From assembly GCA_001692895.1 (NCBI GenBank), contig KV748228.1, positions 869,344 through 933,343 on the forward strand: DNA of 64,000 nt. The letters run 5' to 3'. The position numbers and the translations under genes are program-made. The notes below the pieces were generated by a model that saw only the letters and a list, made by a program, of their open reading frames with translations, was not told the origin of the DNA and did no database searches. This DNA comes from Cenococcum geophilum 1.58 (lineage: Eukaryota > Ascomycota > Dothideomycetes > Gloniales > Gloniaceae). This document shows, piece after piece, positions 1 through 64,000 of this stretch (its first letter is position 1; the number at the start of each line of letters is the position of its first letter).

Positions 1-1462
1 ACTGCCCTGTCCCGTGATAAACCTCTTATAAAAAGAGTTATAGATCTTATAAGAGTACCTAGATAGTACTCTTGAAAAGGGCTAAATTAGGCCTAGTAAG
101 TCGCCTACTAGAGTGCTTATCCTCTTTATACTAAAAGTAGACGGTATAATATAGCTATACGTTAACTATAGACGCCTAAACAAGATCACGATTAAGAATT
201 GGTACCCCCTACTACTAGTTAGCGAACTTTTTAATAGGCTTAGCTATACAAAGATCTTTATAAAGCTAGATCTTTATAATACATACTATAGGATTTATAT
301 TAAAAAGGGAGATAAATAAAAGACCGTATTTAAGACACGCTACGGTCACTTTAAGTACTTAGTAATGCCCTTTGGTCTTACTAAAGCCCCTATAACTTTT
401 TAGAGCTATATTTATAAAGCTCTAAAAACCCTAGTAGATACTATCTATATAGTTTACCTAGATAATATTCTTATCTACTTAAATAACAAGGACAAGCACG
501 TCGAGTACGTTAAGTAGGTACTGCAACAGCTTTGCGCTTAGGGCCTATACGCCAAACTATTAAAATATATCTTTTATACTAAGAACGTTAAGTTCCTAGG
601 CTTTATTATTACCTTTAAGGGTATTATAATAGACCCTAACCGCGTAAAAGCTATTAAGAAATAGCCTAAGCCTAAGTCCTATAGGGATATCTAGGTCTTA
701 GCTTTACTAACTTCTATAGGCAATTTATCTAGAACTACTTAAATACTATATATCCCCTATATACATATCTTATATAGGTATATTATAACCCAATATTAGA
801 TAGGGAGAAGAAGCAAAAGCGTAAGTTAAAAGGGCTTACTAAATAGTATTAACCTTGGTCCTAGCCCAATAATATATAGTAGGCGTTCTATAAGCTACGC
901 GCTACATTTATATAAGCTTCTTTACTTTACTACTTTAACCCTAATCTACCCCTAATAGTAATTACTAATGCTTTTAACTATATCTATAGTGGTATACTTC
1001 TACAGCCTTTAGGGTAAAGAAATTAACTCCACTGGCACCTAATTACTTATTATAGTTAGAAGCTTACTAGCCTAAAAGTTTAGTATAATGCGCATAATAA
1101 AGAACTACTCGCTATAGTGTAATACTTTAAGACGTGGCGCTATTACCTTAAATATGCCGCGTATATAACGCGCGTACTCTGCAATTATAATAATCTTAGG
1201 TACTTTATAACCACTAAGAGCTTATCTACTTATTAGGCTTAGTATGCTAAGGAACTAGCTAAGTTTAATTTTAAGATTAAATATAAGCTAGGTAAAGTAA
1301 ATCCCGCTAATATACTATCCTAGCGCCTGGATTATGCTAAAGGCTTTAAAGATAGTAGTAAGAGAATAATCCTTAATACTATGCTACCTATATTATAGTA
1401 AAAGTTGCGGGTTATAGGCCTTATAGGCGGCCCTAATGTTACTATACTAAACTAGTAAGTAG
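1..1462 (+). pseudogene. Gypsy A pol relic: reverse transcriptase and RNase H (5' part runs off the window)
   Basis: This is a Ty3/gypsy polyprotein destroyed by stop codons. Reverse transcriptase landmarks are YRRLN near 160-175, MPFGLTKAP near 364-390 and VYLDNILIY near 452-478. The last corresponds to the catalytic YLDD with its second Asp changed to Asn, a G-to-A change. RNase H/thumb-like sequence follows (YNAHNKELLAIV near 1085-1120, then LGKVNPANILS near 1290-1322). Stops are TAA/TAG at expected Gln/Trp positions, which fits RIP. The frame is interrupted at 1462 by a 4 bp duplicated target, GTAG, and resumes at 13079 with the integrase half. It is non-functional. The 5' LTR, gag and protease would lie left of the window. 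Confidence 0.9.
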
Positions 1463-1708
1463 TGTGGGAGGGTACGACCTCTCTAAGATGGGAAAGTCAC
1501 AGTGCTGTTAGTCTGTCTGTCGGTCGGTTGGTCGGTTAGTTAGTTATAATTAGTCAGTAAGAAAGAAAGAAAAGAGTGTATTTCCAGTAACTGGTAAGGT
1601 CGTGATATGTATATGTATATAATAGAGGGAAGAAGGAAGGAAGCCGAAGGCTCTATAAATATAGGAAAATGCTAAGACAGTAGGCGACGTCCAATCTACA
1701 CTATTATA
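1463..1708 (-). repeat. 3' LTR of the gag-only element
   Basis: It has the same length (246 bp) as the copy at 12829-13074. Its plus-strand right end reads CACTATTATA where the partner has CACCACCACA; every change is CpA to TpA, the preferred RIP context. It contains GTCGGTCGGTTGG simple-repeat tracts and a GAAGGAAGGAAG run. Confidence 0.9.
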
Positions 1709-4527
1709 TACCTCCCCCACCAAGAACGTTGTCCCCTAACGTTCTACAATATAAAAGAATAGCAAAACGAGAGTATAGCAAAAGCAGAATAGACAAAGGA
1801 AAGCATATCCCTAAACGAATGCGGGTAACTATATCCTTAGCCTTCCTATAGAACTATTCTATAGTGTCCCTCCGTTACCCATAACTAAGATCCGATTTTC
1901 CTATTGGTAGTAACTAGGATAGTAGTAAACTAAAAATAATAACGGCAGCAGTAACAGCAGTAACAGTAGTAATAGTAATAGTAGCATAAACAGTAATAAA
2001 AGCAGACAGTTAGCGTGGTAAAATAAAATAGAACAGTCGGCGGTAGAGCACTCGGCAGAAGAGCTTGGTAACAGTTAGTAAGCAGTAGGATATCCAGCAG
2101 CAGAACTTTTGGTAGTAGAAATCTCGGTAGCGGCAGACGGTCGGTAGTAGTTGGTTGGTAGCAGTCGGTTAATATAGCAGTAGCAGTAGCAGCAGTGACA
2201 GAACGGTTAATGGTAGTGGTCGGTAGCAGTTGGTTAGAGGCGGCTAGTTAGAACGGCGGCGGCGGGGCGATTAAAACGGTAGGGTACAGCGGTCGGTAGA
2301 GCAACAGCAGAAAGATCCAGTAGATCTAGCAGTAAAATAGATCCAGCAGCGGTATAGATCTAGAACAGTAGAGACAAAGCAGTTGGTTAAGACAGCAAGG
2401 ACGAAATAGCTGAACGGAATAGTAACAGTAGCAGCGGTAGCGGTAGGGCAGTAGATCAAGGTAGTAGAGGCTCTAAATTAACTCGATCGTTCCGTTAGTC
2501 GTTTAATATTAAAACTCTGCATCTGGCTCTACATCGGTCTACATTATACGCAGCTTCTTAGTTAAGGCTCCGCCCGTGGCTTCGCATTAGGCCCTGTATT
2601 ATCAGGCTTTACGTCCGCATCATTCTGCATCAGGCTGTGCATTAGTAGCTCAGCATTACATACTCTGCGTTTGTGTTCGCACCCGTGGTTCTAGAACGTC
2701 GACTAGCGATGCTTCCGATAATCTACCAACTGTGTACTGATTTCCTATACAGGCCTAGTCTCTATGTACGTGTCTACGTACGTGCCTTTATGCCTGCTTT
2801 AACGGCTAGACGAAGACTGTCTAATTAGTCGGCGACGACGTACTGCAACTAATCGTTCGGTTGTTCGATTAAGGTAGAAAGTTGGCCCGGTCAAAGGCTC
2901 TAATTGTCCTGATTTAAATGCGGAGACAGCGTTTAGCTGATCTAGACTTAATAAGGCCCTGGCTTGACTTAAGGTGTCTTCTGCTGTACGTACGACCCGG
3001 GCCCTGCACCGTAGGTGTTCGGTTAAGCTCCCATGCAGACATCCGATCGGAGCTCCATATCCGTAGACAATCGATCAAGGCTCTGGCTGTGCAGTCGCTC
3101 GGTTAAAGCTCTGTATCCACGCAGTCAATTAAGGCTCTCGGTATCCTCCAGACGTCTAATCCAGAGACCCGTCTTAAGACTTCCTTCCTTATAAGCATAG
3201 ACGGCAGCTTCCAGTAGACCATTTTCGCGGGCCCGGTGCTTTTCTAGGACGCCTTTTGTAGCTACCTTCTTCCCTTTCTAGGCCGTCATTGCTTTTGACT
3301 TTTTTGGCATATCCTTGGGCCTTTACGGCTGCTTCTTTGCCCCCGCTACTGGCAGTACGCTCGCGTATCCTTGATCTTCTTCTAGCTTAAGAACCTTCTT
3401 AGGATTGTCTTCTGCTTCTAGTCTCTTAATTACTATCCTGCTGACTCCATACTTCGTCCAAGTCATCCTTTAAAACCATCCGGTGGCAGCTTCTCGGCTG
3501 TTATAACTACCTCCGTTGTATATCCCTTGTCCTTATGTCTATAATACAGCCCTTTCGTCAAGACGATCTTTAAGAAGTGCTAGCTCCTACACGTCTAATT
3601 CCTGTTCCCCTTATAATCCTTAACAAAGTCCTTTACTAGCTTAGCCAGATATAGCTCGGTCCTGTCTTTAGTTACATAAGGATGGCTTAGGTTTATCGTG
3701 GTTAGATATACCCTATATACGATCTCTTACAGAGTATCTTTGTTAGTATCTCTTCGTATACTGCTTATTTTCCAATATCATGCTACTGCCTTTATATAGG
3801 TCTCTTCCTTACCGCGGTATCCGTTCTCATCATACAGCTGGCGCAGAACTGAATTCGGATAGCAGTAGTAGTCGTGCTGCGATTAGTTATGCTGCAATCA
3901 GTCGTCGTTTAAATAAGGAATAAGGTCGGCCCGGCCGAAGGCTCTAATTTAATAACATTCGACTAATTTAATTCAGTGACGGCGACGTGCTGACATCAAG
4001 GCTCTGGCTTAATTCCACTCCTTAACCAGTCGTGGCTTCTACGCAGTCATTCAATTGATTAAGGTTTTCGTGCAGTCATTCGATCAAGGCTCTACGTGCA
4101 GCTCTGCGTGCAGCTCTGCGTCTGGCTCTACATTATACAATCAGCTCTACATCCGTGCAATTAATTAAGGCTCTAGGTATCTATTCTTATCATGCAGCTG
4201 CATTATCGAATTCCAGGGGCGGTGTAGAGTTCTGCCGGCTCTATTGCTAAATAGACCAATTAGGATTTTCTATCCCCGGGATAGAAAATCGCTATTGGCT
4301 TAGTAACAGGCGGTAAGCTAAACTAACATCTCTGCAGTAGGTCGTCGCGACTAACGCGTCTTAATGTGTTGCGATTAAGAAAATAAACAAGGAAAGGAGC
4401 TTTAGGAAATATAGTAAATAAGTAAACAAATAGAAATCTTTTATACGTTACCTGCGCCCCCTCCCCTACCTTAGAACTTAACTATCCCCTAGTTAAACAT
4501 CCTACACCTATAGCGGAGCCTACTACG
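1709..4527 (-). other. Internal 3' region of the gag-only element; no gene recognised
   Basis: The region starts with the minus-strand polypurine tract. From 1930 to 2470 it is dominated by degenerate AGTAG/CAGCAG/GGTCGGTAG simple repeats. From about 2500 to 4200 there are dispersed copies of short motifs such as AAGGCTCT and GCTCTGCRT. Short open frames here (for example 2918-3106) have no recognisable protein similarity and look accidental. A near-perfect 27 bp palindrome lies at 4264-4290. The C-terminal tail of the gag-like reading frame may end near 4440. Confidence 0.6.
4264..4290. repeat. Palindrome P1, copy 1 (perfect)
   Basis: The arms GATTTTCTATCCC and GGGATAGAAAATC flank a single central C. 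CCAAT lies just left (4256-4260) and ATTGG just right (4293-4297), so the dyad extends outward into inverted CCAAT boxes. Four further copies lie in other elements. Confidence 0.85.
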
Positions 4528-4668
4528 TGTTAAAATAGGTATAGTTTAATGATTATTTTTATTAAGCATATATTTCTAAGAGGGTGGGGAAGCGACAATT
4601 ATATAGAAGAGTGTTAGAGGTTCCACCTAATAAGAAGCAATACACGCTAACTAGAACCCACTTTAACA
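4528..4668 (-). repeat. 3' LTR of copia I copy 1
   Basis: It is 141 bp with termini TGTTAAAATAGG and CCCACTTTAACA, a TGTTAAA/TTTAACA inverted terminus. Confidence 0.95.
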
Positions 4669-4699
4669 GCCCCCCTTAAGCTGAATATAGGTAATAATA

Positions 4700-7600
4700 T
4701 AAAGGTCACAAGAGACGTTAATATCTCTCTAAACCTAAAGCATCTCTAAATGCATAGAATGCATCTTTTAGCAGCGCCTTAGTGAAACTATTAGCTATTT
4801 ATCGACTTATTTATATGTATTCTAGCTTAATATTTTTATCTATAACCTTCTCCCAAATAAAGTAATATCGGAGAGCAATATGCTTAGTTTAAGCGTAAAA
4901 CTTAGGGTCTTTTATAAGAGCAATAGCACCTTAATTGTTGGCGTAAATAATTATTGCGTAAGGGGATTTGTTAGTTAGAGATAGTTTTTAAAGAAGTTAT
5001 CATAACTAAATAGCTTCTTTTACTGCAACTATCTGTGCTATATACTCTGCTTTACAGGTTAAAAGTACCACCGTAGGTTAGCGCTTTAAGGACTAGCTAA
5101 TCGCACCGCTTTTAATATTAAATATAAATCCTAATATTAATCTTTAAGTTTCTAAGTTATCTGCCTAGCTAGAGTCTATAAACCCCCAAAGCGCTTATAT
5201 CTCTCCTTAGAGGACAAGTTAAAGGTTAAGTGTGCTATATAAGTAGGAAAGTATTTAAAGAACAGCTTGTATATAAGACTTATCAGGATTAGAAGTAAAG
5301 TAACTAATAAGGGAGATAGCGAAGGTAATATTAGGTTAAGTACCGAGCATAGTATATATTAGGGTGCTAACTAGCGATTGGTATTAAGTCTTAAATATAG
5401 AGTTAGCCTAATAATCTGCTGCCGCTGGTTAAAGACGAGAGGTTCTTATTAGCGTAAGGTAAGGGGAACAGTTCTAAAGACTAGCGCTATAAATAGCCTC
5501 TTTAAGGTAAGAGAATTGGCTAAGCCGTAGTTTACGGAGTTGTTAATCTTAAGTTACTTTTATACCAAGGTAATAAGTAATAGGGCCTAGATTAGTTATG
5601 CTAAAGCGTCCACTAAATTAAGCTTTAATAATCTTAATGTTAATAATATCTGGTCTAATAAGTAGGAGGTTGTTAACGTAGACTGCGATATATATAGAAC
5701 CTTTGGCGAAGACTAAAGAGTTAGAGTTAAGGGGTTTAAAACTAGTATCTATAAGGAACTCCGAGAGCGTTTAATGCCAAACTTAAGGCGACTATTTAAG
5801 ACCGTAAAGTGCTTTATTTAGATAATAAACCCATCTAGTTCTATTATTAAAACCTTTAAGTTAATTAACGTAGATTTTCTCCTTAACGCTTCTATAAAGG
5901 AAAGCGGTCTTAACATCTATTTGTTTAATCTTAAGGTCTTATATAGCTGCGATGGCAAAGAGCGCTTTATAGCTTATAGGTTTCACAACAGACGCGAAGG
6001 TTTTATTAAAGTTAACCCCAGCTTATTATTTATAACCCTTTACCACCTACCTTGCCTTATATTATATAATTCTTCCTTTACTATCCCACTTGTGCTTAAA
6101 AACCTATTAGGCGTTAAGAACTTTATAATTAAGAGGTTAGTTAATAAGTATCTAGGTGTTATTTGCTTTATAAAAGCTAATTTTATCTTTACTAGTAGAG
6201 TACTATTTATTATTATTAATGTTAAGGGTAGATTGTTTCCATAACTTTGGCTCGTAAGGTTTAGCTATAGGGGAGTTGCTAAGTATAGCGTAGAGGTATT
6301 TAAAGGAAGGGGTTAAGAAGTGGGTAAGCGCTAAGAATGCTGTAATAGGCAGGTTTTCTCTAATATTGACAGAATTGCGATACTTAAGAGGTAGTTAAGG
6401 CCCATTAATAGCTGCTAGACGTTTTAACTTCCGTAAGGGTATCTTATTAGTAGTAAGGCGCTTTAATTTTTAAGCTTTCTTAAGGAGCTGTTTCTCTTCT
6501 TAATGCTATTTACGTTAGGTAGCATAATTAGGTAGAGCTTCTTCTCCCTTAAACCAAGCGTTAATATCTAGAGTATTAGAGTTGTATTTAATATGTTATT
6601 CTTAAATTTAACGCTTATTACTACCAGGAACTATTAAAATAGTTTCTTAGAAGTAGATAGCTAAGGCACGTATAAGCTGTCCTATCTCTTTATCTTGAAT
6701 TTAAATGATATATTTACCCTTAAAGCTAATAAGGTTCTCTAATCTTGCCTTCTTATCTATATAAGAGCTAAACTTCTTCTAACTACCGGCCCTGTACTAG
6801 ATATCGCACCTAAAGGTGCGAATCTAGGAGTAATTAAAGACTTCGCCTTGCTCTATTTTGTAGGGGGTTTATATTTCTAACGATTTAATAGGGAGGATAT
6901 TTTATATAAAGTTAGCGTACTTAACTGCTTCTAGCCAGAAGTTCTTAGAAAGTAAGCAATTATTTATAAAGGTAAAGGCTCGGTTATATATTATGCGATT
7001 AAGTCGTTCTAAGGCTCTATTTTATTATTAACTTTCTAGGGTTAAGTATAAGAACTAAATTCCCTTGTTTATAAGTTCTAGCTAAAAAGTATATCTAAGA
7101 TATTCTCCTCCGCCATTACTATATAGCCGTAAAATAAGACTTCCTTATTATTTAACCTTTACTTAATATTATTAAAAATAGAATAGGACTTTAGCCTTAT
7201 ACTTTATTAGGTAGACTTTACTTATTTTATTAACTTTATTTTAGAAAGTAACGAAATATCTTAATCCATTATAGCTAGCTACTTTTATAGGTCCTTTAAT
7301 ATCAGAGAATATAACTTTGTGAGGCTTAGTATCGTAGTTAATAAGAGAATCCTAATATATAATATTGTGTATTCTGCCACATAGGTAGGCTTTATAGGTG
7401 CAGTTATAAAGGTCTAGTAAGTAAGTAAGGTTTATCCCTTTTAATATTCTTTAGAGCTTTTATAAGTTCTAGGGGCTAATATAACCGAGCCTTTTATACT
7501 ATAACCTCTTGGCTAGGTTTTGTAAGCTGCTATATAATATATAGCTGGTTTAATAGCCAACTGCAAAGGCTATAAGCCCTTCTTAATAGTCGGCCTAAGT

Positions 7601-9500
7601 ATAAAGAAAGAAGAGGCCGGACTTGCGAAATGCGTAAGCTATAAGCTTTAAGTTGTAGAGAAAATCGCATCTAAGGTTAGATAGATAAAAATAAACTTAA
7701 TTATTAATAAGCTATAAACCAGATACTAGGTTGGCTTGTAAATTAGGGATATAAAAGACGTTAGTAAAAATAAGCTCTCTCTTAACTTCTAAAACTATAA
7801 GTCTTAGGTATATATCTCCCTTTCCTATTAACTGGAGACACATTTCTCTAATTCCGGAGATAATAATCTTCTTATTAGCTTAAAGATCTTAATAGGTAAT
7901 AAATAGCTCTTTTAACTAAAATATGTACTAAGTATACCTAGTATTAATAATAATTACAGAGGAGAGGTTAATATTTAGTTTAGCTATAAAATAAAGTTGT
8001 CTAGTAAGCTTAGAGGTATAGAAGTAAGGAGGAATGCAAATAATATAGGGAACCCGCCACTGATAGGTAATAAGGTATAGTTGGCGAAGTAAGTTACATA
8101 TAAAGTAGCGTAAGTTCTTTTATAGGTTATATACATAGGCTAATAGTTTCTATGCTAATAGTAAAGGTTAAAGGGCGATCTATATAAGCAGTAAAAGACT
8201 ATAAAAGAAGAATAATATGCCAGCTATAAAGAGTTTAAAGGGAATAAATAAAAGATAATATAAGAGTGGATGGATCTATGGTGAAGAACGTCTAATATAA
8301 TCGGAAATACGGGAGTTTTAGCCACGATTATTAAGGTATAATTATAGCCTAGTTAGCTTGCTATAGAGTTAAAGCTTTTATAGCCACCTTATTTATTACT
8401 AGACTATAATTAATTAAATAGCCATTCCTATATATTACCTTAACTTAGTAAAAGGCTTACCATTTATTATTATTATTAATAGTACTATAGGTAATAATAC
8501 AGATCCTAATAAGGAGTTACTCTAATAGGCTTTTCGTTATTTTCTAAAGTCCCTTCTATAAGTAGAGCGCGTATTTATCTCTGCGGCTTTTTTAGAGTTT
8601 TCCTTTTACTAGATCTCCTTTAAGTGGGATTAAAGAATCTAGCATCTGTCTTCCTAGTAGCTAGCGCGTTTATATGGCCTGCAATACAGTCTATTATATT
8701 GTTATTGGCCTTACTAATTGTAGTACTGCTAGTAGTAAGAGGCTTAATTTATATATGCTTAGAAAGCTACTAGTTAACTTTAGAGTATAAGTTGCTCTTA
8801 TATATAGGTAAGGCCCTAAACTTTTAAGAGAGTAAGGGTCTCGTTAGTAAGGGAGTATATAAGGTAGAACGATTCTTACTAGCTATTAAAAGTAGGACCA
8901 AGACTATTAATAAACTTAAAAAGTAGGTCTATTCGGTCTATAGTGTGGTTTTAGGTCTTAAGGTCTAAGTATATCTTCTTAAATTTAATAACGTATTCTT
9001 TAACGTTCTTACAGTTTATAAGAGTAAGGTTTCGCTATTTAGCGCATATTTTAGCGTATATTACGTCTCCTTTTAGCTTAAATTCCGCGTATAAAATTTC
9101 TATTATATCCTTAATTTTAATATAGTCTTTAATAAGGTTCTATCCGCGAGTGCTATAGGTTATAAAGATACAGTTTACTCCCTTAAGTTACTTTCTCTTT
9201 TAAGCTTTAAGATCCGCCTAATAAGTTTTAATAAGTTTATTATAAGCGTCTCTCTTAACCTAAGGTTGGTTTATAGCTAGTCTAGCTTCTAGGTTAACTA
9301 GAGCGTTTAAATTAAAGTTATTCTTAATTAGCTACTACCTGGTACCTTTCTTCCACTTTTTATAGTTTATAGGGCTTTTAAGTGTCTAAATATTAGAGAG
9401 ATTAATATTAGACTTAAAGTATTTAATTACTATAATAACTTATAAGAGAGAAGCAAGTGTTTTAGTAAAAAGGTGGGAAATAATATTCTTTAGCTTGTAT
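4700..9500 (-). pseudogene. Copia I copy 1 gag-pol relic
   Basis: Read on the minus strand, the order is gag (about 8400-9450), protease and integrase (about 6500-8300), RT (about 5600-6250) and RNase H (about 4700-5300), as in Ty1/copia. The RT active site reads YVNNLLL near 5659-5685 in place of YVDDLLL, so both catalytic Asp codons are lost by G-to-A change. Dozens of TAA/TAG codons break the frame. An open frame on the opposite strand at 5921-6244 is an antisense by-product, and the same shadow appears in copy 2. The product cannot be functional. Confidence 0.9.
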
Positions 9501-9540
9501 ACTATTACCTTTTTAGTATTTAGTATAGTGCTAAGGATTT

Positions 9541-9575
9541 AATAACTAATAATAATAATAATAATAATAATAATG
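9541..9575. repeat. (AAT)n microsatellite in the copia I leader
   Basis: A run of about ten AAT units. The equivalent place in copy 2 (about 39220-39250) has only a short, interrupted TTA/TTG run, so the microsatellite expanded after the copies separated. Confidence 0.85.
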
Positions 9576-9689
9576 GCACTAGGAATAGTAATAGTAATAG
9601 GTAACTAAGACATTGATAGAAAACCTGATTTAAGGTTAACAGATAATAATAGGCAACTAAGATATAATAAGAAAAGCCGATCTCGATTA

Positions 9690-10015
9690 ATAGGATGTCT
9701 AAAATTTCTAAAGTGCGTATATTTAAGTTAAAGTGCGTATATCTAAATGTCTAAAATATCTAGAGTGCGTATATCTAAGGTGTCTAAAGTGTATATATCT
9801 GAAATATTTAGAGTATAAAGTATCTGGAGTGCGTATATCTAAAATGTCTAAAGTACATATGTCCAAAGTATCTAGAGTGTAAAGTATCTAGAGTGCGTAT
9901 ATCTGAAAAGTCTAGAGTGTGTATATCCAAAGTATCTAGAGTATAAAGTGTCTAGAGTGCGTATATCTAAAATGTCTAGAGTGCGTATGTCTAAGGTGTA
10001 TCTTAAGACGTAGTA
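9690..10015. repeat. Minisatellite in the copia I 5' leader
   Basis: Tandem degenerate units of roughly 20-25 bp are built on TCTAGAGTGCGTATATCTAA. The same array, inverted, follows the 5' LTR of copy 2 (about 38805-39095), so it belongs to the element and is not flanking DNA. Confidence 0.8.
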
Positions 10016-10057
10016 TATAGGTTGCTGCGCGATAGAAGCGTCTTTGGGCTTATAACC

Positions 10058-10198
10058 TGTTAAAATAGGTATAGTTTAATGATTATTTTTATTAAGCATA
10101 CATTTCTAAGAGGGTAGGGAAGCGATAATTATATAGAAGAGTGTTAGAGGTTCCACCCGACAAGAAGTAATACACGCTAACTAAAACCTACTTTAACA
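10058..10198 (-). repeat. 5' LTR of copia I copy 1
   Basis: It is a 141 bp direct repeat of 4528-4668 with nine transition differences, and the target duplication CTACG follows at 10199-10203. Confidence 0.95.
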
Positions 10199-10399
10199 CT
10201 ACGGAGCCTGCTAGTTAAGCATCCGTCTCTAAGACCGTCTCTAAGGACCACATAATTTATTCTTCTTCCTAGCTTTAGGTATATCATCCGCAGGCCGTGA
10301 CCTAATCTGGATATACTCTCCTAGTCGTATATTTATCTCCTGTAGTGGAGCCTACTACGGAGCAATAGCTGTTTTAGTTGTACGGCTGTCTCTAAGGAT

Positions 10400-12160
10400 T
10401 GGGCAAGTCTGCGGACGTTGCTGGCTGGGCGTTACTACTGAGTCCGTGGGTTGTACTTAATAGTAGTCCTCCCAGTTCATACGCATTTTGTTACTGTTCT
10501 TTAGTACTACTCCGTTATAAAAAGCAGTAAAATCCGTTTGTACTATAGGGGCCCGTTACTGCGTCTATTCTTCCTTTGGCCTACCTAGATCTGTTCCTTA
10601 GTATATACGGAGCCAGTTCTTAATATACTCTAGCTGTCCTTTATTGCCGAGCCATGGCGGTTTGGGTCTAGGTCGTTCGCGCGTTCTAGCTACTAGCCTT
10701 CCTCGATTAGATAGATGTACAAATCCTCGCAGAATAAGATCCTTTAAGCCTTGACATTTGTGCTCGGTGAAACGGTGACTCCCTCCGCATCTAGAACAGG
10801 TCTGCCGGCCTTGTCTTTGTGTGCCTTGCTGACCCCGTGCGTCCCGCTGCGGCCGTCTAAAGGCAGTAGTATCTTGCGGATATCGGGGGTCCTGCGGATA
10901 TTGGGGACCTTGCGGATATTGAGAGTCTTGTGGAGGTCGACAGTCTTGTAGGACAAAGGGAGCTCGGGTGCTGTTCTGCTAGTCTTTGTACCCTTGTGCT
11001 GGGCTTTGAACTGTAGCCTGATCCGTAGTAGGCGACTGCTGCTGCATTAGGGCTCCTCCGTGTACACCTGGCCTAACTGGGTCTAGAAGTCTTCCTTCCC
11101 TTTGCTGCCGTAGCTCTTGTATAAGCTGGACATTCAGGACATCTTCTGGAAGGACAGCCATTCGCTCAGCGTTCTCTGCAGTCATTATTCTTAACTCTAC
11201 GGCCTCCTTCAGTCTCTTAAACACAAGGGTTCTAGGCTCGTCTGCTACGGCGCCTGTCTTTTCTATTGCGTGCCTGCGGTAGTCAGTTGGGAGTCCTCGC
11301 ATAAACCACCACCCCTTCTCTTGCTTAGTAAGGTTTCCTGCGGCTACTGCTTTAGCTGAGATACTGGTGAAATCCTGTATGTAGTGACGCAGATCTCCTG
11401 GCTGCTCCGCTGACTTCCGAACGAAAGCTTCCACAAAGTCTCTTGTCTCTATGCGTCGGTAGTAGTCGTCCGCTCGATATTTAGCCCTAAGCTTTCTCAC
11501 AAGCTCCGTCTAGTCACCAGCTGTAAATTTAGGTAAGCTTCGGATCTATATTCCTATCCAGTAATCGCAGTACTCCGGAAGGCCTTGGTGCTTCTTACTC
11601 GTTATATGGTGTCGGGCGCATAGCCGCTCGTACTGTTCGATAAACTGCGACACGTTCTGTTCCGTAAAATAAGGCGTTCCAACAGTTCCCGGGGCCGGCA
11701 TAGGCTGGACCATGACGTAGATCTTGTCTTGAGCCGTCGACTGCTGGTTACGTGCATCTAGAGCTTCCTCAGGAGCTTGCAGGTGGTCCTTACGGCTCAT
11801 ATCCTTCGTCTGCTGAGGGTCATCGGTCCTAGGTGACACGGGTGGACGCTGCGGTAGGTCTGCTTGCATGGCCGCGGTCTTGACAGAGGGTGTCCCAGAT
11901 GGCTGTCCTGGTGGTGCTTTGACAGGTGCATGCTTCGGCTGGTCTACCTGTACAGCTATGTCCCTAACGGAGAGCTTCTTGACGCCTGAGGGGGGGTTTC
12001 CCTGGGAGAGCACGGAATCTTCATCTTCTACTGCTACCGGGTCTCGGTACGTCCATCTGTTTTGGCCTGCCGTCGTTCCGCGCGGTAGGGTGCTGCTAAG
12101 CCTCTTGCTTCTTCTTATATCTACTTCTTTACGGAACGCCTCCAGAGCTGCTGCTGACAT
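10400..12160 (-). pseudogene. Gag-like polyprotein of the gag-only element, lightly RIP-mutated
   Basis: Read from an ATG at 12160 on the minus strand, the frame runs through to about 10600 with only three stops, all TAG: near 11546, near 11507 and near 10976. Each is explained by CAG-to-TAG or TGG-to-TAG. The N-terminus is Pro/Gln-rich and low complexity. A retrotransposon-gag-like helical domain follows (YFTEQNVSQFIEQYERL, later WWFMRGLPTDYRRH), then a QYPQ-type repeat stretch, and a zinc-knuckle-like CSRCGGSHRFTEHKC whose spacing is not the standard CX2CX4HX4C. Further open sequence with TAA/TAG continues to the copia insertion. Base composition is much less AT-rich than the surrounding pol relics. 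The role is presumed capsid protein; the family is inferred, not certain. Confidence 0.75.
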
Positions 12161-12828
12161 AATCCGGATGACTTAAAAGAGGATAAAGCTAAGCCAGAAT
12201 AGGAAGCTTTTAAGGACAGATCTGATCTCGTGTGCTTGCGACCTTACTCGGTATTGTATCCTTTGTTCGTAAAGGGCAGTACTAACTTCCTTCGCCGCCA
12301 GATGTCTTAGATCTCGTTTCCATCTAAATGATTGGCCTTTAGCCACCCGTCTCTACGTCTTTGATAAAGGTCTGGCCATGCTCGGTAGTAGATCTCGGTA
12401 ATTCTAACCGCCGGTTAAAGTTATCTGATTGGCTCGCTGGTTCGCCTAACGTCCTTATATATAACTTTCCAAGACCCTTCTCTTCCTGTGACTAGGTTGG
12501 TGACCAAGTCAAGGTGGCAAAGACATCCGATTTAGGTCGACAGACTTGCAGTCTTTTGCTTCTTATTGCCACTCTTTGGCCTATGCGTTAAGTCTAGCTG
12601 TCCTGTCTTTTTCCGGTACTGCCTAGTTCCCCTTACTGTTCAATATTGCCTGGTTCTCTTCTACTGTCTTGTCTGTCTGGCTGGCGGTTCTTCTGCAGCT
12701 AGTTGTTCTTCTACAGCTGGCGGCTCTTCTATAGTCGTAGGATGTTCCTGCGCGTCTCCCGTGTATGTAGCACTAGACTTCTAATCCAAAGAGCTTGCCG
12801 TCGTCCCCACGTGGAATGCCATAAAATA
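12161..12828 (-). other. 5' leader of the gag-only element
   Basis: Untranslated region between the 5' LTR and gag, low in RIP. It contains palindrome P2 near 12402-12424 beside a CCAAT box. Simple TTCTTCTAC and GGTTCTTCTGCAGC runs lie at 12650-12740. No convincing coding region was found; the 72-codon frame at 12566-12784 is compositionally a repeat. Confidence 0.5.
12402..12424. repeat. Palindrome P2, copy 1
   Basis: Imperfect dyad with core TAACCGCCGGTTA extending to CTAACCG / CGGTTAAAG. It is followed by ATCTGATTGG, that is, a CCAAT box in the reverse orientation. Confidence 0.75.
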
Positions 12829-13074
12829 TGTGGGAGGGTACGACCTCTCTAAGATGGGAAAGTCACAGTGCTGTCAGTCTATCTGTCGGTCGGTTGGTCG
12901 GTCAGTCAGTTATAATCAGTCAGTAAGAAAGAAAGAAAAGAGTGTATTTCCAGTAACTGGTAAGGTCGTGATATGTATATATATATGATAGAGGGAAGAA
13001 GGAAGGAAGCCGAAGGCTCTATAAATATAGGAAAATGCCAAGACAGTAGGCGACGTCTAATCTACACCACCACA
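12829..13074 (-). repeat. 5' LTR of the gag-only element
   Basis: 246 bp, starting TGTGGGAGGG and ending CACCACCACA. It is less RIP-mutated than its partner at 1463. The target duplication GTAG follows at 13075-13078. Confidence 0.9.
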
Positions 13075-15572
13075 GTAGTATACGTATAGTATATAAGCAA
13101 CCCTTATAAACTTAGCACCGGCGGATTAGAGTGTCCTACTATTCTCTTTAAGACTACTTTAATTAACTTAATAGCGCTTAACCCTAGGGAAGACCCCTTA
13201 GCCTAGGCTACGGTTCCCTATAATAACCTAGCGAGTTACTTATATATTATATGTTACTTTACTAGCACTAACTTTACGCAGAGTCTCGTGCTATAGCAAG
13301 AGGTAGTAATAGCTGCTTTAGCCGAAACGGCGTTTATAGAACAACCCCCTAAGTCACTAGTTAATTTTATTTATAGAGTATAAAAAAGGGACGCTTTTAT
13401 ACGCTCTATATATAATTAGTTAACCTAGAAATAAGTTCCTACTAGTAATAAGGACTATACCCTTAATAATTAAAGACTTTTAAGGTAAAACAATAAGGTC
13501 TAGGTGCCGAATTATATACTACTATAATAGGAGATCCTTAAGCGGACTTATAACGATCCTATAGACGGCTATTATAGTTTTAACCATACCTTTAAGGTAA
13601 TTACGTAAAAGTATACTTAGAACGGCCTTACCTAGGACCTCCGCAAATACCTAGATAATTATAATGCCTATTAATGCTCTAAATCGCGCCGCTATAAACC
13701 CTATAGTAAGCTATAGCCTCTCTAGGTCCCTACCTAAGCCTAATAGCATTATTTATTTAACTTTATTACGGATCTCCTAGAGTCTAAAACTCTTAATAGT
13801 ATAAAGTATAACTCCGTCCTTGTCCTTATAGACCGTTTTATAAAGCTAGTATGCTACTATCTAGTGCGTAAGATAATTAATGCTGTATAACTTGCAGAAC
13901 TTTTATTTAGAGTCTTTATATAAATAGGGCCTCTAGATAATATTATCTCTAATAGGGGTAGTATATTTATAAGTAAGTACTAGAGTACTATATACTACTA
14001 TCTTTACGTTTAACGTAAACTTAGCACTATATTTTACTTATAGATAGATAGTTAGACAGAGCGTTAGAACTAGGAGCTTAAGGTATACCTACGCATATTT
14101 ATAAACTAGGAACAGTTTAATTAGGCCTCCCTACTTAAAGAAGTAGCCTTTACCTATAACTCTAAGGTCTATACTATAATAAAGCGTTTCCCTATTAAGC
14201 TCGCCTATAGCTAGCTACTAAATATCCTAGATGGAGTTCTAAACAGCGTTTAAAATGCATAGTAAGGTAGGGAGGGGTTTAAGCTAACAAATATCTAACT
14301 TGTAGAGACGTATTTATAACGCCTGCGCCTTATATATAAGGTAGTGGCGGCGTCAATAATATACGCCTAAAAGCTTTAGGTAAAATATTATAATTGTTAC
14401 TACCTAGCTAAATACTTCGCCGTTAATAAACAAGTCCTGCTTTCCTCTAAGAATATCTATATAAAACGTCCCTATAAAAAGCTTAACTATAAGTTTATAG
14501 GACCGTTTTAGATCCTAGAGCGTGTAGGGTAATAAGTATATAAGCTAGAGCTTCTACCTAGTCTTTTATATCTCCCTACTAGAGCCTTATAGGTTACGCC
14601 TTAGGTTTTAACCCCTAGTAGTAAAAGAGCTTAAGGAAGGTAGCTAGGAAGTAGAAGTAATTATTACCTATTAAGATTATACTAGACAACTATAGTACCT
14701 TATTAAATAGCTAAGATGGCTAAATAAGTATAATAAATAGAAATACGAGACAGAACTTAAGAATTGTTAATAATTACTAGATAAGTACTATAAGCGGAAT
14801 ACTCTAGCCTTATAGCTAAAGCGTAGGCGAAAAGTAAGCGCTACTATTAAAATATAACCTATATTAAAGTAAAGTAGAGGACGTCCTAAGGGATTAAAAA
14901 ATAAGTAATAATTGCTATAAGAACTGCGGCGTATATATAGGGTAAAGTTTTAATTCATTAATATCCTATATAAGCTACACTTTAACATAACCTTGCGATG
15001 CTGGTAACTTATAGGCGAGGCTACGGCGTATACTAGTAATAAAGCTTAATTTAAAAAGCACCCTTTCTAGACCTAGTCCGTTACTTTATACTAGCTAAGT
15101 AGATTATTTATATATTAGAGAATAGGCCCGTTTATAACTAAGGTCTACTTAACTAGGGTTTATAACCTACTAGTAACCCGCTAGTAGTAACCTATATTAA
15201 TAACTTATACTATTCTACGTATATACTATATCGATAATATATAAGGCTAAAGCATAGGTTAGCGGCGGATTTAATAGGTATATAGCCTTATTATTTTAAA
15301 CCTAGCTGTATATAAGTAATCTATAACCTACTTGCAAAGTATATATAGCGCTACGCCGGTATAGCGTAAGGCTAAAGTAGGGTTAGTGGCGGATTTAATA
15401 GGTATATAGCCTTACCGTCTATAAATCTGGCTATATATAAATAACCTATAACCAACCCGCGAGGTATTAGCGACTTACCTACGTAAGTAAGCTTTTAGAA
15501 TATTTCTAGTCTACTAAATTTAGGTAATAGTATTAAGCTCTACTAGCTCTACCTATTAAATGGACTAATTAG

Positions 15573-15599
15573 GATTTTCTATACTAGGCATATAAAATT
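15573..15599. repeat. Palindrome P1, copy 2 (degenerate)
   Basis: GATTTTCTATACTAGGCA then TATAAAATTA, preceded by CTAATTAG. It keeps the layout of the 27 bp dyad with several transitions, as expected of a RIP-mutated copy. Confidence 0.6.
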
Positions 15600-15657
15600 A
15601 ATACTAGCTTAGTTAAATGTAGGGAAGTCTTAGTAAGGTAAATCTAACTAATTAAAC

Positions 15658-15680
15658 AACTTTAACCGCTAGTTGAAGTT
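15658..15680. repeat. Palindrome P2, copy 2
   Basis: AACTTTAACCG then CTAGTTGAAGTT, preceded by CTAATTAAAC. It lies about 85 bp from P1 copy 2. Confidence 0.7.
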
Positions 15681-15832
15681 CCTTAATATCTTCGCGCCGC
15701 GTATATATACTACCTATCTCTTTATACGCAAAATTAAGACACTTTTTCCCCTCTAAATTTTTTCCTTACTAAGGTTTTTTATAGGGTTTTATTAAGGCTT
15801 AAGTATATAAAGGATGGGGACAGCCCTTTTTA

Positions 15833-15845
15833 AAGGGGGGGGCAT
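15833..15845 (+). promoter_or_regulatory. Polypurine tract of Gypsy A
   Basis: AAAGGGGGGGGC followed within 2 bp by TGTTAGG, the start of an LTR. This is the expected priming site for plus-strand DNA synthesis and it confirms the + orientation of Gypsy A. Confidence 0.8.
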
Positions 15846-16075
15846 TGTTAGGTAAAACCTAAGTAGATAATTATATAGCCGTAAGGTATAGGCGACCCTA
15901 GGGCAACCTAGGGGTGACTCGCCCGTAAGGTATATACGCTATATATACCTAGGGAAAACCCTTTCTACCTCGTATACAGACTCCTCCTTTTCCCTTAAGG
16001 ATTTGTCTCTGTATATATAATATACCCTATTATTCTATTATTAGACTCCCTATCTACATCCTTACCTTATATTTA
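15846..16075 (+). repeat. 3' LTR of Gypsy A (right end approximate)
   Basis: It begins TGTTAGGTAAAACC directly after the polypurine tract. The partner LTR would lie left of the window, so the right end is inferred from where sequence resembling Gypsy C begins (about 16076). The body carries a repeated AACCTAGGG-type motif near 15900-15955. Confidence 0.6.
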
Positions 16076-17670
16076 ATTTTAGAGGGGAGTCTTCCTCTAA
16101 GGTTTCTCTTTTTCTAACTTTATGCTATTTTCCTAGATTAATAAGACCTTATTTTTTTGGTTTATTAGGTAGTCCTTTATATAGTAGCCTTTTTAACCGT
16201 ATAAAAAGTAAGCTCCTTAATTGCTAAGGGCCTATCTTTAGGGGTTGCTGTATATAGGCTAAGTATATACTAGACCCGCAGTAGGACTGGCTATATAGCT
16301 AGCTGCTAAATTAATAGCGGGCTATATAGCTGGTGCTGTGGAAGTTATTAATCGTGCTAGGGTACTACGGGCCATTTTTATAGTGGTTTAGTTTAGAGAG
16401 TTTCGGGCTTTATACCGTTTAGCTTATACCTTAATTTAATAGAGGTCTTAGTTAATAGCCAAGCACTAGTCTATAAGTTCCTCTAGCGTCTATATAGTAG
16501 TAAAAACCAGCAGTATAGCTTGCTGTAGGTCTAAGGTAAGCTTATTAAATAGGTCTGGTATTAAATCTTCCTAGGGAATTTAAGCTTAGCCGGCTAGGTG
16601 TAGAAAGCGGGTCTAAAAGGCTAAAAAGGTCTCCGTTGTTTTTATATTTAGGCTTTTATAATTAAGGCGGGCGTTCTATACCTTAAAGGGGTCCTTATAA
16701 ATAAAAGATAGGTAGTTAATTATCTCTTCTTTTGAGAGGAAGGGATCTATTAAGTCCTATGCGCATTGCGGACGTAGGTACGTCTATATATCTCCGCCGG
16801 TACAGCCGAAGATATAGGCTATTTTAGCTCTAGTAGTAGGGAAGTAGTCTATATTAACTTTAAGCTTATCCTATAATTAAAGATTCTAATTATAAAATAT
16901 AGGATTAGTTCCGTTAGTAAGTAATAGGGGGTTTATAACCTTTATAGACCGTAATAATGCTAATGCTATATACTAGGCTAGAGACTTAAGGACTAGAGTA
17001 AGTCTCTAGGTGTTTAATAACTCCTTATTAGGTATAGGGGGTTCTCTAGCTTTAAGTAGCTCTTAAAGTTATTTAATTTTAGTATTAGCTACTATAAGCT
17101 CTACCTAGGAGTTTAAGTTAGTTGCTGTTTTACTATTAGAGGTATTTAAAAGTTCTATAGCTGCTTTACCAGCTGCTACATTTCTTAGTATAGTGGTATA
17201 GTTATTACAGTAACTTCTAGTAGGATTTTATAGGGGTTCTGGTCTATACGTGTTTTATAAATCTTTTTATTCTTTTTTATTCTTCTAGTTCGGTTCTATT
17301 CTTTAAGTTTTAGTAATAGCCTTTAGGTCTACTTCTGTGTTCTATTCTTATTTATAGTCTATAGATATTTTTAGGTTCCTTCTTAGAAAGAAAAGTAGAT
17401 AAGCTTTAGATAATATTAGCAACTTAGTTAATTAAGGTATAAGTACAGCAAAAGGGTCGCGTAAGCCTATATAATTGGATTATCTATAAATAAGGATCCA
17501 AAGCTAGAGAAAGGAAAGGGGAAGAAGGGTAGCGCCGCTTAAGGTTTTATGCGATTATCTGGTTACGTAACTGCGACTATCTAAAATAGTAAGAAACTGT
17601 TTGCGATTATTCGCCACAATCTGCTACAATCCGCCACTGCAATCTACTGTTTTCCACTAGCGCCGTAATA
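16076..17670 (-). mobile_element. Gypsy C family fragment (gag plus 5' LTR), minus orientation
   Basis: It runs parallel to 35815-37391 (the gag region and 5' LTR of the complete Gypsy C), with shared blocks such as TAATAAGACCTTATTT / TAATAGGACCTTATTT and CTTAATTGCTAAGGGCCTAT. The pol half is absent and no target duplication was found, so it is a truncated or rearranged copy. The gag frame (minus strand) is full of stops. Confidence 0.7.
17414..17670 (-). repeat. LTR of the Gypsy C fragment
   Basis: It begins TATTAGCAAC (for TGTTAGC) and ends GCGCCGTAATA (for GCCGTAACA). Both terminal changes are RIP-type. It is homologous to LTRs at 26352, 37165 and 50399. Confidence 0.8.
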
Positions 17671-18622
17671 GGCTTATAGGTAGATATTAAAGGGTATAAA
17701 TTTAGAGTTAAATATATAAAGTATTTTAGGTTTATTATTACTATAAAAGGAATTAAAGTTAATTCTAAAAAGGTTAAAGCAATCTATAACTAGAAACCCC
17801 CTTATACTATAAAGGGGATCAAGTCCTTTTTTAGCTTTTATAACTTTTACTACTGGTTTATTTATAATTATAAAGTTATAGCTAAGCCTCTAGTATAACT
17901 TACCTAGAAAGATATACTTTTTATCTTTAATAGCGACTATATAAAAGCCTTTAAAGAGCTAAAAGTTTAGCTTATCTCTTCTTTAATCCCTTATTACTAT
18001 AACTTAGACCTTAGATTAATGCTAGAAACGGACGCTTCTAATAGAATTATAGCAGAAATCCTATTATAGCTATATCTAGACGACGAATAGTACCCTATTA
18101 TTTTTAAAAAAAAATCTAGCTAAGTATAACTATAAAATATATAATAAAAAACACTAACTATAATCTAATTGCTATCTTAATAGTGTGTAAAGCTTAAAGA
18201 TATAAACTCCTAGATTAAGATATATATAAATTCTAAAGCCTTAGAGTATTTTATAATAACAAAGTAATTTACTAGTTAATAGGCCTAGTAGGCTAAAATA
18301 CTCTCTTAATTCTTTTTTATAATTATATATTATTTTAGTAAATAGAACTCCTAGGCTAATACTTTAACCTAAAGGGAATAAGATATAGGTCCTTAGGACG
18401 AGCTAAAGACTTAGCACCAAATATAAATACTTTTTTAACATAAATAGCTTAATCTATAGATCTTTAAGGATTTATACTCTAAATGGAATAAGTTAGCGCC
18501 TATAGAAGAAAAGGTCCTAGATATACTAATAGGACTAATTAACTATATCCTAACTATAAACCATATAGCTAACTCCCTAAAGGCCCTTCGCGACTAAGCT
18601 ATAAAAGGTAATCCTAGTTTAG
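17671..18622 (+). pseudogene. Gypsy B pol relic: end of RT and RNase H
   Basis: The frame starts abruptly after the Gypsy C fragment LTR with FGFIITxKGIKVNSKKVKAI-like sequence, the C-terminal end of a gypsy RT. It continues through a segment readable as LMLETDASNRIIAEIL (18020-18065, the RNase H start) into the RNase H domain. The 5' LTR, gag, protease and RT palm are missing. It is interrupted at 18622 by copia II and resumes at 24457. Stops are TAA/TAG. Confidence 0.8.
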
Positions 18623-18851
18623 TGTAGCTAGAATATATTGCATTGCAATAGGAGGCAAATTGCCGCCACGTGTGGCAAGTTGCCGTTACGTAAGGCAAGT
18701 TGCCATCACGTGTCACCGCGGCACTAGCGTGGTAAGGAACCTTAAGTTCCTTACCCTTCTTTGTATTAAAAAGACAACATCTATCTATAACACCGTATAG
18801 TATATATCATTGTGATATATATATTCTGCACGTTGTTAAAGCATACTAATA
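18623..18851 (+). repeat. 5' LTR of copia II
   Basis: 229 bp. It contains three tandem blocks of the form GGCAAnTTGCCGnnACGTG followed by CACCGCGGCACTAGCGTGG. The same module, inverted, lies in the LTRs of the 58890-61431 element. Confidence 0.95.
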
Positions 18852-19199
18852 CTAATTAGTAAGCGCGCATAGATTAGGAAACACATAGATAGCTTAGAAG
18901 ACAGTTATACTATCCACCTTATAGCAGATTAGAAGATAGTTATACTTATCTACCTTTCATATTAGCCTATTTTAGTTGAAGAGAAGAAGAGAAACCACTT
19001 AGAAGTACTTATCTGGTATCTACGACGACTTCTAAATATCTCGTTCTATCTATTTTAGAGGACCACTGCGCAAAACACCTTATCCTACTTAACCGCCCCT
19101 TTAAACCTCCCTAACCGCCTCCTTAACCGCTCCCCTACCTTTACCCTACAAACACCCTTATCTACCTAAATAATATATAAGACACAAGATATTAGGAAC

Positions 19200-22100
19200 A
19201 GAAAAAGACTAGGAGGAAGATAGAATTAACCTAACCAAAGCCTCTAAGGACGACCTAACTAACTACCTATAATGCAAGATATACCTATATATAGAGATAC
19301 ATAACCAGCTAGACTTAATACTCTAGGAATCGTTCTAGGGAGATTTTAAGGACTTTACGGTTAATATCTTTATACAAATCCCCTTATACTGGCTTTAGCA
19401 ACTATATAACTGCCTAAATATCAGAGGAGTATAGGTTAATGTTAACCACAAATAAAACAAAACACTCCCTTAGTCTTTATATAATATAGCACAAGAAGAA
19501 GACCAAACTAAATAGAGTAAAGAGATAATTAAATTAGCTAATAATAAGTACGGACCGACGCTATTAAGATCAATTAAGGTATATATAATAGAGGGTACCT
19601 TAGAGGAGTAATAATAAGCTAAAGCTACCGCAACCTAACTAACCGGTACACTAACTACCTCTACCTTTACACTATCTATTATACCTTAATCTACAACTAC
19701 GTCCACTTTTACACCATCTGCTATGCCTTAACCCGCAATAATAACACAGTAACTCCACGTACAATCTACAGATAAGGAGAACCGCCCTATCACTATAACT
19801 GGCTATAGTAAGGAAATTGCGAATGCAGCTAAGATATATATAGAGGAGTAGAAATATGGTGGTATAAACGAAAGCCTCGACTACAAATTAATAATATTCT
19901 ACGATATCTGTAATTAAGCGGACGTACCCTAAGAAGCCTACCTTAAGGCATTCCCTACTATGCTAAAAGGACTAGCTTTAGACCACTTTTATATAAACTA
20001 ACTGTCCCGACTACTATTTGCTAAAGCTTGCAAGCACCTTTAGAATTTCTTTAAAGGACTAGGATTTTAATATAAGAACCTAGACGAGTGGAACACTATT
20101 ATACTTATAATAGTAATAGCAGGGAATATAGATAAGTCGACAAGCAAATGTCTCCAATTGTTAATCCACAGACTTCGTTAACTATAGTATGGCCTTAGAC
20201 CTACCTTATAAACCATAGACTTCCTTTATAATAAAATCGTCACTTCTTGCTAGGGAATACTAGTATGCAGATATACAGTCTCTGACCTACTAGATAACCT
20301 TAGAGCCCTTATTAACAAACTTTAATCGTCTATTATAGTATACAAGAAAGAGCATATGGAGAAGATATAAGCCTTCTTTATAGACCGACGGTTCTATAAA
20401 AGAGATAACAACTATAACCGCAGTAACCGCAATAACCCTCCGTACAACCGCAACCGAAAGAAACTATATTGCTTTGTATGTAATAGGGAAGGATATTGCT
20501 TATGGAGACATACTAAGGAGGAGTAAGAAGAATTTAAAGCTAAGTTTAGAACTGCTAATAGAGACAGGTTTGGCAAATTTAATAACCAATTCAAGAAACG
20601 ACTTAACCAATATATTATAGATTACAAGGATAACGATACCGACTTAGAAGAAGAGCTTAAGGAAGCTTTTTAAGCACTAACTATTAATATAAGTCATAAG
20701 GTAACTGACAAGAACTTATAACTGAATATTAATTACTACTATACCTCCCTCGGCTAAGTGGAACAGCAGAAAGCAATTTCTATGGCCGCCACCCTAGCTA
20801 ATAAAGCCTTTGGCCATTTGGTCACAACTATAGATAATATAGTACCTCTTATAACCGACCAGGACCCCTTTACCTATAATATAACTACATCCACGTCCCG
20901 CTATACTATAGATAAGTTTATAGGTATAATAGTTAATATAGGAGCATCCAAACGATCCATAGCAGGATATGGCCAATTCTTGGCATTTTAGAGACTCAAT
21001 ACTAATGTATAGCTTAATACCACCACATAAGGCATGGTTAATATATAGTTCGGCATTAGATTAACCTTATTAATCGGATCAGCCAAAGTAATTACCCTAA
21101 TTGGTATAATCGAGTTTTATATTGTTAAGGTCGACACCCTATTTTTGCTTTACTTAGTAGATATAGATCACCTACAAGTGTATTATAACAACCTGAAAAA
21201 CATGCTAATTACCCCTTAGAGCAAAGTACCCGTTATATATCGCTTTAGCCACCCTTTCCTACTTTAAAATACATCCCTATATACTTATTTAACTAAGTTA
21301 TTCAAATAAAACCCCTGCTACCTTACTAACGTAGAATTAAAGCGACTGCATCGCCGTTTTGGCCACCCTTTAGCTAAGCGTCTTGTACGAATACTTGAAC
21401 GCTTAGGGCATGATGTTAACAGCAAGACCTTAGATCATCTTATACGCTACTACCACCATTATTAAAAATATAGAAAGTCGGCTGGCAGATTTAGATTTAC
21501 CTTATATAATAATACCGATTTTAACTATTTAATCGTGGTTGATATTATATATATTAAGGGCGCACCCCTTTTATATATCGTTAATAAAGGAACACGATTT
21601 TAAGCTAGCAGATAGCTGCAAAATATTAGCGCTAAGTATACATGGGATGTATTATAAATATACTAGATTAATATATACCTAGGACCTCCTAATATTATTA
21701 CACATAATATAGGCAAGAATTTTGTAAGCAAGGAATTTAAATAATACGCCATAATATTTGGAATAGTTATAAGAAGTGTACCTATCGAAGCCTATAATTC
21801 AGTCGGAATGGTAGAACGCTACTATGGCCCCCTCTGTCGTATATACCATATCATTACTATAGAACTGCTAGATATTAGTAAGGACATGGCCCTATAAATA
21901 GCTTTTAAAGCAATTAACGATTCCATAGGCCCTAACGGTCTTATACCCACCTTACTAGTATTCAGAGCTTACCTACGTATAGTAGAATCTGACGCACCTA
22001 ACCCTACAGTTATATAATAAGCAGTAGCTCTTAAAAAGGCTATAGAAGAAGTTAAGAAGCTTAGAGCTAAGCGCTAAGTGGCAGATGCCCTTAATATGCG

Positions 22101-24110
22101 TAATGGACCCAAAACAACTGCAATCTATAACCTACCACTTAACTTACCCGTATTGGTATGGAGAGAAGGACCTATAGGCCAACCTGGCTACTAGTCTAGT
22201 CTATATAACCTACTTAGCATTAAAAATGAGACCTGTACTATACAACTTCCCCACGGACCCACTAACTTCTGTAGTACGGTCGTAAAACCATATCTGGTAG
22301 ACCCTAAGATTACAGAGGATATATAACTAAAAGACAATAAAAGCGAACTACCTTAAACTAAGCCTAAACCCCTACCTTAAACTAAACCTAAACCCCTACC
22401 TTAAACTAAACCTGGACCTTAACCCGTTAAGTGTAAAAGAGGTAGACTATGTAAGTACCCTATTAAAGCTAATACCGCGAATATTTTAATATATCTACAA
22501 GATAAGGATAATGATTAACTTATAAAGTCCAATTAGTTTGTAGTATTACGCCAGAAGGAAATTAAGGGATTACTTAAGAAAGGAGTTTTTAAACTGGTTA
22601 ACCCTAAAGATATACTATAAAGCAACAGAGTATTTAACTCTAGATTCGTTGACGAGATTAAGAACCCTGGTTCTAATAAAGCCTTTAAGAAGTCAAGACT
22701 AGTTATATAGGTATACAATGACCTAGAAAAAGACCTTGTATTAACCTAATTACCTACGATCTAATAAGTCAGCCAACGCCTTATTCTCTGTATTACGGCC
22801 ATAACTCAAAACAATGGCACACATCTCTACTTACGAGATATTTCATAGGCCTATATATAATCAGCTATAAGACTAAATCGAGACTTCTATATTAGGGCAC
22901 CTCTTAAACTTAGTACGGCACTTAGAGTCTTATAAGGCACAATTCTAAAGGTTATTAGACCTTTATACGGCATTCCTAAGGCAGGCAATTATTAGTTCAA
23001 GACTTACTATAACCACTATATTAAAGAACTAAACATAAGCCAATCTACTTATAACCCCTACTTATTCCACCTTAACAACCCTATAAATTTTAGAATAGTT
23101 AGTTTACAGACTAATGACACCCTCCTACTAGCTAACTTAGCCTTTGCAGCTTTAGAATAGGAGAAGATTAAGAAAGCTAAGTTCCTAACTAAGGAACGCG
23201 AACAACTTACGCTGGAATACCTAATTAAGTTTAACGGAGGCATTATCCGACAACAGGATTATATAATTACGCTTATATAGGAGCACCAATACCAGAACTT
23301 GACCCTTGTTAATATTAAGGAAGCTATTACAACAACTAGTTTTAGAGGCACTATTTGTATAGCACTTACACTTAAGGACCAATACATCGCCTAACAAGCA
23401 AGAGGAGCTTATATTGCGTCCATATGCCAGCCTAAAGCTTCTTTTAATTTATCCTACGCTGCCTAGGTAATTAACCCTAATAAGAAAGACGCAAAACTAC
23501 TTAATAAGAGGATTTAGTAGTAAATTAAGAACCTAATAAGAGGTTTAAACTTTGTTAAACTTGATATAGAGACATTATAACTACTTGTATTTACTAATTC
23601 CTTATTTATAAATAACAAGGATCTCTTATTATAAATTAGATATATCTTAGTACTAGTAGACTTATTAAATAAAGCGAACATCGTCTACTGGTCCTTAGTT
23701 AAGTGTAAGAGAATCACTAGAAGCGTACTAGCCTCCGAATTATATACTATGGCCTATGGTTTTAACATCGGCGCTGCAATTAAGGCCATAGTCAAATTGC
23801 AACTTAATATCAGCCTACCACTTATCCTTTACACCGATTTAAAGTCAATCTACAAATGCTTTATTAAACTAGGAACTACATAGGAGAAGAGACTTATAAT
23901 TAATGTTATATGCCTACATTAGTTATATAAAAGACGCGAAATAGCTAAAGTTAAGTAGATCGATGGAGACAGTAACCCTGCGGACGCTATAACTAAAAGT
24001 AAACCGTTATTAGCTCTTAGGCAACTTATTAACACAAACCGAATTGAGTTAAAGACAGTAGAATGGGTAGAACGTGCTACTAATAATAGTACTAATATAA
24101 AGGCATAGGG
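19200..24110 (+). pseudogene. Copia II gag-pol relic
   Basis: A gag with a Cys-rich zinc-knuckle-like block (CFVCNREGYCLWRHTKEE, 20469-20522) is followed by a protease site reading IVNIGASKRS (20929-20958). The expected Asp-Thr-Gly has become Asn-Ile-Gly, so the catalytic Asp is lost. The GAG-pre-integrase block LHRRFGHP lies near 21350-21373, integrase at about 21400-22000, RT at about 22530-23400 (IRPLYGIPKAGNYWF near 22950-22995) and RNase H at about 23690-24050 (ASELYTMAYG near 23730-23760). Stops are TAA/TAG throughout. It is less degraded than copia I, but no domain is open end to end. Confidence 0.9.
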
Positions 24111-24153
24111 TAAGGAAGGAAGGAAGGAAGGAAGGAAGAAAAGAAAGAGAAGT
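24111..24153 (+). repeat. (GGAA)n purine tract, likely expanded polypurine region
   Basis: A purine run of GGAAGGAAGGAAG type followed by AAAAGAAAGAGAAG, about 70 bp left of the 3' LTR of copia II. It may serve as an internal polypurine tract or be a simple microsatellite. Confidence 0.6.
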
Positions 24154-24222
24154 ATATATATGGATTTTCGAACTGCACAGTTGTAGGATACTAGTCCTCC
24201 GCATTTTCTAAAGTACTCCTAG

Positions 24223-24451
24223 TGTAGCTAGAATATATTGCATTGCAATAGGAGGCAAATTGCCGCCACGTGTGGCAAGTTGCCGTTACGTGAGGCAAGT
24301 TGCCGTCACGTGTCACCGCGGCACTAGCGTGGTAAGGAACCTTAAGTTCCTCACCCTTCTTCGTATTGAAAAGATAACATCCATTTACAACACCGCATAG
24401 TACATATTATCGTAATATATGTATTCTGCACGTTGTTAAAGCATACCAACA
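24223..24451 (+). repeat. 3' LTR of copia II
   Basis: 229 bp direct repeat of 18623-18851. The differences I compared are transitions. The CACGTG module is better preserved in this copy. TTTAG follows. Confidence 0.95.
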
Positions 24452-25915
24452 TTTAGAAATCGAAGAAGAACTACTATTATATTAAAAATAGCCTATAGTT
24501 CTGGATATTAATAATATACGAATAGAGCTAATCCGTAAAGCCTACTATTAAGTCTTTATAGTATACCCTAGCTAAAATAAGACCTACTAACTGCTAATTC
24601 CCTATTACTACTAATAAGGTTTTTTATCTAATATAGAGCGATTTATTAGAAACTGCAACGCCTATAGACGCGTAGATACCCCTAATAATTAAACTTCTAG
24701 ATAGCTATAACTACTACTAATCCTAATACGTTTTTAGCAATATATTATAATAAACTTTAAGTTGTTTCTAAAGGACGCCTATAGCTATAATATAGCCTTT
24801 ATAGCAATTAACCAACTATATAAGTAATCCTTCGCCCTCTCTTATTTTAAGACTATAACTATAAAGGATATAACCTACCTCTACGTTAATAATATCTACT
24901 AAATTTACGGCGCTCCCAAATTAACTATAGCCCCTAGTTTATATTAGATTTCTAAACCAAATTTTGCTATACCCCTAGGATTAAGGTTAAACTCTCTACT
25001 ATATTCTACCCTTAGGCTAATAGCCAAACTAAGATTATAAACTGGTATTTTAACTGGCAACTATAACCTTTTATAGATTACTATTAGGACAATTAGTTAG
25101 AATTACTACCTATAATAGACTACGCGTAGCTTATGCTCCTCTATAGTAGTATAGGAATATTACCATTTAAACTACTCTACGGATATACGCTATAAACGTT
25201 CTTTAATTAGGATAGACCTATTAAACCTATTATAGCCCGCAAATGCCTTAACTATAAGAAGTTTAGGTATTTATAAAGAGAATATATAAAGCCTAGAAGA
25301 CTGCTTAAGTAATTATAAAAAAGGTATAAGAGAAGAAAGAATTTAATATAAACTAATATTGCTGTAAAGTAGACTTTTAAGTAGGAGGTAAGTTATAGGT
25401 ATTAATTTAAAAAAAACTAGAAAACCTAGAGGCTAAGCTATAAGCTAGACTATTAAATGGCTAGCCTATATAGGATTCTTTATATAAAAAAAAGGACACT
25501 CTTTTGGGGTTAAGCTACTAGAGTTAATAAAGATCCACTTTATCTTTCTCCTAGACTAACTATAATAAGCTATAGATAACCCGTTGCCTAGGTAGTATAA
25601 TAACTCCCTACTACTAATTTAGATCGCGGAGGATAAGAAATAGGAAGTTAAAGAAATCCTAGCAATTAAGAAGGTCCGTAATATCTTAAAATACTATATA
25701 AGCTGGTTAGGCCATAATAATAACCTAGAATAGTATCCTATATTAGATTTTAAGTACTCCTCTATAAGCTATAGGATTTCTACCTAACTTATTTAGACCT
25801 CCCTAAACCACTATATAAATTAAAAAACTAGATTAAATACTAGGTACAAGGGATAGATAACTATAATAATTTAGATAATAATAGGGAGCTTAGATAATGC
25901 CTAAGGGTAGGCTTT
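24452..25915 (+). pseudogene. Gypsy B pol relic continued: integrase and chromodomain
   Basis: After the TTTAG duplication the pol frame continues: integrase core near 24850-25250, then near 25640-25790 a sequence readable as EILAIKKVRNILKYYISWLGHNNNLE, which matches the layout of a retroelement chromodomain (KILxxRxxxxxxxYLVKWxGYxxxxxTWEP). Frameshifts and TAA/TAG stops occur throughout. Chromodomain gypsies are commonly guided to heterochromatin; that is family knowledge, not seen here. Confidence 0.75.
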
Positions 25916-26351
25916 TTTAGGAGGGGGGGATTGATATAATAGTGCTAAAGCGCGTTATCTATTAAATTCTACTACGCTTCTGCTATATTTTACCAACCCT
26001 AACTTTTACTAACTAATTAGGATTTTCCATCCCTGGGATAAAAGATCGCTATTAGCTGCTTACTACTAGCGCCTTAACAACCCCTCTTTATTTGCGTTAA
26101 CCCCTAAGGGCCTTCTTTTTCATCTCTTTAGCTTAGTATCTTTATATAGTAGCAATCTATAAGCTTTGTCTTAGAGGCATTTATATAAGCTTATTCTATA
26201 AGAACGCAAATATATACCCCGTCCTATACTTATACTACTACTAAATATTTTAGATTTTGCACTTGGAGCTGCTTATAATAGGCATTTTTAGAAAATCTAC
26301 TAGTTTAAAGCTCTATATAGGGGGGTCCTAGGAAGTCTCCTTCTAGAAAAC
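25916..26351 (+). repeat. Gypsy B polypurine tract and 3' LTR (interrupted at 26351)
   Basis: The purine tract AGGAGGGGGGGA (25919-25930) is followed by TGATATAATAGTGC, taken as the LTR start at 25932. The LTR carries P1 copy 3 at 26021. Gypsy C is inserted at 26351/26352 with AAAAC duplicated, so the rest of this LTR or its flank resumes at 37397. No partner LTR is in the window, so its right end is not known. Confidence 0.6.
26021..26047. repeat. Palindrome P1, copy 3
   Basis: GATTTTCCATCCC, T, GGGATAAAAGATC: the 27 bp dyad with a few transitions. It is flanked by CTAATTAG on the left and GCTATTAGC on the right. Confidence 0.75.
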
Positions 26352-26578
26352 TATTAGCGACTTAGTTAATCAAGATATAAGCGCGGTAAAAGGGACGCGC
26401 AAGCCTATATAATTGGATTGTCTATAAATAAGAATCTAAAGCTAGGGAAAGGAAAGGAGAAGAAAAGTAGCGCCGTTTAATGTTTTATAAGATCTTTATG
26501 TCACGTAACCGCAATATACGGCAATTTATAGCAACTTGCCAGTATAAAGTTCTGCCAAGTTCTGCCAGTGCCGTAATA
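26352..26578 (-). repeat. 3' LTR of Gypsy C
   Basis: 227 bp, TATTAGCGACTTAG to GTGCCGTAATA. The terminal dinucleotides are RIP-altered from TGTTA/TAACA as compared with the copy at 50399. Confidence 0.9.
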
Positions 26579-27152
26579 TTATCCCCCCCTCTAAAAAAGC
26601 CTGCCCTTAGGCTTTATTGCTAAAAGTTTTAGTAAAAAAATCTAACTAATTAGATAACTTTAACCGCCGGTTAAAGTTCCTAAATATCTTAAGGCCTTAT
26701 ATAACTAAGAAATTTCTAGGGTGTTTTTATCCTTATATTCTTCTAGTAGCTTATTATTTTTATTATACTTGCATTCTATCTACTTATCTAGGTACTTTAG
26801 CAGTTTGGGTTTATTAGGGTAACGGCTATAAAACTCCTAAAGCTTATAAAGACTACCTATAAAGTTCTATATAGGGTACTAAATGGGGTTTAGGTTATAT
26901 CCTTTCCAACTAATACAATACTTTAATATTCCCTTTACAAGTTTATAGGCTAGTATTTCTTTAATTTCCTATTTATTATTACTATTAACTTAAATTAGTA
27001 GGGGAAGTTTATTCTTTTATCTGGGTAGTAGGTTATTTATAGCTTTCTATAGCTTATCTAATAAGAAGATAGGGTAAACTTTAATTAAGTTTAGGAGCTT
27101 AACCTTATACAAGTTACCTACTTTATTAAGAATTTTATATAGTCCTGCTATC
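26579..27152 (-). pseudogene. Gypsy C polypurine tract and pol C-terminus
   Basis: Minus-strand sequence continues into the segment at 29578 and reads like the post-integrase domain (GPYKILEKVGN-like then YRVKLP-like), broken by stops. It includes a perfect P2 palindrome at 26656-26678. It is interrupted at 27152 by the LINE. Confidence 0.7.
26656..26678. repeat. Palindrome P2, copy 3 (perfect)
   Basis: AACTTTAACCG, C, CGGTTAAAGTT: a perfect 23 bp dyad preceded by CTAATTAGAT. Confidence 0.85.
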
Positions 27153-27289
27153 TTATAGTCTAGCTTTTTTTTTTTTTTTTTTTTATCCGATTGTATTATA
27201 CTACGTACAATACTACGCATGCAGCCTTGGGCTATGGCGCTATAGTTTTATATACATAAATCCTTTCTAAGCAGCTTAATATATACTAG

Positions 27290-27560
27290 TATAGTGGTGT
27301 AGATTAGACGTCGCTTATTGTCTTGGCATTTTCCTATATTTATAGAGCCTTCGGCTTCCTTCCTTCTTCCTCTATTATACACATATCACGACCTTACCAG
27401 TTACCGGAAATACACTCTTTTCTTTCTTTCTTTCTTACTAACTGTTCTACTGACTAATTACGACCGACCGACCGACCGACAGACCAATAGATAGACAGAC
27501 AGACTGACTAACTGACAGCACTGTGACTTTTCCATCTTAGAGAGGTCGTACCCTCCCACA
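27290..27560 (+). repeat. Solo LTR of the gag-only family, inside the LINE
   Basis: This is the reverse complement of the LTRs at 1463 and 12829 (ends TATAGTGGTG... and ...CCCTCCCACA). It is 271 bp instead of 246 because of an expanded GACCGACC/GACAGACA tract (27465-27510). It is flanked by the 4 bp duplication CTAG (27286-27289, 27561-27564). No internal element sequence accompanies it, so it is a solo LTR left by LTR-LTR recombination. Confidence 0.9.
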
Positions 27561-27599
27561 CTAGTAGCTATGTCCTAGTAGTTTATAAACCCCTAAATT

Positions 27600-29330
27600 A
27601 GGAGTTTATAGTTTCCTAGTAAAATACTAAGATACTACAACTATAGGGAATAAGAAGATAGTAAGAAAAACTATAAGAAATCCTAACCCCTATCCCTATC
27701 CTTTTGCAATTTATTTCTGTCCTTTTGCTCTCCTAATATCTTTTTAAGAGCCTAGTAGGAGTTGCTCCTTCTAGAATCCTATCTGTTTTATTCTTCTATA
27801 GAATCTTCTTCGCGTACTAGCTTAGCTGCTTTAAGAGTCTTACAGTCTTTACTATTAGCAAATGTTTTTCTTTACATTAATACAAAGAGGGGTGGTATGC
27901 TAGCAAGGCTTGCCTGTTATTATACAGGTAGAAACAAGAATGGTCTTTTAGATAAATGTGCAGCCGCATAGTATCTGCAGGCCCTAGTCTCCTATATAGC
28001 CAAATTTTTGGCAGCTCGTACACTGCGTAGTAGGAGAGACTTCGAGGTATTTTACTACCTTAGTAGCTGTACCTGCAATTGATATCTCTTTTTGCTTAAG
28101 GATTTCTTGTCTTTTTTCTTCGTTCTCTATAGTAAAAACTATAGAGCCAAATCTGGTCTATAGGTCGTGTCTTTTTACACTAGATGAGATCTATCTAGGT
28201 AGTCCTTATATCCTTATAGGATTAAAGGTCTCGATTTCTTCCTTTAGGAGCTTAGAGCCCCCTTCTCCTAGGAAAGGTAGGGTAGGAACCCCGTAGGCTA
28301 TAATTTGAACCCATAATTCTAGTTTTGTTCTCTTTAAAAGGTAAAGCAGTTATGCTAGATCTCCTTATATTTAACTAAGAAATCTACATTATACTCTTCT
28401 GTAGTTATAAGGAGAATATTTTATTTTCCTTTTGTTCTAGCTATAGATACTAAAACTGGCTTTTTTACTTGCAATTTTGATGTAAATAGTTAATTGACTT
28501 TGTTTCGTATAGAGAAGGTATTTAGAGGTTGGTCCTTTTTATCTGTAATTAGGACTAGCTTCCTTTCTTATAGCTACTTTTCTTACTTCTAGTAGAAGTA
28601 GAAGGGGTAGGAGATGGTATTAATAAGAAAGGTAGTGAGGATGAAGAAGAAGGAAGGTCCTTCTTTAGCCTCTTTACGTAGGTTTCTTTAATAGGAGCCA
28701 CCTCCTTACGGAGAGCTCTTACTTCTTCTACTAGTCCTTTTAGGACATCGTTTATCTTCTCTTTTTCTTTTTTCTTCTTCTTCTTCTTCTTCTTCTTCTT
28801 CTTCTTGTATAAAGGGATTTTCTCCTAATAGGATACTTCGTGTATAGTACATTAGCTGTTTAACTTGTTCTTTTATTCCTTCTCTTTCTTCTTCTTCTTC
28901 TTCTAGCCCTTTATAGGCCTAGGTTAGGCTTTCTAAAGCGAAGCTTAGATATTGTCCTAGAGAAAAGGAATAAGAGGGTATATTATCCGTATTATCCGTA
29001 GTAGTTATTAGTTTTATTATCTTTTTTACAGGTTTTTGGTTATCTTTTTCAGGAGAAAACTAAGGATGTCTTCTTTTTTCTCCTGCCCTAATTGGGCCAG
29101 GAGAAGGAGAAGGGGGAGAATAAGTAGATGTAGAGCCTTTATTACTTATTTCTATAGGAGGTTTTTTTTAGACCTATTAGGCCTTAGCATTCTGTATCTT
29201 ATATAGGGGTTCCTAGTTTTACTATCCTTATACCCTTTCTCCTTACTAATCCTACTAGAAGATTTCTGGGGAGATTAGGCTAAAAGGTAGTAGAAAATCT
29301 AGCCTCTATATTTCGTAGTTTTGGTATTTA
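27600..29330 (-). pseudogene. LINE ORF1 (gag-like, zinc-knuckle) relic
   Basis: On the minus strand there is a lysine/glutamate-rich, coiled-coil-prone region encoded by the (TTC)n tract (28765-28806), then VVKYLEVSPTTQCTSCQKFG (about 28004-28063). Downstream come further Cys/His clusters (ILCGCTFI, TGKPC, HTTPLCINV). This is the usual CCHC cluster of Tad1-clade ORF1 proteins, with several Cys/His codons lost and stops at Gln/Trp positions. Tad1 assignment is by motif recall and should be treated as probable. Confidence 0.65.
28765..28806. repeat. (TTC)n microsatellite
   Basis: About 13 units of TTC, encoding Lys/Glu-rich sequence on the minus strand of the LINE ORF1. A shorter run lies at 28886-28904. 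Confidence 0.9.
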
Positions 29331-29354
29331 GTTTTGGTGTTCCTGTCCGTGCCT

Positions 29355-29407
29355 NGCTTANAAGCTAGGNCCACCCCTAAGAAGAATTTTNTGTTGGGGG
29401 AAAGGGN
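29355..29407. other. Ambiguous bases (N) in the LINE 5' region
   Basis: Isolated N calls at five positions in about 50 bp suggest low-quality or conflicting reads, probably at a collapsed repeat. Another single N lies at 49109. Confidence 0.9.
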
Positions 29408-29577
29408 GTAAAACGACAAATAAATCCACCTCTAGCTCGCTAGGCAGTAGGAATTAAGTCTTAAAAGTTGGAAAATCGATTGTTTTTGATAGTAAGATGG
29501 GTATGCGTAAGTTTTGAAGTGTGGCGCTACCTTTTGGTAAGGTTGCATGTGCGGTGAAGGTTTTTATAGTCTAGCTT

Positions 29578-30683
29578 ACAGCTAGGCCGTTCTACCTTTT
29601 AGTTCTTTATTATAACCTAGACTATATCGCTTATAGTAAAGTCAGGCTTACGCCTATACTTATTTACCTACTATTTTATTAATTTTTAGACCTTTTCTAG
29701 ATTTATATAAGCTACTTTTTAGGCTTCTTCTAAGCGCTTAGCGTACTACTAGGCTTCCTTATAAGATAGTTTTTCGCGTATAGTTTAGGGCCCTTCTAGT
29801 CTTTCCTAGTTAAAGCTTATATAGGGTAGGTAACCTATTTTTAGTTAAATAGGGGCAAATCCGGTAGGGTTGTAGGGTAGGGTTACTTAGGCGTAGTCTA
29901 TTAAGGGTAATAGTTTAGCCTAGTTATCCTAGAAGTAGTTAATAAAAGGCCGGAGTCTCTAGTCTAAGTATTAATTTATAATCTCCGTTTAACTATTTAT
30001 TTAGGGATAATATACTATAAAAAGCTTTAGCTTAATACCTAGGATTTAGGTAAACTTATTCTAAAAGGCTAATATAAACTACGGCCTATAGTCGGATATA
30101 ATAGTGTCTAATAATCCATAAATTTGGTAAACGTAATGGATATATAGTTGGGCCGCCTCTTTAGTATTAATATTCTTATAATAGGGAATTAAAAACGGGC
30201 GCTTGCCAAAGCAGTTAACTAGGATTATAACTATATTATATCCGTTATGGTCTAAAGGTAGCTTATAAAAGTCTATAAAGATATATTACTAGGGGCGGTT
30301 AGGTATTAAGAGGGATTTTAATAATCCTAGGGTTTTATCTCGTAGAATTATAGACCTATAGCAGTTATTATAGTTCCGTATATAGCGGTTAATATTTATA
30401 ATTATTCTAGGCTAGTAGTAGCGGTCGCTAATAATCTTATAGGTCTTATTTTTTCTAGGGTAGGCTATAGAGACCTAGGCATGTGCTTTGGCAATAAGCT
30501 AAGTCTATAAGTTCTATTCCTTTACTACTACTAGCCATTTACAGTGCTTAAGTAGTCCACTTTTAAGGGACTATAGGCTAGAAACGTTCTTTACCTTTTT
30601 ACGGTACTCTTATAGAGAAGGGGCCGTATAGTTTACCTATAGTAGTTTATTAATAAGGTCTAGTTCTATAGAGTTAATAGGGC
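29578..30683 (-). pseudogene. Gypsy C integrase relic
   Basis: On the minus strand, integrase-like sequence is recognisable, with the catalytic core at about 30000-30300 and the linker/C-terminal part at 29600-29900. TAA/TAG stops occur throughout. It is interrupted at 30683 by the inverted-repeat satellite element, beyond which RNase H-like sequence resumes at 33311. Confidence 0.7.
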
Positions 30684-30924
30684 ATCATCAGGAATTTTTT
30701 TTTTGGGCGCGTTGTTGCAAACGAAAATCGGGGTCTGCAAAACCTGCGTAAGTCGCAATTTTGGCAATTTGCAGGCAATTTGCAGCAATTTGCTACAAAC
30801 ACATAGGCTACCTATGCACGCGCCTGGCCTATCTATGTGTTTATAGCAAATTGCCAAAATTGCGACTTACGCAGACCCCAATTTTCGCTTGCAACAACGT
30901 GCCCAAATTTTTTTTTCCTGATGG
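30684..30924. repeat. 241 bp palindromic (foldback/MITE-like) unit at the left end
   Basis: The arm 30690-30775 is repeated inverted at 30846-30920. Both carry TTGCAAnCGAAAATnGGGGTCTGC and GTAAGTCGCAATTTTGGCAA in opposite orientation, separated by about 70 bp containing CACATAGG / CTATGTG. The unit could be a complete MITE into which, or beside which, the arrays expanded. Confidence 0.75.
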
Positions 30925-30930
30925 CCAGAG

Positions 30931-31893
30931 GCTCTGCACGAGGCTCTACATAAAGCTCTGCACGAAGCTCTGCACGAAGCTCTGCACGAAGCTCTACACG
31001 AAGCTCTGCACGAAGCTCTACACGAAGCTCTACACGAAGCTCTACACGAAGCTTTGCACGAGGCTCTACGGGCTCTACACGAAGCTCTGCGTACTAAGGC
31101 TCTGCATGAGGCTCTACACGAAGCTCTGCACGAAGCTCTACACGAAGCTCTGCACGAAGCTCTACACGAAGCTCTGCACGAAGCTCTGCACGAAGCTCTA
31201 CACGAAGCTCTACACGAAGCTTTGCACGATGCTCTACACGAAGCTCTGCGTACAGAGGCTCTACACGAAGCTCTGCACGAAGCTTTACACGAAGCTTTGC
31301 ACGAGGCTCTACACGAGGCTCTACACGAGGCTCTACACGAAGCTTTGCACGATGCTCTACACGAAGCTCTGCGTACAGAGGCTCTACATGAAGCTCTACA
31401 CAAAGCTCTGCACGAAGCTTTACACGAAGCTTTGCACGAGGCTCTACACGAGGCTCTACACGAGGCTCTACACGAGGCTCTACACGAAGCTCTGTACGAA
31501 GCTCTGCACGAAGCTCTACATAAAGCTCTACACGAAGCTCTACACGAAGCTCTACACGAAGCTTTGCACGAGGCTCTACACGAGGCTCTACATAAAGCTC
31601 TGCATATAGAGGCTCTGTACGAGGCTCTGCACGAAGCTCTACACAAAGCTCTACACAAGGCTCTGCACGAAGCTCTACATGAAGCTTTGCATGAGGCTCT
31701 ACGGGCTCTACACGGAGCTCTGCGTACTAAGGCTCTGCATGAGGCTCTACATAAAGCTCTGCACGAAGCTCTACACGAAGCTCTGCACAAAGCTTTACGA
31801 AGCTCTACACGAAGCTCTACATATAGAGGCTCTGCACGAGGCTCTGCGCGAAGCTCTGCGTACGGAGGCTCTACACGAAGCTCTACACAAAGC
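30931..31893. repeat. 12 bp satellite, about 80 units
   Basis: The unit is GCTCTRCACGAA (variants GCTCTACATAAA, GCTTTGCACGAG), about 960 bp. Because 12 is a multiple of 3 and the unit has no stop, several frames on both strands stay open and spell repeats such as ALHE, KLCT or CRAS. These frames are by-products, not genes. The main variation, CTGCAC versus CTACAC, is a TpG-to-TpA change. Confidence 0.95.
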
Positions 31894-32060
31894 CTTTGTG
31901 TGTTGTGCGCCGACACACTACTATCGGGTCCCGCTATATTCCCGATAGCCTCTACACGTGCCTCTGCCAAGCATACCCTATATACACCTAGGTAGCCACC
32001 TCATTTTTTACCCTTCCTTACATCCTCCCTACCTAGGAAGACACCAGAACGACAGCCAGC

Positions 32061-32660
32061 AGACGACCGTCGCCGGAGCCAGACGACCATCGCCGGAGCT
32101 AGATGACCGTCGCCGGAGCTAGACGACCGTCGTCAGAGCTAGACGACCGTCGTCAGGAGCTAGACGACCGTCGCCGGAGCCAGATGACCGTCGCCAGAGC
32201 TGGACGACCGTCGTCAGAGCTAGACGACCGTCGTCAGAGCTAGACGACCGTCGCCAGAGCTAGACGACCGTCAGAGCCAGACGACCGTCGTCAGAGCTAG
32301 ACGACCGCCGCCGGAGCCAGATGACCGTCGCCAGAGCTGGGACGACCGTCGTCAGAGCCAGACGACCGTCGTCAGAGCTAGACGACCGTCGTCAGAGCTA
32401 GACGACCGTCGCCAGAGCTAGACGACCATCGCCAGAGCTAGACGACCGTCGTCAGAGCTAGACGACCGTCGCCGGAGCCAGATGACCGTCGCCAGAGCTG
32501 GACGACCGTCGCCGGAGCCAGATGACCGTCGCCAGAGCTAGACGACCGTCGCCGGAGCCAGATGACCGTCGTCAGAGCCAGACGACCGTCGCCAGAGCTA
32601 GACGACCGTCAGAGCCAGACGACTGTCGTCATCGCCACACGACCGTCGCCAGAGCCACAC
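32061..32660. repeat. 20 bp satellite, about 30 units
   Basis: The unit is AGACGACCGTCGYCRGAGCY, with a few shortened copies (for example near 32270 and 32610). It contains the dyad GACGACCGTCGTC. It is GC-rich and little affected by RIP, in contrast to the surrounding gypsy sequence. Confidence 0.95.
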
Positions 32661-32735
32661 GACAACCGTTCAAACGACCAGCCAGCGAACACGATAAACG
32701 ATTCGATCGATCGATCGAATCAAGGTGACATAGAC

Positions 32736-32860
32736 AGGTAGGCACAGATAGGTAGGCATAGACGGGTAGGTATAGACGGACAGACAGGTAGGTAGGCAGG
32801 CAGGCAGGTAGGCAGGCAGGTAGGCAGGCAGGCAGGCAGGCAGGCAGGTAGGTAGGTAGA
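32736..32860. repeat. GGTA/GGCA tetranucleotide array
   Basis: Units of GGTA and GGCA, imperfect at the left (with CAGATA and TAGAC variants) and regular at the right. It is preceded by a short palindrome, GATTCGATCGATCGATCGAA, at 32700-32719. Confidence 0.9.
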
Positions 32861-33310
32861 TGATTTAGAGCCTCTGCGAGAGGCTTCCCCCTTGACGCCC
32901 AAAGTAGATAGCTCTATATTTTATATAGTTATAATATAAATATATTTAAAAGTATATTATAGAAATCTAATGGGAATATGTGATAATTTGGTTATTATGT
33001 AATATAATTATAATTTATATAGTTACAATTTAGTTACAATTTGTACAGTTTTTACAATTCGTACAGTTTGTACAATTCGTATAGTTTGCGCACTATTTAT
33101 TTATAGGGTAGCGTTTTGCCGCAATTTGCTATTAGATGCTGCAAACTTGTTGCAAAACGCGCAAATTGCTATTAGGGTGCTGCAAACTTGTTGCAAAACG
33201 TGCGTTTTGCGCAAATTGCTATCAACCATATACATCTGCCGCGATCGTACGGTTTGCGGCAATTTGCCGCAAACCGCAACAACGACCCCAAAAAAAAATT
33301 TCCTGATGAT

Positions 33311-36300
33311 ATCTTAGCATCTAAAGAATCTATATTTAGTTCTGCCTGTATTTAGGAGTTAAGGTGCTTTAGTTATAGTAGCGCTTAGGTCTATAATAAG
33401 ATCTTTACAACTATTTGGTTATTTATATCCTATTTACGCCTTATAAGAGCGTCCGTATAGTTAGTAGCGCCTAGCCTATATATAATTAGAAAGTTAAACT
33501 AAGATAGGGTATCCGCCTAGCGCGCCTATTAGGCTATAAGGGCCTTTATTATTATAAAATATTCTAATGCCTTATAATCGGAAACTACCTAGATAAACTT
33601 AGGGGTACCTTTTAGTTAGGCTTACTAGTGCTAAAAGCTAAAAATAATAGCTAGCATTTCTTTATCGTAAATTGGGTAGTTTAGCTTAGCATCTATTATA
33701 GTCTTTAAATAGTAAGCAATAGGGTACCATTCTCCGTCCGTTTACTTTTAGAAGTAAATACTAGCTATAATACTATCTAAGGCATTGGTTTTTAGCATTA
33801 AGGGCCATTCTAGGTTAAAGTAGGTAAATAAGAGAGTAGAGACCAGTCATTTCTTAAGCTTATTAAAGGCCTACCTATATACGGTGTTAAAGTAAAAGGG
33901 CTAGTCCTTATAGGTAAGTAGGCTTAGTGGCTAGGTAATCCTGCTGTAGTTCATAATAAAGTGTTAGTAGAAGTTATAGAACCCTAAGAATAACTATACC
34001 CCCTTTATAGTCCTTAGGGGTACCTATTAGTTAATTATAGCCGTCTTTTCTGGGTCTACCTTAATCCTATTTATACTAATAATAAACCTTAAGTACTTTA
34101 TACGCTTAACACTAAATTTTAACTTCTTAATATTAGTTTAGAGGCTAGCTTCCTAAAGCTGTTATAGAACTTTATAAACATACTCTTTATATTCTAGTTT
34201 ATTTTTAGGGTAGATTATAATATTATCTAGGTATATTATATAAAAGTTATTAAGGTAGTTAAATAGTATATTATTTATATATCTTTAGTATATAGCCAGT
34301 CCGTTAGTTAGTCTAAAAGGCAGTACTTTATATTTATACGTTTCGTAATAGGTTTAAAATATAATAAGGTTTTCTAATTTAGGGTTTATCCTAATTTAGT
34401 AAAAAGCCTAGTGGATATTAAGCTTTATAAAGATCTTAGCTCTACTTATTTAGGCTAAAGTCTTATTAAGTAAAGGCAGTAGGTAGCGGTCTTTAAGGGT
34501 TAAATTATTAAGCTTATAGTAGTCAATATAGAAACAAAGTCCTCTATTTAGTTTTTTAATAAAGAGAATAGGTAAGTTAAAAGGGGCTTAACTAGGCTTA
34601 ATAAAGCCCTTATCCAGGTTATTAATAAGATACTACTTTATAGCCTATAATTTAGTAGTAGATTACTATCGGAGGGGACTATAGCTAAGGGTAACTACCT
34701 TGTCCGGCTTAATTTTAATCTTATAGTTATATGGTTAGTAAGGTAGGAGTATATTAAATACTACTTTAGAGAAGGTGTCTTTAATTTTCTAGTATTAATG
34801 GGGTAGTTTTTATTCTACTAGCTCTTTATTTATAAGCTTACCTTTCTTTTAAGCTAGGGCTTCTTTCTCTTTAATTATTTAATTAATTTTATATAAGCTA
34901 GTTATAAAGGTAACGGTATTAGGCTAAACTAGGTTCTAGTAAAATCCTATAGCACTAATATAGCAGATATTAACTAGTAGGAGGTTTATAGGTTTCTTTA
35001 CGGATATTTATTAGGCTATAATTTGCGGTATAGGGTTTATAGTCTTTCTTAGCTTACGTTCTATTTTCCGTAAGTTATCCTTTTTAGTTTATTAGTTTAG
35101 TATATTATCTAATATCCCTAGCCTTCCTTTATAGCTATATAGGGCCTAAGTTCTCTACTAGGGACTTAGCTAGGCCACTACTAACTTCCTAAGTCTTTAG
35201 TGCAGGTAGTGTAATATAGGCAGTTTAAGGGCGGCGTAGTATACGGATCCGTTACGGATTAAGCTATATATCCTTCTTAAAAGCCTAGTCCCTACGCGTT
35301 ATATTGGCCTAGTAAATAGTATTTATCTACGGCTGTATAAGGTTTTCTATTATAATACTAATCTCTTTTATAAAGGAAGGCGTTAGGGGTATAGTTTTAG
35401 GCTAGATAAGCTGCCTATTTTATATATTAAGCTATAAGCCTAAATAGGCTAGCTATTTTCTCCCTAAGATTATATTATAGCTTCTAAGGTCCGTAATAAG
35501 GAAGGGGATATTATACTGCCTTTATTTATTAACGCGGAGGTAGATCTATAAGATAGTTATAATAGGTAGCCCTATTTGTCCGTTATAACCATAAATAGGA
35601 ATTAGTTTAGGCAGTTCTTTAAGGGGTATATTTAAAAAGTTAGCTAGTTTTATAGCGCACTTTATATTAATTAAGGTAAAGGTATTTACTCCTAAGTTAG
35701 CTAAAGTAGAGGTTAAAACTTAATATTTATTACGGAATAAAGTATAAGGGATAGTGCAGCTTTTTCTACTAATTAGCTGACCTAGATTAATATATAATAT
35801 ATTAATCCCTTTTAACCCTAAAGAGAAGTCTTTCTTTAGGGTTCCTCTTTTTCTAGCTTTATACTATCCTCCTAAATTAATAGGACCTTATTTATCTTTG
35901 CCTTTATTAGGCAGTTCCTTATAGGGTAGCTTATTTAACTATATAAGAAGTAAGCTCCTTAATCGCTAAGGGCCTATATATAGGGGTCGCTATATATAGG
36001 CTAGGTGTACACTAGGCCCGCAGTAGGGGTAGCTACGCGGCTAGCTGCTAGGTTAACTATAGGAGTTGCCAATTATACTAGGGTACTATAGGCTATACTT
36101 ATAGTACTTATGGCCTAGTTTATAAGGTTTCTAGTTTTTAACTAATTAGTATATACCTTAATTTAACGAAGGCCTTAGTTAATAGCTAGGCAATAGTCCG
36201 TAAGTTTCTTTAATGTCTATACTATAGTATAAGCTAGTAATACGGCCCGCTATAGGTTTAGGGTAAGCTTATTAAAGAGGTCTAGTAGTAGGTCTTTTTA

Positions 36301-37164
36301 GGGGATCTAGGCCTATCCGGCTAGGTATAAAAAGCGGGTTTAAAAGGCTAAAAAGGTCTCTATTATTTTTATATTTAGGCTTTTATAGCTAAGGCAGGCG
36401 TTCTATACTTTAAAAGGGTCTTTATAAATAGAAGATAAGTATTTAATTATTTCTTCTTTAGAGATAAAGGGGTCTATTAAGCCTTTAGTGTATTATAGGC
36501 ATAAATACGTCTAGGTATCTCCGCTAGTACGGCCGAAGATATAGGCTATTCTGGCTTAGGCGTTAGGGAAGTAGTTTATATTAACTTTAAGCTTATCCCG
36601 TAATTAAAGCTTCTAATTATTAAATATAGGGTTGGTTTTATCTGTAAGTAGTAGGGGATCTATAACCTTTGCCGACCGCTTTAGTGCTATATAGGCCTTA
36701 GTAGATTTACTAAGGCGCTAAGATAGGGCCTAAAGGACTATAGTAAGTCTTTAGTTGTTTAATAATGACTTACTATTAAATACAGGGGTATCTCTGGCTT
36801 TAAGCAGCTCTTATAGTCGTTTAATTTTAGTATTAGCTATTGCAAGCTCCGCCTAGGGGGTTAAAACGTTAATTATTTCTTTATCTAAAGTATTTAAGGG
36901 TTCTGCAGCTGCTTTACCTGCTACTATATTTTATGGCATGGTGGTAGGGGTATTAAGTAATTCTAAATAATTTCTTTAGGGGTTCTAGTCTATACGTATC
37001 TTATAGGTTCTTTCCTTAGGGTTTTTTTCTCTTCTTTTAGGTCCTGTCCTTATAGTCCTAGTAATATCCTTAGGGTCCTACTCTATGTTCTTATCCTATT
37101 TATAGTCTTATAAATATATTTAAGTTTATTTTTAGGAAGAAAGAATAGAGTAAGCTTTAGATAA
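33311..37164 (-). pseudogene. Gypsy C RNase H, RT, protease and gag relic
   Basis: On the minus strand, the RT active site reads IYLDNIIIY near 34213-34240 (YLDD with D to N). RNase H lies to its left (about 33311-33950), protease at about 35200-35750 and gag at about 35850-37150. Stops are TAA/TAG. The gag and leader half is paralogous to 16076-17413. Confidence 0.8.
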
Positions 37165-37391
37165 TATTAGTGACTTAGTTAATCAAGATATAAGCGCGGC
37201 AAAAGGGACGCGCAAGCCTATATAATTGGATTATCTATAAACAAGAATCTAAAGCTAAGGAAAGAAAAGGAGAAGAAGAGTAGCGCCATTCGATGTTTTA
37301 TAAGATCTTCGCGTCACGTAACCGCAATATGCGGCAATCTGTGGCAACTTGCTAGTGCGAAGTTCTGCTAAGTTCTGCCAGTGCCGTAATA
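37165..37391 (-). repeat. 5' LTR of Gypsy C
   Basis: 227 bp direct repeat of 26352-26578, TATTAGTGAC to GTGCCGTAATA. AAAAC follows. Confidence 0.9.
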
Positions 37392-37396
37392 AAAAC

Positions 37397-38179
37397 CTTA
37401 TCTCTATATATATTAATTAAAGTCCATATAATAAAGCTCTAAATTAAAGCTTTGGGTTAATTGATTAGCTTATTACTTATAAATTCGGGTTAAAATTTTT
37501 GTTAGGGAGTACTAACGATCTGCATATTATAGTAGGTATAACAGTAGACGTGTTGCTGCGGTTAAGGATTAGGTAGGGAGGACCTTTTTTATATATACTT
37601 AGGGCCCTAATGTCTCTATGGTCGGGGTTGATCAGCGGCTCGATTAGCGGGCGTCCCTTAATACGCGTATATCCACAGCTTGGCGCTGGTGGCGCTGTAG
37701 ATATCCCTTGCATTAATAGAGTCCGTAGGGTTGTACGATCAAGAATACGAACTTCCTCGCGTCAAGATGAAATAGATAACTTTATCAATTAAATGCACTA
37801 CCAAAATGGTGCGCAACGATATATCCAATGACATAGACCTTGTGCAGCCTACTTAATATATTATTCTCAAAAATCGGCTCGCAAAAAAGCTACCGCTAGA
37901 ACCCAAAGCACTGCTTTATTTAAGAACTCTCGTAATGCAGCAAAACGATTGACCGCCTAAATGTATGGCTTATTGATTGGTGCGCACGGGCCATAACTCT
38001 ACGGACGTTGTTATCAATGCAAGGGATACTCGAATATGTGCCACGTGGCTGGCTAAACATATTATTTTCTGGCTGACCGACAATTAACTTAGACCGTCCG
38101 GTCGAAGTTCTATAAAATTTCAACTACTACCTATATAAAAGACAAGCAATACACAAGCTTTAGCTCAGTAAGCTACTAA
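37397..38179. other. Low-RIP island left of the small open frame
   Basis: After AT-rich sequence to about 37500, composition becomes balanced. It holds an imperfect inverted repeat: TATCCCTTGCATTAATAGAG (37699-37718) with GTCCGTAG to its right, and the reverse complement of TATCCCTTGCATTGATAA and CGTCCGTAGAGTT at about 37993-38031. A TATA-like TATATAAAA lies at 38132-38140. Open frames of 60-78 codons on both strands have no recognisable similarity. Confidence 0.4.
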
Positions 38180-38587
38180 AACAACAGTACTAGCCAAGCA
38201 GTCGGAGTTCCTAACGTTGTGGGCTTCATCGAGGATGGAGGCAGTGTATTCTGTCAACCGATAAAATACGTCCGATTTGGCCTCGCCAAGAGGACCGGTC
38301 TTTTTAGGCCAATTGGGCGTCGACACATTCACACCAATGCTCCCGCTAGATCAGGTGATGCACCCGGTAAGGCATATTTTTACGGCCTCCACGTTAGAAA
38401 GCTCCTCGTAAAAGCTTTTTCAAACCTAACTACTATCTCGCTTGTTCCGAGGCCTGTAGGCATGACATCAACTTTCTTCTCTTATTAGAGTCTTAGGCAA
38501 ATACGATACCTAGACGATGCGACACCTACACATGAAAGCGAAAGTGACGCAGCCCTAAAGTATGCGCAGCCTTATGCCACAGACTCT
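38180..38587 (+). pseudogene. Small open frame of unknown function with one in-frame TAG
   Basis: A frame open from 38180 and continuing to TAA at 38585-38587 contains a single internal stop, TAG at 38486-38488. No ATG opens it; the first possible initiator is GTG 38219, so an upstream exon or a lost ATG is likely. The predicted peptide (about 135 codons) includes HIHTNAPARSGDAPGKAYFY and an acidic C-terminus ending ATDSSD. I do not recognise the family. Composition is balanced, unlike the transposons. The stop fits CAG-to-TAG and lies 110 bp from the copia I insertion. A TATA-like box lies 40 bp upstream of 38180. Coding status is uncertain. Confidence 0.35.
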
Positions 38588-38598
38588 TCAGATTAAAG

Positions 38599-38739
38599 TG
38601 TTGAAGTGGGTTCCAGTTAGCATGTATTGCTTCTTATTAAGTAGAACCTCTAACACTCTTCTATATAATTATCGCTTCCCTACCCTCTTAGAAATGTATA
38701 CTTAATAAAAATAATTATTAAACTATACCTATTTTAATA
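38599..38739 (+). repeat. 5' LTR of copia I copy 2
   Basis: 141 bp, TGTTGAAGTGGG to ATTTTAATA. The final CA is changed to TA by RIP. Confidence 0.95.
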
Positions 38740-38804
38740 GGTTATAAGCCCGGAGACGCTTCTATCACATAGCGACCTATATACTACGTCTTAAGATATA
38801 CCTT

Positions 38805-39095
38805 AGATATACGTACTTTAGACATTTTAAATATACGTACTCTAGACACTTTATACTCTAGACACTTTAGATATACACACTCTAGACTTTTTAGATATAC
38901 GCACTCTAGATACTTTACACTCTAGATACTTTAAATATATGCACTCTAGACATTTTAGACATACATACTCTAGACACTTTATACTCTAGATATTTTAAAT
39001 ATACGCACTCTAGATACCTTAGATATACGCACTCTAAATATTTCAGACATTTAAATATACGCACTCTAACTTAAATATACGCACTCCAGAAATTT
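38805..39095. repeat. Minisatellite in the copia I 5' leader
   Basis: Degenerate ATATACGCACTCTAGA units, the inverted counterpart of 9690-10015. Confidence 0.8.
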
Positions 39096-39359
39096 CAGAC
39101 ATCCTATTAATTAAGATTAGCTTTTCTTACTATATCTTAGTTGCTTATTACTATCTGTTAACCTTAAATTAGGTTTTCTATTAATGTCTTAATTGCCTAT
39201 TACTATTACTATTCCTAGTACTATTATCATTGTTATTATTATCGTCATTAGTCGTTAAATCCTTAGCACTATACTAAATACTAAAAAGGTGATAGTATAT
39301 AAGCCAAAGAACATTATTTCCTACCTTTTTACTAAAACACTTGCTTCTCTCTTATAAGT

Positions 39360-42300
39360 TATTATAGCAATTAAATACTCTAAGTCCAATATTAATCTCT
39401 CTAATATTTAGACACTTAAAAGCCCTATAGACCACAAAAAGTAGAAGAAAGATACCAGGTAGTAGCTAATTAAAAATAACTTTAATTTAGATGCTTTAGT
39501 TAACCTAGAAGCCAAACCAGCTATAAACCAACCTTAAGTTAAGAGAGACGCTTATAATAAATTTGTTAAAACTTATTAGGCGGATCTTAAAGCTTAAAAG
39601 AAAAAGCAACTTAAGGGAGTAAACTGTATTTTTATAACCTATAGCACTCGCAAACAGAACCTTATTAAAGACTATATTGAAATTAAGGATATAATAAAAA
39701 TCTTACACGCGGAATTTAAGCCAAAAGAAGACGCGATATACGCTAAAATATACGCCAAATAGCGAAACCTTACTCTCGTAAACTATAAGAACGTTAAAGA
39801 ATACGTTATTAAATTTAAGGAAATATACTTAGACCTTAAGACCTAAAACTATACTATAGACTAAATAGACCTACTCTTTAAGTTTATTAATAGTCTCAGT
39901 CCTACTTTTAACGGCTAGTAAAAATCATTCTATCTTATATACTCCCTTACTAATAAGACCCTTACTCTCTTAAAAGTTTAGGGCCTTACCCATATATAAA
40001 AGTAATTTATACTTTAAAGTTAACTAGTAGCTTTCTAAGCATATATAAATTAAGCCTCTTACCGCTAGCAGCACTACAATTAGTAAGGCTAATAATAATA
40101 TAATAGACCGTATTATAGGCTATATAAACGCGCTAGCTACTAGGAAGACAGATATTAGATCCTTTAACCCTACTTAAAGGAGATCTAGTAAAAGGAAAAC
40201 CCTAAAAAAGCCGTAGAGATAGATACACGCTCTACTTATAGAAGGGACTTTAAAAAACAATAAAGAGCCTATTAGAGTAACTCCTTATTAGGATCTATAT
40301 TATTACCTATAGCACTATTAGTAATAACAACAAATGGCAAGCCTCTTACTAAGTTAAGGCAATATGCAGAAATAGCTATTTAATTAACTATAGTCTAGTA
40401 ATAAATAAGGTGGCTATAAAAGCTTTAACTCTATAGTAAGCTAACTAGGCTATAATTATACCTTAATAATTATGGCCAAAACTCCCATATTTCTAATTAT
40501 ATTAGATATTCTTTACTATAAATCCATCCACTCTTATATTATCTTTTATTTATTCCCTTTAGACTCTTTATAGCCAGCATACTATTCTTCTTTTATAGTC
40601 TTTTACTGCTTATATAAATCGCCCTTTAACCTTTACTATTAGTATAGAAACTATTAGCCTATATATATAACCTATAGAAGAACTTACGCTACTTTACACG
40701 TAACCTACTTCGCCAACTATACCTTATTACCTATTAGTGGCGGGTTTCCTATATTATTTGCATTCCTCCTCACTCTTACACCTCCAAGCTTACTAGACAA
40801 CTTTATTTTATAACTAAACTAAATATTAACCTTTTCTCTGCAATTATTATTAATACTAGGTATACTTAGCACATATTTTAATTAAGAGAGCTATTTATTA
40901 CCTATTAAAATCTTCAAGCTAATAAGAAGATTATTATCTTTAGAATTAGAGAAACGTGTCTCTAGTTAATAGGAAAGGGAGATATATACCTAAGACTTAC
41001 AGTTCTAAGAGTTAAGAGAGAGCTTATTCTTACTAACGTTCTTTACGTCCCTAATTTATAAGCTAACCTAGTATCTAGTTTATAGCTTATTAATAATTAA
41101 GTTTATCTTTATCTATCTAACCTTAAATACGATTTTCTCTACAACTTAGAGCTTATAGCTTACGCATTTTATAAGTCCGGCCTCTTCTTTTTTTATACTT
41201 AGGCCAACTATTAAGAAGGGCTTATAGCCTTTATAGTTGGCTATTAAACCAGCTATATATTATATAGCAGCTTATAAAACCCAGCCGAGAGGTTATAGTA
41301 CAAAAGGCTTAGTTATATTAGCCCCTAGAACTTATAAAAGCTCTAAAGAATGTTAAAAGGGATAGACCTCACTCACTTACTAGACCTTTACGACTATACC
41401 TATAAAGCCTGCCTACGTAGTAGAATGCATAATATTATATATTGGGATTCTCTTATTAACTACGATACCAAGCCTTATAAAGTTATATTCTCTAATATTA
41501 AAGGACCTATAAAAGTAGCTGGCTATAATAGATTGAGATATTTCGTTACTTTCTAAAATAGAGTTAATAAAATAAGCAAAGTCTACCTAATAAAGTATAA
41601 GGCTAAAGTCCTATTCTATTTTTAATAATATTAAGCAAAGGTTAAATAACAAGGAAGTCTTATCTTACGGCTATATAGTGATAGTAGAGGAGAATATCTT
41701 AAATATGCTTTTTAGCTAGAACTTACAAATAAGGGAATTTAGTTCTTATACTTAACCCTAAAAAGTTAATAACAAAATAAAGCCTTAGAACGACTTAATC
41801 GCACAATATATAACTAAGCCTTTACCTTTATAAATAATTACTCACTTCCTAAGAACTTCTAGCTAGAAGTAGTTAAGCACGCTAACTTTATATAAAATAT
41901 CCTCCCTATTAAATTGTTGGAAATATAGACCCCCTATAAAATAAAGTAAGGCGAAGTCTTTAATTACTCCTAAATTCACACCTTTAGGTATAATGTCTGG
42001 TATAGGGCCAGCAGTTAGAAGAAGTTCAGCTCTTATATAGATAAGAAGGCAAGATTAGGGAACCTTATTAGCTTTAAGGGTAAATATATTATTTAAATTC
42101 GAGATAAAGAGATAGGATAGCTTGTATATGCCTTAGCTATTTACTTTTAAGAAACTGTTTTAATAGTTCCCGGTAGCAATAAGCGTTAAATTTAAGAATA
42201 ATATATTAAATACGACTCCGATACTCTAGATATTAACGCTTAGTTTAAGGGAGAAGAAGCTCTATCTAATTACGCTACCTAACATAAATAGCATTAAGAA

Positions 42301-44100
42301 GAGAAACAGCTCCTTAAGAAAGCTTAAAAATTAAAGCGCCTCGCTACTAATAAGATACCCCTATAGAAGTTAAAACGTCTAGTAGCTACTAATAGGCCTT
42401 AACTACCTCTTAAGTATCACAATTCTGTTAACATTAGAGAAAACCCGCCTATTATAGCATTCTTAGCACTTACCTACTTCTTAACCCCTTCCTTTAAACA
42501 CCTCTACGCTATACTTAGCAACTTCCCTATAGCTAAACCTTATAAGCTAAGGTTATAGAAACAATCTACCCTTAACGTTAATAATAATAAATAGTACTCC
42601 GCTAGCAAAGACGAAATCAGCTCTTATAAAGTAAATAATACCTAAACACTTATTAACCGACCTCTTAATTATAAAGTTCTTAACGCCTAATGGGTTTTTA
42701 AGCATAAGCGGGATAATAAAGGAAGGATTATATAATATAAGGCAAGGTGGGTAGTAAAGGGTTATAAATAACAAGCTAGGGTTAACTTTAATAAGACCTT
42801 CGCGTTTATTATAAAACCTATAAGCTATAAAGCGCTCTTTATTATTATAGCTATATAAGACCTTAAGATTAAACAAATAGACATTAAGACCGCTTTCCTT
42901 TACGGAAGCGTTAAGGAGAAGATCTACGTTAATTAACCTAAAGGTTTTAATAATGGAACTAGACGGGTTTATTATCTAAATAAAGCACTTTACAGTCTTA
43001 AATAGTCGCCTTAAGTTTAGCATTAAACGCTCTTAGAGTTCCTTATAGATGCTAATTTTAAACCCCTTAACTTTAACTCTTTAGTCTTCGCTAAAGGTTC
43101 TATATATATTACAGTCTATATTAATAACCTCCTACTTATTAGACCAGATATTATTAATATTAAGATTATTAAAGCTTAACTTAGCGGACGCTTTAGTATG
43201 ACTAATTTAGGCCCTATTACTTATTACCTTAGTATAAAAGTAACTTAAAATTAATAACTTTGTAAACTACGGCTTAGCTAATTCTCTTACCTTAAAGAGG
43301 TTATTTATAGCGCTAGTCTTTAGAACTGTTCCCCTTACCTTATACTAATAGGAACCTCTTATCTTTAACTAGCGGCGGCAGATTATTAGGCTAACTCTAT
43401 ATTTAAGACTTAATACTAATTGCTAGTTGGCACCCTAATATACGCTATACTCGGTACTTAACCTAATATCGCCTTCGCCGTCTCCTTTATTAGTCGCTTT
43501 GCTTCTAATCCTAATAAGTCTTATATATAAGCTATTTTTTAAATACTTTCCTACTTACGCGGCATACTTAACCTCTAACTTATCCTCTAAGGAGAGATAT
43601 AAGCGCTTTAGGGGTTTATAGACTTTAGCTAGGCAGATAACTTGGAAACTTAAAGATTAATATTAGGATTTGTGTTTAATATTAGAAGCGGTACGATTAG
43701 CTAGTCCTTAAAGCGCTAACCTATAATAACACTCTTAACTTACAAAGTAGAGTATATGGCATAGATAGTTATAGCAAAAGAAGCTATTTAGTTACAACAA
43801 CTCCTTTAAAAACTATCTCTAACTAACAAATCCCCTTACACAATAATTATTTACGCCAATAATTAAGGTGCTATTACTTTTATAAAAGACCCTAAGTTTT
43901 ACGCTTAAACTAAGCATATTACTCTCCAACATTACTTTATTTAGGAAAAGGTTATAGACAGAGATATTAAGCTGGAATATATACAAACAAGTTAATAAAT
44001 GGCTAATAGTTTTACTAAGGCGCTACTAAAAGATGCATTCTATACATTTAGAGATGCTTTAGGTTTAAAGAGATATTAACGTCTCTTATGACCTTCATAT
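39360..44100 (+). pseudogene. Copia I copy 2 gag-pol relic
   Basis: The order is gag (about 39360-40350), protease region, GAG-pre-integrase/integrase, RT and RNase H. At 41350-41556 a stretch of integrase stays open, including YDTKPYKVIFSNIKGPIKVA. The RT contains QIDIKTAFLYGSVKEKIYVN near 42875-42935 and the active site YINNLLL near 43118-43138, where YVDDLLL is expected, so both catalytic Asp are gone. RNase H lies at about 43690-44050. The frame is destroyed by TAA/TAG. An antisense frame at 42553-42876 is a shadow. Confidence 0.9.
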
Positions 44101-44128
44101 TGTTACCTATATTTAGCTTAAAGGGGGC

Positions 44129-44269
44129 TATTAAAGTGGGTTCCAGTTAGCGTGTATTACTTCTTATCAGGTGGAACCTCTAACACTCTTCTATATAATT
44201 GTCACTTCCCCACCCTCTTAGAAATGTATGCTCAATAAAAATAATCATTAAACTATACCTATTTTAACA
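44129..44269 (+). repeat. 3' LTR of copia I copy 2
   Basis: 141 bp, TATTAAAGTGGG to ATTTTAACA. TAAAG follows at 44270. This LTR is now the DNA nearest the NLR promoter. Confidence 0.95.
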
Positions 44270-44386
44270 TAAAGACCTGCTGATCTACTACGAACATCAA
44301 TCTACGAGCGGCGAGCCGTAGCTCGATATAAAATTCGCCTCGCGGCCTCATCCTTAAACTCTGTCGTAGTGCACGTCCCGTTAACA
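44270..44386 (+). promoter_or_regulatory. Residual 5' flank of the NLR gene with TATA-like box
   Basis: 117 bp remain between the copia LTR and the ATG. TATAAAA at 44326-44332 lies about 55 bp upstream of the ATG. An imperfect dyad CGAGC...GCTCG lies at about 44304-44324. The start context AACAATGT has A at -3. Any upstream elements of the original promoter are now 5.7 kb away, left of 38594. Confidence 0.45.
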
Positions 44387-47300
44387 ATGTCTACGACACA
44401 GCCTAATCCTGAAAAGTGCGTGATTCAATCTCTAGATCCGTTTTATGCATCCTTGCTGAGATAGAGCAGTGGTATTGACTCGGCAGTTTCTGTATTTTGG
44501 AAATCTTGCCGGACATTTGAAGCTTCGCTAAGCGATACTGATAAAGCCTTCTTCGAGAAATTTCAATCGCCGCGGGAGATGCTCAAGCAGATCAAGCATG
44601 ATGTATTGAATCACAAAATTCAGCGATCTACTATGGCGAAGTGTGCTCGTAGGATCGAAGTAGTCAGCACAAAGTTTAGCCCTTTTTTTGGGATTATCGA
44701 CATTTTCGTCCAAACGCACCCAGAATACGCCGGGATATTCTGGGGTGCCATCAGACTAGTTTTCCTGTGGGGAAGCAACTTCACTTCATTTCTGGAGAAA
44801 ACCTGTGAGATGTTCGAGTTCATGGTCCACGCTCTACCTGCATACGAAGACGCAGCCGAGGCGCAAACCAAGCTTCTTCAGAACAGGCTCAGCGCTAGAA
44901 TTCTGGACGCTCTCTCTATGGTTTATTCTGATATTCTTGAGTTCTGTGCGCAAGTGTGTCGAATCCTCTCACCCGACCGAAACTTTTCCAGAAAGGCAAA
45001 GACGATTTGGAAGTTGTCTTGGACTCCTTTTCATATTCAATTTGGAGGCCTCCTCGAGAGCTTCAAGAAGCATGCACAAATCTTTAAGCTTGAGGTGAAA
45101 AGCTATAATTATCGATTGACAGTGGAAAATAATAGAAAGCTCGATAAGTTAACCGTGGAAAGTAATAAAAAGCTTGATCGATTGACCGTGGAAAACAACA
45201 GAAAGCTCGATGTCCTTTATGAGGAGCTGAAGAATTTAAGGCTCTCATCCCAGAATACCACGAATGGTGAGGCCATTAGCCACCAGGGGAACCTTCCAGA
45301 TGGTGAGTTCAGAGTTATAGCTTCAGGGCTCTCTATCTCACTCTTGGAACAGACGAGAAAGCAGAGAAGATACAGCAGACAATCAATGCCGTGAAGACTT
45401 GGATTAAACCGCCAGAATGGCAAGACATATACGAATCAGCTTCAGCGCGCCGACTCTCCGGCACAGGAGACTGGATATCGCAAAATCGCTCTGTAAAATT
45501 TTGGCTCTCGAGATTGGAAAGTGCATGGTCAGAGGGAACTTCTCCAGATCCGAACTTTCTATTAATTAAAGGTTTATTGACCGGAACCTCTGGCTTTGCA
45601 GAACTAATGTCGGGTAGGAAAGCCGGGATACGGGAAAACAATCCTAAGCGCGGCCCTTATCGACCAGCTTCAGATGCTGCCAGATCAGTCTGGAAAAGCT
45701 TTTATTCATTTTCACTATTACGACAGGCTGAGAGCATGGAGCGGAAATACTGAAGCTGCTGGGGCTCTCCGGGCCTGGCTCGTTCAATTAATCCACGCAC
45801 ATCAAGATGAGATTGATGAAGAAGCTCTTGGTGCAATGACAATGTTGATGAGGAAAGCAGGAAGCGGCCAGCAGCGTGCGAGTGGAGAAGAAATAGTTGC
45901 ACTCTTGAAGTGGTTTCTCTATCGCTATCCAAGGACTATTATGATCATTGACGGGGTTGAAGAGACCGATAATCCTGACGAATTCTTTCGCCTCCTAAGT
46001 ATTCTTATGTCCGACCCCGTCCTCCCCGCACCTTCAGAAGCTATTGACGGAACAGAGAATCCCGCAGCTCAGGGATTGCCCTTAAAGAACCCTCTAAAGT
46101 TAAAGTGCGCGGCGGGAATTTTGGTCTTTGCTCGACCTAGTGTCTCCGTTCCAGACAACGTGATCTGCGATGAAGTCACATTTGATCGAAGTCTCAACCA
46201 ATACGATATCGAGTGGTACTTAGAGTCCAACATGCATGACATAGTCGGGAAGGGTTTCCTGGGAAGGATGTCTAAGTCTGAAGTCGAAAAGACCAGCAGA
46301 TTGATCGTCAATCGCGCTGATGGCATGTTCCTCTTCGCAAAGCTTCTAGTAGAATACTTGAAGACTGAAGGACTTTTTGTCACTCAGAGAAAGGAGGTCT
46401 TAAGGAAAGTGGTTCTTTTTGAAGGACTTGAAGAGCTATATGGAGCGATATTGAGTACTCTACAGCGGATCCTTCCCCCAGAAGCTAGAAGGAACCTACA
46501 AAGAGCATTTGAGTGGACCGCCGAATCCTTGGCACCACTGCATTTCGACCAACTGCAGGACGCTATAAGAGTTTCGCAAGGCCATCCAATTTCAGTGGAT
46601 GATATAATACCAAACTTTGAGAAACAACTGGGACGATTTTCAGGAGCCCTTTTAGAACCGACGTCTTCTGGCAAGGTCACATTCATTCACAGTACTTTGG
46701 TCGACTACCTCTCCGAAGATCGATCAGAACATAGAGAGGGAAACAACCACAAACACGAATTTTATCTCAATCGACAGCATACACGGATGAGACTTGGACT
46801 TTACTGCACTAGTTTCCTTTCTCGGATCATTCCACACGGCCCTCTAGGAGGCCAGTCTGACATTACGCCTTCTTGCGAGGCCATAAAAAGCCAGTTCCCA
46901 ATACTCAATTACATGGTGAAGTACTGGACACCGCATATCGAGCAGTCTATCGCAACATTTATCGATCACAGGGACGAAGAGACTGAAAGACTATTAAATG
47001 ATCTTATTACGGAACTGCACAGTTTTTCTCTCAGGAAGAAAGCGGTTATGACCTGGATTGAGGCTTGTTGGTTGTTTCGCATCGTCCCAAGCATGGATTT
47101 TATACTAGCGGGTTTTCTTGAGGACTGCTTTCGAAGATCTTGGTCCAAAGATCTTCAAAACTTGACCACTGATCTCTTGGAGCTATCCAATGATGTGCAG
47201 AAGTTGAACCAGCGATGGGATCATGTGCTGTCTGCGCAGCCTAACGAAATCTGGGAACCAAGTATACTCACACTCTCAAAATCACGGTTCTGGCTTGAAA

Positions 47301-48850
47301 CAGACAAAGCAAAAAGCCGGGAGCTTACTTCCGTCACAAATGACGATCCCATTGTTATTTCTCTCAAGTCTGAAGTTTCCACAAATGGCCTCGAAGTCGG
47401 CCAAGTGAACCTCATCCCGCCACGGTGAGTTATAGCCTCCAGCTAATCTCAGCCCAGATTAGATATATTGACGTATAAGTAGTGATTTAGGTGTCCGTCC
47501 AGATCAGTGCAAAAGTTGCAGAGGAGAAGGCTCTTTGTCCAAAGACCAAACACCTCGAATCTATGGTTGGAAAGTAAGTTTCGAGGCATGGTCTCTGTCC
47601 ACAAAGAGGGTACTCTTCTCCGCACGCTTCGATTTGAACCAATATGAGGTTGGCTCCGATATACAAACCTGTAAGGAAGGGCATTGTTATCCCTGGACTA
47701 CTATCAATGTTCCTCTAGCTATAGCTGGAAACCTCCGAAAGGTCCAGATCTCCAATACTCTTCTCACCATCTTGGATCTCGACCAATCCATTGAAGCGGA
47801 GAACGCGCGCGGATGTTCTTTTATCATCGATTACATCGATCCTTGGCAGGACCTTCGCCGAGAGCGTTCAAGTAGAAATCCCGTTTCATTTGTTCGCGGT
47901 ACTATGTTTAGCCCCCTGAGCAATTTTCTACTGCTTGTTGACGCACACCACGGACTCGCTATTCTTAAATTTGATAAAGACCAATGCACCATTTTCTCCC
48001 GCATAGAAGGTTTTGGTATCGAAGACAAGGAGGGTTATGTGTTGGCGCGTCATGCCTGTTTCCACCCTTTCCTGCCGATCCTGGCGGTGGTCCGGTTCAA
48101 AAACGTGTCATTATGGGACTTTTCGCAAATCGGTTTGTAGCAGTCACAGCTCTATTATATTTGCTTCTGACATGATCTTTAGACAATCCAATGGTATCGA
48201 TATGCTCTCGCGAGCTCGAAGATCTTCAGTTCTCGACGTGTGGAAACTTCGTCTTCGGTTTTGATAATAGTAGAGGAGTTCGACAATTCATCTTTTTGGG
48301 TATTGCAGAGGAAATCAGCAAGCTTCGTAAACATAATCTCATACAAGCACAAGCGAACAACTATGAACAGTCCATATCCAGCCTACTCAACGATTCTATC
48401 TCTCAGGACGCTACACCGAATAATTCACAAAAGCCGAACGCCGTTGTCTTTGGCAAAGATGCCCAAGGAGTTGCTTCTGCATCAATGCTTCGAGAATTTC
48501 ACGAAGAAGGCACCTTGCTGCTTACCACTCTTCGGCAGGACGGAATAATCCGGACTGAAACTCTCTCTCGTTTGCCGAAAGACTACAAGCTCACCGAAGC
48601 AGTTGTAGCAATGCCATCGGAGGACGAGAAAGAAAACATATTTCGTATAGTTATCAATGTGAAGCCAAAGTTAAGGCACAGTATATCCCCTGATGAGAAG
48701 AGATTACCGGTTGTTATAGAGCGCAAGAGATGTTCAGTGCCAACCTTCGAACGTAAGCGGAAGAGAGGGCTTAGCGCGGGTCAGAATAAGGATTTACGCA
48801 TCCTTAAAATCCTTAAAGATGGACGTAAGAGTGAGGGCGAAGGCGATTAG
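44387..48850 (+). CDS. DUF7708-NACHT-WD40-like NLR (STAND NTPase), five exons, in-frame TAG at codon 26
   Basis: Proposed exons are 44387-45302, 45353-45571, 45618-47424, 47522-48132 and 48183-48850, giving 4221 nt, 1406 residues and a TAG stop. Residues 1-64 and about 65-215 match the N-terminal DUF7708 region of fungal NACHT proteins (WGAIRLVFLWGSNF, 119-132). Residues 244-276 are three 11-residue coiled-coil repeats. Joining exons 2 and 3 creates Walker A GKPGYGKT (379-386); Walker B is IMIIDGVEE (about 488-496), followed by NACHT-associated helices. Exons 4-5 hold WD40-like blades (FKNVSLWDFS, about 1173-1182) and a basic tail with KRKR (about 1375-1379). Such proteins act as intracellular sensors in fungal immunity or incompatibility; that role is inferred. 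Codon 26 is TAG (44462-44464), probably from CAG. If it is real and not read through, Met65 (44579) could start a shortened protein that keeps most domains. Confidence 0.85.
44462..44464 (+). other. In-frame nonsense codon (TAG, codon 26) in the NLR gene
   Basis: Upstream and downstream codons read as one conserved N-terminus (CVIQSLDPFYASLLR, then SSGIDSAVSVFWKSC). The context AGATAGAGC is what AGACAGAGC becomes after a CpA-to-TpA change. No small intron removes it. It is 193 bp from the RIP-mutated copia LTR. Confidence 0.75.
45116..45214 (+). repeat. Three in-frame 33 bp repeats in the NLR coiled coil
   Basis: The units encode LTVENNRKLDK, LTVESNKKLDR and LTVENNRKLDV. Synonymous differences between units (TTG/TTA, AAT/AAC, CTC/CTT) show that the repeats are not brand new. 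The 11-residue period fits a hendecad coiled coil between the DUF7708 region and the NACHT domain. Confidence 0.9.
45303..45352 (+). other. NLR intron 1 (50 bp)
   Basis: GTGAGT ... GGAACAG, phase 1. Joining gives NLPD-DEKAEKIQQTINAVK in the downstream frame. The unspliced frame ends at 45394. Confidence 0.8.
45572..45617 (+). other. NLR intron 2 (46 bp)
   Basis: GTTTATTG ... CTAATG ... GGGTAG, phase 1. Splicing joins FLLIKG to KPGYGKTIL and so rebuilds the P-loop. The unspliced reading has no P-loop and shifts out of frame. Confidence 0.9.
47425..47521 (+). other. NLR intron 3 (97 bp)
   Basis: GTGAGT at 47425, with acceptor GTTGCAG ending at 47521 chosen because it alone restores the WD40-like frame (phase 2). 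Acceptors at 47490 and 47502 lead to early stops. A branch-like GCTAATC lies at 47443-47449. Confidence 0.75.
48133..48182 (+). other. NLR intron 4 (50 bp)
   Basis: GTTTGT ... CTGACATG ... CTTTAG, phase 1. It joins DFSQI to DNPMVSICSRELEDLQF and removes the TAG at 48138. Confidence 0.85.
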
Positions 48851-48974
48851 CGACGTTATCTGGTACCATATTGTTTATGGAGGCAAGAAGGAGCAAAGTT
48901 AATGGTGTACAATTGTCTACAGAAAGTCATTGGTCGATTTGGCGAATACGAGACCAAGCTACCACCATTCAATG

Positions 48975-49721
48975 CAGGCAAAACTCCTTAGTACGATATG
49001 GCTTCTGCAGCCGAGCGTATCGTAATATCAATGGTATCGTTGTATTCAGGTTTTGTATGTAAGATACACCAAAAATCAAAATTATGGTATATATTGTGTA
49101 TCTACATGNGCGAAGCCGTAATTGGGCGACTGGCTCTACCAAAGAAAAAGGTAATCGCCACTTGCTTAGTGTTTTGAAGCCATCGGTCTTAAATTCGACG
49201 ATTGTGCCTTAATAGAGTTACAATAACCTCTCTATTACTAGCTTTTTGTCGTTCCCTATACTGTTAAAGGGTTCGTAAGGCCTCTAGCGCCTTATTAAGC
49301 TTAATTTAAGGTTGTTGGGCGTTCTTTTTATCTGTTTCTGCATCGCGATCGGGTCCAGCATAGAGCTTTTAGTAGTGGGCGCGTATTTTCTAGCGTTTAA
49401 AGTTAGAGAATCTATAACGACGTAGCCTCTTAGAATTTCGAGACCTACCCATAATTAATAAGGTAGATTTAAGTATAGAGAGTAAGATCTAAGGCTTAAT
49501 TTAACAGATTTTGATAAAAGTTAATGGCTAAACTTGCGGTAAGGTAAGGCTAAATCCGACAAATTAAAACTGGTTATACCGATTTTGGTGGAGGCACCTA
49601 ACGATATCGTGAAAAGTCAGATTATCGTTAATTACACCCAAAAAGGCTTAATTAGGGCGTGTAGATCGTAATACCAATGGTATCGTTATATACCCGGTAT
49701 CGTACTAAAGAGTTTTGCCTG
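48975..49721. mobile_element. 747 bp terminal-inverted-repeat element just 3' of the NLR gene
   Basis: Left end CAGGCAAAACTCCTTAG TACGATA (48975-48998) and right end TATCGTA CTAAAGAGTTTTGCCTG (49698-49721) are inverted with one mismatch. Inside each end lies another related block, CGTAATAnCAATGGTATCGTT (about 49019 and 49669). No transposase frame was seen. No target duplication is evident. It starts 124 bp after the NLR stop codon, so it may supply the transcript's 3' end. The interior 49100-49650 shows mild RIP and no gene. Confidence 0.6.
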
Positions 49722-50398
49722 TATAGTATATCAAAAGAAAAGAAATCGACAGGAGCATCCTCCCGAGGTTATTTCGGTAATATGGGCCCTATATTGCATG
49801 GGGTACTCTACCTCAAAAATACTACTTAACGTTACCTCGCTAAAAACTATTACTACGCCTTATACCCTCGGAAGAAGCCTTACCTAAGGCCTTACTATAA
49901 TACTATAGGATTACAGGAGGTCTAAATATATAGAGTTTTAGAGTTAAGCAACTAAGCTCTAGTTAGCTTTTTTAACAAATTAATATAAGCCCCCTCTAGG
50001 CACGTTATAGAGATAAAGCCTATAAGTTAAAGTACCTTAGGCCTATATTTAAATTAGGATATCGAGCTACTTCAGCACTTAATAAAGGTAAAAGGCCAAA
50101 GACTTAAGATTCTTAAAAAGAGATAATAAAAAGCTTAAGGACCTATAATGGACGAAACCCAATAGAGTAGAGTAGTAGCTTAGCTTAAAAAGAAATAAAT
50201 AAGTATAGGATAAAGATTTTTTATAATATAAGAACAGGACTAAAATTCTTAAAAAGAAATAAGGATATTATAGAAACCTAGTTAAACTAAGGCTAAAGTA
50301 TAACTTAAGAAAGAAGCAAGCTTAGAGTTAAAGTACCTACTATTTAAAGATTTTAAGCTATAGTAGTAGGATTTAAACGCGGCCCTATACGCAGAGTG
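49722..50398 (+). pseudogene. Gypsy D-type coding fragment (plus orientation)
   Basis: From about 50080 to 50340 this matches, in the opposite orientation, the sequence at about 55250-55640 (shared blocks such as CTTAAGATTCTTAA and GCTTAAGGACCTATAAT). It is a RIP-mutated fragment of the same family, cut by the LTR at 50399. Function within gag-pol was not assigned. Confidence 0.5.
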
Positions 50399-50665
50399 TG
50401 TTAGCGACTTAGTCAATCGAGGCACGAGTACGGCAAGAGGGACGCGCAAGCCTGTACGATTGGTAGTCTATAAACGAAGATCTAAAGCTAAAGAAAGGAA
50501 AGGAGACGAAGGGCGGCGCCGCTTGACGTTATATACGATCCTCTAGTCACGTGACGGTAACTATCTAAAACTATATAAAACTATCTACGACTATCTGCGA
50601 TTATCTGCTATAATCTACTAATATCTATTAGCCACAATCCACTAGTTTCTACTAGTGCCGTAACA
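50399..50665 (-). repeat. LTR related to the Gypsy C family, best-preserved copy
   Basis: 267 bp with intact termini TGTTAGCGAC and GTGCCGTAACA. A minus-strand polypurine tract AGAGGGGGGG (plus strand 50671-50681) lies directly inside, so this is a 3' LTR of a minus-oriented element extending right. It contains four to five TAT/CTGCGATTATC-type degenerate repeats (50565-50640). The other LTR was not found. Confidence 0.85.
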
Positions 50666-51482
50666 TTAACCCCCCCTCTAAAAAAGCCTGCCCTTAGGCT
50701 TTATACATCCGTATTATATCTATAGGGTATTTTTATTTTTATACTTAATAGGTAGCTTATTTTCTTCGCTATTCTAGCACTTTATTTACTTATTAAGGTA
50801 CTTTATTTACTTATTAAGGTACTTTATTTACTTATTAAGGTACTTTAGGGGTCCGGGTTTATTAGGGTAACAATTATAAAAAATTTAAAGCTTATAGGGA
50901 CTACCTATAAAGTTCTATATAGGGTATTAAGTAGGGTCTAAGTTGTAACGTAATTGGTAAGTATCCTGGCCACGCAAGTAAGCTGGCCACCTTAAGATTT
51001 ATACTTTAATATCTTAACAACCACTTTATAATAAATTCTAATAATTTAAATTTGGACTTTTATATACGTTTTGCAGCTTCTATTAAAGTTGCATAGTAAT
51101 TGGTTTAGTGGTTTTTAAAATATTATAATTTGGGGGCCAAAATAAAGCTAAATTGCTATATCTTAAAAACTACGCAACTAATTATTATGCAACTTTAATA
51201 GAAGCTGCAAAGCGTATATAAAAGTCTAAATTTAAATTATTAGAATTTATTATTAAGTGGTTGTTAAGATATTAAGGTATGAATTTTCTAATTTTTGGTG
51301 GGGTTTTGAGGTGACCAGCTTACTTGCGTGGCCAGGATACTTACCGATCACGTTACCCTTTTAAACTAATATAATATTTTAATGTTCCCCTTATAAGCTT
51401 ATAGGCTAGTATTTCTTTAATTTCCTATTTATTGTCACTATTGACTTAGATTAATAGGGAAGGTTTATTCTTTTATCTGCGG
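50666..51482 (-). pseudogene. Gypsy C-type pol 3' end, interrupted by a MITE
   Basis: This parallels 26579-27020 (shared CTGCCCTTAGGCTTTAT and TTTCTTTAATTTCCTATTTATT blocks). It includes a triplicated ACTTTATTTACTTATTAAGGT unit at 50789-50842. A 406 bp MITE lies at 50948-51353. At about 51482 similarity to Gypsy C stops and a different integrase begins, so the junction looks chimeric. Confidence 0.6.
50948..51353. mobile_element. 406 bp palindromic MITE with TA target duplication
   Basis: Almost the whole element folds on itself. The left end ACGTAATTGGTAAGTATCC pairs with the right end GGATACTTACCGATCACGT, and the arms extend about 185 bp. TA flanks both ends (50946-50947, 51354-51355). The paralogous empty site in Gypsy C (26892-26910, GGTTATATCCTTT) has a single TATA at the same point. 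The TA duplication suggests mobilisation by a Tc1/mariner transposase; none is encoded. Confidence 0.85.
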
Positions 51483-54400
51483 ATAATATACAGTAGAAGT
51501 TACTGCTTTAACTCTTTACTCTACTAAGAATACTTCCTAAAAATACTGCTATAAATTTTAGGTCTCTGTCTAATATAATCTTACTTAGTGCTCTATATTT
51601 TATAAACACTTCTTTAATATAGATTCTAGCGATATCCTCTGCTAAGATTTCTTCTGTATATGCTATAAAGTAGCCCCACTTAGTTAACTTATCCACTATT
51701 ACTAAGATTACGTTATAATCTTATCCAGTAATAGGATCTTTTAACTTTAGTAGCTTAATAATAAAGTCCTATAATATAACCTCCTATAGTCTCTCTAGTA
51801 TTTTAATAGGTTATAGCCCTCTATATAGCTTATACCTTATTAGTTTATTCCTTTAGTAATTTAGATATTCTTTTATTACTTTTTTTACAATATTTTAGAT
51901 TCTATTAATAATGTATTCTTCTTATAGCCTTAACACTAAGCCTGTTGCTCCATTATGTCCTTAAGTTATCCCCTTATAGAAATCTTCCATAAAATACTCT
52001 ACTATGCTCTTTAGGATATACTTTACTTCTTAATTTTTGTATATATCTATCTATAGATCTTCTAGCTATATTTTTAGAATTTTTTATACCTAAAAGCTTT
52101 CTAGTGTCTCGTAGACTCTTCCTAGTTTATTATCCTCTTAAGTTACTGCTAGTTTAGGGTAATTATATCTAATCTATTTATTCTTATCTCTATATAGCAT
52201 TACTCCTAATAGCTTCTTATTATTTTATAGTTTAGCCTTTCTGCTAAATACGTCTACTCTTATATTCTTAGTTCCTTTAGTATACTAAATCTTAAAATAG
52301 TATTCTATAAGCATCTCTACCTATCTAACTTATCTTTAGTTAAGTTCTTTTATTATTAGGAACCCCGTTAGGTTCTTATAATCCATTTTAACTATAAATA
52401 GTTTCTCTATACCTTATAAGAATACTCTCTATTTCTTAAGTACTGTAACTATACCTAATAACTCCTTATTATAGACGTTATAGTTTAACTTTAGTAGTGT
52501 CACCCTCCTACTATAATATAATACTGGATGCTATGCGTCCTTATACTTTTATAATAAGCATACTCCTAATATATAGTTTAATGTATCTGTTTCTATAACC
52601 GTGTCTAGTCCTAGTTAGTAAATTTTAAGAATTGGCTCTTAGGTAAATAGCTCCTTAAGTTCCTTAAACAACTTCTTTTACTTATCTCCCTATACTTATA
52701 GTTCCTCTTTCTTTATAAGCCTAGTAAATAGTTTAATATTCTTTAACCACTATGCTATAAACCTTCTATAGTAGTTATAAAACCCTAAAAATAACCTTAA
52801 CTATATTATATTCTCTGGTTCCTACTAACTTACTATAGCTTTAATCTTCTTTGGGTCCATACTAATATATCCTAGTTTAATAATAAATCTAATAAAATTG
52901 GTCTTCCTTATAAAGAACTCGTATTTTTTAATTGCTACTAGCATCTGTTCTTCCTATAGTCTCTTTAAAACCTATTTAACGTATTCCCTATATTCTTCCT
53001 TAGTTATTAAGTAGATAATAATAATATTAAGGTATGCCATAATAAACTTATTAAGGTGTTCTCCTAATACTATTACGGCACTGATACAGACCCTAGTCAG
53101 GGGCTCGGCCGAGCCTTGGCGCCATGTATATAGACGTGTCCTTTCCTCGACCTTCTCCAAGACCTCGTCTTGGAATTCTCGTTCACTGGCTACCAATAGA
53201 TTCTGTTCTTTTGACTGAGCCTTTATAAATACATTATTAATTCTCTTTTAAAATATTATAGGTGTATTTGTTAACCTAAATTATATAACTAATAGCTTAT
53301 ATAGTCCTTCTCTTAACCTAAAAGCTGCCTTTTATTTATCGCCTTCCTTAATTCTAATCTAATAGTACGCCTATCTCAGATCTATCTTTATAAAGATTTG
53401 CGCGTTACCTATTTAATCTTAAATTTTACTAATTAAGGGTAAAGGATACCTATCCTTTTAAGTAATGCTATTTAACTATCTATAGTTAATATATAGCCTA
53501 AGTTTTCCATTCTTCCTTAGTATAAATAGTACTAGATAACCTACTAATAACTGCGATGGTCTAATATATTCCTTTTATAAGTTTTCTTAGATTAACTCCT
53601 TAAGTGTGCTTACCTCCTCTTAAGTAAGCTTATAGGTTAGAAAGAACCTTAAACTTATTTCTAGTTCTAACTCTATCTTATAGTCCTATACTATATAATC
53701 TATTAGCTTTTTACTTTTTAGGCTCTATAGTTTCTTGCTATATTTATAGTATCTTTTTAGTATATAACTTAAGCCTCGCTCAATCTCTTTATATATCGCT
53801 CTAATTTAGTACTATACTAACTTAGTTTGCTATTATATCTTACGTTATTAAGTATTTCTAATATTAACTTAACCTATAATCTAATTAATCTTTAGATTAT
53901 ATTTCTATAACTAAGGCATTCTTAATACTGCCTTATCCCGTCCTAATAGTAGGATATTAAAAGATATCTTAATTTATCTTCCTTTAATAGTTACTTAAAT
54001 AGGTCTTATTTTAATATTAATAATCCCTCCTCTATAGGCTATTAGATCTCCTAAAATTATAACTAATAGGTAAAGTTGCTCCTTCTATCTATAAGGTAAT
54101 CCTATTCTCTTAACTACTACTAATAAGATATAGTTCCGCGTTACTCTACTATCTATTAGCGCTTTAAACTACTAATCTTACTAATTAACTTATAAATTTA
54201 GGTGTTGTTCTTAAATTCCCCTAAGGGTCCAAGGCTTTACTACTAGCTCCCTTTAGTTTTATAGGCCTCTACTTTTCCTAACTATTAGCTACTTAATCCT
54301 ATTATATTTAGCTTACTCTTTAGCTAATACCTAGTTCGCTTTTTATCTTTAATATACTATAGACACGTATTCTCTAGGTATTTCTACCACTATTATTTAT

Positions 54401-55250
54401 TTAAGTATTCTTTTATAAGGAATATTCCTAATTAAAGTATTAAATCCTCTAACTCTTAAATTTCTGCTAAATGCTAGCCGTGTATATACTTAGCATTCCT
54501 ATACTATTGCTTATTTAGCGCCTAATATATCCTTATAAGGTATTTCTAAAAAAAAATTAAATTCTTATACATTTTGTATATATCGTCCATATATGCAATC
54601 TATACTAGCGTATAGTGTACTAGGTACTTTAGGTTGGCTCTTAACTTATCTTTATCTTTAAGTTTAAACCTTTATTATATTAATTTAAACGTTATAACTT
54701 TATTTATAGGTACTAAAATATATCTTTTACTTTTTTAGTCCTCTAATTATTCCTTTAGATCCTTTAATATTATAATTAAGGCTCCTTTAATATAAGTTAT
54801 GGCCTTTTCTATAATAGGGTAGTCCTAGATAACTCTTTTATCTAACTATATATAGAAATCTTCCTACTTATTATTATATTGTTGCCTATACCACTTTTAG
54901 TATAGCTACTAGAGTATATATAGCTTATCCGTAAGGAAGTATCTTCTTATTACTACGTCGTAACAGCCTTTAGTATATTATTCTTTGAATTTAATAAAGA
55001 TCCCTAAATCCTCTTTATTTTCTAGTTTAGTAAGCTACTTAGCTCTTAATATGCCTACCCTAGGCCTATTAGTAATTCTTTATACTAGTACTCTATTCTT
55101 TATACGCCCTAGTACACTAGATCTCTTATCTAGTTTCTATTCTTACCATATAATAATTCTTTACCTAAATTCCTCTATAGTTTCTTTTAGTTTACGTCTT
55201 ATAAATAGATCCTTAAAGTTCTCTTACTTCTTAATTTTAGTATTAACATT
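51483..55250 (-). pseudogene. Gypsy D pol relic (integrase, RNase H, RT, protease)
   Basis: On the minus strand, the integrase core reads DKLTKWGYFIAYTEE and then SKIILDRDLKF (51508-51696). RNase H lies at about 52150-52700. The RT active site is MAYLNIIIIY at 53011-53040 (for YLDD), and upstream RT motif FRLTNTPIIF lies near 53250-53280. Protease and linker follow to about 54400, then gag-like sequence. It is RIP-mutated throughout. The RT is split at 53071 by a 157 bp insertion. Confidence 0.8.
53071..53227. mobile_element. 157 bp solo LTR or small element inside the Gypsy D RT
   Basis: It is flanked by a perfect AATAC duplication (53066-53070, 53228-53232). It starts TATTACGGCACTG, resembling the TGTTACGGCAC terminus of the local gypsy LTRs (minus-strand view), and ends CTTTATA. 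It is GC-richer and far less RIP-mutated than the host. The open frame across it on the minus strand (52972-53196) is an insertion artefact. Confidence 0.7.
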
Positions 55251-55990
55251 TTAATCCTACTACTAAGTCTTACTCGCAATTTCTTTAATAGTCCTTATTC
55301 GTGTCTAGAAATCTTAGTCCTATAGAAATCTTAATCCTAAGCTCGCTTCTATCTTAAGCTTTACTCTAGCCTTAGTCTAACTAGGCTTTACTAATATTTT
55401 TATCTCGTCTTAAAAGTCTTAAATCTTACTTATCTTATCTTAAGAGTCTTATATCTTTAGGAAACTTCGTCCTAAGCTTATTTATATATTACTAAACTAA
55501 GCCATTACTCTGCTCTATCGGTTATTATCTATTATAGGTCCTTAAGCTTACCTTATCCCATCTTAAGAATCTTAATTATCTTATATCTCGTCTTAAGAAT
55601 CTTAAGCTTTTAGCCTTTTGCCTTTATTAAGTGCCAAAGTGGTTTACTATCCTACTTCTCTTACATCTTATAAAGCGATAGACATCGTATTTAGTAGGGT
55701 TTTAATCCCTACTAATATTCCCTATTCTATAGTAAAATTATCCTCTACCTCTTATATAATATCTTTAAGGTCTATATACTCCTAGTAAGCTGCCCTTATT
55801 ACCTTATTATTATAGAATGTTTCGCCTACGTTAAACTTATTATCTTTAATATCCGATCTATAAACTGGTTTATTAGTTCCCCTATATTCTATAAGTTTTA
55901 GCTTTTATAGCTAATAGCTTATACTATACTTAGCGTCTTTATAAATTTAGTATACGTTATTATAACAAAACGCAAAACTTTTAATTAAAT
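55250..55990 (-). pseudogene. Gypsy D gag-region relic
   Basis: A minus-strand, Lys-rich, stop-filled segment homologous to 50080-50340 in inverse orientation. It is interrupted near 56000 by a duplicated module; a gag zinc knuckle resumes after 57106. Confidence 0.5.
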
Positions 55991-55999
55991 ATTCTTTTG

Positions 56000-57105
56000 T
56001 TCCTTACAGCATATTATTATCCCTCTATCTATTTACTTGCTCGCAGAGATAGAGATATATTCTAAATAGTGTATTGTATTGGGGGGTATAGGCCCGAGGA
56101 AAGGGTAATCATCTTAGCCTGCTATATTGCATAGTAGGTTCCCTACTATCTTAAGCAGTGGTAGATGATTATACACTTATTGCCCCCCTCGGGCCTACCA
56201 CAAGCCTAAGAGGCTGCAAAATCTATCTATAGGGTGGAGGGTGGGAAAGCGAAAAGCTAAAAGGCTGATTGTAATAGATATTAATATTGCTGTTCGGAAG
56301 GAAGGCGTAATTTCGCTTTAAATAGACATTTTTATCTATTTACTTACTCGTAGAGATAGAGATATATTCTAAATAGTGTATTGTATTAGGGGGTGTAGGC
56401 CTAAGGAGAGGGTAATTATCTCAGCCTACTGTATTGCATAGTAGGTTCCCTACTATCTTAAGCAGTGGTAGATAATTACACACTCATTGCCCCAAACAAC
56501 GCGTACCGTTAGAAGCTAGCGGTACGAGGCCTACCCCACAACTAATATAGAAGTAGGAATATATCTCGTCTTTTTTTGCGCCTATAGGGTATTGTTAAAA
56601 GACCATTTAGGTAACCTAGAACCTAGGTAATATTAAAGGCTGTTAATAACAAACCTAGCGGTACAAGGCCTGCGCCTAATAACTAATATAGGAGTAGGAA
56701 TATATATCGTCTCTTTGCGCCCATAGAGTATCATTAACAACCGTTCGGGTAGGTAATATCGAAGGCTATTAACGACGACAACGATAGGAGAAGGAAGCTG
56801 GAAAGCGTCAATTCAAAACCTGTTAAAAAACCCTATGGGAAAAATTATCAGGAAAGACTACTTATCAGCTGTAGAAAGACGCGACGCGAAACTTCGCAAT
56901 CCTTTAGGGGTAAGACGTTTTATCGCGACGACAACACAACGCCGTACGGCATAGCATTATTAAGGCTATAAGACGAATAAACAACAAAATCTCTATTAAA
57001 TAAGCCTTATTTTAAAGCGAAAAGCTAAAAGGCTGATTGTGATAGATATTGATATTGCTGTTCGGAGGGAAGGCGTGACTTCGCTTTGAATAGACATTTT
57101 TATAT
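56000..57105. repeat. Duplicated low-RIP module inserted in the Gypsy D gag region
   Basis: Three pairs of direct repeats are seen: 56020-56180 with 56340-56495 (AGAGATAGAGATATATTC ... GGTTCCCTACTATC); 56247-56335 with 57014-57102 (AAAGCGAAAAGCTAAAAGG ... TTTCGCTTT, itself ended by short inverted repeats); and about 56515-56600 with about 56655-56740 (AGCGGTACRAGGCCT). The interior at 56800-57000 has balanced composition. No protein or RNA gene was recognised. The outer AAAGCGAAA pair could be terminal repeats of an unclassified element. Confidence 0.6.
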
Positions 57106-57481
57106 ATATATATTATCTACTAGTCTTATTTTCTTTACTATATAGTAACTCTAACTACTCTTATAGTCTTTAATATAATAACCCTATTTTCCGCAATTTA
57201 TATAAGCTCCTTTTTTAAACCATTTTTCTTACTATAAAATCCGCCTAAACGTCTTCTACTATTAAGATCCCTAGCTTAGCCTCTACTCCTTAGACCTTTA
57301 ATTACTTAATCCTTATCCTCTAGGTTTCCATAATTTCTTATTTTATTTCTTAGATTCTTTAGTACTACTTAAGTCTATTAGCTCTACGCCATACTATAGT
57401 TTTTAACTTTAACTTTATTATTGCGTGCCCTACGCCTTATATAACTATAGAACTCTATCCTAACCCTTTTTAGTCTACTCT
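57106..57481 (-). pseudogene. Gypsy gag zinc-knuckle relic
   Basis: The minus strand near 57140-57220 reads AYINCGK, stop, GYYIKDYKS, which matches the layout CxxCGKxGHxxxxC of a gypsy gag zinc knuckle with Cys and His positions mutated to Tyr. It is cut on the right by the LTR at 57482. Confidence 0.6.
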
Positions 57482-57668
57482 TATTACAGTACATACGGAC
57501 TATTAAGGTATAATGTACGAGGTAACTATATATGATTAATAAACGATATCGTGTTAGGATCTATGTAGGAGGTAAGGCGATATATATGCACGTCGCTTAG
57601 GGGTCAGGTCTATGCTCGTGTTATAACAACACTAAGTCATAACAACGTGTTAGGTCAGTGCCGTGACA
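57482..57668 (-). repeat. 187 bp LTR (family of 62262-62448)
   Basis: It starts TATTACAGTACATACGG and ends GTCAGTGCCGTGACA. It has the same length and termini as the LTR at 62262-62448. A minus-strand purine tract (plus-strand TATCCCCCTTCT, 57671-57682) follows, so it is the 3' LTR of a minus-oriented element whose internal part begins at 57669. Confidence 0.75.
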
Positions 57669-58104
57669 GTATATCCCCCTTCTAAGGCGAGCTCCTGTGA
57701 GCTAAGTAACGGCAGTAAAAATATAGAAGTAAAAAAATAGACTATATATATCCTTATCCTTCCAGTCCTTAAAGGTTCTCGTCCTTCCAGTCCTTAAAGG
57801 TCCTCGTCTTTATAGTCCTTGGACCCTCCTACCTATATCCCTACTATATCGCTCTCCGCTAGTGCTTGTCTTAAGCACTAAATAAAGCCAAAGGCGAAGG
57901 GGTAAAATAGAGGAGACGAAAAAAAATGTAACCGCGGGGCGTATTGCGGATATTGACTCTTAAAAGGCTCGAAGTTGCGAAGATTGAGGTTAAGGTATAG
58001 ATTCGACAGGCTTGGAGTACGGAGATCAAGGTTAAGGTATAGATTTAAAAGGCTCGGAGTACGGAGATCGAGGTTATTGCGTAGACTTAAAAGGCTCGGG
58101 GTTG
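57669..58104 (-). other. 3' internal remnant with tandem repeats
   Basis: It includes CTTCCAGTCCTTAAAGGT repeated at 57758-57800. Three units of about 45 bp built on AAAAGGCTCGGAGT and GAGATCGAGGTTAAGGTATAG lie at 57960-58097. Small open frames on both strands over the tandem repeat (57878-58166) are repeat artefacts. The element appears truncated at about 58100. Confidence 0.5.
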
Positions 58105-58551
58105 TCACGGGACACCCCCGTGACACCTTGCACACGTCCACCTGTTTCCACCAACTCAGCAATTAGAGACTAACCGCGAAATGGCAATCTAATAGCAATC
58201 TAATGGCAATATAACGGTAATATATGGCATTCTGCTATATTCTGCTAAGTTCTACTAAATTCTGCTAAGTTCTGCTAGGACTATAACTTAAACCCTATTC
58301 TGCCCTATATACGTATTAACTAAGCAACTAAGTTAACAATATATACCTTTTCTCCCTATTTTCCTACCTTCTTTCCTTATATAACGTCTTAACTTTATTA
58401 CACAGTTTATATACATAGCTTAATAATATCTACTTTATTATATATTATTACCACTTATACTTACTCTGTAATACTATATTACGTTAAAACCTATACTTTG
58501 CCCTGCCCTATTTAAAATATAGAACAATCTTAAAGCCCCTATAATGGCCGC
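58102..58551 (+). other. Probable 5' LTR/leader of a plus-strand gypsy
   Basis: It begins with a hairpin TGTCACGGG, ACACC, CCCGTGACA (58102-58124). ATGGCAATCTAATAGCAAT and TTCTGCTAAGTTCTACTAAA repeats follow (58180-58275), then AT-rich leader up to a gag start codon at about 58544. The LTR 3' end was not identified. Confidence 0.4.
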
Positions 58552-58889
58552 TAACATTATATCCACACTTTAGGAATAATTAATAGATATATAAAAGTCC
58601 TTTATAGACGCCCTTATATAAAACTAAGCTACTATAGCTTAATAGTAAGCTGAATAAGAAGCACGATACCAGAAAATAATTAAGGCCCTCTAAGAAGAAA
58701 TCTGTACCCTTAAGACGCCTACGCTAAGCCCCTAAAACTAATTGCTATTATTAGAAGCTAATACGCGGAATACAAGCCCTAAACCAGCAATAGTTATCCC
58801 ACTAGTAAAACCGACTACTATATTATAACGATCTGAAAAACTACTAGACCCTCTAGTATTTACTAGCAAACAATAAGAGCTTTAGTTAT
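58544..58889 (+). pseudogene. Plus-strand gypsy gag relic, 5' part
   Basis: The frame starts MAANIISTL and continues with Gln codons replaced by TAA/TAG, a coiled region (EICTLKTPTLSP) and KLLDPLVFTSKQ near 58840-58875. It is interrupted by the 2.5 kb LTR element at 58890 and continues at 61437. Confidence 0.7.
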
Positions 58890-59097
58890 TGTTAGTCACA
58901 CAGGGTGACTCACTAATAACGACTACTTGAGTAGGGTTACAGTGATGTTGGTTGATAAAGCTTTTTGATTAAAATGAGGAAGGGCGAGGAGTTTAAGGCT
59001 CCTCGCCACGCTAGTGCCGCGGCGACACGTAATGGCAACTTGCCATTACGTGACGGCAGTTTGCCATACGTGACGGCAAATTGCCTCATTCCCGATA
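58890..59097 (-). repeat. 3' LTR of the 2.5 kb element
   Basis: 208 bp. It includes GGCTCCTCGCCACGCTAGTG and the GGCAACTTGCC/ACGTGACGGCA module, the reverse complement of the copia II LTR module. Confidence 0.9.
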
Positions 59098-59319
59098 CTA
59101 GCAACTCTTCTTTTGTAGTTGCCCTCTATATATAAATACTGCTTAACTATTATAATAAATATAGATTCTTTTTACTTACTATTGCTATTGTAATATAAGT
59201 CTCGCTGTCCTAAAATTTGCCTCTTAGTACGTGGTGCTTTCTTATTAAGGAGTCGTGGGTAGACATTATATTAGGGCCGTTAGGGCCGCTAAGGCGCTAG
59301 CTATAAGCGAGCTAATAGC

Positions 59320-59346
59320 GATTTTCTATCCCGGGGATAGAAAATC
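59320..59346. repeat. Palindrome P1, copy 4 (perfect)
   Basis: GATTTTCTATCCC, G, GGGATAGAAAATC: a perfect 27 bp dyad. It is flanked by GCTAATAGC on the left and CTAATTGG on the right. Confidence 0.85.
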
Positions 59347-60039
59347 CTAATTGGTGTTATTTACCTTACTAAGTTCCATAAGAAGCTTCTAGCAATTCTT
59401 CTTTTATAGATGTAGTGCTATAGGAAGGCAGTAAGGTATTGGTTTAGCTGCAGGTAGAAGCAGCAAAAGTCTATTTAGGTAGTAGTATAGTACTAGCGGC
59501 GGTAGTAATAGTGGTCAAGTATAGAGCTTGTCTATTAGTTGGTCGGTTAATTATAGGCGTATAGGTATGATTATTTGGTCGGTAGATCGCAGGCGTATTG
59601 GCGCAATCAGTATCGTAATAGTAGGCATAGCGGCGCTATTAGTTTATCAATAGTATATAGCAGTACGGTACTAGCGCAGGGTCGGTTCCGTAGGTAGATT
59701 AGCACGGAGTCTTGTTATAGGGTTAGTTCGTAATAGTAGGCGTATTAGCGCTATCGTTGTCTAGTTTATAGTTTATATCGCGGGCATATTAGCACAAGGC
59801 TTATTGGGTTTATAGCTGCCGCAAATACTAGTAGTTCTTTCTTTATGCTTTACCTGCGTAACTATGCCATTCCAACCGCTCCCCCCCCCTACATTACTCT
59901 CTCTTCATAGCACCCTCTATGAGAACTTCCTGTCTAGATTACGCTAGTAGCCACCTTTATAGCTACCTTGGGAACTATAGGAGTCTTAAAATTCCCCTCC
60001 ACGCTAGATCTTCTAAAGCTTATTAAATGTTTATAGAGA

Positions 60040-60410
60040 AGTAGAGGCTTATTGCGGAGATTACTACAGAGATTACTGCGGAGATTGCTACGGAGATTGC
60101 TGGTAGGACGGAGCTTAAGCGGACGGAGCTTATATAGACGGAGCTTATATAGGCGGAGCTTGTATAGACGGAGCTTATAGGGACAGAGCTTAAGGCACGG
60201 GTTAAGATACGACAGCTTAAGGAACTTAAGGTGTTTAATAGCCTAAGGTTATCTATAGTGGTTTCTGCGGAGGCTGCTACGGAGGTTGCTAGTAAGGTTA
60301 CTGCGGAGGTTCTTGCGGAGGTTCTTGTTAAGCTTGCTGGCGGGACGGAGCTTGTGCAGACGGAGCTTGTATAGACGGAGCTTGTACAGACGGAGCTTAT
60401 AGCTGTCCGT
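60040..60410. repeat. Short tandem repeats within the 2.5 kb element
   Basis: Units of GCGGAGATTGCTAC (60055-60105) and GACGGAGCTTATATA (60110-60190), with a second cluster at 60260-60400 (GCGGAGGTTCTT, GACGGAGCTTGTATA). On the minus strand they would give a Ser/Pro/Gln-rich tail to the upstream reading frame. Confidence 0.75.
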
Positions 60411-60419
60411 TATTAGAAT

Positions 60420-61020
60420 TCCCTCAAGAGTTAAACTTCTTTATAGCGCGTATTTAGTGCTTAATCTTAATCTCTTATAGAGTCCATTTGTGCTCTTCTT
60501 TTGCATTAATAACATGCTCCTAAATATTGTCTTTAATAATGCCCCCGTCCATAGGGACGAATACTCCATACTCCTATAAAAAGTCATGGAAGTCTTATAT
60601 AATATCCTTATTCGCGGGAGCCTATATTTCCTTTATCTATCTAATAAAGTCCTCCCTTATACATTTCTATAGCGCGGTATTATTGTATTTACTATCTTTA
60701 TAGTGTGCCATACAGTATAATAAGAATCCGTTTAGGTCTTATGGTTTAGCGTTTATAAGGTTAATGTCTCTATTCTATATCTTTAGGTTAATATCTTTCT
60801 TATACTTCTTTAGGTAGGTTAACGCTATGGTAGGTATAGAATTGACGGGGTGTTATACGTCGAAGGTAGGTAGGATTTTTGGTTTTATAGGATCTCGTAG
60901 GTTTACTATTAAGAGGTAGGCAATTTAAGATGTTGTTTGACGCGTTTTGGACGTTAACTTGGGACCTTAGGTTTAGTAATACTTCTAACCTAAAGTACTT
61001 AACTAAATCTTCATAAACGC
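60420..61020 (-). pseudogene. RIP-degraded ORF of unknown family in the 2.5 kb element
   Basis: One minus-strand frame reads for about 200 codons, interrupted only by TAA/TAG (TGA just at its end). Stop positions fit lost Gln codons. Readable stretches include LRDPIKPKILPTFDV (near 60858-60900), SIPTIALTYLKKYKKDINLK (60781-60840) and EYGVFVPMDGGIIKDNI near 60520-60570. I do not recognise the protein. It has no RT, integrase or protease motifs. It could be a divergent gag or a captured host coding sequence. Confidence 0.5.
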
Positions 61021-61223
61021 GGTTGTTTTATATAATAAACGTAACTTAGTATCTCCTAGTACTTAGTAACACTTCTATTACTAGTTTTCCGTAAGTTTAA
61101 GGTAGTATAGTGTTGCCGGGATCCATTCTATATAAGCGTATATAGCACCCCTATATAAGACTGTTTCTTCTATTTAAAGACCTAGCTGCTCTATAGTTAA
61201 CTATATATTTAACCACTAATTAG

Positions 61224-61431
61224 TGTTGGTTATATAGGGTAACTCACCAATAACGACTACTTGAGTAGGGTTATAGTGATGTTGGTTAATAAAGCTTTTT
61301 GATTGGAATAAGGAAGGGCGAGGAGCTTAAGGCTCCTCGCCACGCTAGTGCCGCGGCGACACGTAATGGCAACTTGCCATCACGTGACGGCAGTTTGCCG
61401 TACGTGACGGCAAATTGCCTTATTCCCGATA
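61224..61431 (-). repeat. 5' LTR of the 2.5 kb element
   Basis: 208 bp direct repeat of 58890-59097. Near the start CACACA has become TATATA (RIP). GTTAT follows. Confidence 0.9.
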
Positions 61432-61436
61432 GTTAT

Positions 61437-62010
61437 TCTTAAGCCAACTTAAGAATAAGCTAACTAATAATGCTAACCGTTACCTAACTAAAGCTAACTA
61501 ACTCTACTACGCCCTAAGTTAATTAGGAGGAGACGTAGCTGACCTTATTAAACCTCTCTAGCCGAACTTAGTATAAAGCCTAGTCGTACTTCTTAAAGCT
61601 ATATACGGTGACCTAAACCGCCAAGCTACCGCTTAAAGGAAGATAAACTATATAACTTAAGAAAAGAAAAGTTTCTTAATATACTTCTCTAAATTTAATT
61701 GTTACGCAAAGGAAATAAGCTGGAATAACTCCGTACTAATTAATAGCCTTATTAAATCTCTAAGCCCTAAACTAAAAACCTCCCTAATTAGTATAGACCT
61801 ATTATAAGCCCTTAACGCCTACGCAAACGTTATTAATAAACAGTATAATAATATACTACGCCTAACACTAAAGCCTACTCCTTAATACAATATAATAACC
61901 CCGCAAACGTCTACTAAGTTATTATCCTAGCCTAAGTACTCTAACGCTATAGATATTAATACTAGGGTCTTCTAAATAAGAATAACGCACTAAGCTAGGC
62001 CTCTACTTTA
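61437..62010 (+). pseudogene. Plus-strand gypsy gag relic, 3' part
   Basis: This continues the frame cut at 58889. It reads LSQLKNKLTNNANRYLTKAN, a RIP-broken middle, SFLIYFSKFNCYAKEISWNN (about 61670-61730), SVLINSLIKSLSPKLKTSLI, LNAYANVINKQYNNILRLTL and SNAIDINTR (61930-61957). This is the order of a fungal gypsy retrotransposon gag domain. Stops are TAA/TAG. Confidence 0.8.
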
Positions 62011-62261
62011 AATATAGAAGTAGCTCCTACCTCTCTAATAACTACTCCGCCCCCTTCTAAAAAGATCTATAAATAGTTAACGCTAGTAGCTATTTACCAT
62101 ACCGATCTTCTAGCCACTAACCCTAATCTTTATCTAGCTCCAACTCTGTATTTAGTAAGCACTATTTATAAGGATAAAGTTACAACCGACGTTCTATAGG
62201 AACCCCTTCCTGCTTACTACTAAAAGGTATATCTTAGAGTTAAGTCGCTTTCTAGGACAGC

Positions 62262-62448
62262 TGTCACAGTGCTGCAATAAAGTAGACTGAATAACTACGT
62301 TATAGTATAAAGAGGGGAAGAAGGTAAAAAGGGGGTATTGTATATAAATAGTAGGGCCGGCCGCTAAGTCGCTAGTAGTGGGCCAGCTAACAGTAGGGAA
62401 CAGTACGAGACAGTATGAAATAGTATGCGTCAGGTCAGTGCTGTGACA
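62262..62448 (-). repeat. 187 bp LTR, left end of the last gypsy element
   Basis: TGTCACAGTGCTGC to GTCAGTGCTGTGACA, with terminal inverted repeats of about 13 bp. A minus-strand purine tract (plus-strand CTCCTCTCCCCTAG, 62452-62465) lies inside, so it is a 3' LTR. The partner would be right of the window. Confidence 0.8.
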
Positions 62449-62579
62449 GTACTCCTCTCCCCTAGACGGTTTGGTCCCCAAACCGAATAGATAACTTAAA
62501 AATAGGCAGTATATAGGGTTGCCTATTTTCTACCGCAAAGATATTAATTCCGCTCACCGCCCTTAACCGAGCCAATGGC

Positions 62580-62606
62580 GATTTTTTATGCCGGGCATGG
62601 AAAATC
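62580..62606. repeat. Palindrome P1, copy 5
   Basis: GATTTTTTATGCC, G, GGCATGGAAAATC, with GCCAATGGC on the left and CTGATTAG on the right: the same outer CCAAT arrangement as copy 1. Confidence 0.75.
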
Positions 62607-62704
62607 CTGATTAGTCAGTTTAGTAAGTAAGGTCGGTAGAACTCTATACCGCCACCTAAATCGGTCCATGTGGCGTTTTTTGGTAAGAATTTGGCCAATT
62701 AGAC

Positions 62705-62727
62705 AACTTTAACCGCTGGTTGAAGTT
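62705..62727. repeat. Palindrome P2, copy 4
   Basis: AACTTTAACCG, C, TGGTTGAAGTT, preceded by GGCCAATTAGAC. It is about 100 bp from P1 copy 5, the same P1-P2 arrangement as in Gypsy A. Confidence 0.8.
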
Positions 62728-64000
62728 CTATGACATCTTAACCACCACAAATTTTAATGCGGTGGTCGGCCGCGACCTTAGCGTGACTTTTCCTTATCTT
62801 ATACCCAGTCTAGGGGTTCTAGCTTCTTAGGGTATTGCTTATAGAAGCGCTGTACAGCTTATTTGCAACCCTTTAGGTCTTCCTCTAGCTGCTAGGTTAT
62901 ATCCTTGTAATATTTCCATTTAATCTCATAAGTTAGGCCCTAGGGGTCTTTGTTATATACATTAAGAATTTTCTTAAACTCCCATTTGTCTTCTATATTG
63001 CCGTTATTATCTCTCTTTACCACTCGTCCTTATATATTACGGCGCTTTATAATATTAATATTTACTTAGCCAGGGATCTCTTTAGCAGCCTAGAGGCGGA
63101 CCTTAGATATATAAAAGGATTTATTTACTTAGATATGGTCTAGGAGGTCTACTACAACTACCCCTTAGTATACTGCGAGTACGGGGTACAGGCCGTCCTA
63201 TTTGTTGTCCCATTTCTTCTTAGGTCTATTTATCTTTATATTTTTTAAGCTAACTATAACTATATTACCTTCATAGAATAACGCGCTCTTATCCCTACGG
63301 GTATTAGTATTATCTTTATAGCGTTACTATAAAATCTAGGCTAGGGCCTTAAGCTGTGTTAATATCCGCTTAAAGCGGTTAGCCACAAAGTCTACGCGGA
63401 AGAACTCCTTCTTTGCTTATACTAATAGTGTTAGTAGGTGGGGGCTAGTAGGCTTGATTCCGAGGCGAGGGTTAAAGCTATAGTTTACAAAAAATGGGGA
63501 GATGCCTATACTCTTATTGACTTAGTTATTTATAGTAAACTTAGTAAGCAGCAGGTAGTTAACCTAGTTGTCCTATATAAAGCTAATAAAAGCATAAAGG
63601 TATTTATTTATAGCGGCGTTAATAATTTCGGTTTAGCCGTCCGTTTCTAGGTGCTAGGCTAAGCTTGGTCGCAAGGTTATCTTAAGGCGTTTACTTAGTC
63701 GTTGCTAGAAGTCGCTAATAAATTATATACCGCGATCGGAGATAATCGTACTTAGTATACCGTAGAGCTTATATACGTTATTAATAAAGCCATCAACTAA
63801 CTCCTCTATTAAGAGTCCTGTTACTAAAACAAGGTGTCGCATTTTAGTTAGGCGGTCTATAATAATAAGGATATGTTTATATACCTTGCCGTGGCGTTAG
63901 TATACTAGCAGCGTTATAATATAGTCAATCGAGATATCGGTCTATAGGCGGGCGGGTAATTCTAGTAGCTTTAGGAAACCGGGCGGGGCAGAATGGGGAG

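Follow-up and report, generated by a model that had tools for sequence, protein, structure and literature searches.

An open NLR-like gene and an apparently recent Copia-type insertion among RIP-mutated repeats of Cenococcum geophilum

Our results indicate the presence of a real NLR-like gene, at positions 44387-48850 of the plus strand, in a 64,000-nt stretch of Cenococcum geophilum 1.58 DNA (the window); its corrected model has six exons and 1388 codons. The reading that we favour, and consider fairly probable, is that the six exons are intact and encode a STAND/NLR-like signalling switch, and that, separately, a young Copia-type element has inserted upstream. Heavily RIP-mutated repeats come to about 120 bp from this full-length immune-receptor-like gene, which is itself free of a RIP signature.

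The initial annotation had proposed that four introns restore a continuous frame of 1406 codons. These introns do have GT..AG borders and keep a single frame, but the frame spliced in this way meets a TAG at codon 26 (44462-44464). Exon 1 (44387-44415) is short, running from the ATG through MSTTQPNPE plus 2 nt to the donor aaa/GTGCGT, and a fifth intron, judged from the sequence, is best placed directly after it at 44416-44469. With this start intron the frame has 0 internal stops across its 1388 codons, and it is open even though 105 of them are a single C:G to T:A transition away from a stop. Exon 2 (44470-45302) carries DUF7708 and a helical linker and is followed by intron 1 (45303-45352, phase 1, GTGAGT..CAG). 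The NPHP3_N region begins in exon 3 (45353-45571), whose last base falls inside the first glycine codon of the P-loop, so that intron 2 (45572-45617, phase 1) interrupts this motif. Exon 4 (45618-47424) encodes the remainder of the P-loop NTPase, and intron 3 (47425-47521, phase 2) and intron 4 (48133-48182, phase 1) delimit exon 5 (47522-48132), the C-terminal module of no known family, which ends in exon 6 (48183-48850) with the stop codon at 48848-48850.

When any GT donor is allowed, three introns keep the frame at the start, 44416-44469 and 44416-44466 (both phase 2, with donor GTGCGT) and 44420-44464 (phase 0), and all three remove the TAG. We therefore dropped the idea that this codon marks a pseudogene; a TAG that a start intron explains is not proof of one. 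It is very improbable that the TAG is a true nonsense change and that translation begins only at ATG 44579, which would leave out the conserved N-terminal stretch. Such a change from CAG to TAG would fit RIP, the TAG is in frame in the first model, and ATG 44579 is the next in-frame start codon; however, besides the three introns that span the TAG, the sequence 5' of 44579 is conserved in a paralog on contig C43 (L029). Moreover, the same unrestricted enumeration in paralogs forces a phase-2 start intron in L029 and L033 (one solution each) and permits one in L032 (4 solutions, 1 of phase 2 and 3 of phase 0) and in L030 (33 solutions, of which 22 are phase 2, including its GTAAGT donor, 7 phase 0 and 4 phase 1).

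The domain profiles agree with the intact gene. DUF7708 (PF24809) at 44663-45079 scored 42.5 bits against a Pfam cut-off of 25 (E 7.5e-11; 3.8e-12 on 44579-45301 alone), which bears out the label given initially. NPHP3_N, reaching to 46012, scored 66.7 bits against 24.8 (E 3.7e-18) and identifies a nucleotide-binding STAND domain. AAA_22 lay just above its cut-off (27.4 versus 27 bits), whereas the Pfam NACHT model lay below (21.8 versus 26.7 bits). Both nucleotide-binding motifs that had been claimed are present, Walker A (GKPGYGKT, 45571-45640, also found in the C43 paralog) and Walker B (IMIIDG, 45938-45955). A winged helix usually follows the NTPase in STAND proteins, and a weak GPIID_WHD match occurs at 46508-46723 (E 0.05, 14.5 bits against a cut-off of 27). 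Between DUF7708 and the NTPase, the linker contains three tandem 11-residue repeats, LTVENNRKLDx (45116-45211; 33 nt each, TRF period 33), predicted as a high-pLDDT helix within an otherwise poor single-sequence structure model, in which the DUF7708 region (pLDDT 52) is too poor for use. DUF7708 was not named in the literature that we searched, and we know of no function for it.

The C-terminal module appears to be of another kind than first described. It had been called WD40-like, and we have dropped that label on profile evidence from the gene, its paralog and solved structures. No match to PF00400 or a related WD40 model was listed for the C-terminal 447 residues at an E limit of 10 (matches above about 0.1 mostly do not pass the HMMER filters), no Pfam family exceeded its cut-off, and no canonical NLR repeat was recognised by Pfam. 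The C43 paralog likewise gave no WD40 match at E≤1. That the module is a diverged WD40 domain or beta-propeller, which would make DUF7708-NACHT-WD40 right in substance, seems to us rather doubtful. The short WD-like motif LWDFS (48111-48125) is kept in the paralog, a propeller profile matched the module very weakly and below its cut-off (E 0.22), and a single-sequence model of exon 5 is mostly beta at very low confidence (pLDDT 34). Nevertheless, a two-sequence profile found no propeller among solved structures (11 chance-level matches), further searches of this sort gave chance-level matches only, and four other DUF7708-NPHP3_N loci of the same genome have WD40 above cut-off close by.

Taken together, we propose a switch built from a front DUF7708 domain, a coiled-coil-like linker of the three repeats, an NPHP3_N-type NTPase, possibly a winged helix, and the C-terminal module. 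The C-terminal part would hold the NTPase off until a ligand is met; nucleotide exchange would then permit oligomerisation of the NTPase, and the clustered DUF7708 domains would set off an output, for which a cell response in self/non-self recognition or against viruses is most plausible, provided that the gene is expressed.

A negative composite RIP index is confined to 5 of the 64 one-kb windows, which lie at 44-49 kb, over the gene; on this index the gene is the only gene island of the window, as first noted, and together with the domain profiles it supports an NLR-like architecture inside RIP-mutated repeats. Ten open reading frames, picked from those of at least 80 codons in the window, gave no Pfam match above cut-off. 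Other GC-rich stretches lie at 2-4, 10.6-12.2 and 31-33 kb. The second of these was considered as another gene and dropped, being a repeat with at least 20 other near-full-length copies (40 of 192 candidates scored), and the third consists of tandem repeat arrays.

Upstream of the gene lies a RIP-mutated Copia-type LTR element (38599-44269, plus strand), with 141-bp LTRs at 38599-38739 and 44129-44269 (ends set by eye) and the target-site duplication TAAAG on both sides (38594-38598 and 44270-44274). Its right end coincides with that of its relatives, as all 25 other long matches listed stop at 44267-44285, and 12 of these stop exactly at 44269. A 50-residue remnant resembles the RVT_2 reverse transcriptase below cut-off (E 0.022), 0 of 6 other remnants matched, and a further remnant is presumably RNase H, by its motif. 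Over 5672 sites, the two Copia copies of the window are separated by 513 transitions, with 0 transversions, which suggests that the element is young and was RIP-mutated afterwards. The insertion therefore appears recent, and polymorphism among strains is predicted more for it than for the gene, which the initial annotation had suggested as a possible presence/absence locus; with its target-site duplication the insertion represents one concrete event that could be scored across strains by PCR. Since only 117 bp, the 5-bp duplication included, separate the element from the ATG, strains that carry the insertion may express the gene differently from those that lack it. To the left of the insertion, 38087-38596 may be upstream sequence of the gene that was displaced; a genome search listed no match there beyond query base 687 (40 of 680 candidates scored). 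The RIP-like index is 0.51 in these 510 bp and 0.79 in the 117-bp 5' flank, the latter from few counts. Copia bursts in C. geophilum have been described (PMC5445492), and in the portion of that source available its Copia families, like ours, have many copies and a RIP-like status given as "Probably"; the window element may belong to the GalEa clade or to another.

Downstream, an inverted-repeat, DNA-transposon-like element (48975-49724) begins 124 bp past the stop codon. It has 32-nt terminal inverted repeats (88% complementary) and at least 61 genome matches, most of them inside its ends (40 of 508 candidates scored). Because it lies between RIP-mutated repeats, the gene could be silent. That it is intact yet already silenced by the Copia insertion and the surrounding heterochromatin, with decay to come, is possible, if less likely than the functional switch. 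On either side an element comes to about 120 bp from the gene, and of 702 genes surrounded by TEs in another TE-rich ectomycorrhizal fungus, 584 (83.2%) lacked a transcript, according to the part of PMC6980582 available. The coding region, on the other hand, has neither a stop nor a RIP signature, although decay need not show yet because the insertion is so young. It is hardly credible that the gene, sitting as it does among repeats, travels within a larger mobile element and is not a long-standing resident of the locus; both flanking elements end on their own beside it, which argues weakly against such a unit.

Proximity of these repeats to NLR-like loci gives a hint only. Three of the 22 other Copia insertions listed lie within 5 kb of an NPHP3_N locus against 0.19 expected (Poisson P 0.00095; 151 merged loci), as do 2 of 37 inverted-repeat elements against 0.32 (P 0.04) and 0 of 39 members of a third repeat set against 0.33, under a uniform null with four distances tried and starts taken from among the matches listed. 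Near kinases (117 merged loci) we found 0 of 22 Copia insertions against 0.15 expected, a zero that says little, and 0 of 37 inverted-repeat elements; a second control with MFS transporters was too small for use, at 9 matches (9 of 390 candidates scored). A Copia element also lies 227 bp before the start of a DUF7708-NPHP3_N gene on contig C17. We regard it as improbable that insertions from a young Copia burst fall repeatedly beside NLR genes (at 117 bp here and at 227 bp on C17) and that RIP then mutates them during a cryptic sexual cycle. To our knowledge, no sexual stage of C. geophilum has been observed. If this account were true, strains would differ in their NLR repertoire through genes switched on or off by insertions, not through changes of sequence, and a divergence made up of transitions alone would record recent meiosis at the molecular level.

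Within its own genome the gene is one of many. Profile matches, counted exon by exon, number at least 154 for NPHP3_N, at least 86 for NACHT and 29 for DUF7708. No near-identical copy was found among the 34 of 84 candidates scored, and the closest relative listed is an old paralog at 19.8-37% identity, so that the suggestion of a fast-evolving gene finds no support here. This paralog (L029, C43:1383734-1388073) is a 1369-residue model with splice sites chosen by eye. It is colinear with the window gene over the whole length, C-terminal module included, and introns 2-4 fall at identical alignment columns and phases; the start intron has equal phase and lies two columns apart. Its counterpart of intron 1 is in the same linker and is ambiguous, with 13 frame-keeping splice choices, the first of which was used. 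In contrast, identity over exons 2-6 is as low as stated (19.8% in exon 5), the DUF7708 region of the paralog model holds two additional introns, one of which was placed around a stop, and the 11-residue repeats are without counterpart in the alignment. For exon 6, the C43 locus is the one other among the matches listed (E 6.3e-5). By tblastn, neither the protein of the window gene nor that of the paralog matched the C17 DUF7708 gene at E≤1. Start introns are not universal in such genes; that on C17 seems to begin without one.

Since an expansion of NACHT/WD40 genes in C. geophilum is already on record (PMC5023957), one more such gene is in itself no surprise. What the gene adds is a subfamily to which our searches assign two loci of the genome; its presumed sensing end has no match among known domains. 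The four DUF7708-NPHP3_N loci with WD40 (C16:555634-558851, C47:492114-496498, C18:743742-746674 and C4:2828761-2832328), joined by coordinates of profile matches and not by gene models, share with it the order DUF7708 then NPHP3_N on one strand, and differ by the WD40 nearby. Fungal NLR and STAND proteins are catalogued in PMC12258605 and PMC9815663, and the former, in the portion available, defines an NLR by an NB domain with canonical C-terminal repeats and has no DUF7708 in its list of canonical N-terminal domains; the window gene differs in its DUF7708 and in that no canonical C-terminal repeat was recognised. Like these proteins, however, it joins an N-terminal domain, a central P-loop NTPase and a C-terminal module, and belongs to a large family within one genome.

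The NLR-like gene at 44387-48850 (+ strand) had been described in the initial annotation as a continuous 1406-codon frame with four introns. These introns (45303-45352, 45572-45617, 47425-47521 and 48133-48182) all have GT..AG borders and keep a single frame, but the spliced frame is not continuous, as a TAG sits at codon 26. No intron-free in-frame ATG was found 5' of the conserved VFWKSC stretch in this gene or in its paralogs L029 (on contig C43), L030, L032 and L033. When any GT donor is allowed, three start introns keep the frame of the window gene, and every one of them removes the TAG: 44416-44469 and 44416-44466, both of phase 2, and 44420-44464, of phase 0. We prefer 44416-44469, given that under the same rule phase 2 is the sole solution in L029 and L033, and that it is possible in L032 (one of four) and in L030 (22 of 33, among them the best-looking donor, GTAAGT). 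The resulting model has six exons and 1388 codons with no internal stop; a single C:G->T:A transition would turn 105 of these codons into a stop, and for 86 of the 105 the context is CpA/TpG. The start intron is not universal, since a DUF7708 gene on contig C17 seems to begin without one.

The closest relative in the genome, among 34 of 84 candidates scored, is the C43 paralog (C43:1383734-1388073). Its splice sites were picked by eye, so its 1369-residue model is a hypothesis. Identity to the window protein is 36.8%, 34.9% and 32.4% in exons 2, 3 and 4, and 19.8% and 27.6% in exons 5 and 6; in the short exon 1, 3 residues out of 7 match. Introns 2, 3 and 4 of the window gene are identical in column and phase in this model (columns 365, 990 and 1248); the start intron has the same phase and lies two columns off, and the counterpart of intron 1 is ambiguous, with 13 frame-keeping choices.

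Of the proposed DUF7708-NACHT-WD40 layout, Pfam profiles support DUF7708 and an NPHP3_N-type NTPase but not WD40. In searches of the window protein, NPHP3_N (3.7e-18) and DUF7708 (7.5e-11) exceed the cut-off and AAA_22 just does; NACHT and GPIID_WHD score below it. Among the matches listed for the C-terminal 447 residues there is no WD40. An own-genome search with the C-terminal part returned four match rows, three of them the window gene itself and the fourth on C43 (query 239-415). By coordinates, DUF7708, NPHP3_N and WD40 are arranged together at C16, C47, C18 and C4. The initial observation was largely right; it overlooked a single intron and named one domain, WD40, that lacks profile support. 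Three 33-nt coding repeats lie in the linker (45116-45211), where they encode a long predicted helix joining DUF7708 and the NTPase; their copy number could differ between strains.

The embedding of the gene in transposons was borne out. The composite RIP index is below 0 for the five one-kb windows at 44-49 kb and above 0 for the remaining 59 of the 64. It is -0.61 for the gene, +1.27 for the upstream Copia-type element (38599-44269, + strand) and +0.51 for the 510 bp to the left of that element; the 117-bp 5' flank and 124-bp 3' flank of the gene give +0.79 and -0.30, each on few counts. The stretch 38087-38596 has no genomic match among those listed, with 40 of 680 candidates scored, and hence is not called single copy. 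On the 3' side, an inverted-repeat element of about 750 bp (48975-49724), with 32-nt inverted repeats and many copies in the genome, starts 124 bp past the stop codon; no clear target-site duplication was seen around it. Elsewhere in the window, long tandem arrays (30931-31893, a 12-nt unit x79; 32061-32663, a 20-nt unit x30) form a GC-rich island, and 2000-4000 is GC-richer (0.46-0.47) with a positive RIP index. The GC-rich stretch 10600-12200, a repeat, holds on its - strand two open stretches, 176 and 208 codons long, neither with a Pfam family over the cut-off. The genome comprises 177,193,698 bases in 162 contigs, the window being bases 869344-933343 of contig C53; for Cenococcum geophilum, published figures are 177.57 Mb (PMC5445492) and 178 megabases with 81% repeats (PMC5023957).

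The upstream Copia-type element carries 141-bp LTRs and is flanked left and right by the target-site duplication TAAAG. Another whole copy (4528-10198, - strand) has its own duplication, CGTAG, and LTR starts were placed by eye in both. A search with a 687-base query across the Copia end, in which 40 of 62 candidates were scored, listed 41 matches; 26 of these, self included, span 568 bases or more. The 25 long matches other than self stop between query bases 568 and 586, and 12 stop exactly at 570, equivalent to 44269. Between the two window copies there are 513 transitions and 0 transversions over 5672 sites; the LTR pairs of the individual copies show 12 and 9 transitions, again with 0 transversions. 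Among seven copies (these two and the five best others from that search), each of the 21 pairings differs by 136-184 transitions and 0-2 transversions over about 1969 sites. Taking C as the older state, variable cytosines number 158/174 in CpA, 125/164 in CpG, 50/294 in CpT and 30/188 in CpC. Another C-to-T process may lie behind these transitions; because divergence is transition-only and CpA and CpG are hit, we read the pattern as RIP-type mutation acting on a young burst of nearly identical copies. RIP is premeiotic wherever it has been studied, so that recent RIP would imply recent sex. For Cenococcum geophilum, PMC5445492 enters the RIP status as 'Probably' and also speaks of bursts. The earlier interpretation was half right: an NLR-like gene does sit among transposons, next to an apparently young insertion, but variability of the gene itself is at present a conjecture.

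The same Copia family occurs near other such genes. On C17 (around C17:1318111-1318290), an LTR lies 227 bp 5' of the putative start codon of a gene matching DUF7708 and NPHP3_N, and on C3 a gap of 187 bp separates the end of an LTR match from an NPHP3_N match. The C3 copy (C3:3622061-3628519) adjoins NPHP3_N at C3:3628706-3629194, possibly within another NLR gene. Of 22 other insertions, three have an NPHP3_N locus within 5 kb versus 0.19 expected under a uniform null, four distances having been tried, which is a hint only.

No paper naming DUF7708 turned up in the literature searched, and a cell response as its output would follow from the habit of the family. The parts list of the window protein is what was observed; its working is modelled on fungal NLRs. 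By analogy with these, as presented in PMC12258605, the C-terminal module would sense, the NTPase would switch and oligomerise, and the N-terminal domain would act.
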